Source: Saccharomycopsis phalli
Taxonomy: Eukaryota; Ascomycota; Saccharomycetes; Ascoideales; Saccharomycopsidaceae
DNA length: 64,000 bases
NCBI GenBank assembly: GCA_020342235.1
Contig: CP073214.1
Location: 558,001 to 622,000, forward strand
Direction of reading: 5' to 3'
The translations under genes were made by a program, and so were the position numbers. Position 1 is the first letter of the stretch. Each line of letters opens with the position of its first letter. Positions 1 through 64,000 of this stretch are shown piece by piece. The notes under the pieces were generated by a model. The model saw nothing but the letters and a program-made list of their open reading frames with translations, did not search any database and was not told the DNA's origin.

Positions 1-520
1 GGGGATTTCATCTGTCAGTAAGAGAAATATCAAACTGATTTTATCAGCCAACCAGAGCGTGTGTATAGTCATTGGCGGCGCCAGAGAGTCTCTATTAGTG
101 AAACCAAATGCGCGTAAATTGGTTCTCAAGGACCGCAAGGGATTCATTAAGATTGTACTTTCGCAAAAAAATGTTAAGCTAGTGCCTATGTTTGCGTTTG
201 GAGAAAATGAGGTATACGAAGTCTTGCAGCCGGCTAGCAACTCTGTGCTTAACAAGCTTCAGTTGCTCCTTAAGAAGATGAGCGGATTTACAATCCCGCT
301 TTTCCATGCCCGAGGTATTTTTAATTATGATTTTGGATTGTTGCCTTATAGAAGACCGATTAATGTGGTGGTGGGATCACCAATAGACATTCCTTATATT
401 GAAGAGCCTTCTCAACAAGACATTGATAAGTATCACGCTAAATATGTCGATGCTTTGCTTAATCTCTACAACAGCAATAGAGAAAAGTATGGGTATACCT
501 CTAAATTGGAGTTGGTGTAA
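1..520 (+). CDS. DGA1: Diacylglycerol O-acyltransferase, 3' part only (DGAT2 family)
   Basis: C-terminal ~172 residues of a DGAT2-type acyltransferase, which makes triacylglycerol from diacylglycerol and acyl-CoA at the ER and lipid droplet. The frame is open from base 2, so the gene starts upstream of the window and the N-terminal membrane segments and HPHG motif are not visible. What is seen is the conserved block GGARESLLVKP, then LKDRKGFIKIVL and VPMFAFGENEVYEV, which are hallmark stretches of Dga1/DGAT2. The C-terminus has the usual VVVGSPIDIPYIEEP followed by a helical tail. It converges on the next gene with 165 bp between stop codons. The family assignment is secure. The symbol follows the single DGAT2 gene of most yeasts. 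Confidence 0.9.
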   Translation, partial: GISSVSKRNIKLILSANQSVCIVIGGARESLLVKPNARKLVLKDRKGFIKIVLSQKNVKLVPMFAFGENEVYEVLQPASNSVLNKLQLLLKKMSGFTIPLFHARGIFNYDFGLLPYRRPINVVVGSPIDIPYIEEPSQQDIDKYHAKYVDALLNLYNSNREKYGYTSKLELV

Positions 521-685
521 CTCGCATCACTGTCTTTTTTTTTTTAACTGGCTACATTTGGAATGCTAGTCCTTGGTTTGTTATTTTGGTTTTCAATAGG
601 CTATGATTAATATCTTCTATTAATGCATATATATCCAGAATAGGCCGATAGGTTACCTAATTTTAATAGGTGGCACCGATATCAC

Positions 686-3600
686 TTAATCATGCTCTTC
701 TTCACTGTCATCTTCACTATCATCGTCACTACCATCTTCACTATCATCTTCACTATCACCTTCACTATCATCATCGCTTTCAGTATCCTCCAATAATGTA
801 TAATTAACATTGTATCCAAGTTTTTTAAACTCTGCAGACACTCCCTCATTTTTAGGATTCAATGTTAGGAAGAGAGATGAGGTCTCCGGTTCAAATATAG
901 GAACAACATATTGCTTGATTGTTGCCACCAAGTCGTCTGGTGTCAACTCTTTCATCTTTTTAAACACCTCAGTGTTATATTCAAGGCTCTTATTCCTCAA
1001 AACATTCGAGTATGTGGTCATAGAACTTTGCATATAACTCTCATTGCTTCTAGCTGTAGACCCAACCAAGGTACTAAGTGCCCCGTCTATACCATACTCA
1101 TCAAATTTCACAGTGCCATTGGCAAGATCTTGCACAACCTTTTTTGCTGCTATGAAGGCGTTCACCACATCCGTGGAACGGTATAACGATAAGTAGATTT
1201 CCCTTTCTTCTCTTCCTACAAACATATCAGCACCATAGGCCAATCCTCCTCCTCTAATGGCCTTCCACAATGGTCCTTCTGTTCTATCCAAGTATGAGTT
1301 TACCAACAAAATAGCAGCACGCACGTTATCTAGGTTCTCTTCATCTAAAGTGCCCATGGCATTCATATAAGCACTCTCGCTTCCTGGAGTACCTAAAATA
1401 TAGGCATTGTGTCCCTTTTTTAACCCTTCCTCGTTCAAAACTTCAGAAGTTAGAGGAATCCGGACAAGCTGCTGTCGTTTTTCCAAATTATAATTAGTTC
1501 TCTTGGATAACTTTCTTAAAAACGGCTCCCAAGCTTGCACTGGACTATGCAACTTAGAGATATCCCCAACAACATAAAATCGCATATTGTTTATGTTATC
1601 AAACAATAAATGCTGAATTTTTTCAAGAGATTCTTTGACTTCGGCAAAACCTTCTTCAGCATTTAGCTTTTCCAACAAATCCCTGTAAAAATCTTCAATT
1701 TCCAAGATATTGTAAGACTTTGCCAATGAGCGATCTTTATTCAAGTGTTTATTGGTTAAATGTGCCAACATAGAGCTCCCTTCTCTCTTTGTTTCTGGCA
1801 AAGAATTAAGGAGTCCTTCCACGCCAACCTTCACTCGGGCAGCATCAAACACGGTATCATAAAACACCTTTCCAGCCCAGTCAATTGCCTCATCATATTT
1901 CTCAACTTTGCATACCAAGCTAAGACCTAACATTTCACTGAATCCTGCAATTCTGTTTTTAAACTGGTAGTACACCAAATCTTTCTTTAGTCCGTTGACA
2001 ACATCCACATGGCTTATTAAGTCACCGTTGTCCAACTTCATAGGATTGGAAAACAATCTCTGGAAAACAACCATATACGGCAACAACTCCTCGGGAATGG
2101 CAAAAGACGAAAATGCAATCTGGACAGAGAGAAAGTTTGACGGGTATTGGTTGAAGTAAATATCAACAGGAAAGTTGGCAGGTAAATCATTGAAAATCTG
2201 CTGGTGAAGTGATGGGTTCTCGCTCTTATTCCAATCAGGTTTGCCTGTATAAATTGGGATGGTCTTGTTGAAACTCATGTCTGATAAGTCTGCGATTCCT
2301 ATTTCCACAATAATATCGTTGGGTATTTCCAAGTCGTTTAATTGTTCTGCTTGACGTAGTCTTTCTTCCAAATTCTTCAATCCTTCTGGCCCTAATTTCT
2401 TCTTGCGCTCTGCTACTCGTTTTTCATCCTGCGCGGCCTTTTCTTTGGCCAATTTCTTGGAAGGCTTTGCCAAAACACTGACGTGAGGGTTGTTCAAAAA
2501 ATACTTGGTTAATAACTCTTCCCACTGTTGCGTATTCCATGAACCAATGGCCTCGAAATCAGACAAATCTCGCAAGACATTTAGATCGGAACCGTCCGGC
2601 TTACCATACACAAACTCGTTTATAACGTCATCGGCATACGAGTTTGGAGACTCCTCGATGGAGTATAAGTATCCTGCCTTGAACAACTCAATTTCGAGTC
2701 TCATTCTTTCCAAGTCGAATTCATGGTTTTTGACGTGGTTCTCCAATATTTTAAATATCTTTTCGTGGCACTCGTGTAGCATTTCTACTGGGATTCCATC
2801 AGCATAGATCTTGAAGTCTACCTTGCCATAGCTGGTACGAGCAGAGCTTATGGAATAGGCATATGGGTTGTCGATCTCGACTAATTCGTGATTGAGCAAT
2901 GCCACGGGCGAGTCAGTCAAATATTCAAGCATCAACAATATTGCCAAGTTGGTTACATTATCGAACAATTCGCATCCTATCCAGGATATGGTTATATTAG
3001 TGGTTGATTCTTCGGTGTCTGGGAATTCGATTTCCTTGGTGATGTTCTCGGTCAAGATGATTGAATTTGGCGAATCCACAAACGGTCTAGGGTTGGGAAT
3101 TTCAGGTAACCGAGGCAAGGTCGAGTCGAATTCTGCCATGATGTCAAGAAACTCGTCTTCGTCGACGGATCCGGTGATTATGATGCACAAATTATCAGGC
3201 CGGTACATCTTTTTATGGAACGCTTGGATTTCCTCACGCTTTAGTTTACGTAGACTCTCCAATAATCCCCCTGTCTCGGAGGAATAGCCAGAATCACGGG
3301 AGTAAATCGCACGAGAGGCTTCCAAGTCGGATAAAAACAGCTCACTCGTCTCAATGGCCTCCATCTCGGAATAGACCACGCCCTTGTCCTTCCCTTCCCC
3401 ATCAATATGGTAAACCTCGGTGTAGCATGCCTCTTCCGTCAATGTCGGGTTGATGATGTGGTCCAAGTACACTGGCAAGATTTTGGCAAACCCCTGCCAC
3501 CCGGCACTCTCCAATGTGTATACTGTGCGGTCCTGTTCGGTCCACGCATTGGTGCTACTTGCATTGAGATTACTCAATGTATCCAACAAGCCCTTGTAAG

Positions 3601-3829
3601 GATACTTTTGCGATCCCATAAATATCAAGTGCTCCAAAGTATGAGGGGCGCCCGAATCGTTGGCTATTTCGGTGGCTACTGCAAAGTACCCGTAAACCAT
3701 GGGGGATTCTTGGTTAACCACAGTAAGCTGGAGGCCTGTGGTCGAGGAGCGCCACTTTTTAACCGTTGTTGGGGCATATTCAACCTCAAAGTCAGTGAGG
3801 AGTTGGAAGTCTCGTTTGTGCCTGGTCAT
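686..3829 (-). CDS. SDD3: Insulinase-family (M16) zinc metalloprotease, Sdd3/YOL098C-like
   Basis: 1047 residues starting at an ATG at 3829. Residues 63-67 read HTLEH, the inverted HxxEH zinc site of M16 peptidases, followed by the insulinase N-domain and further M16-like domains. Length and N-terminal sequence match the S. cerevisiae YOL098C (SDD3) family (about 1037 aa) rather than mitochondrial processing peptidase or Ste23. There is no obvious targeting signal, so it is probably cytosolic. The last ~35 residues are an Asp/Glu/Ser run (coding DNA about 689-790, an imprecise ATCTTCACTATC-type repeat), a low-complexity acidic tail. It is divergent from ZNG1 across only 61 bp. Physiological substrates are not known to me. 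Confidence 0.85.
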   Translation of the reverse strand: MTRHKRDFQLLTDFEVEYAPTTVKKWRSSTTGLQLTVVNQESPMVYGYFAVATEIANDSGAPHTLEHLIFMGSQKYPYKGLLDTLSNLNASSTNAWTEQDRTVYTLESAGWQGFAKILPVYLDHIINPTLTEEACYTEVYHIDGEGKDKGVVYSEMEAIETSELFLSDLEASRAIYSRDSGYSSETGGLLESLRKLKREEIQAFHKKMYRPDNLCIIITGSVDEDEFLDIMAEFDSTLPRLPEIPNPRPFVDSPNSIILTENITKEIEFPDTEESTTNITISWIGCELFDNVTNLAILLMLEYLTDSPVALLNHELVEIDNPYAYSISSARTSYGKVDFKIYADGIPVEMLHECHEKIFKILENHVKNHEFDLERMRLEIELFKAGYLYSIEESPNSYADDVINEFVYGKPDGSDLNVLRDLSDFEAIGSWNTQQWEELLTKYFLNNPHVSVLAKPSKKLAKEKAAQDEKRVAERKKKLGPEGLKNLEERLRQAEQLNDLEIPNDIIVEIGIADLSDMSFNKTIPIYTGKPDWNKSENPSLHQQIFNDLPANFPVDIYFNQYPSNFLSVQIAFSSFAIPEELLPYMVVFQRLFSNPMKLDNGDLISHVDVVNGLKKDLVYYQFKNRIAGFSEMLGLSLVCKVEKYDEAIDWAGKVFYDTVFDAARVKVGVEGLLNSLPETKREGSSMLAHLTNKHLNKDRSLAKSYNILEIEDFYRDLLEKLNAEEGFAEVKESLEKIQHLLFDNINNMRFYVVGDISKLHSPVQAWEPFLRKLSKRTNYNLEKRQQLVRIPLTSEVLNEEGLKKGHNAYILGTPGSESAYMNAMGTLDEENLDNVRAAILLVNSYLDRTEGPLWKAIRGGGLAYGADMFVGREEREIYLSLYRSTDVVNAFIAAKKVVQDLANGTVKFDEYGIDGALSTLVGSTARSNESYMQSSMTTYSNVLRNKSLEYNTEVFKKMKELTPDDLVATIKQYVVPIFEPETSSLFLTLNPKNEGVSAEFKKLGYNVNYTLLEDTESDDDSEGDSEDDSEDGSDDDSEDDSEEEHD

Positions 3830-3890
3830 TGTGGTGGGGGAATGCTAGTTTGGAAAAACATTTTTTTTTCGTATTCCTGTTGCATTAGAA
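3830..3890. promoter_or_regulatory. 61 bp divergent intergenic region SDD3/ZNG1
   Basis: The two start codons are only 61 bp apart and face away from each other. The gap contains a T-run (about 3862-3869) but no clear TATA box or recognised factor site. Core promoters or 5' UTR starts probably extend into the opposite gene, or a single nucleosome-free region serves both. Confidence 0.5.
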
Positions 3891-5057
3891 ATGGATGAAA
3901 TACCTGATTTGGTGGAAACAGTAGACGAAATTGATGATGCCAAGTTAACGGCTATGATGAAGAGTAACTCTTCAAAATACGATGGCTGGAAGTTTGACGA
4001 GCAGAAAATCCACAGTGACTCTGGGCGCAAGGTCCCAGTGACAATCATCACTGGGTACTTGGGGTCCGGGAAGTCAACCTTGCTCAACAACATTGCGCAA
4101 AAGGGGGGAAAAAGAATAGCAGTCATATTGAACGAGTTTGGTGACTCGAGTGATATTGAGAAAAGCTTGACCATTAAAAATGAGAATGATAGCTACGAAG
4201 AGTGGCTTGATCTCGGCAATGGATGCTTGTGCTGTGCAGTGAAAGATAACGGGGTTGCGGCAATTGAGAATTTAATTGAAAGATCAAAGGATAAAATCGA
4301 CTATATATTCTTGGAGACCAGCGGCGTGGCGGATCCTGGTCCAATTGCTAAAATGTTCTGGCTAGATGATGCCTTGGCATCAAATATCTACATTGATGGG
4401 ATAGTGACCGTGTTGGACTCAAAGAACATTATCGAGAACTTGCAAGATTTTGGAGGCCACCGAAATCACGACAGCAAAGTCGAGACCACGACAGCAGAAA
4501 TTCAAATTGCCTTGGCAGATGTGGTAATATTGAACAAGTACGACTTGATAAAGAATGACAAGGCATTAGAGGGAAAAATTATGAACAAGGTACAGCTGAT
4601 CAACAGTTTAGCACCAATTTACCGGACCGAGTACTCGGAGTTGGACTTGGATAAAATATTGGACCTAAAATCGTTTGAAGACAAGGACCGGAATTTCTTG
4701 GACCACAAGTACGAGCTTATTAATGTCGACAGCGCGTTTCATAACCACAGCATAACTACCGAGGTGGTTGAGTTTGATAAAGTGAAAAATATCAATGAAA
4801 CCATGGCGACAATTGACAAATACTTGCAAAATGCATTATGGGAAAACACATTGGAAGGACGAAACGTGGAGATCCATAGAGTCAAGGGCATGATCATTGA
4901 GGAAGGAAATAATCCGCAAATTAAAGTGATCCAAGGTGTCAGAGACACTTTTGATGTTTACGACGGTCATTATCAGGCCGATCTACATGATAATGGAAAA
5001 TGTAAGTTGGTGTTTATTGGAAAGGGGCTATGGAAGGGTATCAAAGGGCCTTTATAA
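3891..5057 (+). CDS. ZNG1: Zinc-regulated GTPase metalloprotein activator (CobW/G3E family)
   Basis: 388 residues. Walker A GYLGSGKS at residues 55-62, the zinc-binding GCLCC motif at 111-115, LNEFG (80-84), [10 protein letters not shown] and the guanine-specificity motif LNKYDL are all visible, followed by a CobW C-terminal domain. The family (yeast YNR029C, human ZNG1/CBWD) delivers zinc to methionine aminopeptidase. In human ZNG1 an N-terminal CPELV motif binds the MetAP zinc finger; here the comparable stretch is IPDLV (residues 4-8), without the cysteine. Codon 236 (4596-4598) is CTG and aligns with a serine in the human protein as I recall it, supporting CUG-Ser decoding. The stop overlaps the convergent GWT1 end. 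Confidence 0.88.
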
Positions 5058-6584
5058 TTTTATAAAGATCTTCTTTGAATAAAGATAAGTAGCAATCGCG
5101 TTTATCACCAAAGTATAAGAAATAAGGACCACAATCGACACCACAGGAGTGGCGTCCAATGTGTTTAAGGACATGTTTATTAAGCCAGTTAATAAGTTGG
5201 AGATTAAAAACACCAATAACCCGTTGGAATTTATGGCTTCTAAACAGAAAGGAACGTTGGCATATTCCTGGGGCTTGAAGTAGTTGAAGAATTTGCTGAT
5301 TAGTCTGAACCCAATCAAGTAGTTCAAATTGTACGTGACAACAAAGAGCACATAGCGGAAGTTTGCAAATCTTCTCGAGATAGGTGTGAAGCCTGGGACG
5401 TTTTGCACATAAAAGAAGAGTAAGTCAAATGCCAATGTGTATATCATTAAGCAGTAGTCGGAGGATAAAGAGAAGTATTTGCTGAAGGAGCTCTTGTTCT
5501 TTTGCCACTCTTCAATTTCCTGTTTAGTAGAGTTTTTGAATAAATTGAATGGCGTTACAATTGATGGAAGTAGAAACCCGCCGGTGGACTCCCCAACCAA
5601 GTAGATTGCCAAATACCCCACGAGCGAACTGAATCCCTCCTTGTTTTGGTCAAACAAGCTGATGCGCTGCTCACTGAGTAAGTAAGCCAAGTAGCTACCT
5701 TCATTTCTCTGTAGAAGCCATTCATAACCGAGGGATACGGACATTCCAATGAGTAAGTTGAAATTGTTCAACCTCAATACAGAGAAGATAAACTCCAAGA
5801 TGTACTTACTAGGCTGGAGTAAACTCAATGTAACAAAGAAATTCCAGTGAACTCCGTATTCAGACTCGTGTTCTTGGTAGTTCAAGACCTTGATTAAAAC
5901 CAATCGGCCAATGCCCAAGAGAAATACCGTGAACGAGTCCTTGAAACTGTAGATGATTTTTCTGAGCAATAGAGCGACTTGCTCGAAAAATGACAATTTC
6001 CTCTGGCAATATTTCGACCAAATGCTGGTACGGGCCGACACAATTCCCATGGAGAACACAAAGGAGCCTACCCCAAGGTCCATGAGCGAAGTTCCCCAAG
6101 TTTCACATTTAGCAAAGCGACGAGGAAACGCCTTGAAATCGACGGCAAGAATAGCAATGGCAGTTACCACTATCATCTGCGATCTGTAAACCGTTAGATA
6201 GGCCTGTTTTGGTAACAATTGCTTCTTGCTTAGGGCAGTGGCAGTCGATTTTGTACTGGTGCTGGTACGTGTTGAGCGGACATAGTTTGCAACTGCCAAT
6301 GTGGCTGTAGGAATAACAATGGCATATGTGAGAATGCTGGTGTTATCGGAATAGGTTGTGATTGATAATAGCAAGGCAGTCCAATTTAACAAAAAGTCCA
6401 ATACAAAGGTGAATCCATTTTGCTGATATTTCAGGTCAACCAGGACAAGGTTTGTAAAAGTGTTAATAAGGCAGTAACAGAAGTAAGTAACCAAGGAAAT
6501 AGACGTCACAGAATATATCTCGTGGATACTTCCACCCTTCAATCCGCTGACAAATTCTTCTTTTCTGGTCTTCAAGTCGTCCAT
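5052..6584 (-). CDS. GWT1: GPI-anchor inositol acyltransferase
   Basis: 510 residues, multi-pass ER membrane protein that acylates the inositol of GlcN-PI early in GPI-anchor synthesis. The N-terminus ([16 protein letters not shown]) and the blocks [21 protein letters not shown], split as [13 protein letters not shown] then [17 protein letters not shown], plus [30 protein letters not shown] and the C-terminal KKIFIKL all match the family closely. Length compares with about 490 aa in S. cerevisiae. The start at 6584 is fixed by the conserved N-terminus. It is divergent from ALG12, and its last Leu codon plus stop are shared on the opposite strand with ZNG1 (5052-5057). Confidence 0.95.
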
Positions 6585-6686
6585 GATTATGCAGTCACCT
6601 TACCTGTTCACACCAAGGACCAGTCGCCGAAAATGCCAGTGTTCCTACCCTGTAAGATTTACACCAAACCAATCTGGACAGACAAC
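6585..6686. promoter_or_regulatory. 102 bp divergent intergenic region GWT1/ALG12
   Basis: A shared upstream region for two ER glycan/GPI enzymes, taking the ALG12 start as 6687. No TATA box is evident. An in-frame upstream ATG for ALG12 exists at 6633 and would shorten the gap to 48 bp. Confidence 0.45.
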
Positions 6687-8474
6687 ATGATGACCGACTG
6701 GCTAGATTTTATATTGATTGGGTTGATTTCTGCTCACCTAATTATTGCTCCATATAATAAAGTCGAGGAGTCCTTCAACACTCAGGCCTTGTATGACTTT
6801 ATCAACTACGGCTTGGATTTTGCAAAGTTTGATCATCTCCAATTCCCTGGAGCTGTACCACGGACATTTATCGGGTCCATCTTTTATGGTTCCTTGACGC
6901 GATTTGCCAAAAATTATTTGATTGATATTACTACTCCTACACAAATCCAGCTACAGTTGTTTGCTAGAGGGTTGTTGGGCTTGGTCAATGGGATTGCATT
7001 AATAAGCCTACGCCATGCAGTTATGGACGTTTCCGACGAGGTTTCAAAAAACCCAGAAGCTTACAAAGTGGTTATAGCGGAAGAGAAGGAAGTAAAAGAA
7101 AATAAGCCTGTTGAAAAGAGCTATTCAAACATTGGCTTCTGGTTCGGGGTATTCCAGTACACTCAGTTTCACATAATCTTCTACTCCTCTCGGTTCTTAC
7201 CAAACTTTCTTGCGCTACCTTTGACCAATTTCGCGCTCTCATTGATTATTAGAAACAATTATCCTGTTGCCTTTGCCATCTTGGCTTTCACTGCCATTGC
7301 CTTCAGATTCGAGGTGTTTATATTTTTAGGCACTTTGTTGTTTTCCTCGACCCTCATATTTGGCAGAGCCCCTGTGATTGCCTCAATTTCCTCAATCAGT
7401 TTTGGTGTTTCTGTCGGAGGGATGCTTTCTTTGTTTGTTGACTCCAAGTTGTGGAAGCCAACTATTCCAATGTTAACGTTCCTTAAAGACCCGTCCACAG
7501 GAGTGATTCCTGAGATTTCAAGTTTTATCTTTAATGTGATCCACAAGAATGCTGCTCAGTGGGGGGTTGAGCCTTTTGGTGCATACTTTACTAATTACTT
7601 TAGGAAAATTTTCTTCCCTCCAACGGTCCTTTCTCTCACTGCTACTGGGTTCTTTAATGATCCAACACAAGGCCTCCATTCTGTCAGAATACTTGGGTTG
7701 TCATCTTTTCTCTTTATTCTTGCAATGTCTTTTCAACCCCACAAGGAATGGCGCTTTATCATATACGCTATTCCGGGGATCACTTTACTTAGTGCTGCTG
7801 GTGCTGCGAAATTCACCAAGAACTGGAGGGCTTCGGCATTCAAGACGATTGTTGCTGGTTTCTTGATTGTTTCTAGTTTACTCTCTCTTGGTTCATCTTT
7901 CTTTGGATTGTATTCCTCTTCGCTCAATTACCCTGGGGGACAAGGTCTTACTACATTTAATGAGTATTTCATTGGCAGAGTCTCAAACGGAACTTTGCCA
8001 AAGGACTCATTGTACACTGTTCATTTGGACGTCTATCCTAAAATGACAGGTGCCAATTTATTTGGAGAACTTCAACCACTTTATTTGAAAGCCAACAATA
8101 TCTCATTAACCTATGACAAGTCAGAGGTATATGCTGATTTGGTTGAGAAATGGCCATCCTACGATTTTCTCATTACTGGGATTGATGACAACAATGGGTA
8201 TAGTGATGTTACGGAGCTATCCTTGAAAAACGGAGATAAATTACCGGTTATCTCAGGCTGTTCTTGGGCTAAAGTGGCCACCATTCAGGCATATGCTGGA
8301 GTGATGCCTGTTTCGTTGTTTATAAATGGAGAGTTTGAGCCAAAGAAGGCGGTTCTTGAAGTAATTAGCAAGGCTTTTGAGCACAAGTCCTTGACTCCAT
8401 TTATCGAGTTTATCAAAGCGTGTGTTGTCAAGAGAGATGCAGTTTATGTTTATGAAAAGGTATTTATTGTCTAA
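6687..8474 (+). CDS. ALG12: Dolichyl-P-Man:Man7GlcNAc2-PP-dolichol alpha-1,6-mannosyltransferase
   Basis: 595 residues if started at the tandem ATG at 6687. GT22 family ER multi-pass enzyme that adds the eighth mannose to the lipid-linked oligosaccharide. Diagnostic stretches are IAPYNKVEESFNTQALYDF, FDHLQFPGAVPRTFIGS, FRFEVF, WGVEPFGAYFTNYFRK and FQPHKEWRFIIYAIPGI. The chosen start places the HLIIAP segment about 18 residues in, as in S. cerevisiae Alg12. An in-frame ATG at 6633 would add 18 residues without family support. The family is usually about 550 aa. Residues about 115-130 are a lysine/glutamate-rich loop. Confidence 0.93.
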   Translation: MMTDWLDFILIGLISAHLIIAPYNKVEESFNTQALYDFINYGLDFAKFDHLQFPGAVPRTFIGSIFYGSLTRFAKNYLIDITTPTQIQLQLFARGLLGLVNGIALISLRHAVMDVSDEVSKNPEAYKVVIAEEKEVKENKPVEKSYSNIGFWFGVFQYTQFHIIFYSSRFLPNFLALPLTNFALSLIIRNNYPVAFAILAFTAIAFRFEVFIFLGTLLFSSTLIFGRAPVIASISSISFGVSVGGMLSLFVDSKLWKPTIPMLTFLKDPSTGVIPEISSFIFNVIHKNAAQWGVEPFGAYFTNYFRKIFFPPTVLSLTATGFFNDPTQGLHSVRILGLSSFLFILAMSFQPHKEWRFIIYAIPGITLLSAAGAAKFTKNWRASAFKTIVAGFLIVSSLLSLGSSFFGLYSSSLNYPGGQGLTTFNEYFIGRVSNGTLPKDSLYTVHLDVYPKMTGANLFGELQPLYLKANNISLTYDKSEVYADLVEKWPSYDFLITGIDDNNGYSDVTELSLKNGDKLPVISGCSWAKVATIQAYAGVMPVSLFINGEFEPKKAVLEVISKAFEHKSLTPFIEFIKACVVKRDAVYVYEKVFIV

Positions 8475-9380
8475 TTTATGTTTCCAATTGCTTTGAACAA
8501 TACTACTGTTATTGTATGGTATTTTTAATGAGGTGCAGTAAATTATGTCACAAGGGTAATCTAACAACAAGGAGTAGTTAATATTCAAAGCATTTAAGTT
8601 TTTGTCAGCATTATTAAGCCATAAAATTGTGAAACAGGAGTACAAGGATGTGCTACAAAAAATGGCATGGTTACAACGTGCTGATCCCGGATATTCTGGG
8701 ATTGCTGTATTGACATTGGCATGTAAAAGCCCCTATGGTTTAACCACTATCATGCCTGTTGTGCACACTAGGAAATGCCCAAATATCAATAATTGAGGCT
8801 GTTTAAAATAACAAAGCTTTGGTAACTTACCATTGAGAACCATTGAGAACCTAAGGATACGCTGCGACAAACGAGCCAGTATAAATAACTAGGTCACTTA
8901 ATATTGTCAAGTAGGATACAGAATCAATATGCGGTAAAGATATTCCTAAGCTACAGCAAACCATGATATATACACATTCTATTTAAAATCCACATTATGT
9001 TTAATTCAATTATAGTTTGCCGTTTTAGCGGAGAACCCAAACAGGGTAATATCGCCGAATCCGGAGGTAACCGTAACTAACTTGATGATTACAGAGAGAG
9101 AACAAGTCTGATAAAATAAGCACACATCACACGGGGGTATTATTTGGGCTCCAAAATCACCGAGTATATGTTGTGTATATGGTTTGTATTTAGGGAGTAT
9201 GACAGTAATCTAATGACATGCCATATTTTTTGCAGGGGTGCAGCCTCACGTTAACATATTGCGGCAATGCTAACCTGGTTATGTGTGTTATGGCAATCAA
9301 TCTCAAATATAATTAAAAACAATCAAAGCCCATTTCTGGGTCCCCATTAATTGCGCGATATCATGCGTGTGTGCTATTCA

Positions 9381-9499
9381 TTAGTCATTGTGATAGGATT
9401 TACAGTAGAAGCAGGTTACTAAGACCTTGACGCGATGTAACGCATTTGAAATTCTTATGTAATTACGCGGGCTCGGAACCAGCAAGTAAGCATTACTAA
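9381..9499. promoter_or_regulatory. Cluster of three Yap1/Cap1-type response elements
   Basis: TTAGTCA at 9381-9387 (reverse complement TGACTAA) and TTACTAA at 9416-9422 and 9493-9499 all match the TKACTAA AP-1 element bound by Yap1 (Cap1 in Candida). They lie 73-191 bp upstream of the flavodoxin ATG. PST/YCP4 genes are known oxidative-stress targets. Binding here is inferred from motif and context. Confidence 0.6.
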
Positions 9500-9516
9500 G
9501 GGTGTGGAATATGCAA

Positions 9517-9524
9517 TATATAAA
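9517..9524 (+). promoter_or_regulatory. TATA box of the flavodoxin-like gene
   Basis: TATATAAA, 48 bp upstream of the ATG at 9572. TATA-containing promoters are typical of stress-induced yeast genes. Confidence 0.6.
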
Positions 9525-9571
9525 AAGGAGGCCGGTCTGTCATATTCCCTAGTACATTTACCATAACAATT

Positions 9572-10180
9572 ATGTCTCCAAAGATCGCAATTATCTACTA
9601 TTCTACCTGGGGCCACGTCGCCACCATTGCTAAAGCCGTTCAATCTGGTGTTCAAGCTGCTGGTGGAACCGCTGACTTGTACCAAGTTCCAGAGACCCTT
9701 TCCGAGGAAGTCTTGGGCGCAATGCACGCTAAGCCACAAGACTCGACAATCCCATTTGCTACTACTGAGACTCTTACCAAGTACGATGCTTTCTTGTTCG
9801 GTATCCCAACCAGATACGGTAACTTCCCAGCACAATGGAAGGCTTTCTGGGATGCTACCGGAAAGTTGTGGGCCTCTGGTGCTTTGTACCACAAGTTCGC
9901 TGGTGTTTTCGTTAGTACTGGTACCCCAGGTGGAGGACAAGAAGCTACTATCTTGAACTCTCTCTCTACCTTGGCTCATCATGGTATCATCTACGTTCCA
10001 TTGGGTTACGCCTCTGCTTTTGACAAAATCACCAACTTGGAGGAAGTTCACGGTGGTTCTCCATGGGGTGCTGGTGCCTTTGCTGGTGCAGTTGGTGAGA
10101 GACAACCATCTGAGTTGGAATTGAGTATTGCTAAGATCCAAGGAACTGAATTCTTCAAGGTTGTGTCCAAGTCTAAATAA
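9572..10180 (+). CDS. PST2: Flavodoxin-like NAD(P)H:quinone oxidoreductase (WrbA family)
   Basis: 202 residues of the WrbA/Pst2/Ycp4/Rfs1 family, FMN-dependent two-electron quinone reductases on eisosomes and the plasma membrane that limit oxidative damage. N-terminal FMN phosphate loop YYSTWGHVATIA, then FLFGIPTRYGNFPAQWKAFWD and STLAHHGIIYVPLGY are visible. There is no long lipidated C-terminal extension, so it is Pst2-like rather than Ycp4-like. Which of the Candida PST1/2/3 paralogues it equals is not decidable here. Codon choice is strongly biased (TTG, AAG, GGT), with no CTG seen, implying high expression. The promoter has three AP-1-type sites and a TATA box. Confidence 0.85.
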   Translation: MSPKIAIIYYSTWGHVATIAKAVQSGVQAAGGTADLYQVPETLSEEVLGAMHAKPQDSTIPFATTETLTKYDAFLFGIPTRYGNFPAQWKAFWDATGKLWASGALYHKFAGVFVSTGTPGGGQEATILNSLSTLAHHGIIYVPLGYASAFDKITNLEEVHGGSPWGAGAFAGAVGERQPSELELSIAKIQGTEFFKVVSKSK

Positions 10181-10595
10181 GAATGTATAATTTTATATGG
10201 CTAAATTGATATTATATTGTTATTGATACACGTTAGGAGGGCTGCCATGTTAGTACTCCGGGGAAGAAGTGGATTAAGGCGCCTCTAAAGATATAGGCGA
10301 AAGCTCAATGCCCATTAATTTACATATTTACTAGCTCTAGTCGAAAGTGTTTTATCTCTGTTACAGAAGTTTTCTCTTGACAACAACATAGCAGCACCGT
10401 CCTTAGTCGTAGACGGCAAAGTATCAATCTCCTATGAGAGCCTAATATAGCTATATCCTTAAATAAATATTATTGTTATTGTTATTATTATTAATGATAC
10501 ATGTATGATCGCACAAGCTATTGCCTATAGTGGTCACGTGAATTGCATCTGTTCTGAAATTTTTTTTTTAATACTGGAATACAACATCATAGAAT
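10181..10595. promoter_or_regulatory. 415 bp intergenic region with E-box upstream of ESF1
   Basis: Contains CACGTG at 10535-10540 (within GGTCACGTGAAT), 55 bp upstream of the ESF1 ATG, and a TGAAATTTTTTTT run at about 10555, which resembles the RRPE element of ribosome-biogenesis genes. The rest is AT-rich with an ATT/GTT microsatellite-like run at about 10466-10494. No gene is seen. Confidence 0.5.
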
Positions 10596-12578
10596 ATGGC
10601 CAAGCCAAAAAAGGATACTACTGACGAAAGATTCAGTAATGTCAAACATGATCCTAGATTTCGGCATCCAAAGAGAAAGGATTTAAAGGTCAAGTTGGAT
10701 GATAGATTTAGCAAGTCTGATTTTTCAAACTTCAAAAAGGCCTCGATCGATAGATACGGACGGAAGTTGGCGGATTTAGGATTGGAGGAAAAGGATAGTA
10801 CATTTGATAGATATTTTGAAAAGAATAGTGAGGATGACGAGGACGAGGACGATGAGGATGATGACGAAAATAACGATAACGATGATGAAAATGAGGAGGA
10901 CGATGACGAAGGTGATGACGAAGATGATGACGATAATGATAGAAAAAAGAATTTAGTTGTGTCAAATAAAGAAGACGAAACTTCTGAAGTAATTGACCGT
11001 GCTCGTGGAGAAGGAGTTAGTGATATTGATTCGTCTGATACATCGTCTGATGATGATAGTGATTCTGATGAAGAAGTAGAGTCAGAAGAAGAACTCGCCA
11101 TTGAAGAAGACGAGCCAGAAACGGGTGATCCTGCCTATAGATTAGCGCTTGTTAACATGGATTGGGACAATTTGAGCGCTTTAGATTTAATGGCTACGTT
11201 ATCTAGTTTCACCAAGGGCAAAATCGAGAACATTAAAATATACCCTAGTGAATTTGGTAAAGAGAAGATGGCCAAAGAAGAATCCGAGGGTCCGCTGAGA
11301 GAAATATTTGTCAAAAAGAGTAAAAAGAAGAGGGACGATCTGTCGGATGAGAGCGATCAAGAAATTGACTTGAACGATAAATATGATTTAAACAACGCCA
11401 AGCAAAAGGCTATAGAGCTGTTATATGAAGAGGACAAGGGAGAAGAATACGATTCGAAAAGTTTACGAAAGTACCAATTACAACGATTGAGATATTACTA
11501 TGCTATCATTACCTGTGACACTGTCGGCACTGCTATAAATATTTATAAGCAGTGTGATGGAATGGAATTTGAGGCCACGGCAAACACATTTGATCTACGA
11601 TATGTTCCGGACGATACTGAGTTTGCTGAAGACGATATTAAGGATGAGTGTCATGAAGTGCCTTCCGACTATAGGCCACAATTAAATTTTCAGAGTTCTG
11701 CCTTACAACTGTCTAATGTTAAATTGACTTGGGACGAAACACCTGCAGATCGGTTGAAGTTCGCCACAAAAGCCTTTAGTCAGCGGGAAATTGACGAGAT
11801 GGACTTCAAAGCCTATTTGGCTTCTGATAGTGAGGGTGAAGGCCTGGATCAAGCGGAAGATTCTAAAAACAAGTACAAGCAATTGCTTTTTAGCAGCACC
11901 AATGTGGGAAATAAAAATATCTTTGACGATGCAAAAGATGACGAGGTAGATATGGAAATTACTTTTACGCCTGGACTTGATGAGAGCAAGGCAGAGGAAA
12001 GCGAGAAAGAAGAAAATACGGTAGAGAAGTATAAGCGGAAGGCCAAAGAGAGAAAGAAGGCTAGAATGGATAAAATAAAGGAGGAAAAGAAGAAAAAGAG
12101 CGGCGCCGTCAAAGGAGAAGCCGATGATAATGATAAGTCGGCCAAGTCCAAGGAGGAGTTGGAACTTTTGATGATGGATGAGAATGATGAGCCAAAACAG
12201 AAGCATTTTGACATGAAAGAAATCATCAAGTTAGAGAAACAAAAGAAGAAGAAGAAGAAGCATAATAAATTCAATGCAGATGATGAAATGACACAGGATA
12301 CTTTTGTTCCTGATTTGCAGGATGAGCGATTCAAGGATGTATTTGAAAACGATGAATTTGCCATTGATCCTACTAGTGCTGAGTTTAAAAAGACGCCAAC
12401 CATGATGAAGATAATGGATGAGAGAAACAAGCATATGAAAGATGGTAAGAAAGATGGTAAGAAATATGGTAAGAAAAATGGTAAGAAAGATGGTAAGAAA
12501 GATGGTAAGAAGGAAACCACTAAAAAACGATCACTGCAGTCACAGGATAGAAAAGCTTACAAGAAGAGTAAGAAGTAG
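10596..12578 (+). CDS. ESF1: Nucleolar 18S rRNA-processing factor
   Basis: 660 residues. The N-terminal TTDERFSNVKHDPRFRHPKR and VKLDDRFSKSDF are family signatures. Then comes a long Asp/Glu tract (about 75-175), a conserved core (PAYRLALVNMDWDNLSALDL; LRKYQLQRLRYYYAI) and a C-terminal NUC153-type block, FVPDLQDERFKDVFENDEFA, with TSAEFKKTPTM, followed by a basic tail. Esf1 (628 aa in S. cerevisiae) acts in the 90S pre-ribosome for early 18S processing. The C-terminus holds a 12 bp tandem repeat. Upstream CACGTG and RRPE-like elements fit a ribosome-biogenesis regulon. Confidence 0.9.
   Translation: MAKPKKDTTDERFSNVKHDPRFRHPKRKDLKVKLDDRFSKSDFSNFKKASIDRYGRKLADLGLEEKDSTFDRYFEKNSEDDEDEDDEDDDENNDNDDENEEDDDEGDDEDDDDNDRKKNLVVSNKEDETSEVIDRARGEGVSDIDSSDTSSDDDSDSDEEVESEEELAIEEDEPETGDPAYRLALVNMDWDNLSALDLMATLSSFTKGKIENIKIYPSEFGKEKMAKEESEGPLREIFVKKSKKKRDDLSDESDQEIDLNDKYDLNNAKQKAIELLYEEDKGEEYDSKSLRKYQLQRLRYYYAIITCDTVGTAINIYKQCDGMEFEATANTFDLRYVPDDTEFAEDDIKDECHEVPSDYRPQLNFQSSALQLSNVKLTWDETPADRLKFATKAFSQREIDEMDFKAYLASDSEGEGLDQAEDSKNKYKQLLFSSTNVGNKNIFDDAKDDEVDMEITFTPGLDESKAEESEKEENTVEKYKRKAKERKKARMDKIKEEKKKKSGAVKGEADDNDKSAKSKEELELLMMDENDEPKQKHFDMKEIIKLEKQKKKKKKHNKFNADDEMTQDTFVPDLQDERFKDVFENDEFAIDPTSAEFKKTPTMMKIMDERNKHMKDGKKDGKKYGKKNGKKDGKKDGKKETTKKRSLQSQDRKAYKKSKK
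12441..12512 (+). repeat. Six-copy 12 bp tandem repeat inside ESF1
   Basis: Unit GATGGTAAGAAA, six copies in 72 bp with single-base variants (TATGGTAAGAAA, AATGGTAAGAAA). It encodes repeated (D/Y/N)GKK and lengthens the basic C-terminal tail. Likely length-variable between strains. Confidence 0.85.
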
Positions 12579-12680
12579 TTTAGCGCTATATTATATATAA
12601 TTCAGAGACATAGTGTATTACATTCGCCATCGCACATAACCTGTACTATATTTTGCAGAGCTGTATAACATAAACATATC

Positions 12681-14387
12681 ATGAGCGAGTCAATATTAAG
12701 TAGAATATTAGAGAATTTAAACGATTCTAAAGCAGTGGATAAAGTAACTTCGAAAGATCGGGTGATACATTTTTACGGCGCTAATTCGTCATTTTTATTC
12801 GAACTTTTAAAGTATGTCGAAGACTGGCGATATAATCAATTCAAGTTGAGCAAGAAATTGGTAGACGCAAAACTAGAAGAATGGCAGAGCGGTAATCACT
12901 GGCTCAATTTCCCCATTTATGGAACTTCTCCAAAGTTTAACAATACATTTGACTGTGAATTGATTAATAAGCAGCAGTTTGAGACCTTGAATCCGATTAC
13001 TGATACATTGAAGTTCAGGTTATCTGAAAGCAGTGACGTTGAAATTGCAGGAAGGGAAATAAAGGATGTCTCCGATATTATTGGTCCGACGAAACGTAAT
13101 GGAATTTTCGTTAATGTCAATGGGACTATCAACACACTTGCGTGGTTAAATCAGGATGAGAATTACCGAGGACAGGATCACTATTTGTGTGTTGGCACGG
13201 TAAATAAGACTGATATTTTGGATAAAGACTTGTCGGTATTCAAGTTTGACTTCGACAAGGACTATGTCTCTTTTCTTAATATGTATAAAGTCACCAAGGG
13301 TGAGCAGAGGAAGACTGTGGATTTGAGCCAGATATGGGTGTTTAAAGGATACGGACCAATTGTAGCGATGCAGACGCTTGCTGTGAAAGGAGATGGAACT
13401 TCCAGCATCATTGGGATATTATTTTCTGACGGCGTGATAAGATTCTACCCTATCCAATTCTCCGAGGGAGTGAAGTATTTGGTTGCCAAGACATGTCTAA
13501 CAGAGGTGCGACTACATGGTCCCCATCGTATTACGGCTTTTGATTATTTTGACTCGAAAACTGTTTTGGTGGGGTCCAATACTGGGTATGTAGCTGAATT
13601 TGACTTGGAAGACGTGAGTGTGCCCAACTTTTTCATTCGGAAGCACACTGGGTTGGTTAAAAGGGTTATTGCCGTACCAGAAGTAAAGTCGTACTCGGGT
13701 AAATTTATTTTAAGCGTGGGATACGACGGATATATCATAACGACAGAGAGGAGCGATTTGCTGAATGCTAATATTTCGAGGTCCAGAAGGTTGGGCTCGT
13801 TAAATTCGCTCATTGGGTATTTCCGACCTCTACATGCAATCACATTCACATACTACAACCATGTGAAGGTATTTGGCATACGGGCGCTCAAGCATCTGCC
13901 AATGAATGTTACCAGACATATAAACCACACTACTATATGCTCGATGGCCACTTCTAGATATCACCCGTTTATACTTAGTGCCGGTGCTAATGGAGAACTT
14001 CTCGTGAATAATGGAGTCGACTCGATTGTGTTGCCCAGCCGAAAGCCTGCGGAAGTTTACAAGCAAATAAAAGTATGGCTGTTTGAGTATAGTCCTGATC
14101 TTGGTGCTTACAAGTTAGATGGTACTATTTCATTGCGTGATACAATTGAAAGAAGTGGCAAGAAGAAGAAGCCTAGTGTAAAGAAACTGGCAAAGTCGCA
14201 GGGTAATATAAGCCTGATAGATGAAGTGGCCGATGACGGGAGTTTTACTGTGAAAAAGCCTATAATATTTCCTAGTGAAGTACAGATCAATAACATTCAG
14301 TGGTGTGAGAATGTGAATGGGTTCAACTACTATGCATTCTCCTTGGTGAACGATTTGGTGGTTATAGATGAGATTGATACTATTTAG
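12681..14387 (+). CDS. TFC6: Probable TFIIIC subunit (tau91-like, WD40 repeats)
   Basis: 568 residues. The N-terminal ~120 residues are polar; from about residue 150 there are WD40-like beta segments (LAWLNQDEN, IIGILFSDGVIRFYPIQ, ITAFDYFDSKTVLVGSNTGYVAEFDL, GKFILSVGYDGYII). The arrangement and weak similarity suggest Tfc6/tau91, the TFIIIC subunit that works with Tfc3 at B-box DNA of tRNA genes. A lysine-rich loop lies near residue 495 (GKKKKPSVKK). The gene follows ESF1 by 102 bp in the same orientation. I am confident of the WD40-type fold and less so of the exact orthologue, because yeast WD40 subunits diverge quickly. Confidence 0.6.
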   Translation: MSESILSRILENLNDSKAVDKVTSKDRVIHFYGANSSFLFELLKYVEDWRYNQFKLSKKLVDAKLEEWQSGNHWLNFPIYGTSPKFNNTFDCELINKQQFETLNPITDTLKFRLSESSDVEIAGREIKDVSDIIGPTKRNGIFVNVNGTINTLAWLNQDENYRGQDHYLCVGTVNKTDILDKDLSVFKFDFDKDYVSFLNMYKVTKGEQRKTVDLSQIWVFKGYGPIVAMQTLAVKGDGTSSIIGILFSDGVIRFYPIQFSEGVKYLVAKTCLTEVRLHGPHRITAFDYFDSKTVLVGSNTGYVAEFDLEDVSVPNFFIRKHTGLVKRVIAVPEVKSYSGKFILSVGYDGYIITTERSDLLNANISRSRRLGSLNSLIGYFRPLHAITFTYYNHVKVFGIRALKHLPMNVTRHINHTTICSMATSRYHPFILSAGANGELLVNNGVDSIVLPSRKPAEVYKQIKVWLFEYSPDLGAYKLDGTISLRDTIERSGKKKKPSVKKLAKSQGNISLIDEVADDGSFTVKKPIIFPSEVQINNIQWCENVNGFNYYAFSLVNDLVVIDEIDTI

Positions 14388-14436
14388 TATATATTAGTCG
14401 CCCTTTAAAAAAAATTACTGGCAAAATTATGGCAGT

Positions 14437-15075
14437 CTATACCACTTTCTCCTTGATGAAAAATGACTGTAAATGTTTCGCTTGCCAAAAGCCAATGGCT
14501 AAAAGCAAGAATAGCTGTAGCAAAGTAAATCTCACCAATCTAACATTGGTCGATTCGCTCTGATCTCTGAAACTCGCTTCTCGCTCTCTGATATTACTAT
14601 GTTCCCTCTTCACCTCTTCAGTCTTATCTTCCAACTCATTAAGCTTAAACAACAACCACCCAACCTGGTCTATTTTCTTTGTATCCACAGAAGCTGCTTT
14701 TCCTATAATAACATCAAGAAACACTCGTATCTTCTGGTCTGGTCGCCTACTGTAACTCGGTATGAAACAAAACTTGTGCTCACCGGTATCCAAAGAAGTG
14801 AAGGTCAAATCTCCTTCAGGGCCGGATTTCTGTGACATCACGACATGATCTCTATCAAATGTTTCGTCGACCGTCAACTCAAACGTCAAATCACCAGGTT
14901 TTACGTATTGTTCAACGGTTTCGTCATAAATAGCAGCATCAAATCTCGCTACGACCAATGTATCCAAGGGAAGTTCTTCAAAAAAACATCTCTTCTGGCC
15001 ATGCTTTACATAAAAATGTAAGGCAAAGATCAGATTTATCAAATAAACCAACACGAGAATTTTCTGTGGGATCAT
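14437..15075 (-). CDS. p24-family cargo receptor (ERP1/5/6 type)
   Basis: 212 residues from the ATG at 15075. Signal peptide (IPQKILVLVYLINLIFALHF), GOLD domain with the two conserved cysteines (KRCFFEEL and HKFCFIPS), a coiled region (about 135-175), one C-terminal membrane segment (LVRFTLLQLFLLLAIGFW) and a cytosolic tail ending KEKVV, a KxKxx COPI retrieval signal. p24 proteins cycle between ER and Golgi and sort GPI-anchored cargo. CFFEELPxDTLVV is characteristic of the Erp1/5/6 (p24 alpha) branch. Five codons upstream remain open without an ATG, so 15075 is taken as the start. It is convergent with TFC6 (49 bp). Confidence 0.85.
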   Translation of the reverse strand: MIPQKILVLVYLINLIFALHFYVKHGQKRCFFEELPLDTLVVARFDAAIYDETVEQYVKPGDLTFELTVDETFDRDHVVMSQKSGPEGDLTFTSLDTGEHKFCFIPSYSRRPDQKIRVFLDVIIGKAASVDTKKIDQVGWLLFKLNELEDKTEEVKREHSNIREREASFRDQSESTNVRLVRFTLLQLFLLLAIGFWQAKHLQSFFIKEKVV

Positions 15076-15249
15076 CTGCGCTTCTTCCACAGGTGTGCAA
15101 AACGATGGTAGTTATGGTGGGACTTACCCTATATACGGCTGTATGAAGCCACACATTGCAGGGTCTTGGGGTGGCAGTTACTAGTTTGGCGAGGTATATT
15201 AAATTTAATAGAGCAAGGGACTATACATTAAAGATCTATGATGGGATAT

Positions 15250-16053
15250 TCACCAGTTCTGAGACCCGGATGTTATGCTCAATTGTTGCATTTGACATAA
15301 GACATTGTCAAGTTTATCATCCAATGCACCATTGGCAAATTCTGATCGCGAGCCATCAGGGAGATGAGCTTGGAGTGAATTTAGTTTCAAATAGTTATCG
15401 TTACAGTACTTTATTTGTATTTTGACAAATGCTTCGAGGCATGGCTCCAAATAATCGACCCTCAAGTTTATTAGCTTTGGGATATCTTCCTTAATTTGGT
15501 CATTTAGAGTATGATACATTTTTTCTACTGAATATAGTTCACTAACAAGTTTCTGGTTAGATTTGCCTTGCTTTTCCTCCTGTGATAATTTACTGATTTT
15601 GTTTCTCATAATGTCATACTGATTCTTTTGTCTATTTCGCTTGGTGATGGATTCATTGACATCCGCAAGGTAGTTTAAGAAACTGGATATTGGTCCCAAT
15701 ACAGTCTCTCTATACTGTTGATCAATGCTGACTGTGACAGCTTCATGTGCCTCTGTTACTGCCTTTACATAATGGTGAAGTACTGGAGGCTTTTCAGAAC
15801 TTGCATTATCATCGCTAATATAGTACGCGTTTAATGTATCAACGATTTGCCGGTGAGAGTGCTCGGATTTTCTTAGATGGTCCAAATAGCACTTTGCCTG
15901 TTTCTGAAGATAAATTGCCTTTGATTGTAGAGCTAGGTAATTCTTTTTCTCCAGTTCAAATTGCTCGTCTATTGTCTTGTCAATATACCCAATCTTGAGC
16001 ATAATATTGGTTCCAGCTCGCGTGAAAGACTTTTTGACGTTTTCCCAGGGCAT
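15250..16053 (-). CDS. BAR-domain protein of the Rvs161 type, possibly RVS162
   Basis: 267 residues, all BAR domain, with no SH3 (which excludes Rvs167). Family landmarks: MPWENVKKSFTRAG at the N-terminus, RETVLGPISSFLNYL, PKLINLRVDYLEPCLEAFVKIQIKYC and FANGALDDKLDNVL near the end. Rvs161 (265 aa) forms a heterodimer with Rvs167 that tubulates membrane at endocytic sites. Similarity to Rvs161 looks modest for a normally well-conserved protein, so this may be the divergent paralogue known as RVS162 in Candida. A tree with both paralogues would decide. Start ATG at 16053. Confidence 0.8.
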   Translation of the reverse strand: MPWENVKKSFTRAGTNIMLKIGYIDKTIDEQFELEKKNYLALQSKAIYLQKQAKCYLDHLRKSEHSHRQIVDTLNAYYISDDNASSEKPPVLHHYVKAVTEAHEAVTVSIDQQYRETVLGPISSFLNYLADVNESITKRNRQKNQYDIMRNKISKLSQEEKQGKSNQKLVSELYSVEKMYHTLNDQIKEDIPKLINLRVDYLEPCLEAFVKIQIKYCNDNYLKLNSLQAHLPDGSRSEFANGALDDKLDNVLCQMQQLSITSGSQNW

Positions 16054-16402
16054 TTAACTTGCCCTTGGATTGTAATTGATTGTTCTTTTATAGTGACAGT
16101 CCTTATAATCCACAAACAACTGAGATTAATGCAGATGCATGAAACTACATGACAAGCATCAAGTGCTGTATAGGTACAAAACATATAAAAATATTGTTTT
16201 CAATTGTAAAATAAGTAGAATTATTAAGTGAGGCTGGCATTCCCCAACAGGTCAGCTGTTTAGGGGCAGTACCGGAATAGGCATTTAGCCAAGAACCAGC
16301 TCCGCCGCGTATGAATGATCACCAGAAAGGAAACGGTGTTACCTGATCGGCTGACCAAAATTTTATAAAAACACAACCAGTTTTGTTTCTAAAATCAATC
16401 AA
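16054..16402. promoter_or_regulatory. 349 bp divergent region, BAR gene / CYSTM gene
   Basis: Between two divergent starts. It contains one STRE-like TTAGGGGC at about 16260, near the CYSTM gene, and a TATAAAA at about 16369. STREs fit the stress association of CYSTM proteins. Nothing else is recognised. Confidence 0.4.
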
Positions 16403-16705
16403 ATGTCTGATCGAAAAGGTAGTGCAAACGATTTCTACAACAGTGGTCCTCAACAACAATATCAGGCTCCACCACCACAACAAGCCTACTATGGACCTCC
16501 TGGTGGCCAAACTGATAGAGGCTTCGGAGGTGGCGGGTATCAACAACCATACTACGGACCACCTCCAGGACAGCAGCAAGGTTATTATCAACAACAGCAA
16601 CAGCCAATTTATGTCCAGCAGCAAAAGAGTAGTAATAATGACACCTGTTTAGCGGTGTTGTTCGGTACTTGTGCTGCCTGTTGCTGTTTGGAGCTTTTAT
16701 TCTAG
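16403..16705 (+). CDS. CYSTM-family tail-anchored protein with XYGPP repeats
   Basis: 100 residues. The N-terminal ~75 residues are Gln/Pro/Gly/Tyr-rich with QAYYGPPGG, QQPYYGPPPGQ and QQQGYYQQQQQ repeats. The last 25 residues are a cysteine-rich membrane module (CLAVLFGTCAACCCLELLF). This is the CYSTM layout of S. cerevisiae YDL012C and relatives, linked to stress and metal tolerance at the plasma membrane. The ATG at 16403 is preceded by a TATAAAA box about 30 bp upstream. No paralogue is visible in the window. Confidence 0.8.
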   Translation: MSDRKGSANDFYNSGPQQQYQAPPPQQAYYGPPGGQTDRGFGGGGYQQPYYGPPPGQQQGYYQQQQQPIYVQQQKSSNNDTCLAVLFGTCAACCCLELLF

Positions 16706-17155
16706 TGGCAAGCATCCTTATTTATACACTGGATATGTTGGATTTCTATATCTATTTGATTCATTGAAGGAGTTTCTTTCTTTTTTAGCTGGATACCATC
16801 TCATTCTTGCACAGTGTCAAGGAGTAATTTCACCACTAGTCTACAAACCCATGAATTTTAAGCTGCTTAAATATCAATTCAAACTTTAATGAATAAATTA
16901 ATATGTATTTTGTTTTAATCTGCATTTGTAGTTTTATGAAATATTATTATCAACGGTGTTATGGTCATCCGTATCACAGATGTGTCACATTTGTTATACC
17001 GAAACTCAATTTTCACATTCAAAGAATGATAGAATATTACAATGACATTGAAATTTTTTCCCTGTTTATAAACTAGTATTGTCATAATATAGTAACTAGA
17101 ATACGAGTTAATAAAGCTAAAATATAGTCCCTCGAGAAAATAGATAGAAAGTCGA

Positions 17156-17179
17156 CCTATTTATACTTTTGTAAATAGG
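17156..17179. repeat. Hairpin: 8 bp perfect inverted repeat, 8 nt loop
   Basis: CCTATTTA at 17156-17163 and TAAATAGG at 17172-17179. Lies 21 bp before a much stronger hairpin. Confidence 0.7.
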
Positions 17180-17200
17180 ACTGCTCGTTTGGATCTTTAT

Positions 17201-17246
17201 CCTGGTAATAAGAGCTTTCCCCACATGGTCATCTCTTATTACCAGG
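17201..17246. repeat. Hairpin: 14 bp perfect inverted repeat, 18 nt loop
   Basis: CCTGGTAATAAGAG at 17201-17214 pairs perfectly with CTCTTATTACCAGG at 17233-17246. The loop is 17215-17232. No flanking target-site duplication was found that would mark a small transposon. Could be a structured RNA element or a protein-binding palindrome. Confidence 0.8.
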
Positions 17247-18554
17247 TATGGAATAGTCTGAAGACGATAGAAAGGAAAAGGGCAAGGATAGAGAGCTAAT
17301 AAGTAGAACTACGATTTACTCTGTTTCAGTTGTAGTTTTATTTTTGCCTTGCATATCATAATGTATGTGTACCTGAACTGACTTTGCAACTAAAGCAACC
17401 TGTTATTAAAAATGTGACCTTACAAAACCCATTCCTATAAATAATCAATAGCAATTAAAACTATTGTACCGTCAAAATATTTTAAAATTCTTTGAAAGAT
17501 TTTGCAGCTTATACAAACGCGGCTGAGCGAAAAATCTCTATGTGTATATGGGCGCAGTGAAAAGCCCATATAATAGTTGTATATATGATACTGATTATAT
17601 TTATGTACAATACAGAGTCAATATTCCTTAGATAAAGTTCTGGACGGTGACGTCAGGTAAATGGGCTTTGAATCTGGCCGTACAGTAAAGATTCATCATG
17701 TATACGGTATATTGATTCATCATGATTTCAGCACTCATAAACTTTATATGCTTAATTATTTAAATTTATTTTTATATATAGTGAAAATATTGTTTCCGGG
17801 AACGCGGTGGTTCCACATGTATATCTTCACTCAGGAACATCCTACGGCTGCGTTCTCGGAAGAAAACCCTTTATAACACAGTAGCTATTGGCATTGAAAA
17901 CTTCAGTGGGGCCTGTAATGTAAACTAGGTTATTCAATAAATATGACATGTCTCTCCCGTGTATTTTGGGACGCTGATTCTCATGGTGGAGGCACTATTT
18001 TCCACGGGCTTTGTTAGAAATGCTTCTAGTAAATACCCATGGGACATAGTGAATTATATAGTGTTGCTAGTTCAGATGACTTTAATAAAAGGGGTTTGTT
18101 TATGTGCTTGTTTATAATGTATAGGTATATGTTTTGTTAAAAACCCAACAATAGACTTACAACATTCTCGTCAACGTCTGCCCAACTATATTTAGCCGCT
18201 ACGCCTCGAGAACGTCTTAAACAATACATTCGATAAACACTATTGTTTAAATACTTCCAGATTGGTGACAATGCCATATAGGCTGTTTTATCTGGATGGA
18301 ATGTGGTTGGTTTTGTCTTACTCTTGGAATCTACCAGCAATGTGTGGTTGCTGTGGTTGCGTCACAACATTGTTAAATTAAAAATGATGATAAACGTATT
18401 ATAAAAAGAGCAAATAAAGAACAAATCTAGTTAGAAATATGAAAGGCAAATTTCAAGAATAAAGATGGGGATGATTCATATAAATATAAGTTTGTGGCGG
18501 AGTTGAAGTTCGTGTGCAGGTTTTATTCAAGAGGAAATTGTATGATAAGATCGT

Positions 18555-20090
18555 TCATAGTCGATGACCAGGCACCAAAGCAAATAAGCAAGACAATGCA
18601 GCACTTAATACGCATATTATTATCAAAACCCAGATGCTTCTCTTTGTGAGTAATCGTTTAACGTAAGGTTCCTTCAAGCGAATGAAGTGATGACTTCGCG
18701 TTGAAGCATTGCTTTCTGAGTAGCCTGCTAAACATAAAATAGGATCAAGCTTAAAAATAGCAGTCAATAATGCATATGCCCCAAAGAAAAAAGGAATGGT
18801 TACAGTGGCACGAGAATGCTTTGGCTTGTAGCCCAAGAAAATTAGGGTGTATCCTACCCAGAAGGCCGCAAAGAAGAAGAAGAAGCCCAACACCAATCTG
18901 ATATTGAAAGATTTGTTGGTAATGTTGTTCAATGCAACGCTCTTCAAAAAGTTTGGGAAGGCCTCGCGTTCCATTGCTTGGAACACGTAGTCTCTAGCCT
19001 CGTCAAACACCTCTGGGTCATCTCTCCCCTGCGTCTCGATAGCATTTCTGATTTGTCTGATAATTTTTTCCGGTAGCTGCAATTTCTTTTCCGAATTGTC
19101 TATGAAATAAGTCACCAAGATTCGTCTAGACGACAGTCTTAAATCCTCTCTCTTCACTTTAAAAGAGTTGAAATTCTTGCCATCCTCGCCTGTAAGTCGC
19201 TCAACTGTTTCAGGGGAAAACTTTAAATCCTCTGGTAAAGGAGGCGCATGCGCAAACGACGGATATTGGACTATAGAGTTTTTGTTGGACGTAGTGGACT
19301 GTGAGTATCTATTATAGGCCTTTTGTAGATCAGAGTAAACACTCTTAAGCATTTGTGTTTGGCTGTTGGTGTTACCACCGGTGTTACCACCGCTGACCGC
19401 ACTTAGCATGCCAGGGGTATTATCGCTAGAAGTGCTGTTCTCAATATCACTTTTCTGTAACTTCTCCAACAATTCACTGAATCGCTGATCATTAATAGGC
19501 TCGTCACCTCTCAAAAAAGAAGACAATCTTTTCGAGTTGTGTTCATCTAAGACACCTTCATTGATAAGGGCCTCCAATAGCACGGAAGACGAAATACTAT
19601 TCGTTTTAGGTAATCTGGTTCCCTCTGAATGGTAAGAATCAACTACTCGTGAGTTGACATTAGAATCAGAAGGCGTGTTCTGCTTGTCTGTCAAATTTCC
19701 TTTCTTCTCTCTTTCAGTTATTATTACACTTTCTCGTAATCCCTTGACATATTGTTTACAAAGAGCCAAGTGACTCACGACATCTATCCAAAAATCCAAA
19801 TAATCCACAGCGTGTTGTTCATCTCTCATGAACACGTAGAAGGACCAGAGGTCGACGGGCGCCTCCGTTTTCTTATTTAACACCTCAAACAAGGTAGGAA
19901 GACGGTTCAAACGCTCATTAGAGTAGAATGAATCTGTAAATGACGAGTTTGTCAATTCAGTATTCAAGGGGTTGTCGGTCAGATAGGTTTGGTTATTCAA
20001 CTTTTGGTTGTTCGTTTCTCGTATATCTGTTCCGCCGACATTAGGTACTATTATATCATTTGGCTGTTGGGAAGATCCTTGACTACCCAT
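18555..20090 (-). CDS. RAX1: RGS-domain bud-site selection protein
   Basis: 511 residues. An N-terminal RGS-like domain (LPTLFEVLNKKTEAPVDLW; VDYLDFWIDVVSHLALCKQY) is interrupted by a Ser/Asn/Gly-rich insert (about 140-290), then resumes (ETQGRDDPEVFDEARDYVF; MEREAFPNFLKS). Three C-terminal membrane segments follow: LVLGFFFFFAAFWVGYTLIF, TVTIPFFFGAYALLTAIF and SIWVLIIICVLSAALSCLF. This is the Rax1 plan (435 aa in S. cerevisiae). Rax1 with Rax2 marks cell poles for bipolar budding. The expanded insert is consistent with Candida-type orthologues. Start ATG at 20090. Confidence 0.85.
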   Translation of the reverse strand: MGSQGSSQQPNDIIVPNVGGTDIRETNNQKLNNQTYLTDNPLNTELTNSSFTDSFYSNERLNRLPTLFEVLNKKTEAPVDLWSFYVFMRDEQHAVDYLDFWIDVVSHLALCKQYVKGLRESVIITEREKKGNLTDKQNTPSDSNVNSRVVDSYHSEGTRLPKTNSISSSVLLEALINEGVLDEHNSKRLSSFLRGDEPINDQRFSELLEKLQKSDIENSTSSDNTPGMLSAVSGGNTGGNTNSQTQMLKSVYSDLQKAYNRYSQSTTSNKNSIVQYPSFAHAPPLPEDLKFSPETVERLTGEDGKNFNSFKVKREDLRLSSRRILVTYFIDNSEKKLQLPEKIIRQIRNAIETQGRDDPEVFDEARDYVFQAMEREAFPNFLKSVALNNITNKSFNIRLVLGFFFFFAAFWVGYTLIFLGYKPKHSRATVTIPFFFGAYALLTAIFKLDPILCLAGYSESNASTRSHHFIRLKEPYVKRLLTKRSIWVLIIICVLSAALSCLFALVPGHRL

Positions 20091-20956
20091 TTTATGACCA
20101 ACAAATAGTAAATGATGTTATTATCGGCCAGGAAAATGTTTGTTGCTCGCACAGGTGTATAAATTCTCTTGGTAAAATAACAGCGAAAAAAAAAGTCGTC
20201 TAAAAAACAAGGAAAAAAGGGTGCCACATTTGGCAGCTACTCGAAACTAGATTGGGAATGTGTTTACTATTTACTGTTTCGGGACAATCTTGTAGAAACA
20301 CGTGTCCTTGGCCGGGTAGTATTGAATATTGTATGGGGTTTTGTTAATGTAACGGTACTGATACCTCTGGTAATGGGAGACTACTTGGCGCATTTTGCAT
20401 TTTATGATTAAGGCATGTTCCAAATTACTCTGGTTTGAGACCAAAACGTAACTGATTTACAAGCGTCAACTCCAGTAGTTGATCGTGTTTTAGAAGAGTT
20501 TAGTGTCGATAACTGATCTTTGGTATATACAAGGGACATATGCTAACAAACTATATAGACCGCTATTGATTTAGGTAACTCGACTAATACAAACAATGTA
20601 AATAACAGTGGGTGTATATAGGGGAGGACACATAAACATCGCCGTTGGGTAATATTAAATAAAACTATAATGACTCCACTTATTGTTATTACGTAAGAAA
20701 GCAATTGCGCGTTTGCGCTGACCAAAGAAACGCTATTCCAAGTGTAGAACAGCTAATTTCAATCTACTGATCTGATGATCTAACATAGTCTCACTGTCTT
20801 GCCTCGCGAAATGTTAACGTGGCGTTGTTAGCGTGTGGTAACCGTCCAAAATGCATAAACATGCAGCACGCTATTTTTAGCTTAATGAGGCGCAACCAGC
20901 AAAAAGATTCTCCTTACCTTGGATGATGTCAGATTAAAGTGCGTAAAGTAATTTTC
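20091..20956. other. 866 bp intergenic region between RTC5 and RAX1
   Basis: Upstream of RAX1 (minus strand) and downstream of RTC5. A GC-poor region with poly-A near 20188 and a CACGTG at about 20300. No ORF above about 60 codons and no RNA gene were recognised. Confidence 0.5.
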
Positions 20957-22798
20957 TTACACACTTCCACCACTGGTATTATTGTTACCCACCAATCCGG
21001 CCATTTCTAGAAACGCTCTATCTTCGCCTAGGTTTTTCAAATTCACTCTGTTTCTTCTTTCCGCTTCCCTCTCTTCCCATTCCCACTTGGCCAATTGTTC
21101 CTTCAATACCAGATCGTTACCTATTCCCAATACTTCTATTTCTTTTACCACAAACTTATCATCGTAAATCTCGTCCAGTGTATATATAGATCCTTTTTCA
21201 AAATCCCCGCCCAATGCCAAATGCCTGAAGCACGCGAATTCCAAATTAGCGTCAATGACTAAAGAGACATTCCCGGGTTGATACTTCAAGGAGTTGCTCT
21301 TAATCAAGGGTTGATTACTGCCAAATCCAATACCACCGCCATTTGTATTGAAATATGCAAATTTGTCTCCCGTCAGCCTACCTTTGAATACAATCTGTCT
21401 TTGAGCCAACTGAAATAGCTTCATAGAGCAGTTTCCAAAGTAGTTTTTATTACTCTTCCTCCAGGGCTCACTCACATAGGCGCCATATAATACAGTTTCC
21501 CCTAGAACTTTTTCTGGGAATTGTTGACCATGCATTGAAGGATAGGAGGCATTAAACCTGGCGAACTTCGCGCTCTGCTCACTGTACTTGGAAGGATTCA
21601 ATATTCGTTTCCCTGAAACTAACAATACAGAAGGTGCATTCCAGTTGAATACCTTATACTCAAAACTCTTCATCGAAAAACCAGCCAGGGATCCAACGTA
21701 TAGCTTCCTGCAGTTCTTAATGGCCATATCACTGTAAATGGAAGACTCCGGAGAGTCTTCAGTAGTAAAAGAAAGAAAGGTGGAAATCTGGGCAAAAGCT
21801 GCATCAGTCAATAGTCTAGTGTAGTTGTGTGGCTCAAATCTTAGTTCTTTGTCGGTATAGTTGAGCCCAAGAATATAGTTATTGATATTTTCAAAGATGA
21901 ACGGACAAGTCCCAGTAATAATTTTGGTAAAATTAGAATAATTGACTACTGAGTCTTTATCAAGCAATTTTCTGGTGTCCTCCGCCTTGTAATCAAAAGA
22001 TTTTATCAAATGGAACGCATTAACTTTAAAGTCATTATAGCTGGCTTCTATATTGGCTCTCATTTTGTAATTGATCATGGGAATCAATTTGTCAAAGTGG
22101 CTTTCTAACGAAATAGATTCCGACACCGAAGCTTGTAGAATGAATAATAGCGTAAAAAAGTTCAACAAGTAAGTGGTAGGTACACTATTAAGTGTGATGT
22201 CGACAGAATTAAAAGAAGTTATCAATTTCATTCGACTCCAATTAGAGCTTTCAATTTCATACTTCAGCTCCACCTCACCCAGTTTTTCATTATATTCCTC
22301 ATGGGAAATTTTCTCGCTATTACCTGTCATGCATCTCATATTACCATCGCCAAAGCCCACAATCGAAAGGCAAATGAATATCAAATCTTGAAATGCATAA
22401 TGAGAACCTAGTAAATTTTTTCTCTTCTTAGTGGAAAGTAAAACAAGCAACTTTAATAGCTCGCCGTAGTTAAAGTACTCGATCTCCAATTTCGTTGGTT
22501 TGATGACAGGAAAGGTTGTCAATACCTTGAGAAACTTGTAAAAGATATTGAAAATAGGATACTCAGGTTTCAATTTAAAGTAGCAATTTAGCTGTTCCAA
22601 AGAAATCAAAGCACGAGCCTTCTCCTCGATTGTGGAGCCTTCCACTTTAAACTGTGTCTCCAATAAATGCAATTCATATGCTGTAAACTGAGCAGCACAA
22701 CACTTTATAAACATAATGTGTACTTCATACTCAGTCGCATATTTCTGTCGGCCATTTTCCTCGTGGGAAGTATCACCAGTACTGCTAGTCTGTCCCAT
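20957..22798 (-). CDS. RTC5: TLDc-domain protein, N-myristoylation signal
   Basis: 613 residues. It starts MGQTSS (a myristoylation-type N-terminus, as in S. cerevisiae Rtc5 MGQSSS). The TLDc domain covers the C-terminal half: RKLYVGSLAGFSMKSFEYKV, FNWNAPSVLLVSG, AYVSEPWRKSNKNYFGN, YFNTNGGGIGFGSNQPLIK and PGNVSLVIDANLEFACFRH. The tail LKNLGEDRAFLEMAGLVG is nearly identical to Rtc5. TLDc proteins bind the V-ATPase; Rtc5 promotes V-ATPase disassembly at the vacuole. Start ATG at 22798 with a palindromic E-box 49 bp upstream. Confidence 0.92.
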   Translation of the reverse strand: MGQTSSTGDTSHEENGRQKYATEYEVHIMFIKCCAAQFTAYELHLLETQFKVEGSTIEEKARALISLEQLNCYFKLKPEYPIFNIFYKFLKVLTTFPVIKPTKLEIEYFNYGELLKLLVLLSTKKRKNLLGSHYAFQDLIFICLSIVGFGDGNMRCMTGNSEKISHEEYNEKLGEVELKYEIESSNWSRMKLITSFNSVDITLNSVPTTYLLNFFTLLFILQASVSESISLESHFDKLIPMINYKMRANIEASYNDFKVNAFHLIKSFDYKAEDTRKLLDKDSVVNYSNFTKIITGTCPFIFENINNYILGLNYTDKELRFEPHNYTRLLTDAAFAQISTFLSFTTEDSPESSIYSDMAIKNCRKLYVGSLAGFSMKSFEYKVFNWNAPSVLLVSGKRILNPSKYSEQSAKFARFNASYPSMHGQQFPEKVLGETVLYGAYVSEPWRKSNKNYFGNCSMKLFQLAQRQIVFKGRLTGDKFAYFNTNGGGIGFGSNQPLIKSNSLKYQPGNVSLVIDANLEFACFRHLALGGDFEKGSIYTLDEIYDDKFVVKEIEVLGIGNDLVLKEQLAKWEWEEREAERRNRVNLKNLGEDRAFLEMAGLVGNNNTSGGSV

Positions 22799-22846
22799 TG
22801 GAGAAAAGGCAAGGAACTATAAGCAAAGGTTTAATGTCATCACTTA

Positions 22847-22856
22847 ATCACGTGAT
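22847..22856. promoter_or_regulatory. Palindromic E-box ATCACGTGAT upstream of RTC5
   Basis: ATCACGTGAT, 49 bp upstream of the RTC5 ATG on the minus strand. A Cbf1/Pho4/Tye7-type site. The flanking TCACGTGA form is the one preferred by Cbf1. Confidence 0.5.
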
Positions 22857-22937
22857 AATATAATCATGTATGTCATCTGGATCTCAGTGCGACATTACGA
22901 ATTTCGATATTTTAATTATCAAAAAGACATTACATTC

Positions 22938-23663
22938 CTAAATTACATTGAACCCGGCCGATAGTGAGAAATTATCGTCTGCATGGGAAGTGCCATCTTT
23001 CTTCTCAGACTTTTTCTTTTTCTTCTTTTTCTTCTCCTTTTTGGAGCCGTCACCAAATAGATCTTCAAAATAATTGGAGGCAGATCTCTTTTTTGACTTT
23101 GTCACGGGAATTTCCATCACTGGGTCCTTTTTTATAACCTCTTGAGTTATTGTTAGTACTTCGCCGACATCTTCACTTGTATTAGGCACGATAATCGGCT
23201 CCTGTACTGCCAGCACCAGGGATTCATGATTGGTTAGTTTATTGGCTTCGTCATATATCTTGGATAGTATACTAAGCAAAGTGAAACCTACCGTAATGTA
23301 CTGAGCCGTTGCCAAGATGCCATGGAAATCTCTTCGAGCCTTTGGTACCACTGATTTAACAATATATGAAGCAAGTGCATCTACCTTAGTTTTCCGTCTT
23401 TCAATGACAGGTAGCTGTTCTGCATAGAATTTTTTTATAGTCCTCTGCTTTTGGAGTTTTGATAACTTCAAGTTTGACGTCTCAATTAGCTCGTTCATGT
23501 CTGCGATTAAAATTAGCAACTTTCGAGTGAGTCGGTGAAGCTCAGAAACTTTTGACCACCACTGTGCATTGCGATGCTGATTCTTATTTCGAACATACAA
23601 TAAATGTAGTAGGCTGTATTCATTGTAGAGCACTTTTTCCTCGAGTTGAGCTGGAAATTCCAT
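22938..23663 (-). CDS. RMP1: RNase MRP-specific protein subunit
   Basis: 241 residues from the ATG at 23663. The signature YNEYSLLHLLYVRNKNQHR with AQWW matches Rmp1 (EYRLILLLNHRNKNQHR in S. cerevisiae). A second conserved block around ARRDFHGILATAQYITVGFTLL is present. The C-terminus is polylysine (KKEKKKKKKKK), also as in Rmp1. It is the protein unique to RNase MRP versus RNase P, for rRNA ITS1 cleavage and CLB2 mRNA turnover. The frame stays open for 63 more codons upstream with an ATG further out, but that part has no similarity and the S. cerevisiae start corresponds to 23663. A longer N-terminus cannot be excluded. Confidence 0.85.
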   Translation of the reverse strand: MEFPAQLEEKVLYNEYSLLHLLYVRNKNQHRNAQWWSKVSELHRLTRKLLILIADMNELIETSNLKLSKLQKQRTIKKFYAEQLPVIERRKTKVDALASYIVKSVVPKARRDFHGILATAQYITVGFTLLSILSKIYDEANKLTNHESLVLAVQEPIIVPNTSEDVGEVLTITQEVIKKDPVMEIPVTKSKKRSASNYFEDLFGDGSKKEKKKKKKKKSEKKDGTSHADDNFSLSAGFNVI

Positions 23664-25349
23664 GCTACTTACACTACATTGAAATTTTACAGGTAGCCCA
23701 TCGTCCAGGGTAACTTCTGCCAGAGACGATATACTACAGTATCTCACTTGAGACTGCAGTGTCCAAATCATGTGGATAAAATATACTGTAATGCGGAAAT
23801 TGTCTTTTAAGGAGTAGAATCTTTTAAGAGAATGAAGATTTGCAGGATCCACTAGTTCATGTATACTGGCAAGACAACAAGCCCTCTAGTGAGAAGCCAT
23901 ATTTGGTAAAGTAGTCATGTTGTGTGTTGCAAGCTGGAGATTGAAGTGATGGTAGTGATTATCGGGCAGGGGTATCTTCTGTACGGTCCTTGTATGATTA
24001 AGGTAGCCCAAATTAGACATTTTTAACCTAGTAGCTGCCATAATGGTAATTCATGTTTTTGGAGCCGAACTTTGGCCATTTTTTATCAATGACTTGTCGA
24101 AAGACGCCTTCAACTTCAGCCCTAAGATCAAACATCACTAGGATGCAATCTCGTAATTGAGTGCCAAATGTAGCGGTCTGGTCATTTACTGTGCTTTTAT
24201 CAATCTAACTGACAAGTTGGCCCTGAATAAGAGTTGTAGCATGCCGCATTGGATACTGGTCCTAACCGGTGTATGTTTTTATAATATACGACATTGGATA
24301 TTATGTACTTCTCTTTAAAATCCATGGAGAAGAATACGACCAAATATAGTATGGTATTGCTAGTGAAAAAAAGCCTCGGGATTCTCGATTGGCATGAACA
24401 CAGAGGATAGTTCAAGTACATACAACATGTTACACTTGAAACTCAAAAGTATAAAATACTCTTTAACTTACTACGACGATGTGTTCTAGGAAATAGTAAT
24501 CAAACAGGTGGCGACAAAACTCTTTGGAAATATCCCAATGGAGAATCTTTTCTGGGTGTTCCATGCAACCCAAAAAGATAAGCTTCATTCATGTATGTAT
24601 AGATCGGCTATCAGTTCATGATAGCGTCTCTTCCCATTTGCGTATTCGTGGATCCAAATACCATACCCAGTTAATACGCAAAGGAGGAGGAGTCGAAGAA
24701 TATGGAAAATTAACAAGTGTTAGTTGGGCTGGTTGAAACTGGTGACAAGTAAAGGGGATAGATCAGGTACTTTCCCTTACGGGCACTAAACACAAACTTT
24801 TGGATTTGACTCTTGGGGCTAGACTAATAGGAGACTAGCAGGTAAAATGTATATCAAAAGGTCTGTCAGCAGCTGATCTAACAGCAAGGAATAACTTTAT
24901 TGAATATTGATTATTCTGATTTTGTAATGGATTCCTATATCGATTTATAAATCATGCGGTCACTGCATATTTGATGCTGATTGGTATGTGCTATTTTGTT
25001 TTGCATGCTATAAAATTTTAATAGCCGGAATGTAGCTTCTTACCCTTGGATATTAACTTCAAGACCACCGCGGCGTGAATTTAAATATCTCTTATTTTGG
25101 TTGCTTCCTTGCTTCCGATAATTATCCATAGAACCTTTCGTAGCATTATTCCCTGTAAACACAATGTCTAAATCAGATGGAATCTCATATGCCAACGTAT
25201 AGTCACTTACTTACACCAGCTAGTTAGCTCTAGCCACACAAAACGACAGAAACTGAATTCTTAATTAAGGCTGTTAATTATTTCTATATAATTACCAAAT
25301 CGGCATGTCCATCATTCTCCAATATCTTCGAAAATTAGTATACATATTA
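23664..25349. other. 1.7 kb intergenic region between RMP1 and the bHLH gene
   Basis: Mostly AT-rich. The first ~190 bp are an open upstream extension of the RMP1 frame. Small ORFs of about 70 codons (24200-24421 minus, 24524-24736 plus) have no recognisable similarity or codon bias. No tRNA B-box or terminal-repeat element was identified. Confidence 0.5.
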
Positions 25350-27806
25350 TCAACTGTCCAATCCGCTTACTTTTATTCCAAGAGCCACCAACTTGTCACA
25401 AATATCAGATTTTAATTCTGCGCTCAAGTCATTAATATTCTTTGTGACGGGAGTTTTTGTCCCAATCCAAAATCTTAATCTTGCTATTAATTTTTCAACA
25501 TTTTCACTGTTTATCATACTAATCTCTTTGTTTGAAATTTCCATAAGAACAGAAAATATAGAAACAAAAGTTAGTAATGTCACTTGTTGTCTGTTATACA
25601 TGTCAGTGTAGCACATCAACTTTTCTAAGTGCGACTCTATTATGTAATCGTCGTTGGTGCTCAAATCAGTGAGAATCAATGAAGCAGTGGAGGATAAAAA
25701 TACTTCACCATTTAACTTCACATTGTTGGTGTTGTTGTTTAACTTATTGGTGTTATTCATCACCGCCATGGTTTTCTCGACAATCTTCAAAGTCTCTGAA
25801 GTAAGACTATTATCTATGACAGTCTTGAATAACTGGATTCGAAGTTTGACAACCGATTGATCCGCTACCAAATTTTCAAGGAACTGTAGTCGTTTAAGTG
25901 TAGTTTGTTTGGCACTGGTATCTCCTTCAATTAGATACTTCTTTAGGAACTGAATTTCGCATTCCCTTAACAACTCATTGGCTCCGAGCGATTTGATGAA
26001 ATTGATCAAATCTGCATTGACAATTTTGTCGTTTAGAATCTCTTCAAAACTGCTGTCATTGCCTCCTTTATGGACGTTATAGTTTATCGAATTTTTGCAG
26101 AAAAAGGCATTGAACGCTCTAATGACAAGATCCTTGGATTTCATTAATTCCGCCAATTCTTGAATTATTGGATCCTTGCGGGAAATATTTATTTTGGGGG
26201 TGATGTATCTGATCGGATTAAATGTGATCTCAATCACCTTGCGGAGAATTGTTTCCAAGAGGTATAATCGAGTGTCAGCCGTGCAATCGTACTTTAGGAG
26301 TTCCAAGTAATTAAATATTAAATGCGATACTGCCTTTTTCTCGCCATTGAAGTATCTCCCGTTGATGTTACTTATGCATTTGATAATTTCATATTTGTCG
26401 GCGATTAATGGCTTCCAGCCAAGTCGAGCCGAAATAACGTCGGCTAATAACTTCACCCATGAGACCAAAGAGTGGTTCTTGGTACGGACATTCACCTTCG
26501 GTTTAGGGCTAGACTCTCTGATCTTGTTGATCAAAGGTCCAAGTAGGATGCTCAACGAATACAATATCGTGATTAATTTGGCTAGATTAGCTAACAAATT
26601 GCCACCTGGAACTCCGTACAAGCCTCTGAAGTCGTTAGGATTATTTACGTTGTTGTTCATCATTGAGTTTCCGGCCATCATAATCATTCCCCCGACCATT
26701 ACTCTTCCGGCGGCACCCAACTGGAATCCGACATTGCTTCTATTATTATCACCTGGATTACCTGTATTGTTTATATTGTTGTTATCCATGGTTTCATTCG
26801 GAAACTCGTACTCGTTATGAGGTGGAGCAAGGCCCATTTGAGAAGGCGGCTGCGGTCCATATTGAAACGGTTGGTTTTGTACTTGCTGGCTAAACATCGG
26901 TTGGTGTTCAGGCAGAAATATCGGGTATCCTCTCTCACTGATTTGATGATTAGGTTTTCCTCTTCGTCGCAACTCGTCGCTTTCGAGCGGTAATTTGTGC
27001 TCGTTCGAGTAAAAGTCCTTTAATTCCCTGTTCTCCTTCATCAACATCCGGTTTTTTTTCTCCAAATGCTGTATGTATTCCACCGCCTTGGTGAGAACCG
27101 ACGCCTTATTCAATTTTAACGCCGGTGTAAGACCATCAAGGTCGACATTGGACTTTTCTGTCGCACCATGGACAGCAACCCGCAAGGAGGGCACTGCGTC
27201 ACGAAGAGCCACGATTTTCGCATTTATATTAGTCCGGTATTTCTTCTCAACCATATTATGAATGGCTCTAGTCTTCTTGGGCTTTTTAAAGTCGGCTGAC
27301 TTGCTTTCCTTGTTTAGCTTGGGTGAAGTCTCCTGCTTTACCCTCACTGCATTGCTCAACTCTGCGTTACTCCCAAATTTTCTGCCAAACCCACTCAAGG
27401 GATCAAGAGGCATGTTCTGATCTTCCTGATTAACCCTAGGGTACTCATTGCCAATAGGGTTCGCTATCACCGGCATCTGTGCTGACTCGTAACCGGAAGA
27501 CGCCAATCCGCCACCAGGCCCATTAAATAGCATCTTATGCTCCTGCCAATCAGTGGAAGGCACATCGGAACTCTGATCCGACGTTGGCAGAACATTTTTC
27601 TCAATCTCATAAATATTCATCATTGGAGCGGAGTTCAGTACCGAATTTGTGCTTGGATGGGTACCAGCAGCACCTGAATACAGGTGATACTTGGAGTTAA
27701 AGTTGGCATCTCCAGTGTTGGCTGTCTGAATACTGGAATTCGTGGAGATGTTAAGAGCGGTATTATTGCTTTGATATGGGATTTCACCGAAATCATAGCC
27801 CTCCAT
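25350..27806 (-). CDS. CPH2: SREBP-like bHLH transcription factor (CPH2/HMS1 family)
   Basis: 818 residues from the ATG at 27806. The N-terminal ~180 residues are Asn/Ser-rich. The bHLH (about 180-265) has the SREBP-specific Tyr in MVEKKYRTNINAKIVALRD, followed by LKLNKASVLTKAVEYIQHLE and a leucine-zipper-like extension. After an Asn/Gly/Met-rich linker a hydrophobic stretch, LLANLAKLITILYSLSILLG, could be a membrane segment. The rest matches the fungal SREBP C-terminal (DUF2014) domain. In Candida this family (Cph2, Hms1) controls filamentation and metabolism rather than sterol synthesis. Cph2 is favoured on length (about 850 aa), but Hms1 is not excluded. The frame is open 9 codons further upstream without an ATG. 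Confidence 0.7.
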   Translation of the reverse strand: MEGYDFGEIPYQSNNTALNISTNSSIQTANTGDANFNSKYHLYSGAAGTHPSTNSVLNSAPMMNIYEIEKNVLPTSDQSSDVPSTDWQEHKMLFNGPGGGLASSGYESAQMPVIANPIGNEYPRVNQEDQNMPLDPLSGFGRKFGSNAELSNAVRVKQETSPKLNKESKSADFKKPKKTRAIHNMVEKKYRTNINAKIVALRDAVPSLRVAVHGATEKSNVDLDGLTPALKLNKASVLTKAVEYIQHLEKKNRMLMKENRELKDFYSNEHKLPLESDELRRRGKPNHQISERGYPIFLPEHQPMFSQQVQNQPFQYGPQPPSQMGLAPPHNEYEFPNETMDNNNINNTGNPGDNNRSNVGFQLGAAGRVMVGGMIMMAGNSMMNNNVNNPNDFRGLYGVPGGNLLANLAKLITILYSLSILLGPLINKIRESSPKPKVNVRTKNHSLVSWVKLLADVISARLGWKPLIADKYEIIKCISNINGRYFNGEKKAVSHLIFNYLELLKYDCTADTRLYLLETILRKVIEITFNPIRYITPKINISRKDPIIQELAELMKSKDLVIRAFNAFFCKNSINYNVHKGGNDSSFEEILNDKIVNADLINFIKSLGANELLRECEIQFLKKYLIEGDTSAKQTTLKRLQFLENLVADQSVVKLRIQLFKTVIDNSLTSETLKIVEKTMAVMNNTNKLNNNTNNVKLNGEVFLSSTASLILTDLSTNDDYIIESHLEKLMCYTDMYNRQQVTLLTFVSIFSVLMEISNKEISMINSENVEKLIARLRFWIGTKTPVTKNINDLSAELKSDICDKLVALGIKVSGLDS

Positions 27807-28415
27807 GTTCAAGTGTTCCACTAGCCCAAACAAGATAAAAATTTAATTAAAAAATGTGACCTGTCAAATCGTAAGGGCTTGCAAAAGTAGGATACTATGT
27901 CTCAGATAGAAAAAAATTGCTAAAGTCAAATTATGAAAACCTGAAATCTAGAAACCCAGTAACAATGTTAAGGTTCATCTAATTTTTGAATTATGTTTTG
28001 TTTTTTGCTTTTTTGTGGAAGCCCAATTGCAATACAGGAATGCTAGGGTATTTTTGAGCCTAACCAGGTGACTATGGATCACATGAGAGTGTCCGATTTG
28101 ACAAAATCCGTATTCCGCATGAGGGGAAAAATGTGTAACAACGCGGCTTTTGCGCAGGTATGCAGGTAACCTACATGTAGTTTTTCCATATACTTGAGCC
28201 ACAGAGCCCTACACTGCAGTTTCCACAAGTGAATATTTACCCGTCTTTCCGTATGCTCGTTACTACAGCATCTGCTAAAAATATTAAATCAACAATTTCA
28301 CAAGTACATTACCGACCGCCCCGATACATAATTCTAATTATCTATTTTTCAACCGTTCCGTATCCTATGCAGAATCACATGCAAAAGCCGCTTCTTAAAC
28401 CTCAACCACATATAA
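27807..28415. other. 609 bp intergenic region
   Basis: Upstream of the bHLH gene and downstream of the YBL028C-like gene, both on the minus strand. AT-rich. No gene, tRNA or clear factor site recognised. Confidence 0.5.
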
Positions 28416-28700
28416 TTACTTCTTTTTGAAAACAAGCGCTGCTCTTCGCTTGTTCTTTTTAATATGATTTTTCTTGTAGGTGACATGTCGGCTATTTCTC
28501 CATCCACTGGTACTAACTTTCTTTGGATCTTCCTCCATAGCATCATCATTGACCTTCGATGACTTTTGTTTCTCCAACTGTTCCCTTAGTTTCACGGCTA
28601 TTCTCTTGGCTCTCTCTTCAACTACATTAACATAGTGACCACCTTTTCTCTTCACCAGTTTCGACTTTAATTTAGATTTGGATCTCAATGAATGGCCCAT
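28416..28700 (-). CDS. Small basic nucleolar protein, YBL028C/UPF0642 family
   Basis: 94 residues, strongly basic. MGHSLRSKSKLKSKLVKRK at the N-terminus and STSGWRNSRHVTYKK near the C-terminus match S. cerevisiae YBL028C (106 aa; MAKSLRAS and STSGWRDGRHHTYKK). YBL028C is nucleolar and co-purifies with pre-60S particles, so a role in large-subunit assembly is likely but unproven. It is divergent from RPL19 with 286 bp between the two ATGs. Confidence 0.85.
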   Translation of the reverse strand: MGHSLRSKSKLKSKLVKRKGGHYVNVVEERAKRIAVKLREQLEKQKSSKVNDDAMEEDPKKVSTSGWRNSRHVTYKKNHIKKNKRRAALVFKKK

Positions 28701-28792
28701 GTTATACTGTTACGAAAAAAAAAAATATGACAGACTAACTGCACCCAATACAGATTACAAAAGAACTATAAAAAAAACGATCATATGTTTAT

Positions 28793-28798
28793 CACGTG
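28793..28798. promoter_or_regulatory. CACGTG (Cbf1-type) site in the YBL028C/RPL19 divergent promoter
   Basis: ATCACGTGTA, 189 bp upstream of the RPL19 start and 92 bp upstream of the divergent gene. In Candida-clade yeasts Cbf1 and Tbf1 occupy ribosomal-protein promoters. A consensus Tbf1 TTAGGG motif was not found here. Confidence 0.5.
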
Positions 28799-28986
28799 TA
28801 TTTTATCCGGTTACCAATATGTTTACTTTTCACTGTCACGCAACAAGGAAAGTTTACGGTTGTGAGCCACGATAAAAGTGCTATGGAAAGTAGTCATGTG
28901 CCCTCATACACACTGCTACTGGCTGTTGGCAAAAAAAAAACTCAAGTCTAAAAATCTTTTCAAAGCTACAAGTAAGATAAAGTAAA

Positions 28987-29799
28987 ATGTAAGTTAAGAA
29001 TTCATTGATGAACACGAGGTATAAGTTATGGAAGAATGGTACTATTATCAATGGCATCCAAGAAATCTGGTTGATGATTAATCGGTGAACGGGGTTTTGG
29101 TGATCCATATTTCATGTTTTGGAATCCAATGTTTTATGTCCAAGGATGATTGATGTAAAGTGATGAGTTCAGCCATTGTTTATTCTTGTGTCATCCAAGT
29201 TTTTAAGAGTGGTACTAACAATTTCCAGGGCTAACTTGAGAAACCAAAAGAGACTTGCTTCCGCTGTTAGTGGAGTCGGTAAGAGAAAGATTTGGTTGGA
29301 CCCAAATGAGACTACTGAAATCTCGCAAGCCAACTCTCGTGCTGCTATCAGAAAGTTGATCAAGAATGGTACCATTGTCAAGAAGCCAGCTAGAATTCAC
29401 TCTAGATCCCACGCCAGAAGATTGGCCGAGTCTAAGAGAGCTGGTAGACACACCGGTTACGGTAAGAGAAAGGGTACCAAGGAGGCTCGTTTCCCATCTA
29501 GCGTTTTGTGGATGAGAAGATTGAGAGTCTTGAGACGTTTATTAGTTAAATACAGAGATGCTGGCAAGATCGACAAGCACTTATATCACTCATTATACAA
29601 GTCCGCCAAGGGTAACACCTTCAAGCACAAGAGAGCTTTGGTTGAACACATTATCCAAGCCAAGGCTGAGGCTCAACGTGAGAAGGCTCTTAAGGAGGAA
29701 GCTGAGGCTAGAAGAACTAGAAACAAGCAAGCTAGAGAGAGAAGAAATGCCCGTATTGAAGCTAAGAGAGAGTTGTTGTTTAAGTCTGATGAAGCTTAG
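28987..29799 (+). CDS. RPL19: 60S ribosomal protein eL19, spliced (exon 1 = 2 nt)
   Basis: 190 residues. Exon 1 is just the AT of the start codon (28987-28988), followed by 5' splice site GTAAGT (28989-28994). The branch point TACTAAC is at 29213-29219, the 3' splice site CAG ends at 29228, and exon 2 is 29229-29799. The intron is 240 nt. Splicing yields AT+G GCT AAC, giving [14 protein letters not shown], matching eL19 (MANLRTQKRLAASVV). The rest, including [14 protein letters not shown] and [14 protein letters not shown], is typical eL19, as is the length (189 aa in S. cerevisiae). S. cerevisiae RPL19 genes split the start codon in the same way. Codon bias is extreme, with no CTG. Confidence 0.95.
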
Positions 29800-29874
29800 T
29801 GTTAATTAGTATATGAATTGATAATTAATGTAAGCGTTTCTCATGCTATGCTATCGTTGTAAAATTTAATCGTC

Positions 29875-29882
29875 TCACGTGA
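29875..29882. promoter_or_regulatory. TCACGTGA palindrome upstream of the GLTP gene
   Basis: Perfect TCACGTGA, 70 bp upstream of the ATG at 29952. Cbf1-type E-box. Regulation is inferred from the motif alone. Confidence 0.45.
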
Positions 29883-29951
29883 TAGTTGTGAACACGATAT
29901 CATTCTTTATCAAACTGAACTTTTCACTGTTTCCAAGCTTCAATTGTAAAA

Positions 29952-30545
29952 ATGACCACTTTCTTTGATGAACAACAAAAGTCGTTTACTGATGTCAAAG
30001 TGACTGAGGGTAAGGTTGATACCTCTGAATTTCTTTCGGCATCTGAGTCGTTGGTTAAACTCTTTGATTTGTTGGGATCTAGTGCCTTCTCAGTGGTACA
30101 GAATGACATGAATGGCAACATCAAGAAAATCAGAACTTATCTTTTGGCCAATCCTGCAAAAGCTGGTACATTACAGGACTTGATTTTGTCTGAGAAAGAC
30201 ACTAAATCTAAGACTGCTACACAAGGATTGCTCTGGTTGTCCAGAGGATTGCAATTCACTGCTCAATCTTTGCAAGAGACAGTCGACAATCCTACAAAGG
30301 AATTAAGCGAGACTTTTACATCTGGCTACAATAAAACATTGGTCAAGTACCACTCATTTGTCGTCAAGCCAGTCTTCAAGTTGGCAATGAAAGCTTGTCC
30401 ATATAGAAAAGCGTTCTTTGAAAAATTGGGATCTGATCAAGAAAAGGTTATGGCTCAGTTGAAAAGCTGGTTGGCAGCTTTGCAAAATATTGTTAAAATC
30501 ATCATGGACTTTTTTGCTAGCGGTAACTATGGCAAGGGCTTATAA
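29952..30545 (+). CDS. HET1: Glycolipid transfer protein (GLTP/HET-C2 family)
   Basis: 197 residues, single GLTP fold. The sphingolipid headgroup site can be read directly: Asp52, Asn56 and Lys59 (DMNGNIKK), Trp95 (LLWLSRGL) and His134 (KYHSFVVK), with the same spacing as human GLTP Asp48/Asn52/Lys55 and Trp96/His140. It moves glycosphingolipids between membranes. The protein has no membrane segment and should be cytosolic. Absent from S. cerevisiae but present in Candida (HET1) and filamentous fungi (HET-C2). Confidence 0.9.
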   Translation: MTTFFDEQQKSFTDVKVTEGKVDTSEFLSASESLVKLFDLLGSSAFSVVQNDMNGNIKKIRTYLLANPAKAGTLQDLILSEKDTKSKTATQGLLWLSRGLQFTAQSLQETVDNPTKELSETFTSGYNKTLVKYHSFVVKPVFKLAMKACPYRKAFFEKLGSDQEKVMAQLKSWLAALQNIVKIIMDFFASGNYGKGL

Positions 30546-31831
30546 GTAGTTCCGGGCGGTCAGTCTAGTATAGATATATAAGAATTCTTTTGCGATTTGG
30601 TCAATGTGTCTGAGATTTACAGCAGATAGCCCAATTTCACGATATAGATTCATTAGAAAACTAATGCAATTTCATGACAATGCAAATATGCGATATGTAC
30701 AAATATGCCATTATAGAAATGCCAATTCGATCGTAATATGAATATTATTAGAAATCTCCTCTGGTTGAATCTGAGAAATAAAGTGCCATTTGTCTCGTTA
30801 AGCAGTACGTCACCTAATAACGTCAAATAACACGATTACTACAGATTATCAAAAATACACGCATTCGAATCATGTTCAGCTACTAGAATTATCCTAGCCA
30901 GAACATCTTAAGCATGGTACAATCTATCTATAGCCTCGACAGTTCAGGCGCTATGGAGTCATGATCTGTTTACTCGGTGACACATGGTATCAGTTTGGTA
31001 TAGAATCTACCAATAACGCAATCATCAATTGATAACAAGAGGTTATTAATTTAGAAGGAAAAATATTAAAACTTGTAATCATTTTAATAAATTAATTCAA
31101 ATTGATTGCCAATCATGTCCTATTATTTCCTGGGTGTTTAAAGGATTTTTCAAAAATGTTGGACGTGCTTTTTCTGATGACGAGATATTCAAGGTAAAAT
31201 GAAGAATGATATTGTTAAATAGGATGGAAATTATGAAATAATTTATATAGATAAATAACTTTACTAAGTTAAAAGCATAAATACTGTTTGTGAAATGATG
31301 GTAATCATTCGACAACAAAACATGATAAAGAGTAGCGCTGCATTGCATACTAAGTATTTACTTAAGTTATTTTTATTAGAGAGAGATTGGCATATCAGCT
31401 TTCTAGCAGAGTATAACTATTAAATTACTTGTAATAAATTTATATGACCAACCAGTCATGATAATTCGGTCAAATCATTACTTTGTAGATACGGGTAAGC
31501 GGTAATATCCTTCATCATACAATACGTCTCAATTTCAAGACCTCAATAGATTTTGAGACAAGTGAACAACGACTCAAGTGCATTTAGACTAAATCCAGAT
31601 TTCAAGATGAGACTTCTTCCAACTTTGTAAATTCGAGGCAGTGAGGCAGACAATGCAGGCACATGAAGTAGTCACTTGAATTCTAGCCCAGAGTTCCGAA
31701 ACATCAACTCCGTACATCCTGTCTCCACACAATAGGCTCTTGCATTATGAGCACTTACACATACATGATTTACCCTACATGAAATTTAGTTACGACTGAC
31801 CAAGGACGGGTGGATATAATATAGCCACCAG
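30546..31831. other. 1.3 kb AT-rich intergenic region upstream of EMC10
   Basis: No supported gene. A minus-strand open stretch of 83 codons (31097-31348) starts at a non-ATG codon and resembles no family I know. No tRNA or repeats recognised. Confidence 0.5.
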
Positions 31832-32390
31832 ATGATGTTATTACATTACTATCTTACGCTTTTAGGAGTAATTCAGGCTGTGAATATTGTGCTAAGAAAC
31901 AAGGACAATGAAATATTTCCTATTGGCGTCCTAAATTATGATCAAGGGTTAGCAACTACAGGGTTTACAGTCGGAGATGTTACCTTATTCAAGCCGGATA
32001 ACTACTGTGTGGGAACTGAGATAGATGGCGAAGTGAACTGCTTTAGTTATCGATATGTGAGTATATTTTTGAGATCTCGGAAGTGATGTCATTTTTTACT
32101 AATGATAGTTAAATTCTCTAAATGGAGTAATATTGGTTCATGTGAAGTCAAATGGAGAGATTATATCCTATTCGTTTAAACCTTCCGAGTTAAGCGGGAT
32201 AACTGCTAAAGTTAGTAAGCCGGTGCTTGGAAGTGTGCCGACTGTGAAGTTCCCGGAAGTCAAGAAACAGCGAGACAGTACAGGGGTGATAGTAGCTGAT
32301 GAAGAAAACAAGTCCTTCTTTCAGAAGTATTGGATGTATATTGTTCCGATTTTGCTTATTTTATCCTTTGGGGGAGGTGGCCAATCATAA
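31832..32390 (+). CDS. EMC10: ER membrane protein complex subunit 10, spliced
   Basis: 168 residues from two exons: 31832-32056 and 32109-32390. The intron is 52 nt, with 5' site GTGAGT, branch point TACTAAT (32097-32103) and TAG ending at 32108. Splicing joins CFSYRY to LNSLNGVILV in phase 0. The product has a signal peptide (MLLHYYLTLLGVIQA), a lumenal beta-rich domain and a C-terminal membrane segment followed by a glycine-rich end (FFQKYWMYIVPILLILSFGGGG), which is the Emc10 hallmark. The EMC inserts and stabilises membrane proteins in the ER. Shorter than S. cerevisiae YDR056C (205 aa). The second exon alone lacks any ATG near its start, supporting splicing. Confidence 0.72.
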
Positions 32391-33573
32391 TTGCTTAGAT
32401 TGCTAAGATCGACTTCACGTATGCGTAAGTATAAAGTCACTATCTGCTATAGGGTTTTCCACCCGATTGGGCTTGACCCCTGATTACTAGAAAGATACTA
32501 CGCAGAGAATTATATATCATGGGGTGAGGTGGTCAGGAGCAGCACTTGCCATTTGTAGATATTTTTTTCCAAATGGGGTTGTCACTATCAGCAAATATTT
32601 GTATACTGAACTGAGCTAGAGTCGTGAATATAAATGAAGCATCCTGGGTGGCAGTCTACCATGTGTCATTTAGCAATTCTCTGCTGAGTACGGTGGGTGA
32701 TGAAATTGTATTACGTCAAAGTTGCAAAAGTTGGGGGATGGGGGCGGAGGTTGCTAGACAAGAGCATAACTTTCCACATAGCACCAGGGATACTTAATCA
32801 GCAATGTGTAGAACGGATATAGGTAGATGCGTGTTGACGCCCATAAATGTACCTTGGGCAGATACAAGGAAAAACTAAATTTGTCATAAGGTTATGACAA
32901 GGAATGTAGCACTGAAATGATGGGTGTAGAGCCATAATGACTTTCATGGATACAGGCTTTTAATATAAAATAATAATAAAATAATAGTATTATAAATTAT
33001 AATCTATATACTTTACTACATATTTACAATAAGGATACCCATTTTACAAGACATGGCTTTGCGCAATATAGGGGTGATTTTCACCAGACCTTACAACTAC
33101 CCATTGAAGTATTGGTGTTTGGGTGTTCTGTGGGCTACCACTAGCCAGAGTGTTACAGAACGACAACAAACCGTGTAAGGGTTTCACATTCGCGTGGGAC
33201 TATATTGACATGTGCGAGAACCTTTGTACATACTAAGCTATACTATTTACATATCAATGATGTCGTACACTTGTCGGCCGTCTAGTTAATGGGCCAAGGA
33301 GGCTGATGTTTTGAATTGACCAGATTTGAGTCTCGGCTCATCAGGGTTATTCTTATTACTGCAGATACACGCAAAATATGTGCCTAAAATGGTAGTAAAT
33401 CAATAAAAAATGGTGCATAGGAGTTGCAGTGCCGCGCAGAAGGCGTTTTTTCTTTAACTTTTTGAAAATTGTTCGTTCTAAAATTAACAGCTGAGCGCCT
33501 CTATTTAAAGGTACGTTTTTCCTGGATTCTCTTGAAACTTTTTATCCTAAACTTTTAGCATACACAGTTTACA
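32391..33573. other. 1.2 kb intergenic region, ECM33 promoter
   Basis: Long upstream region of a highly expressed wall-protein gene. It includes an AT-rich stretch (about 32955-33030) and TATTTAAAG at about 33500. No ORF of note and no RNA gene was seen. Confidence 0.5.
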
Positions 33574-34800
33574 ATGCAAATCAAATCCGTTTTGGCATCA
33601 ACTTTGCTTTCTGCTACTGCTTTAGCTGCTAACTCTACCAGCTCTACTGCTTCGGTGACTGGTACTTCCGTCTGTACTTTTAGTGACGGTGTTACTGCCA
33701 CTGCTCAAAGTGATTTGGACGCCCTTAACTGTGCTACCCTTGAGGGTGACCTTGTCATCCAGGGTGACCTTAGCACTGCTTCGTTGGCCTCTATTCAACA
33801 AATTAAGGGTTCGTTGTCTATTAAGAACGCCACTTCCTTGACCAGTTTCACTGCCAACTCTTTGATTGCTGTCAGTGACACCTTGTCCTTGACTGACCTT
33901 ACCATCTTGTCTACTCTTACCATTCCATCCCTTGCTAAGGTGGGAACTTTGCAATTGCAAGCCCTTCCAGCTTTGGAACAACTCTCCTTCACTTCTGGTC
34001 TCAGCACTGCTCAGACCATTTTCATCTCTGACACTGAGCTCTCGTCCCTTAAAGGATTGAACATTGTCAACGTTGACACCTTTGACGTCAACAACAACAA
34101 GAACTTGCAACAAGTCAACATTCCTTTGCAATCTGTCTCCACTTCTCTCTCTGTCACTTACAACGCTGAGGCCGTTTCTGTGACTTTTGACGACTTGATC
34201 TGGGCTAACAACATCACCTTTAGAGATGTTGGCTCTGTCTCCATGAGCAACTTGTCTGCTGTCAACCAATCTTTGGCTTTCTTCAACAACTCTTTGGAGT
34301 CTATTGTCTTGGACAACTTGGAGACCATTGGTGGTGCTTTGTCCATCTCTGACAACGACGACTTGAGTGAGATTGAGATCCCAGAGTTGACTCAAATTGG
34401 CGGTGCTTACATTGTCACTGGTAACCACAACCTTGACACTGTCAGCGGTCTTGACTCCTTGAAGACTGTTGGTGGTGCCATTACCTTCTCTGGTGCTTTC
34501 ACCAACGCTTCTTTGCCAGCTTTGACCTCCGTTAGAGGTGGTGCTACCATCAACTCTACTGGTAACTTGGACTGTGGTCCATTCAACGCCTTGTCCAAGA
34601 AGGGTGCTATCCAAGGTAAGGGTTACTCTTGCAAGTCCCCACACTCCTCTACTTCCGCCAAGGCTGGTTCTGGTTCTAGTTCCTCCTCTGGTAGTGACAG
34701 TGGAAGCGGCTCTTCGTCTTCTTCTAAGAAGTCTGACGCCGTTGTCCTCTCTACTTCCTTCATGAGCGTTGTTGCTGCATTTGCTTTGTCTCTCTTTTAA
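33574..34800 (+). CDS. ECM33: GPI-anchored cell-wall protein, Ecm33/Sps2 family
   Basis: 408 residues. Signal peptide (MQIKSVLASTLLSATALAA), a receptor-L-like leucine-rich beta-solenoid built of repeats such as LVIQGDLSTASLASIQQIKG and LETIGGALSISDNDDLSEIE, many N-glycosylation sites, a Cys pair (NLDCGPFNALSKKG; KGYSCKS), a Ser/Gly-rich stalk and a C-terminal hydrophobic GPI signal (VLSTSFMSVVAAFALSLF). Ecm33 is required for wall integrity and, in Candida, for adhesion. The signal peptide is intact in one exon, whereas S. cerevisiae ECM33 carries a 5' intron. Codon use is strongly optimised. Confidence 0.93.
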   Translation: MQIKSVLASTLLSATALAANSTSSTASVTGTSVCTFSDGVTATAQSDLDALNCATLEGDLVIQGDLSTASLASIQQIKGSLSIKNATSLTSFTANSLIAVSDTLSLTDLTILSTLTIPSLAKVGTLQLQALPALEQLSFTSGLSTAQTIFISDTELSSLKGLNIVNVDTFDVNNNKNLQQVNIPLQSVSTSLSVTYNAEAVSVTFDDLIWANNITFRDVGSVSMSNLSAVNQSLAFFNNSLESIVLDNLETIGGALSISDNDDLSEIEIPELTQIGGAYIVTGNHNLDTVSGLDSLKTVGGAITFSGAFTNASLPALTSVRGGATINSTGNLDCGPFNALSKKGAIQGKGYSCKSPHSSTSAKAGSGSSSSSGSDSGSGSSSSSKKSDAVVLSTSFMSVVAAFALSLF

Positions 34801-35402
34801 TTGTGTGGATGGACTGCATTTTAATAGTATAGAGCTTTATGAAAATTTATCGTGGACGGTCAGTTTGCTGATTACGGGTTTGGACAAATTCGACCGACGC
34901 ATCTCTTACAATTTTAATTTTAATTCACTTTTTATGTTTTTGACTTAACCATCGCTCCTTAGATAAATATTATGTAATTAATTATAAACTAATTGGTATG
35001 TATGTACTTGAGAAAAATTTTTTCTGCCAAGGTTTGAATTCTGTACAGGGGTTACAATGGATGCCTGCTTGCAGAGGCGTAGGCTTTAGTTTACTTGGCT
35101 GTTTGAGATTTGTCATTATGTTGCTCGTAGTGGCTTAGCCTTTGTTATTTTGTAGTGGGTCCTGATTCGGGTGGAGACGTTGTAGGTGCATAGCTACTTG
35201 GGGCTCGCATGGTAGAGTGATTGGAGCAAATGCGAATAAAGAAAAGCATGATTTATTTTAGCCATGAATTCCAATAGTTGTTCCTTGCATCAGAGACTTG
35301 TTGATACCTCGTCTGGTACTTCCGACACTAGTTTCCTTACTAGTCCCGGTGCAGGCTGAAAATTTAAACTACCATCCTTGAATACCCGAGGATAACCCAG
35401 AC
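34801..35402. other. 602 bp intergenic region upstream of the zinc-cluster gene
   Basis: ECM33 terminator followed by the promoter of the ARO80-like gene. An AT-rich block (34910-35000), an AGAAAAATTTTTTCT palindrome at about 35012, and two ACTAGT palindromes 12 bp apart near 35328-35345. No gene seen. Confidence 0.5.
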
Positions 35403-37604
35403 ATGAATGAGATATCTCCGAAACACCCGGCTCATACGAGCAAAGTTTTCAAGAGATCATTCAAGGCATGCTTGAACTGCCGCACGAGAAAGACAAAGTG
35501 TGATTTGGGACTGCCAACTAATCCCCAAGAACCGCCCTGTGCCCGGTGCCGCCGAGAGCGTAAGGAGTGCGTCTTTATAGACTCTAGGCGTGGGTCGAAA
35601 CGGACCAATTCAGCTCCTGTTATCCAAAAGCCTCCGGTATCTGAGGTGTCATTTTCAGGCCCCACGATTGAGCAGCAGCGGTCGTTGATTAATAGCTACA
35701 CCAGGCTTCCGTCCCGCAGTAACAGTGACGAGGTTTCCACGATGCAAGGAGCACTTTTGTTTTTGGCAAATGCTGCTGGAAGCATCGCCAAGGCAGACCA
35801 ACGAGACAGAATGAACGGCAGCCATGTAGAAAGTCTCAAGAAGTCACAGCCCCCAGACCCCAAATTGGCGACATTGAGCTTGTCGTACTTCAAGTACATT
35901 GGCGAAGGTAAACTTCTTAGCGAGGAGGCCGCAGTAGAATTGGTGGAATTCTTTTTCCAATATTTGCACCCGTTCTTTCCCTACATTCCCCCAGACCTTC
36001 ATACCGCAAAAGCTCTTACTGGGTTCCCTATTTTGTTGTGTACAGTGCTAACCATTGCGAGTCGGTACAAGCCGCTAGATCCCCTGAATCAGAATAAAGT
36101 AGTCAATGACCTGGATCAGTTTGCTGTGCATGATTCATTGTGGATGAACTGTCAGGAGATGATCTCCCAGAGTGTATGGGGAGAGGCCTCGACCCGGTCT
36201 ATAGGCACCGTATTTTCATTCCTACTATTCACCGAGTGGAACCCTCGGGCCATACATTGGCTCTGGGAAGACTACGCCAATTCGTCCTCCACTAGCGGCG
36301 AAGACGATAATAATGTCACCGGAATCGGGGCCATGAGAAGAAGCGGCCGCATGGCGTGGATGCTTATTGGCAGTGCAGTCAGATTGGCGCAGGACATGGG
36401 CTTTATGGAGAATAGCAGCAGGGTGTTTGTGGCGACCCACGTCTCGGAGACAACTACTGCCATGACTGTGGGCCAAAGAAGCATGCTAGCACAGTCCTTG
36501 GCGGAAGTGGATCTATGCGACGAAGACAGCTTTGAATCTGCTAGCCAGGTTGAGAACTTGTTGGTGTTAAAGGGCGACGAGGAGGCTCTTCGAGTCAAGT
36601 CCAATGGCAAGTTGAAATTCACGCACTCACAACGGGCCAACGTCGAGCTCTTGAAGATCTCCTCACTAGCATACGAGACACTCTACTGCGACAAGTCACT
36701 TTCCCCATCGGACCAGAAACATATCCTTGCGATATTGACCATCTTGTCGTCGTTATTGGAACTGTGGGAAGCAAAGTACCGGGACTTGCTTACGTTCAAG
36801 GACTTGAGCTACTACGAAGTCTTGGTCCACGAGTCTCTAAGAATGGACTACTACTATACCTCCTTGTACATATACTCATTGGCATTGTTTAATGAGAGTC
36901 CCGGAAGCAAAAAAAACTTGAGACTTGACGAGCTAACAAAGTCTGGAAAGTATGTCGAACGCGCGTTCCACGCTGCCAAAGAGATTTTAGCTACAGCCAC
37001 ACGGGTACACAAATTGAATATCCTCAAGTTCATGCCAGTTAGGTGGGTGACTCGTATAGTTCGGTCTGTTGCGTTTGTCGTAAAGTGCTACATGGTCATT
37101 AAAAATAACACCTACCCCATCATCAGTCTTTCGGTCATCCCTACAGACGACATTATTAAGACCGTGCAAAAGGCCGCAATCACATTGAGTGAGGCTTCGC
37201 CCGATGACTTACACTTGTGCAGTCGTTATTCCACTATATTGATGTACTTGTGTAGTGAGATGCGCACAGCCTCCAGCGGTACCAGAAACAAGTCTGATTT
37301 CAACAACAATGATTATAATGCAGTGAATGATAACGAAATCGATCCCAACACCACCAATGACAGCGAGTTTGAAGGCCAAATCCCTCCTTTGGACAGCACT
37401 GATATAAACAATAATCTGATTAATGCCACCAACTACTCGTCCTCTGACGCTGCCCAATCTATAAACAACAATGATATTTATGACCTACCCGAATTTTTCA
37501 ATTCTTTTGCTGACAGTAATAACCTAATAGGTTTGAATTTCGTGGAACCCTTTACCGATTTCTTGGATAAAAAAATAAGAGATACTCAACCAACTGCCGA
37601 GTAA
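35403..37604 (+). CDS. ARO80: Zn2Cys6 transcription factor, probable aromatic amino-acid regulator
   Basis: 733 residues. The zinc cluster has cysteines at 23, 26, 33, 46, 49 and 56 (C-X2-C-X6-C-X12-C-X2-C-X6-C) with the long loop NPQEPPCARCRRERKEC typical of the Aro80 subfamily. The middle region has the fungal regulatory block (FLLFTEWNPRAIHW; RMAWMLIGSAVRLAQDMGF). The C-terminus is Asn/Asp-rich (about 620-720), a likely activation region. Aro80 activates ARO9 and ARO10 for aromatic amino-acid catabolism; the ARO10 gene in this window has matching CCG-N7-CCG sites. Its stop lies 4 bp from the stop of the convergent deubiquitinase. The zinc cluster is certain, the orthologue probable. Confidence 0.65.
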   Translation: MNEISPKHPAHTSKVFKRSFKACLNCRTRKTKCDLGLPTNPQEPPCARCRRERKECVFIDSRRGSKRTNSAPVIQKPPVSEVSFSGPTIEQQRSLINSYTRLPSRSNSDEVSTMQGALLFLANAAGSIAKADQRDRMNGSHVESLKKSQPPDPKLATLSLSYFKYIGEGKLLSEEAAVELVEFFFQYLHPFFPYIPPDLHTAKALTGFPILLCTVLTIASRYKPLDPLNQNKVVNDLDQFAVHDSLWMNCQEMISQSVWGEASTRSIGTVFSFLLFTEWNPRAIHWLWEDYANSSSTSGEDDNNVTGIGAMRRSGRMAWMLIGSAVRLAQDMGFMENSSRVFVATHVSETTTAMTVGQRSMLAQSLAEVDLCDEDSFESASQVENLLVLKGDEEALRVKSNGKLKFTHSQRANVELLKISSLAYETLYCDKSLSPSDQKHILAILTILSSLLELWEAKYRDLLTFKDLSYYEVLVHESLRMDYYYTSLYIYSLALFNESPGSKKNLRLDELTKSGKYVERAFHAAKEILATATRVHKLNILKFMPVRWVTRIVRSVAFVVKCYMVIKNNTYPIISLSVIPTDDIIKTVQKAAITLSEASPDDLHLCSRYSTILMYLCSEMRTASSGTRNKSDFNNNDYNAVNDNEIDPNTTNDSEFEGQIPPLDSTDINNNLINATNYSSSDAAQSINNNDIYDLPEFFNSFADSNNLIGLNFVEPFTDFLDKKIRDTQPTAE

Positions 37605-37608
37605 TGTG

Positions 37609-40234
37609 TTATACTATGTTGCATTTTTCCTCCTTGTAGAGTTGTCTCCGCAACTTCGATTCGTTTTTCCTGTGTAGTCTACTCAACTTCCCATAGCTGA
37701 TACTCTTACTTCTATTGATATGCTCAGTTTTGTGTGACAACTTCTCATTGCTACTATCAAAGTTGCTGTCGCTGGCCACAGGCACCACTGCAGGTAAAAA
37801 AGGCTTGCCGTTGGTCTTTTTATGTCTCCGTTTCCAGATGGACGAACTGTGTTTCGTATTCGAAGTAGCCGAGATCACGCTTTCTTCAGAGTCGATAGAC
37901 TTGCCTGATTCACAATCTGAAAGCTTGGAAGGCGTGTCTTCGCCTTGTGACAGCAAATCCTGAGGATACTCATACATGCTCCCGTCTTTATATTTCCAGT
38001 AATATTTCTCTTTGATGTCAACATACTCACTGCTAGTTGGATAAGGATAGGTAGATGCGCTGAATACCATTTTACTTAACAAGTCTTTGGATTTCTTGTG
38101 TTCAACATCTTCACTAGTTGTTCGATGCAACTCAGGGGTAGTCTCGCTTATGCTCACATTTCTAGGCTCAACTTTCAAAGGCTCCAAAGGATTATTAGCA
38201 AGGGTGAATGGTTCCATTCTGTAGAATAATATGTAGGGTGTTTCCACCGAAAGAGCTTCCTTGAAAGTAACTGGCCTAACTCGCTGCGTCTCCAATAAAT
38301 CATCAAACAAGAGCCATGTTTTCTGTTCTTCCTCTTCTTCAGTAGTCTTCTCCTCAAATGGCTTATCCCTCACCAATGAAATGAAATGCCCACTATTGAT
38401 TGTCAGCCCTCGATGACAAACAACACTTTCCAATACCAATCTGAACTGCACAGATTCGCCTTGATTATTATTGTGATCGTCCTCGGCTATAAAATTAGGC
38501 AAGTTGATGAAAGAGGGAATAATGACTCGTTTGTTATTTTTGTGTGACCGTGCTCCAAAAGTATATCGTTTCAAGCAAATTGGAAGAATCGGCCGCTTCT
38601 CAGCAAAACTTTGCTCGGTCTTTGAATCTGATTCTAAATCAGTGTAAAATGGAAGTAACTGGAGAAACATCCAAGCAGGCAAACTCACTTCCTTGGTCTT
38701 ATTTTCCGACCAAAGAGACACAGAGGAATCTGTTCTTGGCCGAACGGTAACATTGCAATTTGCATCCTTCGATACAGAGTAGCCCCTATTTCTTGATGGC
38801 AGTGTCTTGGAGTTATCTTCAATAGTCACAGTACCAAATGGAGCCTCTGCATTTTCAAGAGTGTTATCTGGCGAGTTTTCAAGCGAGTAGGCATACTCAA
38901 TATGTTGATCATTCTGCTTTTCAATAGAATCGCTGAATGACTGCCTTGATACGTCGGTATCCCCTTCCTTCAAGCTACTTAACTGCTGTGTGATAGTGGT
39001 TCTTCTGATTGTCATTCTTCTCTCTAGATGCCTCTTGACTTGAATCGAATTATTAAAATATTCTTCTAAGCATTCCTCCAATAATATAGATTGCTCTTTA
39101 GAATTTTCGCCCGCGCCTGAAGGCAGAGTCTCATCAAGTTTCAAAGACTTTGCCTCTTCCTCCACATGACCATTAGTACCATCCTTTTTGTCCTCTCTTG
39201 CTGTAGCTTTCGAGCTTTCCAAAACATCCTTCTTCTCCTGCTGTTTGTCATTGGTATTATCCTTTTGTATGTCTTGTATATCTTCCTGTATAGTCTCCTG
39301 TATATCCTCTTGTTTATCCTCCTGTATACTCTCCTGTATACTCTCCTTCTTATCCTCCTTTTCTATATTCTCACCCTCCTCGTCAAATTCTCCAGGTATC
39401 GATACATAAAGCATTCTCTCCTTGGTGAGCCTATGGTCATCTTTTTCGCCAGCTCCACCGTGTGCTATATCTATCCTTAATGTTAACAACGGCATCGATA
39501 ATATCTCAGTTAAAAATATAAACAATTGACTTCCATCCTCTTGTTTTCTAGACATTGCCTCATGAAAGCCATTCTCGTATAAGCATTCGCATAACAATCT
39601 AGTAATGTCCCGGGTGATCAATTTCCCTGAGCGTAACAAGCTGACATACAACCGTAAGATGGCTCGTAGTCTCATTAGATTAGATCCCTTGGAATTTAAG
39701 TCATCCAAACCTAATAACAAAGGTTCAAAACTTTCCAACTTGGCGAACATTGAAAACAATAACGAATCTAAATAGCACATTACATTTCCCCAGTTCTCTG
39801 CACCTAGCAATTCTATCTTTTTATGTGACTTATCATAATTATGGTAGCTTACCAAATCGCCTTCCTCGGCTAATTGAAAATATCGAGCCAACTCATACGC
39901 TTTGGTTAGGTCCTTATTTGCATAGTCAGACATTGAGATACAACTTAGCTGATTTTGACTGGCCCCACCTTTTTTTTCGAGTAGACTTTTTAATATCATT
40001 AAACGGGACTAAATATTAATGCTGAATTTTAAGAAATCTTATGGATACTCACACTTGACTCTCTTGCCTTTCCTCCGTCTTGTTTTAATGCCTCTTTGAA
40101 TTTATCCCAGAAATCATCGTCAAATATTACCTTTCAGTGTTAATAAGTAATGCAAAAAAGCACGGATAGCCTAATATACTTACATGCTCATCTTTATTAC
40201 CAGACTTCACCTTTTGTTTCGCTATTAGGCTCAT
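37609..40234 (-). CDS. USP-type ubiquitin hydrolase (peptidase C19), three exons
   Basis: 842 residues from three exons: 40184-40234, 40053-40130 and 37609-40008, all phase 0. Introns are 53 nt (GTAAGT, TATTAAC, AAG) and 44 nt (GTGAGT, ATTAAT, TAG). The small exons encode an acidic/basic lead with VIFDDDFWDKFKEALK that runs straight into SRLMILKSLLEKKG. The Cys box is NWGNVMCYLDSLLFSMFA, the His box INSGHFISLVRD, followed by WLLFDDLLE and a terminal YILFYRME. A 400-residue insert between the boxes is acidic and repeat-bearing. The Cys box recalls CYLD-type USPs, and I know no clear S. cerevisiae orthologue. The C-terminal third is Ser/Lys-rich. The ATG at 39999 is internal to this model. Confidence 0.78.
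39261..39350 (-). repeat. Imperfect tandem repeat within the deubiquitinase gene
   Basis: Reads on the plus strand as repeats of a 15-18 bp TCCTGTATA-type unit. On the coding strand it encodes repeated IQE(S/D)/KQED blocks (SIQESIQEDKQEDIQETIQE). Probably a length-polymorphic spacer between the Cys and His boxes. Confidence 0.7.
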
Positions 40235-40472
40235 CTCAGACGGGTGGATAACGTTAGATGCACGGGATTCACAATCAGATAAGATGACTGATTAGGTAAT
40301 CGGGAAAAAAGGGATTCTAGAAACTACCAGAGTTACGCAGCGAATATTTGCATTAAAAATTGAATCATTATATTTGTCGTTATTTAGATCTCTCCAATGC
40401 CATTGACGTTATCCAGTGGCTACCAGGATTAGATCCGATCATGCTATAAAAGCACATTAGCTTACCAAGACC

Positions 40473-41600
40473 CTAGGAATATTGCTCATCTCCGTAATCT
40501 CGAGAGGTAATAAATGACTCTGTAAGATTTAATTTCTCAATTATCAGCCGCCATTTAGCGTAGTCTAAATTAAAAATATCATGTTCTATTTTACTTTCTT
40601 TGATTGTATCATAATTGTCCCTCAATACACTGGCAGGTACCTCTCTTATCATCCAATCGCCATTCTCCTTGTATATGTTGGCCTTTCCATCTCTGATGAG
40701 AAAACTGCAGTAGAACAAGTTCTCCACGCTTTGGCAAAACGAATGTGGATTGATGAAAAATTCATTTAATCGCATTGGCTCCCCCTTCTTGGTTCTTAGT
40801 AACTTAAAGACCTTCATAACTGCCACTGCGGTATCATCTTGCTTCTCATTCAAGCTGTTCAATCCTGGTCGGTCTGCTGTGGTTAAATTGTTGATACTAG
40901 GCAAATCGTCCTTGGCCCGGCGTTTCTGGGTACGCACCTTCTTCTCTATATTCAATGGCCCCCGTAAGAAATCAATGGTAGGAGGTCTCCTGCTAATCTC
41001 AAGGTACGCAGCACCCAACTTGTAGAAATTGAAGTTTTCAATCAGAGGTTCCGTCTCCCGGTCAAAGTCAGCGTCTAACATGAACCGTTTTAGGCTTTTC
41101 AAGAAATCCAGCGTTTTAAGCTGCTGGTCACTTTGTCCCATTTTCATAGACCTCACCGATAACTCTGCCAAATCACTGACACTAGACAATCCTTTGGCAT
41201 CATACGTCTGAAGACTCTTACTCAATTGGGGCAATTTTTGTTTTGCGATAAATAGGTTCTCGAGACTATCCAAATCCTTTTTCACCAAATCAAGCCCTCC
41301 TTCTCTCACCACCCTAGCCTTTTGTTGCAACAAATTACTGTTGAGTGTCTTGTAAGAGTGTGCGAGTCTTTTTTCTTCTTCTTGGGCGCGTTGTATATCA
41401 ATCTCTTCCTCATCATTATCACCATCACTATCACTATCACTTTCGGCATCGTCCCCTTGCTTTTCAACCTCTGACAGCTCTCTATTTTCTTCAATTATAT
41501 CATTATTTGGTTCATTTGTTGAATCAAACCCATCATCAGACCCTTTAACTCCGCTGAGATCCTCAATATCGCTGGACTCTTGATCATCGGCTGAATGCAT
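40473..41600 (-). CDS. NSE4: Smc5-Smc6 complex kleisin subunit
   Basis: 375 residues. The N-terminal ~75 are acidic. The conserved C-terminal block FKLLRTKKGEPMRLNEFFIN, then PHSFCQSVENLFYCSFLIRDGKA, is the Nse4 signature that binds the Smc5 head. The central part (RRPPTIDFLRGPLNIEKK) also fits. Nse4 bridges the Smc5 and Smc6 heads and links Nse1/Nse3, acting in recombination-dependent repair. Essential in S. cerevisiae (402 aa). Start ATG at 41600. It lies 238 bp upstream of the deubiquitinase start on the same strand. Confidence 0.83.
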   Translation of the reverse strand: MHSADDQESSDIEDLSGVKGSDDGFDSTNEPNNDIIEENRELSEVEKQGDDAESDSDSDGDNDEEEIDIQRAQEEEKRLAHSYKTLNSNLLQQKARVVREGGLDLVKKDLDSLENLFIAKQKLPQLSKSLQTYDAKGLSSVSDLAELSVRSMKMGQSDQQLKTLDFLKSLKRFMLDADFDRETEPLIENFNFYKLGAAYLEISRRPPTIDFLRGPLNIEKKVRTQKRRAKDDLPSINNLTTADRPGLNSLNEKQDDTAVAVMKVFKLLRTKKGEPMRLNEFFINPHSFCQSVENLFYCSFLIRDGKANIYKENGDWMIREVPASVLRDNYDTIKESKIEHDIFNLDYAKWRLIIEKLNLTESFITSRDYGDEQYS

Positions 41601-41727
41601 GTGTCGCGCTGAAATTGATTTTTCACCGTGATTTATTTGTCCATCTATACTACAAATTGCTTACATGTCCAACACAGTTTAAAATCCAATTAAATCAACT
41701 ACAAAAAGTATGTAATCATTATATAGC

Positions 41728-43011
41728 CTAATCCCTTTTTTCGGAATCTATAGGTGAATATGTAACTTGAGTAATGAACTTACCGGCATAGCGATTGATA
41801 CACGCAACTGCCAACACGTTGTTCTTTATACTGGTGGTAATTAAATGATTGAGAATGACGTGATTTGGCACACTCAACATATTAGTATCATTTGTTGGAT
41901 TGCTGCTTGGTGTGTTTCTGGGCGAGTGGAGAATCCCGTGCGATTGGCTTGCTGCCTTGACATCCTTCTTATTGAGAAGAACATTGTTCAAGTATGGGGG
42001 CAATGCTGGGGGTTCTGCCAACCCTTTTCTCTTTAGCATCGAGGAGCTGTCCATTACAGTCTCATCATAGTCATCTGTGTCGGTGTACAACGCAGGAATG
42101 TCATTGGTATACTCAACCTTCTGCCGTGGTACGGGCGTTAATATCAGACTCATTTTAGGAAATTCGTTCAAAGCGTCACTGCTGATGGTATAAGTGGAAT
42201 GAGAATGGAGCCTGAGACTGTGTATATCGTCACTAATTGGGCCAAAGTAGTCGTCATTCTTATCGTCGGTGACCCTTCCAGAATAGAGGTGCTGAGGTTT
42301 GCGGGTGTAGTGAGTAGCTTGCTGTTCAATTTCCACGCTCCCAAAAATATTCTGTTGGGCGGTATTATTGCTCTTGACAACTTCAAACCAGTTGACGAGG
42401 TTACCATTCGCCTCAGTTGCCTTTGGCAAGTTATTGGAGCATTTAGTCTCACCATCAACCAAAAACTGGAATCTATATATACCAAGAGGTAGGAAAAGCT
42501 GAATGGCAAACTCCCCGGGACTTAGTTGATTTAAGCGGATCTTGGTCATCCAATTAGTAAACGAGCCTATCACAAACACATCGGTAGCATTGCCTTTCCA
42601 CTTAATTGCAACAGGAACCGTGATATCCCTGTACTTTGTGTCGTTATTCATGTAGTCTAACAATTTATTGGCCTCAATCTCATCATCGTCTTTGTTGATG
42701 ATGTCATCGTGAATAGTATTATGTTGCGGATCGCCAATACCGCTTGTGTCGGCGGTGGACTTGCGCTTCAATATTACCGAGGAACTCTTTGTACTGTTCA
42801 AAGTCGAGTTATCTGCATTCTCGATAAACTCATCTTGAAGCACCTCATCAAAATCCACACTATCAACGGCAATATCGTCCTCCTCCTCTTCTCCGTTGAT
42901 GATATCTGATATGTCCATATTCATCCCATCTCGACCGCTGCGTTCTTTACTCTTTTTCACCTTGCGGCTCTTCTTGTGGTCTGTGTGCTCGGCCGAAGTG
43001 TTATTACCCAT
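41728..43011 (-). CDS. GAL83: Snf1/AMPK beta subunit (GAL83/SIP2 family)
   Basis: 427 residues. MGNNTS at the start is a myristoylation-type N-terminus, followed by a Lys-rich then acidic region. The AMPK glycogen-binding (CBM48) domain is at about 130-215 (VPVAIKWKGNATDVFVIGSF; NWMTKIRLNQ; LPLGIYRFQFLVDGE). The ASC domain that binds Snf1 and Snf4 is at the C-terminus (PALPPYLNNVLLNKK; NHVILNHLITTSIKNNVLA). It scaffolds the kinase and sets its location under glucose limitation. Candida has two beta genes (KIS1, KIS2), and which one this is remains unresolved. Start ATG at 43011. Confidence 0.88.
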   Translation of the reverse strand: MGNNTSAEHTDHKKSRKVKKSKERSGRDGMNMDISDIINGEEEEDDIAVDSVDFDEVLQDEFIENADNSTLNSTKSSSVILKRKSTADTSGIGDPQHNTIHDDIINKDDDEIEANKLLDYMNNDTKYRDITVPVAIKWKGNATDVFVIGSFTNWMTKIRLNQLSPGEFAIQLFLPLGIYRFQFLVDGETKCSNNLPKATEANGNLVNWFEVVKSNNTAQQNIFGSVEIEQQATHYTRKPQHLYSGRVTDDKNDDYFGPISDDIHSLRLHSHSTYTISSDALNEFPKMSLILTPVPRQKVEYTNDIPALYTDTDDYDETVMDSSSMLKRKGLAEPPALPPYLNNVLLNKKDVKAASQSHGILHSPRNTPSSNPTNDTNMLSVPNHVILNHLITTSIKNNVLAVACINRYAGKFITQVTYSPIDSEKRD

Positions 43012-43661
43012 GGCATAGGAATACAGACGGTGGGTATGATTATAAAATTATTAAAACTGTTTGTTTTGCTGGTGGCGTCTAAATTTGACAAGGTAAGCGT
43101 TTCTTGCGTGTGGCACAATCAGTCTCAAATAATATTGTTTGCCAATAACCCTATCGAAAATCTTGCCTTAATTTTATACCTGACTTATGCGCGTGACAAG
43201 ACATTCTTACAAAAATGACATCATTGGGATTTCCTTAAAGCACAACGAGTTATGCTCCTACAACGTGGACAACACTCCCAATTACAAGGCTTATAGCGGA
43301 ATTAGTCTACCTCTTTATTTAGTTGCTATTATCAGTCTATTGCTCAGCACTGCAATACCACGTCCACCCATGTCTCAGTTTGCTGAGTTTACAAATGGGT
43401 ACCGACATTTAACACGCGTGTTTGCAACTGTTGGCCAGAATCCATACATTTTACCTTTAATTAATTGTATTTGATCGGCATGGCTCTACATTGAAATATT
43501 TGTCACTAAAAGACTGCAATTCTATGCAATCACAGCAACCAAAGAATCAAATCGCACTTGCTACCGAACATCACCTGCCATATCCACCTTTCCGGTTCCC
43601 TATGCGTGTCTACAAACTTAATATACACTCAAATATTAATTGACATACTATATAAAGTCAC
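43012..43661. other. 650 bp intergenic region between YRA1 3' end and GAL83 start
   Basis: Serves as the GAL83 promoter and YRA1 terminator. Two plus-strand small ORFs begin with ATG: 43036-43218 (60 codons, hydrophobic start MIIKLLKLFVLL) and 43187-43474 (95 codons, one membrane-like segment LYLVAIISLLLSTAIP). Neither matches a family I recognise. Treated as unproven. Confidence 0.45.
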
Positions 43662-45133
43662 TCAATCTTTTTTCTCAAAATAATCGGTCATCTCTTGATC
43701 CAACTCCTCAAGAGTCTTTTTAGCTTTCTTGACTGGCTTCTTTGGCTTATCCTTCGCCCCTGCACCAGCTTTGGATTTGGCCTTTGACTTGCCCACTGGT
43801 TGTCTGGCCTTTGGCTCGGCACTATTTAGTTAGTATTTAAAGAAAAAAAAATTAGTCCCGCGCAACTTACTTTGGAACGATTCTGGAAGCCAACGGTTTC
43901 TTGGTTGGGTCTAAAATCAACTCAATTCTGAGTCTATTCTTTCCTCCGTCAATTGGAGCTCCATTGTATCTCTCAACCGCTCTAGAGGCAGAAGCAGGTG
44001 TCTTATATACAACAGTAGCAATCCCCTTGGATTGCCCTCTTTCATTATAATTCAAATGAACGGTTTGAACTCCGCCAACTTGCTTGGCAAAAAATTCCTA
44101 GAAATTAATATTTGGACTTGTGTAACTAACGAAATAATGCAACAAAAAAAAATATAGGAGGCACAACCATCAGAAACTAAAAGTCAGTCATGAAACTTTA
44201 AGGTCACTTAAAAGTATTTCCTTTACAGCTTTAAAACTGACAGAAGACTGCAACTAAGAACAAAAAGTTCTATAAAAGAATAGTATACCAATGGTAAATA
44301 AACAACTATTGGTAACTGCAAGGTAGAGCATTTTATCACCAGCCTTTTTTGTTTTCAGAGCTCAATTGACCATATCAATAATATGTCATGGTCTGCGAAA
44401 CCCGTAAACAATTTAAAAATAAGTAACTGAAACTGTAAAAAAGTTACTGGCTTTCAAAGAGAAATGGCCCCCTATAAAACTCATATTTTTATAATATGAT
44501 TTTTTTGCGCGATTTATTTCATTAAATTTGTGTGTTAACATACTTTAATTGTATCTTGTTTGATGTCTTTTGGCTATAACACACGTTAGTAATTTAATGA
44601 TTTAGAAAATATCACATAAATATGTTAATGAAATATCACTTTCAAAATACCTAGAGAGCACAGTTGTGACCAGGGCATTATCGTACTAAATGTACTGTCA
44701 AGGAAAATATTATCAAAAATAGGAGCCCGCTCCACACTTTAGTATTCCATCAAAGAACTTTAGCGACAATTAAAAGAGCATTTAGATAGGGGAACCCAGT
44801 ATCACTCTAGTAAAACATCGTAATCCCACTTAGTCATCTGTGCAAACAGAAATGTCATTAAAACTTTTCCTCACTAGGCATAACATATTCATGTACTTAA
44901 CAAGCACATACCATTCCATAAACCACGGTCTTAGTAGCAAAAGAAGCATCAAGTACTTTTCCTAAAGATACTGGTGCTGGTGCTGAGACTGACTTCTTTG
45001 GTGCCGGACGCGACTTTCCAACTTTGGCGTTTTTGGAGACGACCTTCTTTCCTCCCTTTGGTCCTCCAAATCTCTTTTGGCGTGGCTTTTCAGCGATAAT
45101 ATCGTCAAGTGATTTATCCAATGAAGCAGACAT
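43662..45133 (-). CDS. YRA1: mRNA export adaptor ALY/REF, four exons with a 30 nt microexon
   Basis: 212 residues from four exons: 44912-45133, 44544-44573 (30 nt), 43871-44097 and 43662-43821. Introns are 338 nt (GTATGT; branch TACTAAC 44585-44591), 446 nt (GTATGT) and 49 nt (GTAAGT; TACTAAC). Exon 1 encodes MSASLDKSLDDIIAEK and ends in the first RRM beta strand (TKTVVYGM). The microexon supplies PKDIKQDTIK, and exon 3 continues EFFAKQVGGVQTV and NYNERGQSKG. Exon 4 ends LEELDQEMTDYFEKKD. All three are Yra1 landmarks, in order and in frame. Yra1 joins TREX and Mex67 for mRNA export. In S. cerevisiae a long intron autoregulates YRA1, and the long introns 1 and 2 here suggest the same. Confidence 0.92.
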
Positions 45134-45325
45134 TGTATGGTTGGTATTTGTTTTTGAAAGAAATAATTTGCAAAAAGTGGCGATTGTTTTTCTACTACCA
45201 TGGTTATGAGCCACGCGTGCCCCAATTGGGATCTAGCCAGCCAACTAAATTAGCTTCACACAATAAATTGTAACCTCTATTAAACTAATATACATATGAC
45301 CAGTAAAAACGTAATATACATAAAA

Positions 45326-47401
45326 TCAAACTTCAATCAGAGTCCTCATTAATCCAACAGTTGAATCCAAGTAGTCTTCAAGTACCATTTTAAAGAAAGT
45401 ATTCATATTGTGCTTTAGCATCAATTTTCCCAAATATACCAGGTGAATCTTCAAGAAAAGTTCACAAGCAGTTTGCTTCACTTTGTTGTCCTTGTGATAT
45501 AATCCCATATACAACGATTCCATAGAATAATTACTCCAGCACATGGTCTTTTCATTGAACTTAGAACCAAGTAAGTAACACGCAGTAAGTAAATCATAGA
45601 CTGCATATTCGTTGGAGTTTGCATATTTCAAAAGAAAACTATATGCTTCATATACTTTGGTATTTGATACGATGCCTGGAGAATTTTGTAGGAACACCAA
45701 CTGGCTGAATAGCTCAACATCTAGTTTCAGTTTAAAATGACCACTGAGCGGGTTAGCCGTCTGCTTGAACCAGTAGTCCCTCTGCACTAAGCTATAAGCC
45801 CTTGATTCGTTAGCCGATTTCACCGACCAAAATCCAATCGGCGAACCAAAAATAGGAGACATTGGCCCAGATGAAGAAGCAACCATGGTATTGATTCTAA
45901 GAGTTTTTGCTTTAACAGGCAGTGCCGCATATATAGACTCATGGCTTGTCATGGAGCTGCGCACGCTCATAGAAGTTGTAGTACTGTTCAAACTGTCCAA
46001 CGTGGAAACCTTGCTATCCTTAGAGTACCTGGCAGTAGAAGAGTATCTATTGGCGCCTGATTCTGTGTTAATAATACGTAGAATCTCATTCATGTGATAA
46101 CGGAAAGCGGTCAAGATGGTATACTCATCATGCTTTTGAGACAATATGATATTTAACTGCTTGAGAAAGTTTTCGTCTTCTTGGATTATTGGAACAAAGC
46201 CTGACTCCTGTGTGGGAGAATTCCGGCGCGGGGAACCGCTAAACAAGAACGAGCCAAATCCGCCAGACGTTGGAGAAAATCGATCTTCAGTGGGAGACTT
46301 TGACTCTATAGGAGATAAATGTGAAACAGTAGGAGCGCCATTTGTAGAAAGCACCAACTCATTGAGTTCCATGTCGTAAAGTATATCCCATAGCGAGTCG
46401 TGAATCTTGAACGTAGGGTTGGCAGTGCCTGCGATAAACCAATCCAAATGCTCTATAATTTCGAATTTACTCAAATCCACATACGGTAACGTCCGCTTAA
46501 GAAACCCATTTATAATTCCACCACCAGACACTAAAGATATTGAGGCAAACACAAACTCGCATATATCCTGGGCTGCCATTCGATTTCCCAAAAAGAATAT
46601 TCTTTTATGCGTCAAGAAGGCATTAATTAGAATGACTATCGAGGGTGTGGAACTGCCGTAAATTTCCAATTCCGGATATTTGCCATTGCACTTTACGGTT
46701 GCCGATAAAATCTGGGATAAGAATTTGGTGACGGGAAAATCGCCAACAATTTCACGCGCCTGTAGCAAAGGCACTCTGAGGGGAATTTTAAAATTCAAGT
46801 AATCCACCAAAAACTCGTAGTTATCATTTTTCATACTAGAAACATCCAGCAGCTCCAAGATCTTGCTAGTGAACAGCTTATTATTGAAAAAATCCTTGAC
46901 AGGAAAGTCATTTATACAAGCAAGTAATAGCTTCTTTTCATTGGATAAATGAGGAATAAAAGCACTGGTGTTACTATTAACCAGCTGGAACAACTCCCGT
47001 GCGATTTCCACGGGATTAGAACTGAAGGACTTATCCAAAGCATATAATAGAAGCGGCTTAAAAATATGAAAACTCGGCAAGGTTGTGGCAATAGCTATTC
47101 CCTTGATTATAGTATTTCTGTTGACATTTTCATCATATCTTGTGTTGACCACATTAATAATGTATAATGGATCGTCTGCCTCCTCGTTGTCATGGACATA
47201 ATGGTAAAATCCCTTGGAATCCTTATGGAGAACAATAACAGACCAGTCTTCATCTCTGGAGTCGATTTGATCAGGCAATAATAATTCAGTCAAATAAGGA
47301 ACATGTCCCGGAATAGCACTGGGGTACAGGTGCCTTATGACTGGTCCTAGATTGATATCAAATTCAGAGGCAATCGTATACTGTATAATTCCCTCACTCA
47401 T
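45326..47401 (-). CDS. DENN/uDENN-type trafficking protein (Afi1/Anr2-like)
   Basis: 691 residues. N-terminal IQYTIASEFDINLGPVIRHLYPSAIPG and LTELLLPDQIDSRDEDWSV are the opening longin/uDENN motif of fungal Afi1/Anr2 proteins, continuing with INVVNTRYDENVNRNTIIKGIAI and LPSFHIFKPLLL. A central DENN part (IVILINAFLTHKRIFFLGNR), a Ser/Pro-rich linker (about 375-520) and a helical C-terminus (LLTACYLLGSKFNEKTMCW) follow. Afi1 is the docking partner of the small GTPase Arf3 in polarity; Anr2 is a related protein. Which one this equals is not settled, and a role as GTPase regulator is inferred. Start ATG at 47401. Confidence 0.65.
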   Translation of the reverse strand: MSEGIIQYTIASEFDINLGPVIRHLYPSAIPGHVPYLTELLLPDQIDSRDEDWSVIVLHKDSKGFYHYVHDNEEADDPLYIINVVNTRYDENVNRNTIIKGIAIATTLPSFHIFKPLLLYALDKSFSSNPVEIARELFQLVNSNTSAFIPHLSNEKKLLLACINDFPVKDFFNNKLFTSKILELLDVSSMKNDNYEFLVDYLNFKIPLRVPLLQAREIVGDFPVTKFLSQILSATVKCNGKYPELEIYGSSTPSIVILINAFLTHKRIFFLGNRMAAQDICEFVFASISLVSGGGIINGFLKRTLPYVDLSKFEIIEHLDWFIAGTANPTFKIHDSLWDILYDMELNELVLSTNGAPTVSHLSPIESKSPTEDRFSPTSGGFGSFLFSGSPRRNSPTQESGFVPIIQEDENFLKQLNIILSQKHDEYTILTAFRYHMNEILRIINTESGANRYSSTARYSKDSKVSTLDSLNSTTTSMSVRSSMTSHESIYAALPVKAKTLRINTMVASSSGPMSPIFGSPIGFWSVKSANESRAYSLVQRDYWFKQTANPLSGHFKLKLDVELFSQLVFLQNSPGIVSNTKVYEAYSFLLKYANSNEYAVYDLLTACYLLGSKFNEKTMCWSNYSMESLYMGLYHKDNKVKQTACELFLKIHLVYLGKLMLKHNMNTFFKMVLEDYLDSTVGLMRTLIEV

Positions 47402-48230
47402 TTAATATATACTTATCCTGAATTGAAGAAACAAATAACCAAATAATGGATAGGATGTCTTGGAACCCGCAAGATAGCCGTCTTCAAAACCTCAACACGC
47501 TCGGGCACTAGGCAGACAAGTAAATAAGCCAATTATAAATATTGGCCAGATAAATATAATCAAACAGGAGCGTTAAAATTCTTGGTCGATCGGGGGTGTT
47601 TTGCTAGATCGGTTTGATATAAAAATCCTTAAGATGACAAGATCGGACTAGACAATTCACTCGCTAGAGAATCACTGCAAGTAGGGCAAGTTATGTAGAT
47701 CCCCTTAGTGGTTGAGTATTGTGGTTTACTGCTTTAACAATAAAACGCCACCCCCCAAGAAAATATTATGTAGAGGAGGAATTTCAATGTCTGTATCAAT
47801 TTTTATTGTGTATCACTTTGTGATTTAAGTAGGTGTACATGTAGTATGGTGACCTTTGTTCTATAGTAAGAAAAACTTTTTTGGGGTATTCAAAATGAGA
47901 CACGCAGTGGCGACTTACCGCATTAGGCCTAGTTACTATTTCTGTAGTGCATTCCGAGGAATCAAAAAGACATCAATTAAGTGATGGGTAATTGGTGATT
48001 AATTGTATATACAGACAAATTGTTATCCTCAAAAACCGCATGGCGGCACTTTTTTGACATTTCACGCACGTGTACTGGTTGCTACTAAGCAGTGTTGGAA
48101 ATACACTTCAACTCATGTTCCAGTGCAAATTTAATAAATACCACTAGGCCATACCTAAGTGCCACTAGGCCATCTTTCATCACTCGCCGGGCGTTTTTCA
48201 ATGCCTCAAGTCACCTAAAATTGCACATGT
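47402..48230. other. 829 bp intergenic region
   Basis: Promoter of the DENN gene and 3' region of the kinetochore-type gene, both minus strand. Contains CACGTG at about 48068 and a near-tandem CCACTAGGCCAT pair (about 48142 and 48162). No gene seen. Confidence 0.5.
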
Positions 48231-49094
48231 CTAATCAGTGCTAAGCTTAGGGACAATTGTACTCAAGTTGGCTCTAAGCTTGGCGATTTCGTCAAGTAAC
48301 TGGGTGTGTGATGATATCACATTTCGTTGAATCAGGCCAACTGACTGAGTGGAGTTTACCAATTGAAGCCTTATGCTCTCGTTTAGCTTTTTGTAATATT
48401 GTAATTTCTGCAATGTTTTGACGTAGGATGCTCGCTTATCGTTAAGGGATTTCTTTATTGCCAAGTACTTCCTGAGAGCCAGCTTTATTTCACTCTGTTC
48501 AATACTCTCAATTTCAATTAACGAATCGTCAGATTCAAAGCCAGCGTCTTCCTGTTCTAACAATTTTTTTTCATCCTTGTCTAGTTGTTTCACTGTTAAA
48601 TATTTTACAGAAGGTAGCTGTTGCACGTACGACAAAACCCGAAGTATATCATCGGACTTTAAATTAATCCCTCCGACAACAGGCACTATTATCTGTGATG
48701 CCTTTTGGATGTTGTGGAAACTAGTCAACTTGACCATTTTCTCCTGGTTGATGATCTGCTCGGTAACTTGGTCTATAGCCTGACGCGAGAACATTTTCCT
48801 GTAATGACGCTTGAAAATCATATTTACTGGACGGTTAGACAATTGAATAATAGCCAATAACTACTTACTTTGGGTTGTGAATTTCTTCAACTTTTGTGTG
48901 ATCACTTGTACCTCTTCTGGGGTATACTGGTGGTCCAGAAGAATCAATTCCATCAATTCCGCTGTTAGTTTAAGAGGCTGCAGAATATCCTGAATCTGTT
49001 TATACAAAAATACGTGAACATAAGAATATGATTCATTTTTCCGCCTTGATAACTTTGCTGAGCTCATCTCTAGTTGCATTTGTTTATCACCCAT
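48231..49094 (-). CDS. FTA4/NKP1-like inner kinetochore subunit, spliced
   Basis: 273 residues from exons 48869-49094 and 48231-48826. The intron is 42 nt: GTAAGT, branch TCTAACC (48833-48839), CAG ending at 48827. Splicing in phase 1 joins KLKKFTTQ to INMIFKRHYRKMFSRQAIDQ. The order FLYKQIQDILQPLKL, then HYRKMFSRQAIDQVTEQI, then LQKLQYYKKLNESIR and LLDEIAKLRANLSTIVPKL follows the Sim4-complex Fta4 / S. cerevisiae Nkp1 pattern of coiled-coil CCAN proteins. These help assemble the centromere-proximal COMA network. Predicted coiled coils fill most of the protein. Similarity is at profile level, so the name is provisional. The splice is well supported, because exon 1 otherwise stops at once. Confidence 0.6.
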
Positions 49095-49907
49095 GCCTAC
49101 CTTGTTAGTGATATGTTACCCGCACGTCAGAGCCACTAGCCGAGGCGACGGGTATAACGGGGCGGATAAAAAGTCATACCTCAAAATAAAATAGGAGGAA
49201 ATATTACGTCGGTTCGGCGTATTGCGTTTAATTATAAACGCCTACTAATGACTTATAGAGGGGTGGAACATACAGTCTAAAGGAAATGAAAGTGGGGACG
49301 GGCTGAGTGACTAGGAATTTCTGATAATTTTACAAAGAGAAATATATTCCAAACAACTAAATACATTGGTTATTCTGAATGATTGTTTGTCTGCTTGATG
49401 CAATTTTATCTGCGATACCAGTCGATGAAATTGAGGTTGACTTTTATTCCGCCTATGCATTGCCGGGATTAACCGAAACTAGCCGCAGCACTACACCGCC
49501 AAGGGGTAAGTTACTGGGGCGCGTCACACATCAGTATTAATTAAAACTGAGGAGTAGTTATTTACTGTAGCCAACTTTACCCTATTGGGCTTTTTAGTTT
49601 TCCTTTGATTTCCCGCGGCAACGGCCGTCATTCGGTATTAGAGGCATTGTGTGTGTAATTATTTAAGCCACCTCCGTAGTTAGTTTGTAATTTTAGTCTG
49701 TCGATCCAAGCCTTTCAAACACACTCAAACAATAAGTTTTATTGTGGTTTTTGCACCTTGCCAATTAGCCATCATGCATGATCTATTTGTTCCGAGCATT
49801 GCCAGAAAGCCTGGCATTACCGAGATGCACACCAGAAATTTACTATAAATACTCGAGTGAATCAATCGTATTGAATAACATTACAAATACTAAATTATTA
49901 ATCAACA
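49095..49907. promoter_or_regulatory. 813 bp ARO10 promoter region
   Basis: Long upstream region of ARO10. Besides the CCG array (49463-49485) it has several further CCG/CGG triplets (49138-49215 and 49610-49640), a CTATAAATA box at about 49844 and a pyrimidine/A-rich stretch before the ATG. No other gene seen. Confidence 0.6.
49463..49485. promoter_or_regulatory. Aro80-type binding array CCG-N7-CCG-N7-CCG
   Basis: CCG at 49463-49465, 49473-49475 and 49483-49485, each separated by exactly 7 bp. Aro80 binds tandem CCG triplets spaced 7 bp upstream of ARO9/ARO10 in S. cerevisiae. The array lies about 420 bp upstream of the ARO10 ATG. The spacing is seen directly; binding is inferred. Confidence 0.7.
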
Positions 49908-51677
49908 ATGGCTCCAGTTCCTGTATCCAGTTGTGAAAGCGACGAAAGCGTGCCAACCTTAAACCTGCTCTCGATCAGCAAAATTCCGTTTGGAGAATAC
50001 GTCTTCCGAAGAATTCGTCAGTTGGGAACCAAGAGTATATTTGGTGTCCCTGGTGACTTCAACTTGAAATTATTGGACCATATTAGTCCGGTTGAGGATA
50101 TGAGATGGATCGGTACCTGCAATGAGTTGAATGCTGCTTATGCTGCTGACGGATACGCCCGGTTTGCAAAAGTTCCTGGTGTTGTTATTACAACGTTTGG
50201 TGTCGGTGAGTTGAGTGCTATCAATGGTGTTTCCGGAGCATTTGCCGAATATGTGCCATTACTCCACATTGTTGGTACTTCACCAACCACCAAGAAAATC
50301 CAACCAGGGCAAGTCCATCACTTGGTTCCTACCCGAGACCCATATGATGTTATTCCAGACCACAGAGTTTACGAGAAGCTAGTGGATGGCGTTTGTGTTG
50401 CCAAAGAGTCTGTAGATGACGTTGTCGAAGGTATGGTGCAAGTAGACCGACTTTTGGAGAAGATTGTGAAGAGCGCTAGACCAGGGTACTTGTTTTTGCC
50501 ATTGGATTTGCAAAGTAAGCTTGTTAACCCTAGTCAATTGGAAGTTCCTTTGAATCTCAAATCTGCCGATCAAAAGCCAGAATTGACAAAGAGCATTGCG
50601 GAAAATATCTTGGATAGACTTTACGCTGCTGCCAACCCAATTATCATTGGCGACATTTTGACAGACAGATTCCAGGCAAGTTGCAAGTTGAAGGAGTTTG
50701 TCGACCGTACCAAGATCAACAACTACTCTACGCCAATGGGTAAGAGTGCTTTGGATGAAAGCAACGAAAGTTACATTGCTGACTACAATGGAAGATTGTC
50801 CAACCCAGGTGTACAAGACGAAGTCGAGTCTTCTGACTGTGTATTGCATTTTGGGACGTATCTTGCTGAGACTAATACTGGTCAATACAGTACGCACTTT
50901 GACCCAGACAATCTCATTTTGTTGACACCATTTTACATCAAGATTGGACAGAAGTTGTTTAGGGATGTCAATTTCAACGATGTTTTGACGCAGATGTTAG
51001 AGTTACTTGATGTCAACAGGGTTCCAACTCCAGTCCGACCTGAGGGCATCAATACGCTTATTGAGAGAAAGTCACCGGCTGATATTTCTCAGTCGTACTT
51101 GGCAGAAGAAACCCAGAAATATATACAAGAGAACGATGTGGTGATCTGCGAGACATGTTCTTTCCAATTTGCCTTTGGTGACATTAGATTACCAAAGAAT
51201 TCCACCTTTATCTCCCAGTCCTTCTACTTGTCTATTGGCTATACTTTGCCTGCTACGTTGGGTGTTGGTCTTGCTATGCAAGATACAAACCATGACGGCC
51301 GCTTGATTCTCTTTGAGGGAGACGGGTCTGCGCAGATGACGGTACAGGAGTTTGCAACTTACATGAGACACGGAATCAAGCCTACTATAATATTGCTCAA
51401 CAACAACGGGTACACCGTTGAGAGAATCATCCACGGTGCTGAGGAAGTCTACAACGACATCCAGCCAAACTGGGACTGGTGCAGTATCTTCAAGACCTTT
51501 GGGGATACCCAAGGCAAGACGTTTTCGAAGCGCATCAGCACCAGAAAGGAATTGAGCGAGACTTTCCAGGACTCTGCGTTGGCGAAGCAAGAAAGAATCC
51601 AGTTGTACGAGGTGATTCTTGATAAGTTGGATGTGCCATGGAGATTTGATGAAATGTGCAATGAGAATGGTTTTTAA
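49908..51677 (+). CDS. ARO10: Phenylpyruvate (2-oxo acid) decarboxylase
   Basis: 589 residues, ThDP-dependent decarboxylase of the Ehrlich pathway (aromatic and branched 2-oxo acids to fusel aldehydes). N-terminal MAPV and IPFGEYVFRRI with TKSIFGVPGDFNL follow Aro10 rather than Pdc1. Catalytic residues visible: Glu73 (GTCNELNAAYAADGYAR), His137-His138 (GQVHHLVP), the ThDP motif GDG at 471-473 with NNN at 498-500, and Glu505 (NNNGYTVE). Length agrees with Aro10 (635 aa, versus about 563 for Pdc). The upstream CCG array and a nearby ARO80-like gene support the identity. It is convergent with a small mitochondrial gene (103 bp). Confidence 0.9.
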   Translation: MAPVPVSSCESDESVPTLNLLSISKIPFGEYVFRRIRQLGTKSIFGVPGDFNLKLLDHISPVEDMRWIGTCNELNAAYAADGYARFAKVPGVVITTFGVGELSAINGVSGAFAEYVPLLHIVGTSPTTKKIQPGQVHHLVPTRDPYDVIPDHRVYEKLVDGVCVAKESVDDVVEGMVQVDRLLEKIVKSARPGYLFLPLDLQSKLVNPSQLEVPLNLKSADQKPELTKSIAENILDRLYAAANPIIIGDILTDRFQASCKLKEFVDRTKINNYSTPMGKSALDESNESYIADYNGRLSNPGVQDEVESSDCVLHFGTYLAETNTGQYSTHFDPDNLILLTPFYIKIGQKLFRDVNFNDVLTQMLELLDVNRVPTPVRPEGINTLIERKSPADISQSYLAEETQKYIQENDVVICETCSFQFAFGDIRLPKNSTFISQSFYLSIGYTLPATLGVGLAMQDTNHDGRLILFEGDGSAQMTVQEFATYMRHGIKPTIILLNNNGYTVERIIHGAEEVYNDIQPNWDWCSIFKTFGDTQGKTFSKRISTRKELSETFQDSALAKQERIQLYEVILDKLDVPWRFDEMCNENGF

Positions 51678-51780
51678 ATAGTTTGTGATTATATCTGCAT
51701 TAAAAATACACTGTAACACTATTTCGCTATATACACGGCACTGGGGGTTTTGTTCGTATAAGAAACACCCACTTGTATTC

Positions 51781-52163
51781 TCAGGAGAACTTGTCTCCCG
51801 ACTTTCTTGTCTGTTTGTTAGTGTGTTGTTGTCGACTGTGGTGCTACTTACTGCATAAGCACTTCCTCCGCCTTCGTACTCGCTCTTCCGCTGAACAGTG
51901 TTAATTTCCTCTGGAAAGCCCGGCCGAATCTTCGACGTGTCCACATCCAGATCACTCGACTCCATATGGTTAGGTCGGTGTCTGTCATTCTTCCCCTTGT
52001 TGACGTACATCTTCACCACCAAGAGAGTGCTCAACCCAAACGCCGTGATTTTGAGAATTTTAACAAAGGTATCAGGCAAGGCCGCAAATCCGACCAAGTG
52101 TCGCGGCTTGGTTGCATACTGCCGGTTATAGCTTGCGTATCTAAAGAGTCCTCTGTTGAACAT
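51781..52163 (-). CDS. Small mitochondrial membrane protein, spliced
   Basis: 113 residues from exons 51852-52163 and 51781-51810. The intron is 41 nt: GTAAGT, branch CACTAAC, CAG ending at 51811, phase 0. The N-terminus is Arg/Tyr-rich and lacks acidic residues (MFNRGLFRYASYNRQYATK), like a mitochondrial presequence. One membrane segment (FVKILKITAFGLSTLLVVKMYV) is followed by a soluble tail ending SAYATRKSGDKFS. Without splicing the frame runs on as a 324-codon stretch deep into the antisense strand of ARO10, which is an artefact. I do not recognise the family with certainty. From size, location and a split structure, Coi1 (YDR381C-A) is one candidate. Confidence 0.65.
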
Positions 52164-52479
52164 GGCGTGCCGAAATGTGAGCAGAGCCCGGGATAATGCA
52201 TTTTTTTTTTTGGAGAGTCAATGCGATGTCTGGAAGCTGGCTTGTTGCCAATTGGGTGTGACAACACCACCTATAATAAAGCCGCGCAGAGGACGACGTC
52301 TAATATAACGGTTTTAGGAGCGCTGATTCTACTTGGGGAAAGGATTTAAAACACTGTGCTCAAGATGTTTGGCATGTCTAGTTTTGGGGATGGGGAAGCG
52401 ATTGCATGCGGGTGAACTCAAACACGCGATATAAATTCGTCTGGCCAGTTGCGGATACTTGTTCAACCCAATTTGCACA
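52164..52479. promoter_or_regulatory. 316 bp divergent region, mitochondrial protein / PMP47
   Basis: Between two divergent starts. A poly-T run at about 52202-52211 and GATATAAAT at about 52428 near the carrier gene. No fatty-acid-responsive element was convincingly identified. Confidence 0.4.
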
Positions 52480-53424
52480 ATGTCAAACGAGTCTGCTGAC
52501 AGAATTGTCCATGCTATTAGCGGGGGTCTTGGAGGAGCTGCTGCCTTGATTGTAACATATCCGTTGGTGGCTATCTCGTGCCGGCAGCAAACCGAGACGA
52601 AATCCAAGGCCGGGAAGGAGGAAAAGAAGCCAACAGTGCAGTTGATAACTGAGATGTTGAAGCAGGAAGGGATTGGCAGCTTCTATGCGGGCATGGAGTC
52701 GGCGATATATGGCATGACCCTCACCAATTTCATCTACTACTACTTCTACGAATCCACGGGGAGAATTGCCGTGAAGAACCGTAACATCAAGAGCTTGGCG
52801 GACTTCTCGGTGTCCGGGTTGAAGGACGTTGCCTTGACCAACTTGAGTCCGTTGGAGAGTATTGCCACAGGTGCGGTTGCCGGATCTGTCACTGCGGTGG
52901 TTACCAACCCATTCTGGGTGGTCAACACCAGAACCACCATCAACAAAAGCAAGGCCAGCTTCTTGGCAAATTTGATCGACTTGTACAAGCAGGACGGCCT
53001 CAAGTCGCTTTTCAGAGGGGTGTTGCCTGCATTGGTGTTGGTTGTCAACCCGATCATCCAGTACACGGTGTTTGAGCAATTGAAGAATGTGATTTTGCGG
53101 ACCCGCAAGGGCGGATTCAAGCCGATCCACGCGTTCCTCATTGGTGCGCTCAGCAAGCTCATTGCTACCAGTGTGTCGTACCCATACATCACCATCAAGT
53201 CGAGAATGCACTTGCAAACAAAAGCCGGAGCCAGTACGTCCATGTCGCAGTTTTTGGTGAAGATCTTGAAGGAAGAGGGCGTGGCCGGGTTGTACAATGG
53301 GATTTACGTCAAGTTGTCACAGAGCATCTTTACTGCGGCGTTCCTCTTTTATTTCAAGGAGGCCTTGGTCGGATTAACCGTGAAGTTGATTTCCTTGCTC
53401 AGATTGAGAAAGCGTGCGTTTTAG
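52480..53424 (+). CDS. PMP47: Peroxisomal mitochondrial-carrier-family protein (PMP47/ANT1 type)
   Basis: 314 residues from the ATG at 52480. Three MCF repeats: PLVAISCRQQ (degenerate first signature), NPFWVVNTR and YPYITIKSR, each followed by the matching acidic/glycine motif (LYNGIYVKL in the third). Sequence order and the short N-terminus fit Candida boidinii PMP47 and the Ant1 group, which exchange ATP for AMP (or CoA-type substrates) across the peroxisomal membrane for fatty-acid activation. Seven codons upstream stay open but lack an ATG. It lies 111 bp upstream of MDM35. Confidence 0.82.
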   Translation: MSNESADRIVHAISGGLGGAAALIVTYPLVAISCRQQTETKSKAGKEEKKPTVQLITEMLKQEGIGSFYAGMESAIYGMTLTNFIYYYFYESTGRIAVKNRNIKSLADFSVSGLKDVALTNLSPLESIATGAVAGSVTAVVTNPFWVVNTRTTINKSKASFLANLIDLYKQDGLKSLFRGVLPALVLVVNPIIQYTVFEQLKNVILRTRKGGFKPIHAFLIGALSKLIATSVSYPYITIKSRMHLQTKAGASTSMSQFLVKILKEEGVAGLYNGIYVKLSQSIFTAAFLFYFKEALVGLTVKLISLLRLRKRAF

Positions 53425-53535
53425 TTCTATATAGTGTTTGTATGGCAATGTATACTGGGGGTCCCCCGGTGCTTACCGTCTTGTTGGTATATGGTGGCGA
53501 GTGTCGAATCTCACATTATAGATTGTTGTTGCTCA

Positions 53536-53913
53536 ATGGGCAATATTATGTCAACCAGCTTTGCTCCAGAATGTACCGAAGCCAAGAAGAAATACGACGA
53601 GTGCTTCAATGTCTGGTACACAGAGAGTACGTACAAACCCTATTGCTCATTGCTAACGTTTAGAATTTCTTGCCGGGAAAAGCGTAAGTCAATGTGCCCG
53701 TGGAACCGCTAACAATTAGGTTGAAAACGAGTGTGTGGATATCTGGAACCAGTACAAGGCCTGTGTGGATGTATGTATGTAGGTTGTGTGGATGTTACTA
53801 ATGTCTAGGCGGCTCTTTTGAAGAAAGGTATGAAGCCGATGTTGGATGAGGCCCGGAAGCATGCTACTTTTGAGTCTGGGGGAATTCCCCAGGACCAAGA
53901 TTCCAAGAAGTAA
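53536..53913 (+). CDS. MDM35: Intermembrane-space twin-CX9C protein, four exons with a 20 nt microexon
   Basis: 88 residues from exons 53536-53626, 53664-53683 (20 nt), 53720-53770 and 53809-53913. Introns are 37, 36 and 38 nt with 5' sites GTACGT, GTAAGT, GTATGT; branches TGCTAAC, CGCTAAC, TACTAAT; each ends TAG. The spliced product reads MGNIMSTSFAPECTEAKKKY, DECFNVWYTE, KFLAGKS, VENECVDIWNQYKACVD, AALLKKGMKPMLDEAR, matching Mdm35 (MGNIMSASFAPECT; EKFLKGKSVENEC) block by block, including both CX9C motifs. Mdm35 chaperones Ups1/Ups2 for phosphatidic acid and phosphatidylserine transfer between mitochondrial membranes. 86 aa in S. cerevisiae, where I know of no intron. No single open frame covers the gene. 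Confidence 0.93.
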
Positions 53914-54109
53914 TATTATGGATTGTGAGTATTGTGAATTAATATTATGGATTGTAAATATTGTGGATTGTAAATATTGTGGATTGTAATATTGTGGATT
54001 GTAATTTTATGGATTGTGAGTATTGTGAATTAATATTGTGGATTGTAAATATTATGGATTGTGAATATTGTGAATTAATATTGTGGATTGTAATATTATG
54101 AATCGCAAA
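53914..54109. repeat. Minisatellite of 13 units (13-16 bp) after MDM35
   Basis: Begins directly at the MDM35 stop codon. Thirteen units in 196 bp follow the pattern TATTRTGGATTGTRAR (16 bp), with 15 bp and shorter 13 bp (TATTGTGAATTAA) variants. The 16-then-13 pairing recurs three times (53914, 54007 minus 2, 54050), which suggests higher-order duplication. It occupies the 3' UTR zone between convergent MDM35 and MME1. G/T on one strand is strongly biased. Confidence 0.9.
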
Positions 54110-54234
54110 TATAAATGGTAAATATGAATCGTATAATATCTCCTTCCATTGGTCATTTAACCTACTATATACATCTGTTGTAGTAATGCCTGGCCGTGAA
54201 ATAGCCAACTAGGTCCTGAAAATGCATACACCCA

Positions 54235-55158
54235 CTATATACTCTTGAGAACCTCCTGATACACCAAAAACATAAGACTGCTCTGGACACCAACCCAAAC
54301 AACTCTAGGGACAACACCACTAAACAACACACCCAACCCTTCCTTGTTGTATATTCCAAGTAACCCACCAAGCACCGAGCTCAGAAGCCGTCCACTGCTG
54401 CTGGTTTGAAGTCTCGTCTTGATCACGTCCAAAGGAGTAGTGAGAAAACCAGTCAACCCTCCAGATACCGCCCCAGTCACCAACTCCAGGTACACACTAA
54501 GCTCATTGCTCCGCGTGTCTTCCAAAATCAACGCCCATTTCCGAAACTTTTCATAGAATGCAAACTGCATCGCAGAGTACGGCAAGTCTCTAAACAACGT
54601 CGCCTTGTATCCTGAATAAAGCGCACCCCACCCTTCGGTCTTGATAATACGGGAAAATGAATCAATCGTGCCCTTGTAATTGTAGCCCGACTTGAAGTAC
54701 GGGTTGTTGTACCGGCCTTGCAACTGTAACCTCGCCTTGACCACTTCAGACGGCACGACAAACACACTAGTGGCAAGATCGCCCATGAATCCAGCAAATA
54801 AATGCGTCACGGTGTCATTGACATGGAAATCGTCAATGAGCTTTCGCTTAATCGTCTCATAAACACTGAAAAACACTAAACCCCGCGGAACTGCCGCCAC
54901 GATGGCTGCTCCATATCCTGCATATAGTCCTCGGACCACGCCCTCTTGCCTGAAGATTATTTTATAGGCACCAATGGTATCTTGATATTTAATGGCATGA
55001 GGCGCTGCCTGCTGCCTTGTCTTTATTGTGTCCAAAGAATGCATCGCCGTATCACTCAATAGATTGGCGACCAATCCACCCGCCATATTATGCCAAAGAG
55101 GCGGGTGTCTGGAGTCCAATTTATTTCCACCAGTGACCAGCTGTATATCATCCATCAT
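54235..55158 (-). CDS. MME1: Mitochondrial carrier, Mme1 (YMR166C) type
   Basis: 307 residues, three carrier repeats: HSLDTIKTRQQ, VPSEVVKARLQLQGRYNNPYF and TPLDVIKTRLQT, with matching LYAGYGAAIVAAVPRG, YSGYKATLFRDLPYSAMQFAFYE and FSGVVPRVVWVGVQSS. LWHNMAGG, HSLDTIKTRQQAAP, RFNNP-type LQLQGRYNNPYFKSGYNYKG and DLPYSAMQFAFYEKFR align with S. cerevisiae Mme1, reported as a mitochondrial magnesium exporter. Tandem ATGs at the start (55158). It is shorter than Mme1 (368 aa), mostly at the N-terminus and the last loop. Confidence 0.82.
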   Translation of the reverse strand: MMDDIQLVTGGNKLDSRHPPLWHNMAGGLVANLLSDTAMHSLDTIKTRQQAAPHAIKYQDTIGAYKIIFRQEGVVRGLYAGYGAAIVAAVPRGLVFFSVYETIKRKLIDDFHVNDTVTHLFAGFMGDLATSVFVVPSEVVKARLQLQGRYNNPYFKSGYNYKGTIDSFSRIIKTEGWGALYSGYKATLFRDLPYSAMQFAFYEKFRKWALILEDTRSNELSVYLELVTGAVSGGLTGFLTTPLDVIKTRLQTSSSGRLLSSVLGGLLGIYNKEGLGVLFSGVVPRVVWVGVQSSLMFLVYQEVLKSI

Positions 55159-55553
55159 TTATTCACGAGTGTGGTATTTTTTTTCGTCTGTAGCTGTGTC
55201 AATCGCGCGCTCTGTTGCTATATCATTAATTCGAGGTATGAGTAATTCGCAAAAACTTGTTTCGAGTCAAGTATCACCGTCTATGAAAACACCCCACAAA
55301 ATATCAAGAAATTGCCCTTTGATGACTCAATACAAGGTCAGAATCTAATCAAACTGTTCTTTTTGAAATAAAAGAAAAAAAATATCAGTCATATACTCTA
55401 GCCAAACCTACCAATGGTTGCAGATCCCTCATATTCACTAATGCGCACCTACATTGCAAGGCACTCAGAAAAAAAAAACAACTTACATAACAATCCAACA
55501 AGGCCATGCCCATATATTCTACAATTGCCGTTAATTAGTCAATTAAACATTAC
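55159..55553. other. 395 bp intergenic region between RPS15 and MME1
   Basis: MME1 promoter and RPS15 terminator, both on the minus strand. Poly-A runs at about 55374-55382 and 55470-55478. No gene seen. Confidence 0.5.
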
Positions 55554-56184
55554 TTATCTGAGCGACATGAACTTGCTCATGGCACCCAAACCTGGTCTAC
55601 CGTGTCTAACAGGAGTGTAAGAGAGAGAAAACTCACCCAAGTAGTGGCCAACCATCTCTGGCTTGATCTCAACGTTGTTGAAGACCTTTCCAGAGTAAAC
55701 TCCGACAACGGATCCAATCATCTCTGGAACAACAATCATATTTCTTAAGTGGGTCTTGACAACAGCTGGCTTCTCGTCAGCTGGAGCAGCCAACTTAGCG
55801 GCTCTCAATTTCTTGATCAAACCCATTGGCTTGGAGTCCAAACCTCTTCCGAATCTTCTTCTAACTCTGGCGTGGGTCAACTTGGCAAACTCCTCAGTTG
55901 GCAATTCCAATAATTGTTCCAATGGAACACCTCTGTAGGAGAAGGTCTTGAAGGTTCTCTTTCTTCTTTCTAATAAACGTTAGTAACTGACTTTTAATAT
56001 TTTTTTACAAGAATAAATGATTCAAGCACCGTCTCTGGTACTCAATCTTTATGACCGCGTTCTGCATTTCCAAGTGCAGCCTTGCGAAGCATTAATTCAT
56101 TTTTGAATTCATTATTATCTCTTTTCCATATATTCTTCATTTATTCTTTGGATTATAGTTTCACGTACCAGTAGTACTAGACAT
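55554..56184 (-). CDS. RPS15: 40S ribosomal protein uS19, spliced
   Basis: 143 residues from exon 1 56169-56184 (16 nt) and exon 2 55554-55969. The intron is 199 nt: 5' site GTACGT, branch TACTAAC (55979-55985), 3' site TAG ending at 55970, phase 1. The product starts [19 protein letters not shown] and continues [34 protein letters not shown] and [20 protein letters not shown], typical uS19. S. cerevisiae RPS15 (142 aa) has no intron. Codon use is optimised. It shares a 282 bp divergent promoter with RPP2. Confidence 0.95.
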
Positions 56185-56466
56185 TGTGATTTGCTTAACT
56201 GAAATGTATCTACAATTTTTGTCTTTCAAACGGAACTAATTTTTTCAACGGTTAGGAGCGCATCACATGGGTTCCTTACCCTTGAAAAACCCCAGTGATA
56301 GGCAGTCACGAATACACGTGCACAGACACAGGGCACAACAAAGCATCGATCCTCACCAGTGAAAAAAATTTCGATCTTGATTACCTGATAGTTTATACTA
56401 CAAAGGATAGTCTGCGATAAAGCTTAAAAGTGATTATTCTAAAGAAAGTAATTTATATATAACAAA
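56185..56466. promoter_or_regulatory. 282 bp divergent ribosomal-protein promoter (RPS15/RPP2)
   Basis: CACGTG at 56315-56320 lies near the middle, a Cbf1-type site as expected for Candida-clade ribosomal-protein promoters. TATATAA just before the RPP2 ATG (about 56455). A strict Tbf1 TTAGGG is not seen. Confidence 0.5.
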
Positions 56467-56805
56467 ATGAGATATTTGGCTGCCTATCTTTTATTGGTTG
56501 AAGGTGAGAACACCTCTCCAACCGTCGCTGACCTCAAGAGTGTCATCGAGTCTGTCGGTGTTGAATTCGATTCTGCTAGAGCCGAGAAATTGTTGAAGTC
56601 TTTTGAGGGAAAGTCTGTCAGCGAATTGATTGCTGAGGGTTCCCAAAAATTCGGCTCCTTGCCATCTGGTGGATCCAGCGCCGGTGCTGCTTCTGGTGCT
56701 GCTGGTGCCGCTGCTGGTGGTGCTGATGCTGAAGCCGCTGAGGAGGCTGCTGAGGAAGAAGCTGAGGAATCTGACGATGACATGGGTTTCGGTTTGTTTG
56801 ACTAA
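56467..56805 (+). CDS. RPP2: 60S acidic ribosomal stalk protein P2
   Basis: 112 residues. N-terminal dimerisation helices [18 protein letters not shown] and [17 protein letters not shown] mark P2 rather than P1. Then an Ala/Gly hinge, an acidic stretch and the universal stalk C-terminus [11 protein letters not shown], which recruits elongation-factor GTPases. Which of the two fungal P2 forms (RPP2A or RPP2B) it is cannot be said. Optimised codons and no CTG. Confidence 0.93.
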
Positions 56806-56880
56806 GCTTAGTGCGTCATTTAACTTTATAACAAAAGGTTTTGTAGTGTATAATATTACGTTATAAAATTGCAGCTGTAG

Positions 56881-57546
56881 TCATTCGTAGTACCCAGAGC
56901 ATCTTGTTTCCTTGTGGACTCGAAGACACTTGACCCCGCAATACCTGGTGCCGCATCGTACACATTTATTTGGAGAGTTGCTTCCACATATGGAGCACAA
57001 TTTCTTTCCAGGGAGAGAGTGCGTGTTATCCAACTTGGGGTATATCTTACCATCTTTTACTATTTTGGCGTGAGCAATGTCGTCATCCATGTAATTGTTG
57101 ATTGTCTTTCGCGAAGCTAAGATCTTCTTTGTGGCAGGTGTTTGGCCCTGCTTGACTCTCCTGCTACTGTTTTTGTTCTTATTAATATTCCCCGAGTAGT
57201 TGATCAAGTCGAAAATCGGGTAGTCATCGCTGTTGAAGTTCTTAAAGTCCACATTAAGTCCGGATCTGGGAAGGTCTAGTTTGGTATTTTGCTCGTTGTA
57301 ATTCTCCCGATCAATTTCCTGGAATCTCTTTATAGACTTTCTCACCTCAAGCAAATTCGCATTGATTGAAGAATCGTGCGCGTTTGCCTCCAACTGATTC
57401 AAGTTGTATGCCCCGGTAGCCATCCGCTTTCTACTATGGTCAGTATTCGAACTGCTATAGCCGATCTTTGATGCCTTCAAATTTATTGACGACGAAAAAT
57501 AAACATTCGGGTCCGCGCCCTTTGGAATTTCCTCAACGAAGCTCAT
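56881..57546 (-). CDS. VPS71: zf-HIT protein, probable SWR1-complex subunit Vps71/Swc6
   Basis: 221 residues from the ATG at 57546. The C-terminal HIT zinc finger is complete: CSICGSNSPNKCVRCGTRYC, then GVKCLRVHKETRC. The N-terminal 170 residues are polar, with FQEIDRENYNEQNTKLDLPR. A C-terminal zf-HIT on a protein of this length is the Vps71/ZNHIT1 layout (280 aa in S. cerevisiae), a subunit needed for H2A.Z exchange. Hit1 and Bcd1 carry the finger at the N-terminus, which argues against them. About 28 codons upstream remain open but lack an ATG. Divergent from ARH1 (101 bp). Confidence 0.75.
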   Translation of the reverse strand: MSFVEEIPKGADPNVYFSSSINLKASKIGYSSSNTDHSRKRMATGAYNLNQLEANAHDSSINANLLEVRKSIKRFQEIDRENYNEQNTKLDLPRSGLNVDFKNFNSDDYPIFDLINYSGNINKNKNSSRRVKQGQTPATKKILASRKTINNYMDDDIAHAKIVKDGKIYPKLDNTHSLPGKKLCSICGSNSPNKCVRCGTRYCGVKCLRVHKETRCSGYYE

Positions 57547-57647
57547 GCTGGTTTCAACGTGTGTAAAGTAACCTTGTATGCATTGCCGATTTTCAGAAGA
57601 TCCAATTTGGCGGATCCTTTGTTTCTTCACCTTGAGGTATAAGCGGG

Positions 57648-59177
57648 ATGATTTCAGTTGTACGGCCGCTAGCTGCTCACTGGAGACCGCGTTTTAATGC
57701 TAGGATATTTCGAAACTTTTATGGTACGCTGCCGAATTCACCGATTCAAGTTGCAGTAGTCGGGTCTGGTCCCTCTGCCTTTTATACCATCTTGCACCTA
57801 CTTCAAAAACACCCTCTGGACGTCAAATTTAATATAGACATCTTTGAAAAGAACCCGGTCCCATTTGGCTTGTCGAGGTATGGGGTTGCGCCAGATCATC
57901 CTGAGGTCAAAAATTGTGAGGAAAAGTTCTCGGAAATACTAGAGAATACTGGTAGTTTCAACCAACACGGCGAGACAAACAGTAGGGTGAATTTCTTTGG
58001 GAATATAGAAGTCGGGAAAGACTTGAGCTTGGCTGACATTAAAGCCAATTATAATATTGTTTTGTTTGCCTATGGCTGCTCGGGTGAAAATGGGATTAAC
58101 ATTCCAGGTGCAGATTCCCATGGAGTGATCTCGTCTCGAAAGTTTGTTGGATGGTACAATGGCGCCAGCGAATTGCAGGACTTAAATCCACCTTTGGATA
58201 AAGTTGAGGACGTGATTATTATTGGCAATGGTAATGTGGCTTTGGATATTGCCAGAGTGTTGTTGGCTCCAGTTGAGACATGGCTGAATACCGACATTTC
58301 AAAAGTGGCCTTGGAGACACTAAAGAAGAGCAAAGTCAAGCGAGTACGCATAGTGGGCCGAAGAGGGTTTTTGCAGAGCGCGTTTACTAATAAAGAATTG
58401 CGTGAACTACTTGAATTGGAGTCGCTGGGGGTGGGATTCGCCATTGACGAAGACGTACTTGCGCCGGCAAGATTGGTCGGTTCAAATCTTAGTAGACAGA
58501 ACCAAAGAAGGCTAAAAATGGTGAATAAATATATCCAGAATAACAGTGGGAAAACGTTTGAAAAATGCTGCACTTTGGATTACTTGAAGTCGCCCGTGGA
58601 AGTGTTTCCCGACAGATTCGACCCTGACTTGCTCTCGTCCACAAAACTCCAACTAAACAAGTTGGAAGTTCTGTCATTAGTCAATGCAGAATCTGACCTG
58701 AAGGCTGTCTCCAGCCACAAGTTTGTTTCTTTAAAGAGCGAGCTTCTAATCACCAGTATTGGCTACAAGGGCAAGGCTCTCAATTGTATGAAAGACATGC
58801 ACATTGAATTTGATTCTAAAAGAGGAATCATTCCCAACATCCACAGCAGAGTTTTAGACTCGGGCCGCAATATCATTCCTGGAGTATACGTCACTGGTTG
58901 GATCAAACATGGCCCAAAGGGAGTTATTGCAACCACCATGATGGATTCGTTTGGCACTGCTGCAGAAATACTACAAGATGTCAAGTCTGAAACTGAAACA
59001 CGGCCAGGACTCAAGGGCCTACAGAGTATTCTAGGCAAACTCAATTACACTACTTGGCAAGATTGGCAGAAAATAGACCAGCATGAAAGAAAAGTGGGCA
59101 GCTTGGCTGGCAAGGCCAGAGAAAAGATTGTCGATAACAAGGAAATGTTACAAGTAGCAAAAGGAATAACCACATAA
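57648..59177 (+). CDS. ARH1: Mitochondrial NADPH-adrenodoxin (ferredoxin) reductase
   Basis: 509 residues. An Arg-rich mitochondrial presequence (RPLAAHWRPRFNARIFRNFY), FAD motif VAVVGSGPSAFYTILHLLQ, the family signature NPVPFGLSRYGVAPDHPEVK, NADPH motif IIGNGNVALDIARVLL, and GVYVTGWIKHGPKGVIATTM near the C-terminus. Arh1 passes electrons from NADPH to Yah1 ferredoxin for iron-sulfur cluster and heme A synthesis, and is essential in S. cerevisiae (493 aa). Start ATG at 57648. Confidence 0.95.
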   Translation: MISVVRPLAAHWRPRFNARIFRNFYGTLPNSPIQVAVVGSGPSAFYTILHLLQKHPLDVKFNIDIFEKNPVPFGLSRYGVAPDHPEVKNCEEKFSEILENTGSFNQHGETNSRVNFFGNIEVGKDLSLADIKANYNIVLFAYGCSGENGINIPGADSHGVISSRKFVGWYNGASELQDLNPPLDKVEDVIIIGNGNVALDIARVLLAPVETWLNTDISKVALETLKKSKVKRVRIVGRRGFLQSAFTNKELRELLELESLGVGFAIDEDVLAPARLVGSNLSRQNQRRLKMVNKYIQNNSGKTFEKCCTLDYLKSPVEVFPDRFDPDLLSSTKLQLNKLEVLSLVNAESDLKAVSSHKFVSLKSELLITSIGYKGKALNCMKDMHIEFDSKRGIIPNIHSRVLDSGRNIIPGVYVTGWIKHGPKGVIATTMMDSFGTAAEILQDVKSETETRPGLKGLQSILGKLNYTTWQDWQKIDQHERKVGSLAGKAREKIVDNKEMLQVAKGITT

Positions 59178-59675
59178 ACTGTATATACATTCTGGATAGC
59201 CTCAATGCACGTCCTTTATTTCTTTTTGCGAGAACATTTCGTATTTTCTAAACCCGGTTCGTAAAAGGTGTTCGATCGTGGCAAAGTCTCGCTTCGGGAG
59301 CTTTTGGTATTTTCCAAACTCAGACCTATTAATTAGCATGCGATAACCTAATCGTCATAAATACATACCTAACGAACCTCCGGAAATTCTCTTGGTTCGC
59401 CTAATGTTAATACTACTCGTGCAGACATACAATCGACTTACCACTGGCTTTGTGTATATACAACGAACACACCGTCTGTAAAAATGAATCACTAAAGTTA
59501 AATCAATTACCCTCGGCCAAAGACTTACCCTCCTTCTGTAGGCCCGATAGCTTGGTCATGGTGATTGGAAGCTTGGTTGCACGCCAAACTCGGAGGAGTC
59601 CATGTGACATGAGGCCGGGTGATTTGTTCTCATCTAAAATTTATTATACTGATACCATACATACTCGCTGAATAA
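59178..59675. other. 498 bp intergenic region, PRP8 promoter
   Basis: ARH1 terminator and PRP8 upstream region. One short plus-strand ORF (59450-59671, no ATG) is unconvincing. No tRNA recognised. Confidence 0.5.
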
Positions 59676-62600
59676 ATGAGTGGGCTTCCTCCACCTCCTC
59701 CAGGGATTGATGATTCTGAATCGGATTTGCCCCATCCTCCGCCTCCAGGGATAAATGGCTTTGATTTGCCTCCGCCACCACCACCTGGTTTTGACTTACC
59801 ACCACCACCCGGTTTGGAAGTTCCACCACCACCACCACCATCGGAATTTGCACCACCAAATGAGCCTTTGGGCAACGAGGAACTAAAAATAAGGAAAAGG
59901 AAATGGCTTCAGTTGCAAAAACAGCGATATTCGCGTGACTTTAAGCCGTCAAAGAAGTCTGGATACATTCATGCTAGCCATACTGAGATGCCGCCGGAGC
60001 ATTTAAGAAAAATCATTACAGATCACGGTGATATGTCGTCGAAAAAATTCCAGTCAGACAAGAGATCCTTTCTCGGCAGTTTGAAGTACATGCCACATGC
60101 AATTCTTAAATTGATGGAGAACATGCCGCAGCCCTGGGAGCAAGTCAAAGAAGTCAAAGTTTTGTACCATATAACGGGAGCAGTCACGTTTGTAAACGAG
60201 ATTCCACGCGTCATCGAGGCGGTTTATATAGCTCAGTGGGCCAGTGTTTGGTTAATGATGAGAAGAGAGAAGCGCGATAGAAAGCATTTCAAGAGAATGC
60301 GATTCCCCCCATTTGACGACGAGGAACCGCCACTAAACTATGGAGAAAATATTCTTGACTTGGAGCCTTTGGAGGCTATACAGTTGGAGTTGGATGCGAT
60401 TGAGGACAAGAATATCTACGAGTGGTTGTACGATGAGCGGCCGCTAGTCGACGAGATGGGCGAGTCTTATCGAAAATGGAACTTGAATTTGAAGCAGATT
60501 GCTGACTTGTTTCGCTTATCGACGCCATTGCTTCCGGAGATTACCGACCCAAACTATTTCTACTTGTTTGAGAAAAAGGCGTTCTTCACTGCCAAGGCCC
60601 TCAACGCTGCAATCCCCGGTGGACCAAAATTTGAGCCGTTATACAAGGATATTGACCCGGAACTTGAAGATTTCGATGAGTTTAATTCCATTGATAGAAT
60701 AATATTCAGAATACCTATACGCACAGAGTACCGTATTGCGTTGCCATTTCTCTATAACTCGTCTACAAGAATGGTAGGCATAAGTTGGTATCATAACCCG
60801 TTTTTGGCGTATGTCAAACGAGATAACCCAGAAGTTCCTGTGCTCCATTTTGATTCTTCCTATGCCCCTATATCTTTGAGAGAGTTTGACGAGGATGATG
60901 GGAATTTTGAGGACACAAATTTTGATGAGTCTGGTGCCGATTTGGATGACTTCAAGATATCGGTAAAACCATTTTTGCAAGATACAGATCTTCCAGATAA
61001 TGAAGATCTCAGAAACGGTATTGATTTGTGGTGGGCACCACACCCATTTAATCATAGATCAGGAAGAACTGTTAGAGCACAAGACGTTGCCTTGGTGAAG
61101 GGGTGGTATAAGGAACATCTGCCAAAGGAATATCCGGTAAAAGTTAAGGTGTCATATCAGAAATTGTTGAAAATAGATGTGTTGAATGAGTTGCATCCAA
61201 AGAACCCTAAGTCATCGAGAAACCAAAAGAAAATCAAATTGCTCAAGTCATTGAAGAATACACGGTTTTTTCAAGAGACCACCATCGACTGGGTGGAAGC
61301 TGGATTGCAGGTTGTCAGACAGGGTCATAACATGTTAAATTTATTGATACACAGAAAGGGGCTTACTTATTTGCACTTGGATTACAACTTCAACTTGAAA
61401 CCTACCAAAACATTGACAACAAAAGAGAGAAAACGGTCGCGATTTGGGAATGCATTTCATTTGATTCGGGAGATTCTCAAGATTGTCAAATTACTAGTGG
61501 ATACGCATGTGCAGTACAGATTGGGAAATGTAGACGCTTATCAATTGGCAGACGGAATATATTACGTATTGAATCATTTGGGTCAATTGACGGGAATCTA
61601 TCGTCACAAATACAAGGTCATGCATCAGATTAGAGCTTGCAAGGACTTGAAGCATGTGGTTTATTACAAGTTTAACAAGATAATCGGAAAAGGACCAGGC
61701 TGTGGTTTTTGGCAGCCTGCCTGGAGAGTGTGGCTATTTTTTCTTCGGGGAATTATTCCTCTACTTGAACGTTGGTTGGGGAATTTGTTGGCCAGACAGT
61801 TTGAAGGAAGACATTCCAAGGAAAATGCCAAAACAATTACAAAACAAAGGGTCGATTCCTACTATGACTTGGAGTTGCGTGACTCTGTGATGCATGATAT
61901 ATTGGATATGATTCCTGACGGTATCAAGCAGAATAAAGCCAATACAATTTTACAGCATTTAAGCGAAGCCTGGAGATGCTGGAAGGCTAATATTCCTTGG
62001 AAAGTTCCAGGACTCCCAGAACCCGTGGAAAAGATCATTGAGCGTTATATTAAGGCAAAGGCAGATGGCTGGATCTCTGTTGCTTATTACAACAGAGAGA
62101 GAATAAAGGATGGCTCGCATGTGGAAAAGACTGTGGTCAAAAAGAATTTGGGCCGACTCACCCGGTTATGGTTGAAGAATGAACAGCAGAGACAAGCTAA
62201 TTTCCAGAAAGATGGGCCTTATGTCACTACTGATGAGGCTGTTGGGATCTATTCGACCATGGTAAATTGGTTAGAAAGCAGAAGCTTTCAACCGATCAGT
62301 TTCCCTCCATTAAGTTACAAACATGACACTAAGTTATTAATTTTGGCATTGGACAGCTTGAAGGAAGTATATCAAGCTCAAGGTAAATTGAACTCTTCGC
62401 AGAAGGAGGAACTCACTCTTATAGAGCAGGCATACGACAATCCACATGAAACATTGAGTCGTATAAAGAAGTTTATCCTTACCCAGCGAGTGTTTAAAGA
62501 AGTGCAAATAGAAATGATGGACCATTACGACTACATCAATCCTACTTATGAGACGGATCCTTTGGAAAAAATCACTGATGCCTATTTAGACCAATACTTA

Positions 62601-64000
62601 TGGTATGAGGCTGATCGAAGAGGGTTGTTTCCTAACTGGATAAAGCCTAGCGACAGTGAAATTCCTCCTCTTTTAGTATATAAATGGTGCCAAGGCATAA
62701 ACAACTTAGAAGACGTTTGGGAAACTGGAAATGGGGAGTCCAATGTATTGTTGCAGACAACTTTAGACAAGATGGCGGAAAAAGTGGACTTTACTTTGCT
62801 TAATCGGTTGTTAAGATTAATTATGGACTCAAATATTGCAGACTACTTGACTGCTCGGAACAACGTGACTTTGAGCTACAAAGATATGAATCATGTGAAT
62901 AGCTATGGTTTGATAAAGGGATTGAAGTTTGCCTCATTTATAATCCAATATTACGGGTTAGTAAATGATTTGTTGTTATTAGGATTGGAAAGAGCAGCAG
63001 ATATCGCTGGTCCTCCAGAATCACCAAACGACTTCTTACAGTTTAAATCACGTGATATTGAGAAGCGCAGTCCATTACGATACTACTTCAGATATATTGA
63101 TAAAGTATACATGTTCTTTCGATTCACGGAGGAGGAATCAGCTGATTTAACGCAGGAATTTCTTTCGGAGAATCCTGATCCTAACTTTGAAAACGTCATT
63201 GGCTACAACAATCGTCGTTGCTGGCCACGTGACCAACGAATGAAGCTCATGAGACAGGATGTAAACTTGGGACGGGCGGTGTTCTGGGAGATAGAGGGAC
63301 GAATCCCTAAATCTATTGTCAACATTAATTGGGCAGATACGCTTGCTTCTGTTTACAGTAAGAATAACCCTAATTTGTTATGTACTATTGCCGGCTTTGA
63401 AGTGAGAATTTTGCCAAAGGTTAGGTTTTCTGAGGACTCCACTCCCGATAAAGAAGGAACGTGGAACTTGATAAATCAGGAAACCAAAGAGAGGACAGCC
63501 AGAGCGTATCTTCAAGTTTCCGATGAGCATATCAACAAGTTCAATAGCAGAATCAAGCAGATCTTGATGTCTTCTGGATCCACCACATTTATCAAAATTG
63601 CCAATAGGTGGAATACTGCCCTTATTGCTTTGTTTGTATATTTCAGAGAAGCAATTATTAACACTGAGAAGTTGTTAGATATTCTTGTCAAGGGCGAGAC
63701 CAGAATTCAGACACGAGTCAAGATGGGGCTTAATTCTAAAATGCCTAATAGATTTCCTCCAGTTGTGTTTTATACTCCAAAGGAACTTGGTGGTCTTGGT
63801 ATGTTGAGTGCTTCACATGTCTTGATCCCAACATCCGACTTGAGGTACTCGCGACAGACAGATACTGGTATCACTCATTTCAGGGCAGGTATGAATAGTT
63901 TTGAGAAGATTATCCCTACTATACATAGATATATTTCTTCCTGGGAAGAGGAGTTTACTGATTCGCAACGAGTGTGGGCCGAATATGCCATCAAGAGACG
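59676..64000 (+). CDS. PRP8: U5 snRNP core splicing factor Prp8, N-terminal 1441 codons (gene continues)
   Basis: Open from ATG 59676 to the window end. A proline-rich N-terminus (about residues 4-60, repeated PPPPPG) is followed by the Prp8 N domain ([20 protein letters not shown]), then near-invariant stretches such as [103 protein letters not shown] and [20 protein letters not shown]. The visible part reaches into the reverse-transcriptase-like domain ([15 protein letters not shown]); linker, endonuclease-like, RNase H-like and Jab1 domains lie beyond. Prp8 forms the cavity holding the spliceosome active site. The single CTG codon I found (61119) falls where the human protein has Cys, fitting Ser better than Leu. 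Confidence 0.97.

Follow-up and report, generated by a model that had tools for sequence, protein, structure and literature searches.

The MDM35 gene at positions 53536–53913 of the window (the whole stretch of 64,000 nucleotides of Saccharomycopsis phalli DNA that was analysed) is, almost certainly, a normal and intact gene carrying three compact introns of the U2 type, a class of introns that it shares with neighbouring genes. Mdm35 resides in the mitochondrial intermembrane space, where it is the twin-CX9C partner of the Ups-type lipid transfer proteins. The gene model was rebuilt from the raw sequence, and all exon and intron coordinates were identical, to the base, to those of the first-pass annotation, which had divided the gene into four exons of 91, 20, 51 and 105 nt separated by three introns of 36–38 nt. 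As a gene model read from the DNA the observation is confirmed, and the interpretation that accompanied it is only partly supported.

In the model, which lies on the plus strand, exon 1 (53536–53626, 91 nt) is followed by intron 1 (53627–53663, 37 nt, phase 1), which begins with GTACGT and ends with TGCTAAC GTTTAG. Exon 2 is a microexon of 20 nt (53664–53683), and is separated from exon 3 (53720–53770, 51 nt) by intron 2 (53684–53719, 36 nt, phase 0), bounded by GTAAGT and CGCTAAC AATTAG. Intron 3 (53771–53808, 38 nt, phase 0) begins with GTATGT and ends with TACTAAT GTCTAG, and exon 4 (53809–53913) contributes the last 105 nt, including the stop codon. The spliced product has 88 residues and aligns with S. 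cerevisiae Mdm35 (PDB 4xhr_N) over residues 1–84 with an E-value of 4.7e-35, free of gaps, as had been claimed for it. It also matches the Pfam family PF05254 (Mdm35 / TRIAP1) at 1.3e-27, with 96.2 bits against a cut-off of 27, and its translation contains the two CX9C pairs (C13/C23 and C42/C52) with all four cysteines intact. None of the three plus-strand frames preserves the protein when the gene is left unspliced; the first of them follows Mdm35 as far as residue 30 and terminates inside intron 2. There are no CTG codons in MDM35, and this reading is therefore independent of the meaning of CTG in the host.

All three introns read as U2-type GT-AG introns, each with a GT donor consensus, a CTAAY branch site and an AG acceptor. 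The donors are those reported before, and so are the CTAAC or CTAAT branch sites; the distance of 5–8 nt assigned between branch site and TAG was loosely stated, given that exactly four bases lie between CTAAY and AG in every one of the three. This places five bases between the presumed branch A and the AG, and 29–31 nt between donor and branch site, and in each case the first AG past the branch site is the acceptor. Donor-like hexamers are also found within intron 3, at 53775 and 53779, and would give introns of 34 or 30 nt, both of which change the frame.

The predicted consequences of incorrect splicing were borne out. Skipping of the microexon shifts the frame, so that the codon formed at the junction is followed at once by a stop, and retention of intron 1, 2 or 3 singly leads to an early stop, which in the 36-nt intron 2 comes from its own TAG, in frame, as anticipated. 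Transcripts that carry these early stops, through a failure of splicing or a skipped exon, would be expected to enter nonsense-mediated decay. The stop that follows skipping could also lower protein output, and together with the two donor-like sites that intron 3 has in tandem (53771 and 53775) it lends something to the idea that the microexon is alternatively spliced, as a switch on the level or the isoform of Mdm35. We regard such a switch as very unlikely, since the 20 nt are not frame-keeping and microexons are usually multiples of three in the account available from PMC11121469, and since stops on retention are general among the introns of Y. lipolytica, where the accessible text of PMC2911113 gives them for up to 93% of introns.

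Slightly less credible still is that the locus represents an unexpressed relic, with another copy doing the work. A second copy elsewhere in the genome is conceivable, only the window being examined here; nevertheless, an intact spliced frame with four CX9C cysteines, a gap-free match to Mdm35 and consensus-like signals in three of three introns speak against a relic.

The splice signals were compared with chance expectation by scanning both strands of the window for a compact-intron motif (GTRNGT, YTAAY, 1–4 nt, YAG, with a total length of 30–60 nt). The scan returned 11 distinct acceptors, against a mean of 3.29 (SD 2.0, maximum 10) in 100 dinucleotide-preserving shuffles, an excess that is somewhat flattering because the pattern was composed after the introns had been seen. 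Single motif hits prove little, given this post hoc pattern and a top shuffle of 10 against the 11 observed. Clusters of at least three acceptors per strand within 250 nt occurred twice in the real sequence, in MDM35 and in an SDH6-like gene, and in none of the 100 shuffles. A narrower CTAAY pattern, which was run without shuffles, missed two introns of the SDH6-like gene. The motif is modest evidence, and for the MDM35 claim it is the protein match across the junctions that is decisive.

That this structure is special to MDM35 is not supported, as introns of 36–53 nt are present in at least five, and probably seven, genes of the window. Twelve such introns were placed in seven genes, MDM35 included (median 41.5 nt), among which the 5′-terminal pair in a ubiquitin protease-like (UBP) gene and one other are less certain. 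The spacing from YTAAY to AG in the twelve ranges from 3 to 6 bases, and is four in half of them (6/12). The spliced products of six of the seven genes, all but the UBP-like one, were scanned against Pfam; five were matched, and the match spans at least one junction in four (MDM35, SDH6-like, FTA4 and YRA1).

The closest parallel is located about 5.3 kb from MDM35, on the minus strand, in a LYR-family gene that we take to be SDH6 (59202–59559, start at 59559). It has four exons on the same plan, obtained by joining reading frames across the motif hits, with introns at 59528–59492 (37 nt), 59441–59401 (41 nt) and 59368–59326 (43 nt) and, between the last two, a microexon of 32 nt (59400–59369) that is frameshifting if skipped. 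Its product matches Complex1_LYR (1.5e-11) over residues 9–65, across all three junctions. The kinetochore gene FTA4, also on the minus strand, has an intron of 42 nt (48827–48868), and its spliced product scores 54.0 bits in Pfam, where the downstream ORF by itself reaches 45.4 bits.

For the compact introns of the COI1-like, EMC10 and UBP genes, a domain match across the junction is absent. A small mitochondrial-looking protein that starts at 52163 on the minus strand, which presumably resembles S. cerevisiae YDR381C-A / COI1, gave no match in Pfam, and removal of a 41-nt intron (51811–51851) gives it a short charged C-terminus. EMC10 has an intron of 52 nt on the plus strand (32057–32108), and its spliced product matches the Pfam family ECM10 (6.7e-14) entirely downstream of the junction. 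The two UBP introns (within 40009–40183, minus strand) are probable, their N-terminal exons being without homology support; they measure 53 nt (40183–40131) and 44 nt (40052–40009), and the longer one uses an AAG acceptor, outside the scanned motif.

Longer introns coexist with these, as in RPS15 (199 nt; Pfam S19), in a gene that we assume to be RPL19 (240 nt, 28987–29228) and in YRA1 (338 and 446 nt). The RPL19 intron divides the start codon, with AT before the donor and G after the acceptor. Since compact introns recur in neighbouring genes, the class is a property of the host genome, and the MDM35 introns look like the short end of it, that is, of the normal intron style of this genome rather than a peculiarity of MDM35. 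The near-equal length of three introns within one short gene might suggest recent copies of a single mobile intron (introner), an origin that we reject as highly improbable because the intron cores show no kinship, with a best score of 17 in 66 pairs (12 introns) versus a maximum of 22 in 200 shuffled pairs.

Under the explanation that we favour, three ordinary compact introns in an intact gene, each MDM35 intron would be recognised whole, by intron definition, through its donor, a CTAAY about 30 nt downstream and an AG five nt past the branch adenosine. The 20-nt microexon would then be the remainder between two independently removed introns, with exon definition unnecessary. The earlier argument that this exon is too short for exon definition is probably inapplicable, as in the available portion of PMC8624252 intron definition is said to prevail where introns are small and exons larger. 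The microexon should probably not be measured by exon definition, supposing that intron definition extends to a microexon between mini-introns; if it does, exon size is no obstacle and the worry falls away.

The microexon of YRA1 is perhaps more interesting than that of MDM35. This gene (43662–45133, minus strand) has exons at 45133–44912, 44573–44544, 44097–43871 and 43821–43662. The introns between them measure 338, 446 and 49 nt, and the microexon of 30 nt (44573–44544) keeps the frame and sits between the two long introns. The RRM_1 domain scores 47.7 bits with the microexon and 33.2 bits without it; skipping would cost the RRM ten residues. The last exon has a match in 5sup_G, a YRA1 chain from S. 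cerevisiae (E 4.9e-5). In S. cerevisiae, YRA1 has a single large intron, which is used for autoregulation. Both the SDH6-like and the YRA1 microexons lie within 10 kb of MDM35. A frame-keeping length, as expected for a regulated microexon, is found for the 30 nt of YRA1 and is lacking in the 20 nt of MDM35 and the 32 nt of the SDH6-like gene. YRA1 is the better candidate for regulation, because its microexon is frame-keeping, lies inside the RNA-binding domain and is placed between two long introns.

A broader reading may be offered as speculation, and taken as a whole we consider it rather unlikely. This lineage would keep two intron classes: a compact one near the lower limit of the spliceosome, in places with several introns per small mitochondrial gene and microexons between them, and a long one, seen in YRA1 and in genes for ribosomal proteins; in addition, the YRA1 microexon would be a switch that tunes mRNA export by removing ten residues of the RNA-binding domain. 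In the compact class, the distance from the donor to the branch adenosine is 29–46 nt, and from the branch adenosine to the AG 4–7 nt.

Regarding the genetic code, CTG is scarce in the window, with 70 occurrences in 27 reading frames (13,916 codons). PRP8 (59676–64000, running past the window end) has a single CTG in 1441 codons, at position 482, where Cys or Pro stands opposite in the three PDB chains shown; this alignment may allow a CTG-Ser code. The hints from PDB alignments are mixed, for Ile stands opposite the CTG at position 532 of UBP, and Asn, Glu, Ile and Lys opposite the four CTG positions of NSE4. A test of the composition flanking CTG (Leu, Ser or Ala) hardly separated even the known Leu and Ser codons from each other. 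Neither Rfam, at gathering scores, nor ARAGORN, with the bacterial code, returned a hit in the window. The YRA1, YDR381C-A-like, PDC/ARO10-like, ARH1, P2 stalk and SDH6-like genes (45133–59559) are clustered, presumably as on S. cerevisiae chromosome IV, several of these names being likewise our assumption. MDM35 itself is flanked by two mitochondrial carrier genes on opposite strands (52480–53424 and 54235–55158), and a tandem repeat whose unit is near 45 or 91 nt long (53910–54100) abuts its stop codon and precedes the convergent carrier gene.

The main practical consequence concerns annotation. A pipeline with an intron minimum of about 49–50 nt that admits no exons of 20 nt easily misses or misreads such genes, and might fragment or drop MDM35, the SDH6-like gene and YRA1. 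If the MDM35 introns are spliced as modelled, the minimal spacing usable by a budding-yeast spliceosome can be no larger than theirs; they give no pointer to a new mechanism. A literature search on MDM35 introns, Saccharomycotina microexons and mini-introns, with most subscription journals outside its reach, returned among the matches listed no title on an MDM35 structure of this kind.

Compared with its counterpart in S. cerevisiae, the MDM35 described here is alike in protein sequence, in its near-equal length and in the twin-CX9C pattern. The S. cerevisiae gene is not known to have introns, in contrast to the three found here. The introns are, as had been pointed out, below the S. cerevisiae minimum, at 36–38 nt against the 49 nt adopted in the available text of PMC4202332. 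Y. lipolytica and other ascomycete yeasts share with MDM35 a strong donor, a CTAAY-type branch site near the AG and stops on retention, as far as PMC2911113 and PMC2483917 were accessible. On the other hand, Y. lipolytica has a minimum intron of 41 nt, with a peak at 41–60 nt (accessible text of PMC2911113), and a preferred branch-to-AG distance of 2 nt (accessible part of PMC2483917), while the MDM35 introns measure 36–38 nt with a distance of 4. The same part of PMC2483917 gives 3 nt for C. guilliermondii and 4–5 nt for C. lusitaniae; the latter resembles MDM35 in this respect, although its ten sampled introns are longer, with a median of 98 nt.

S. pombe also has short introns, with a median of 56 nt in the table of PMC2483917, and is the only fungus in which microexons, little studied in fungi, have been tested experimentally, according to the portion of PMC11121469 at hand. 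It differs in that the branch point lies on average 13 nt from the 3′ splice site (available text of PMC8624252), against about 5 nt to the AG in MDM35. Encephalitozoon cuniculi presents mini-introns with a median of 32 nt and a clear branch motif in the accessible table of PMC2483917. It is a reduced parasite that lives inside cells, and that study counted 13 introns in it, whereas here a yeast has mini-introns beside long ones. Lengths of 36–38 nt are short for a budding yeast and within the eukaryotic range, and the MDM35 structure is ordinary for its host genome and mildly notable among budding yeasts.
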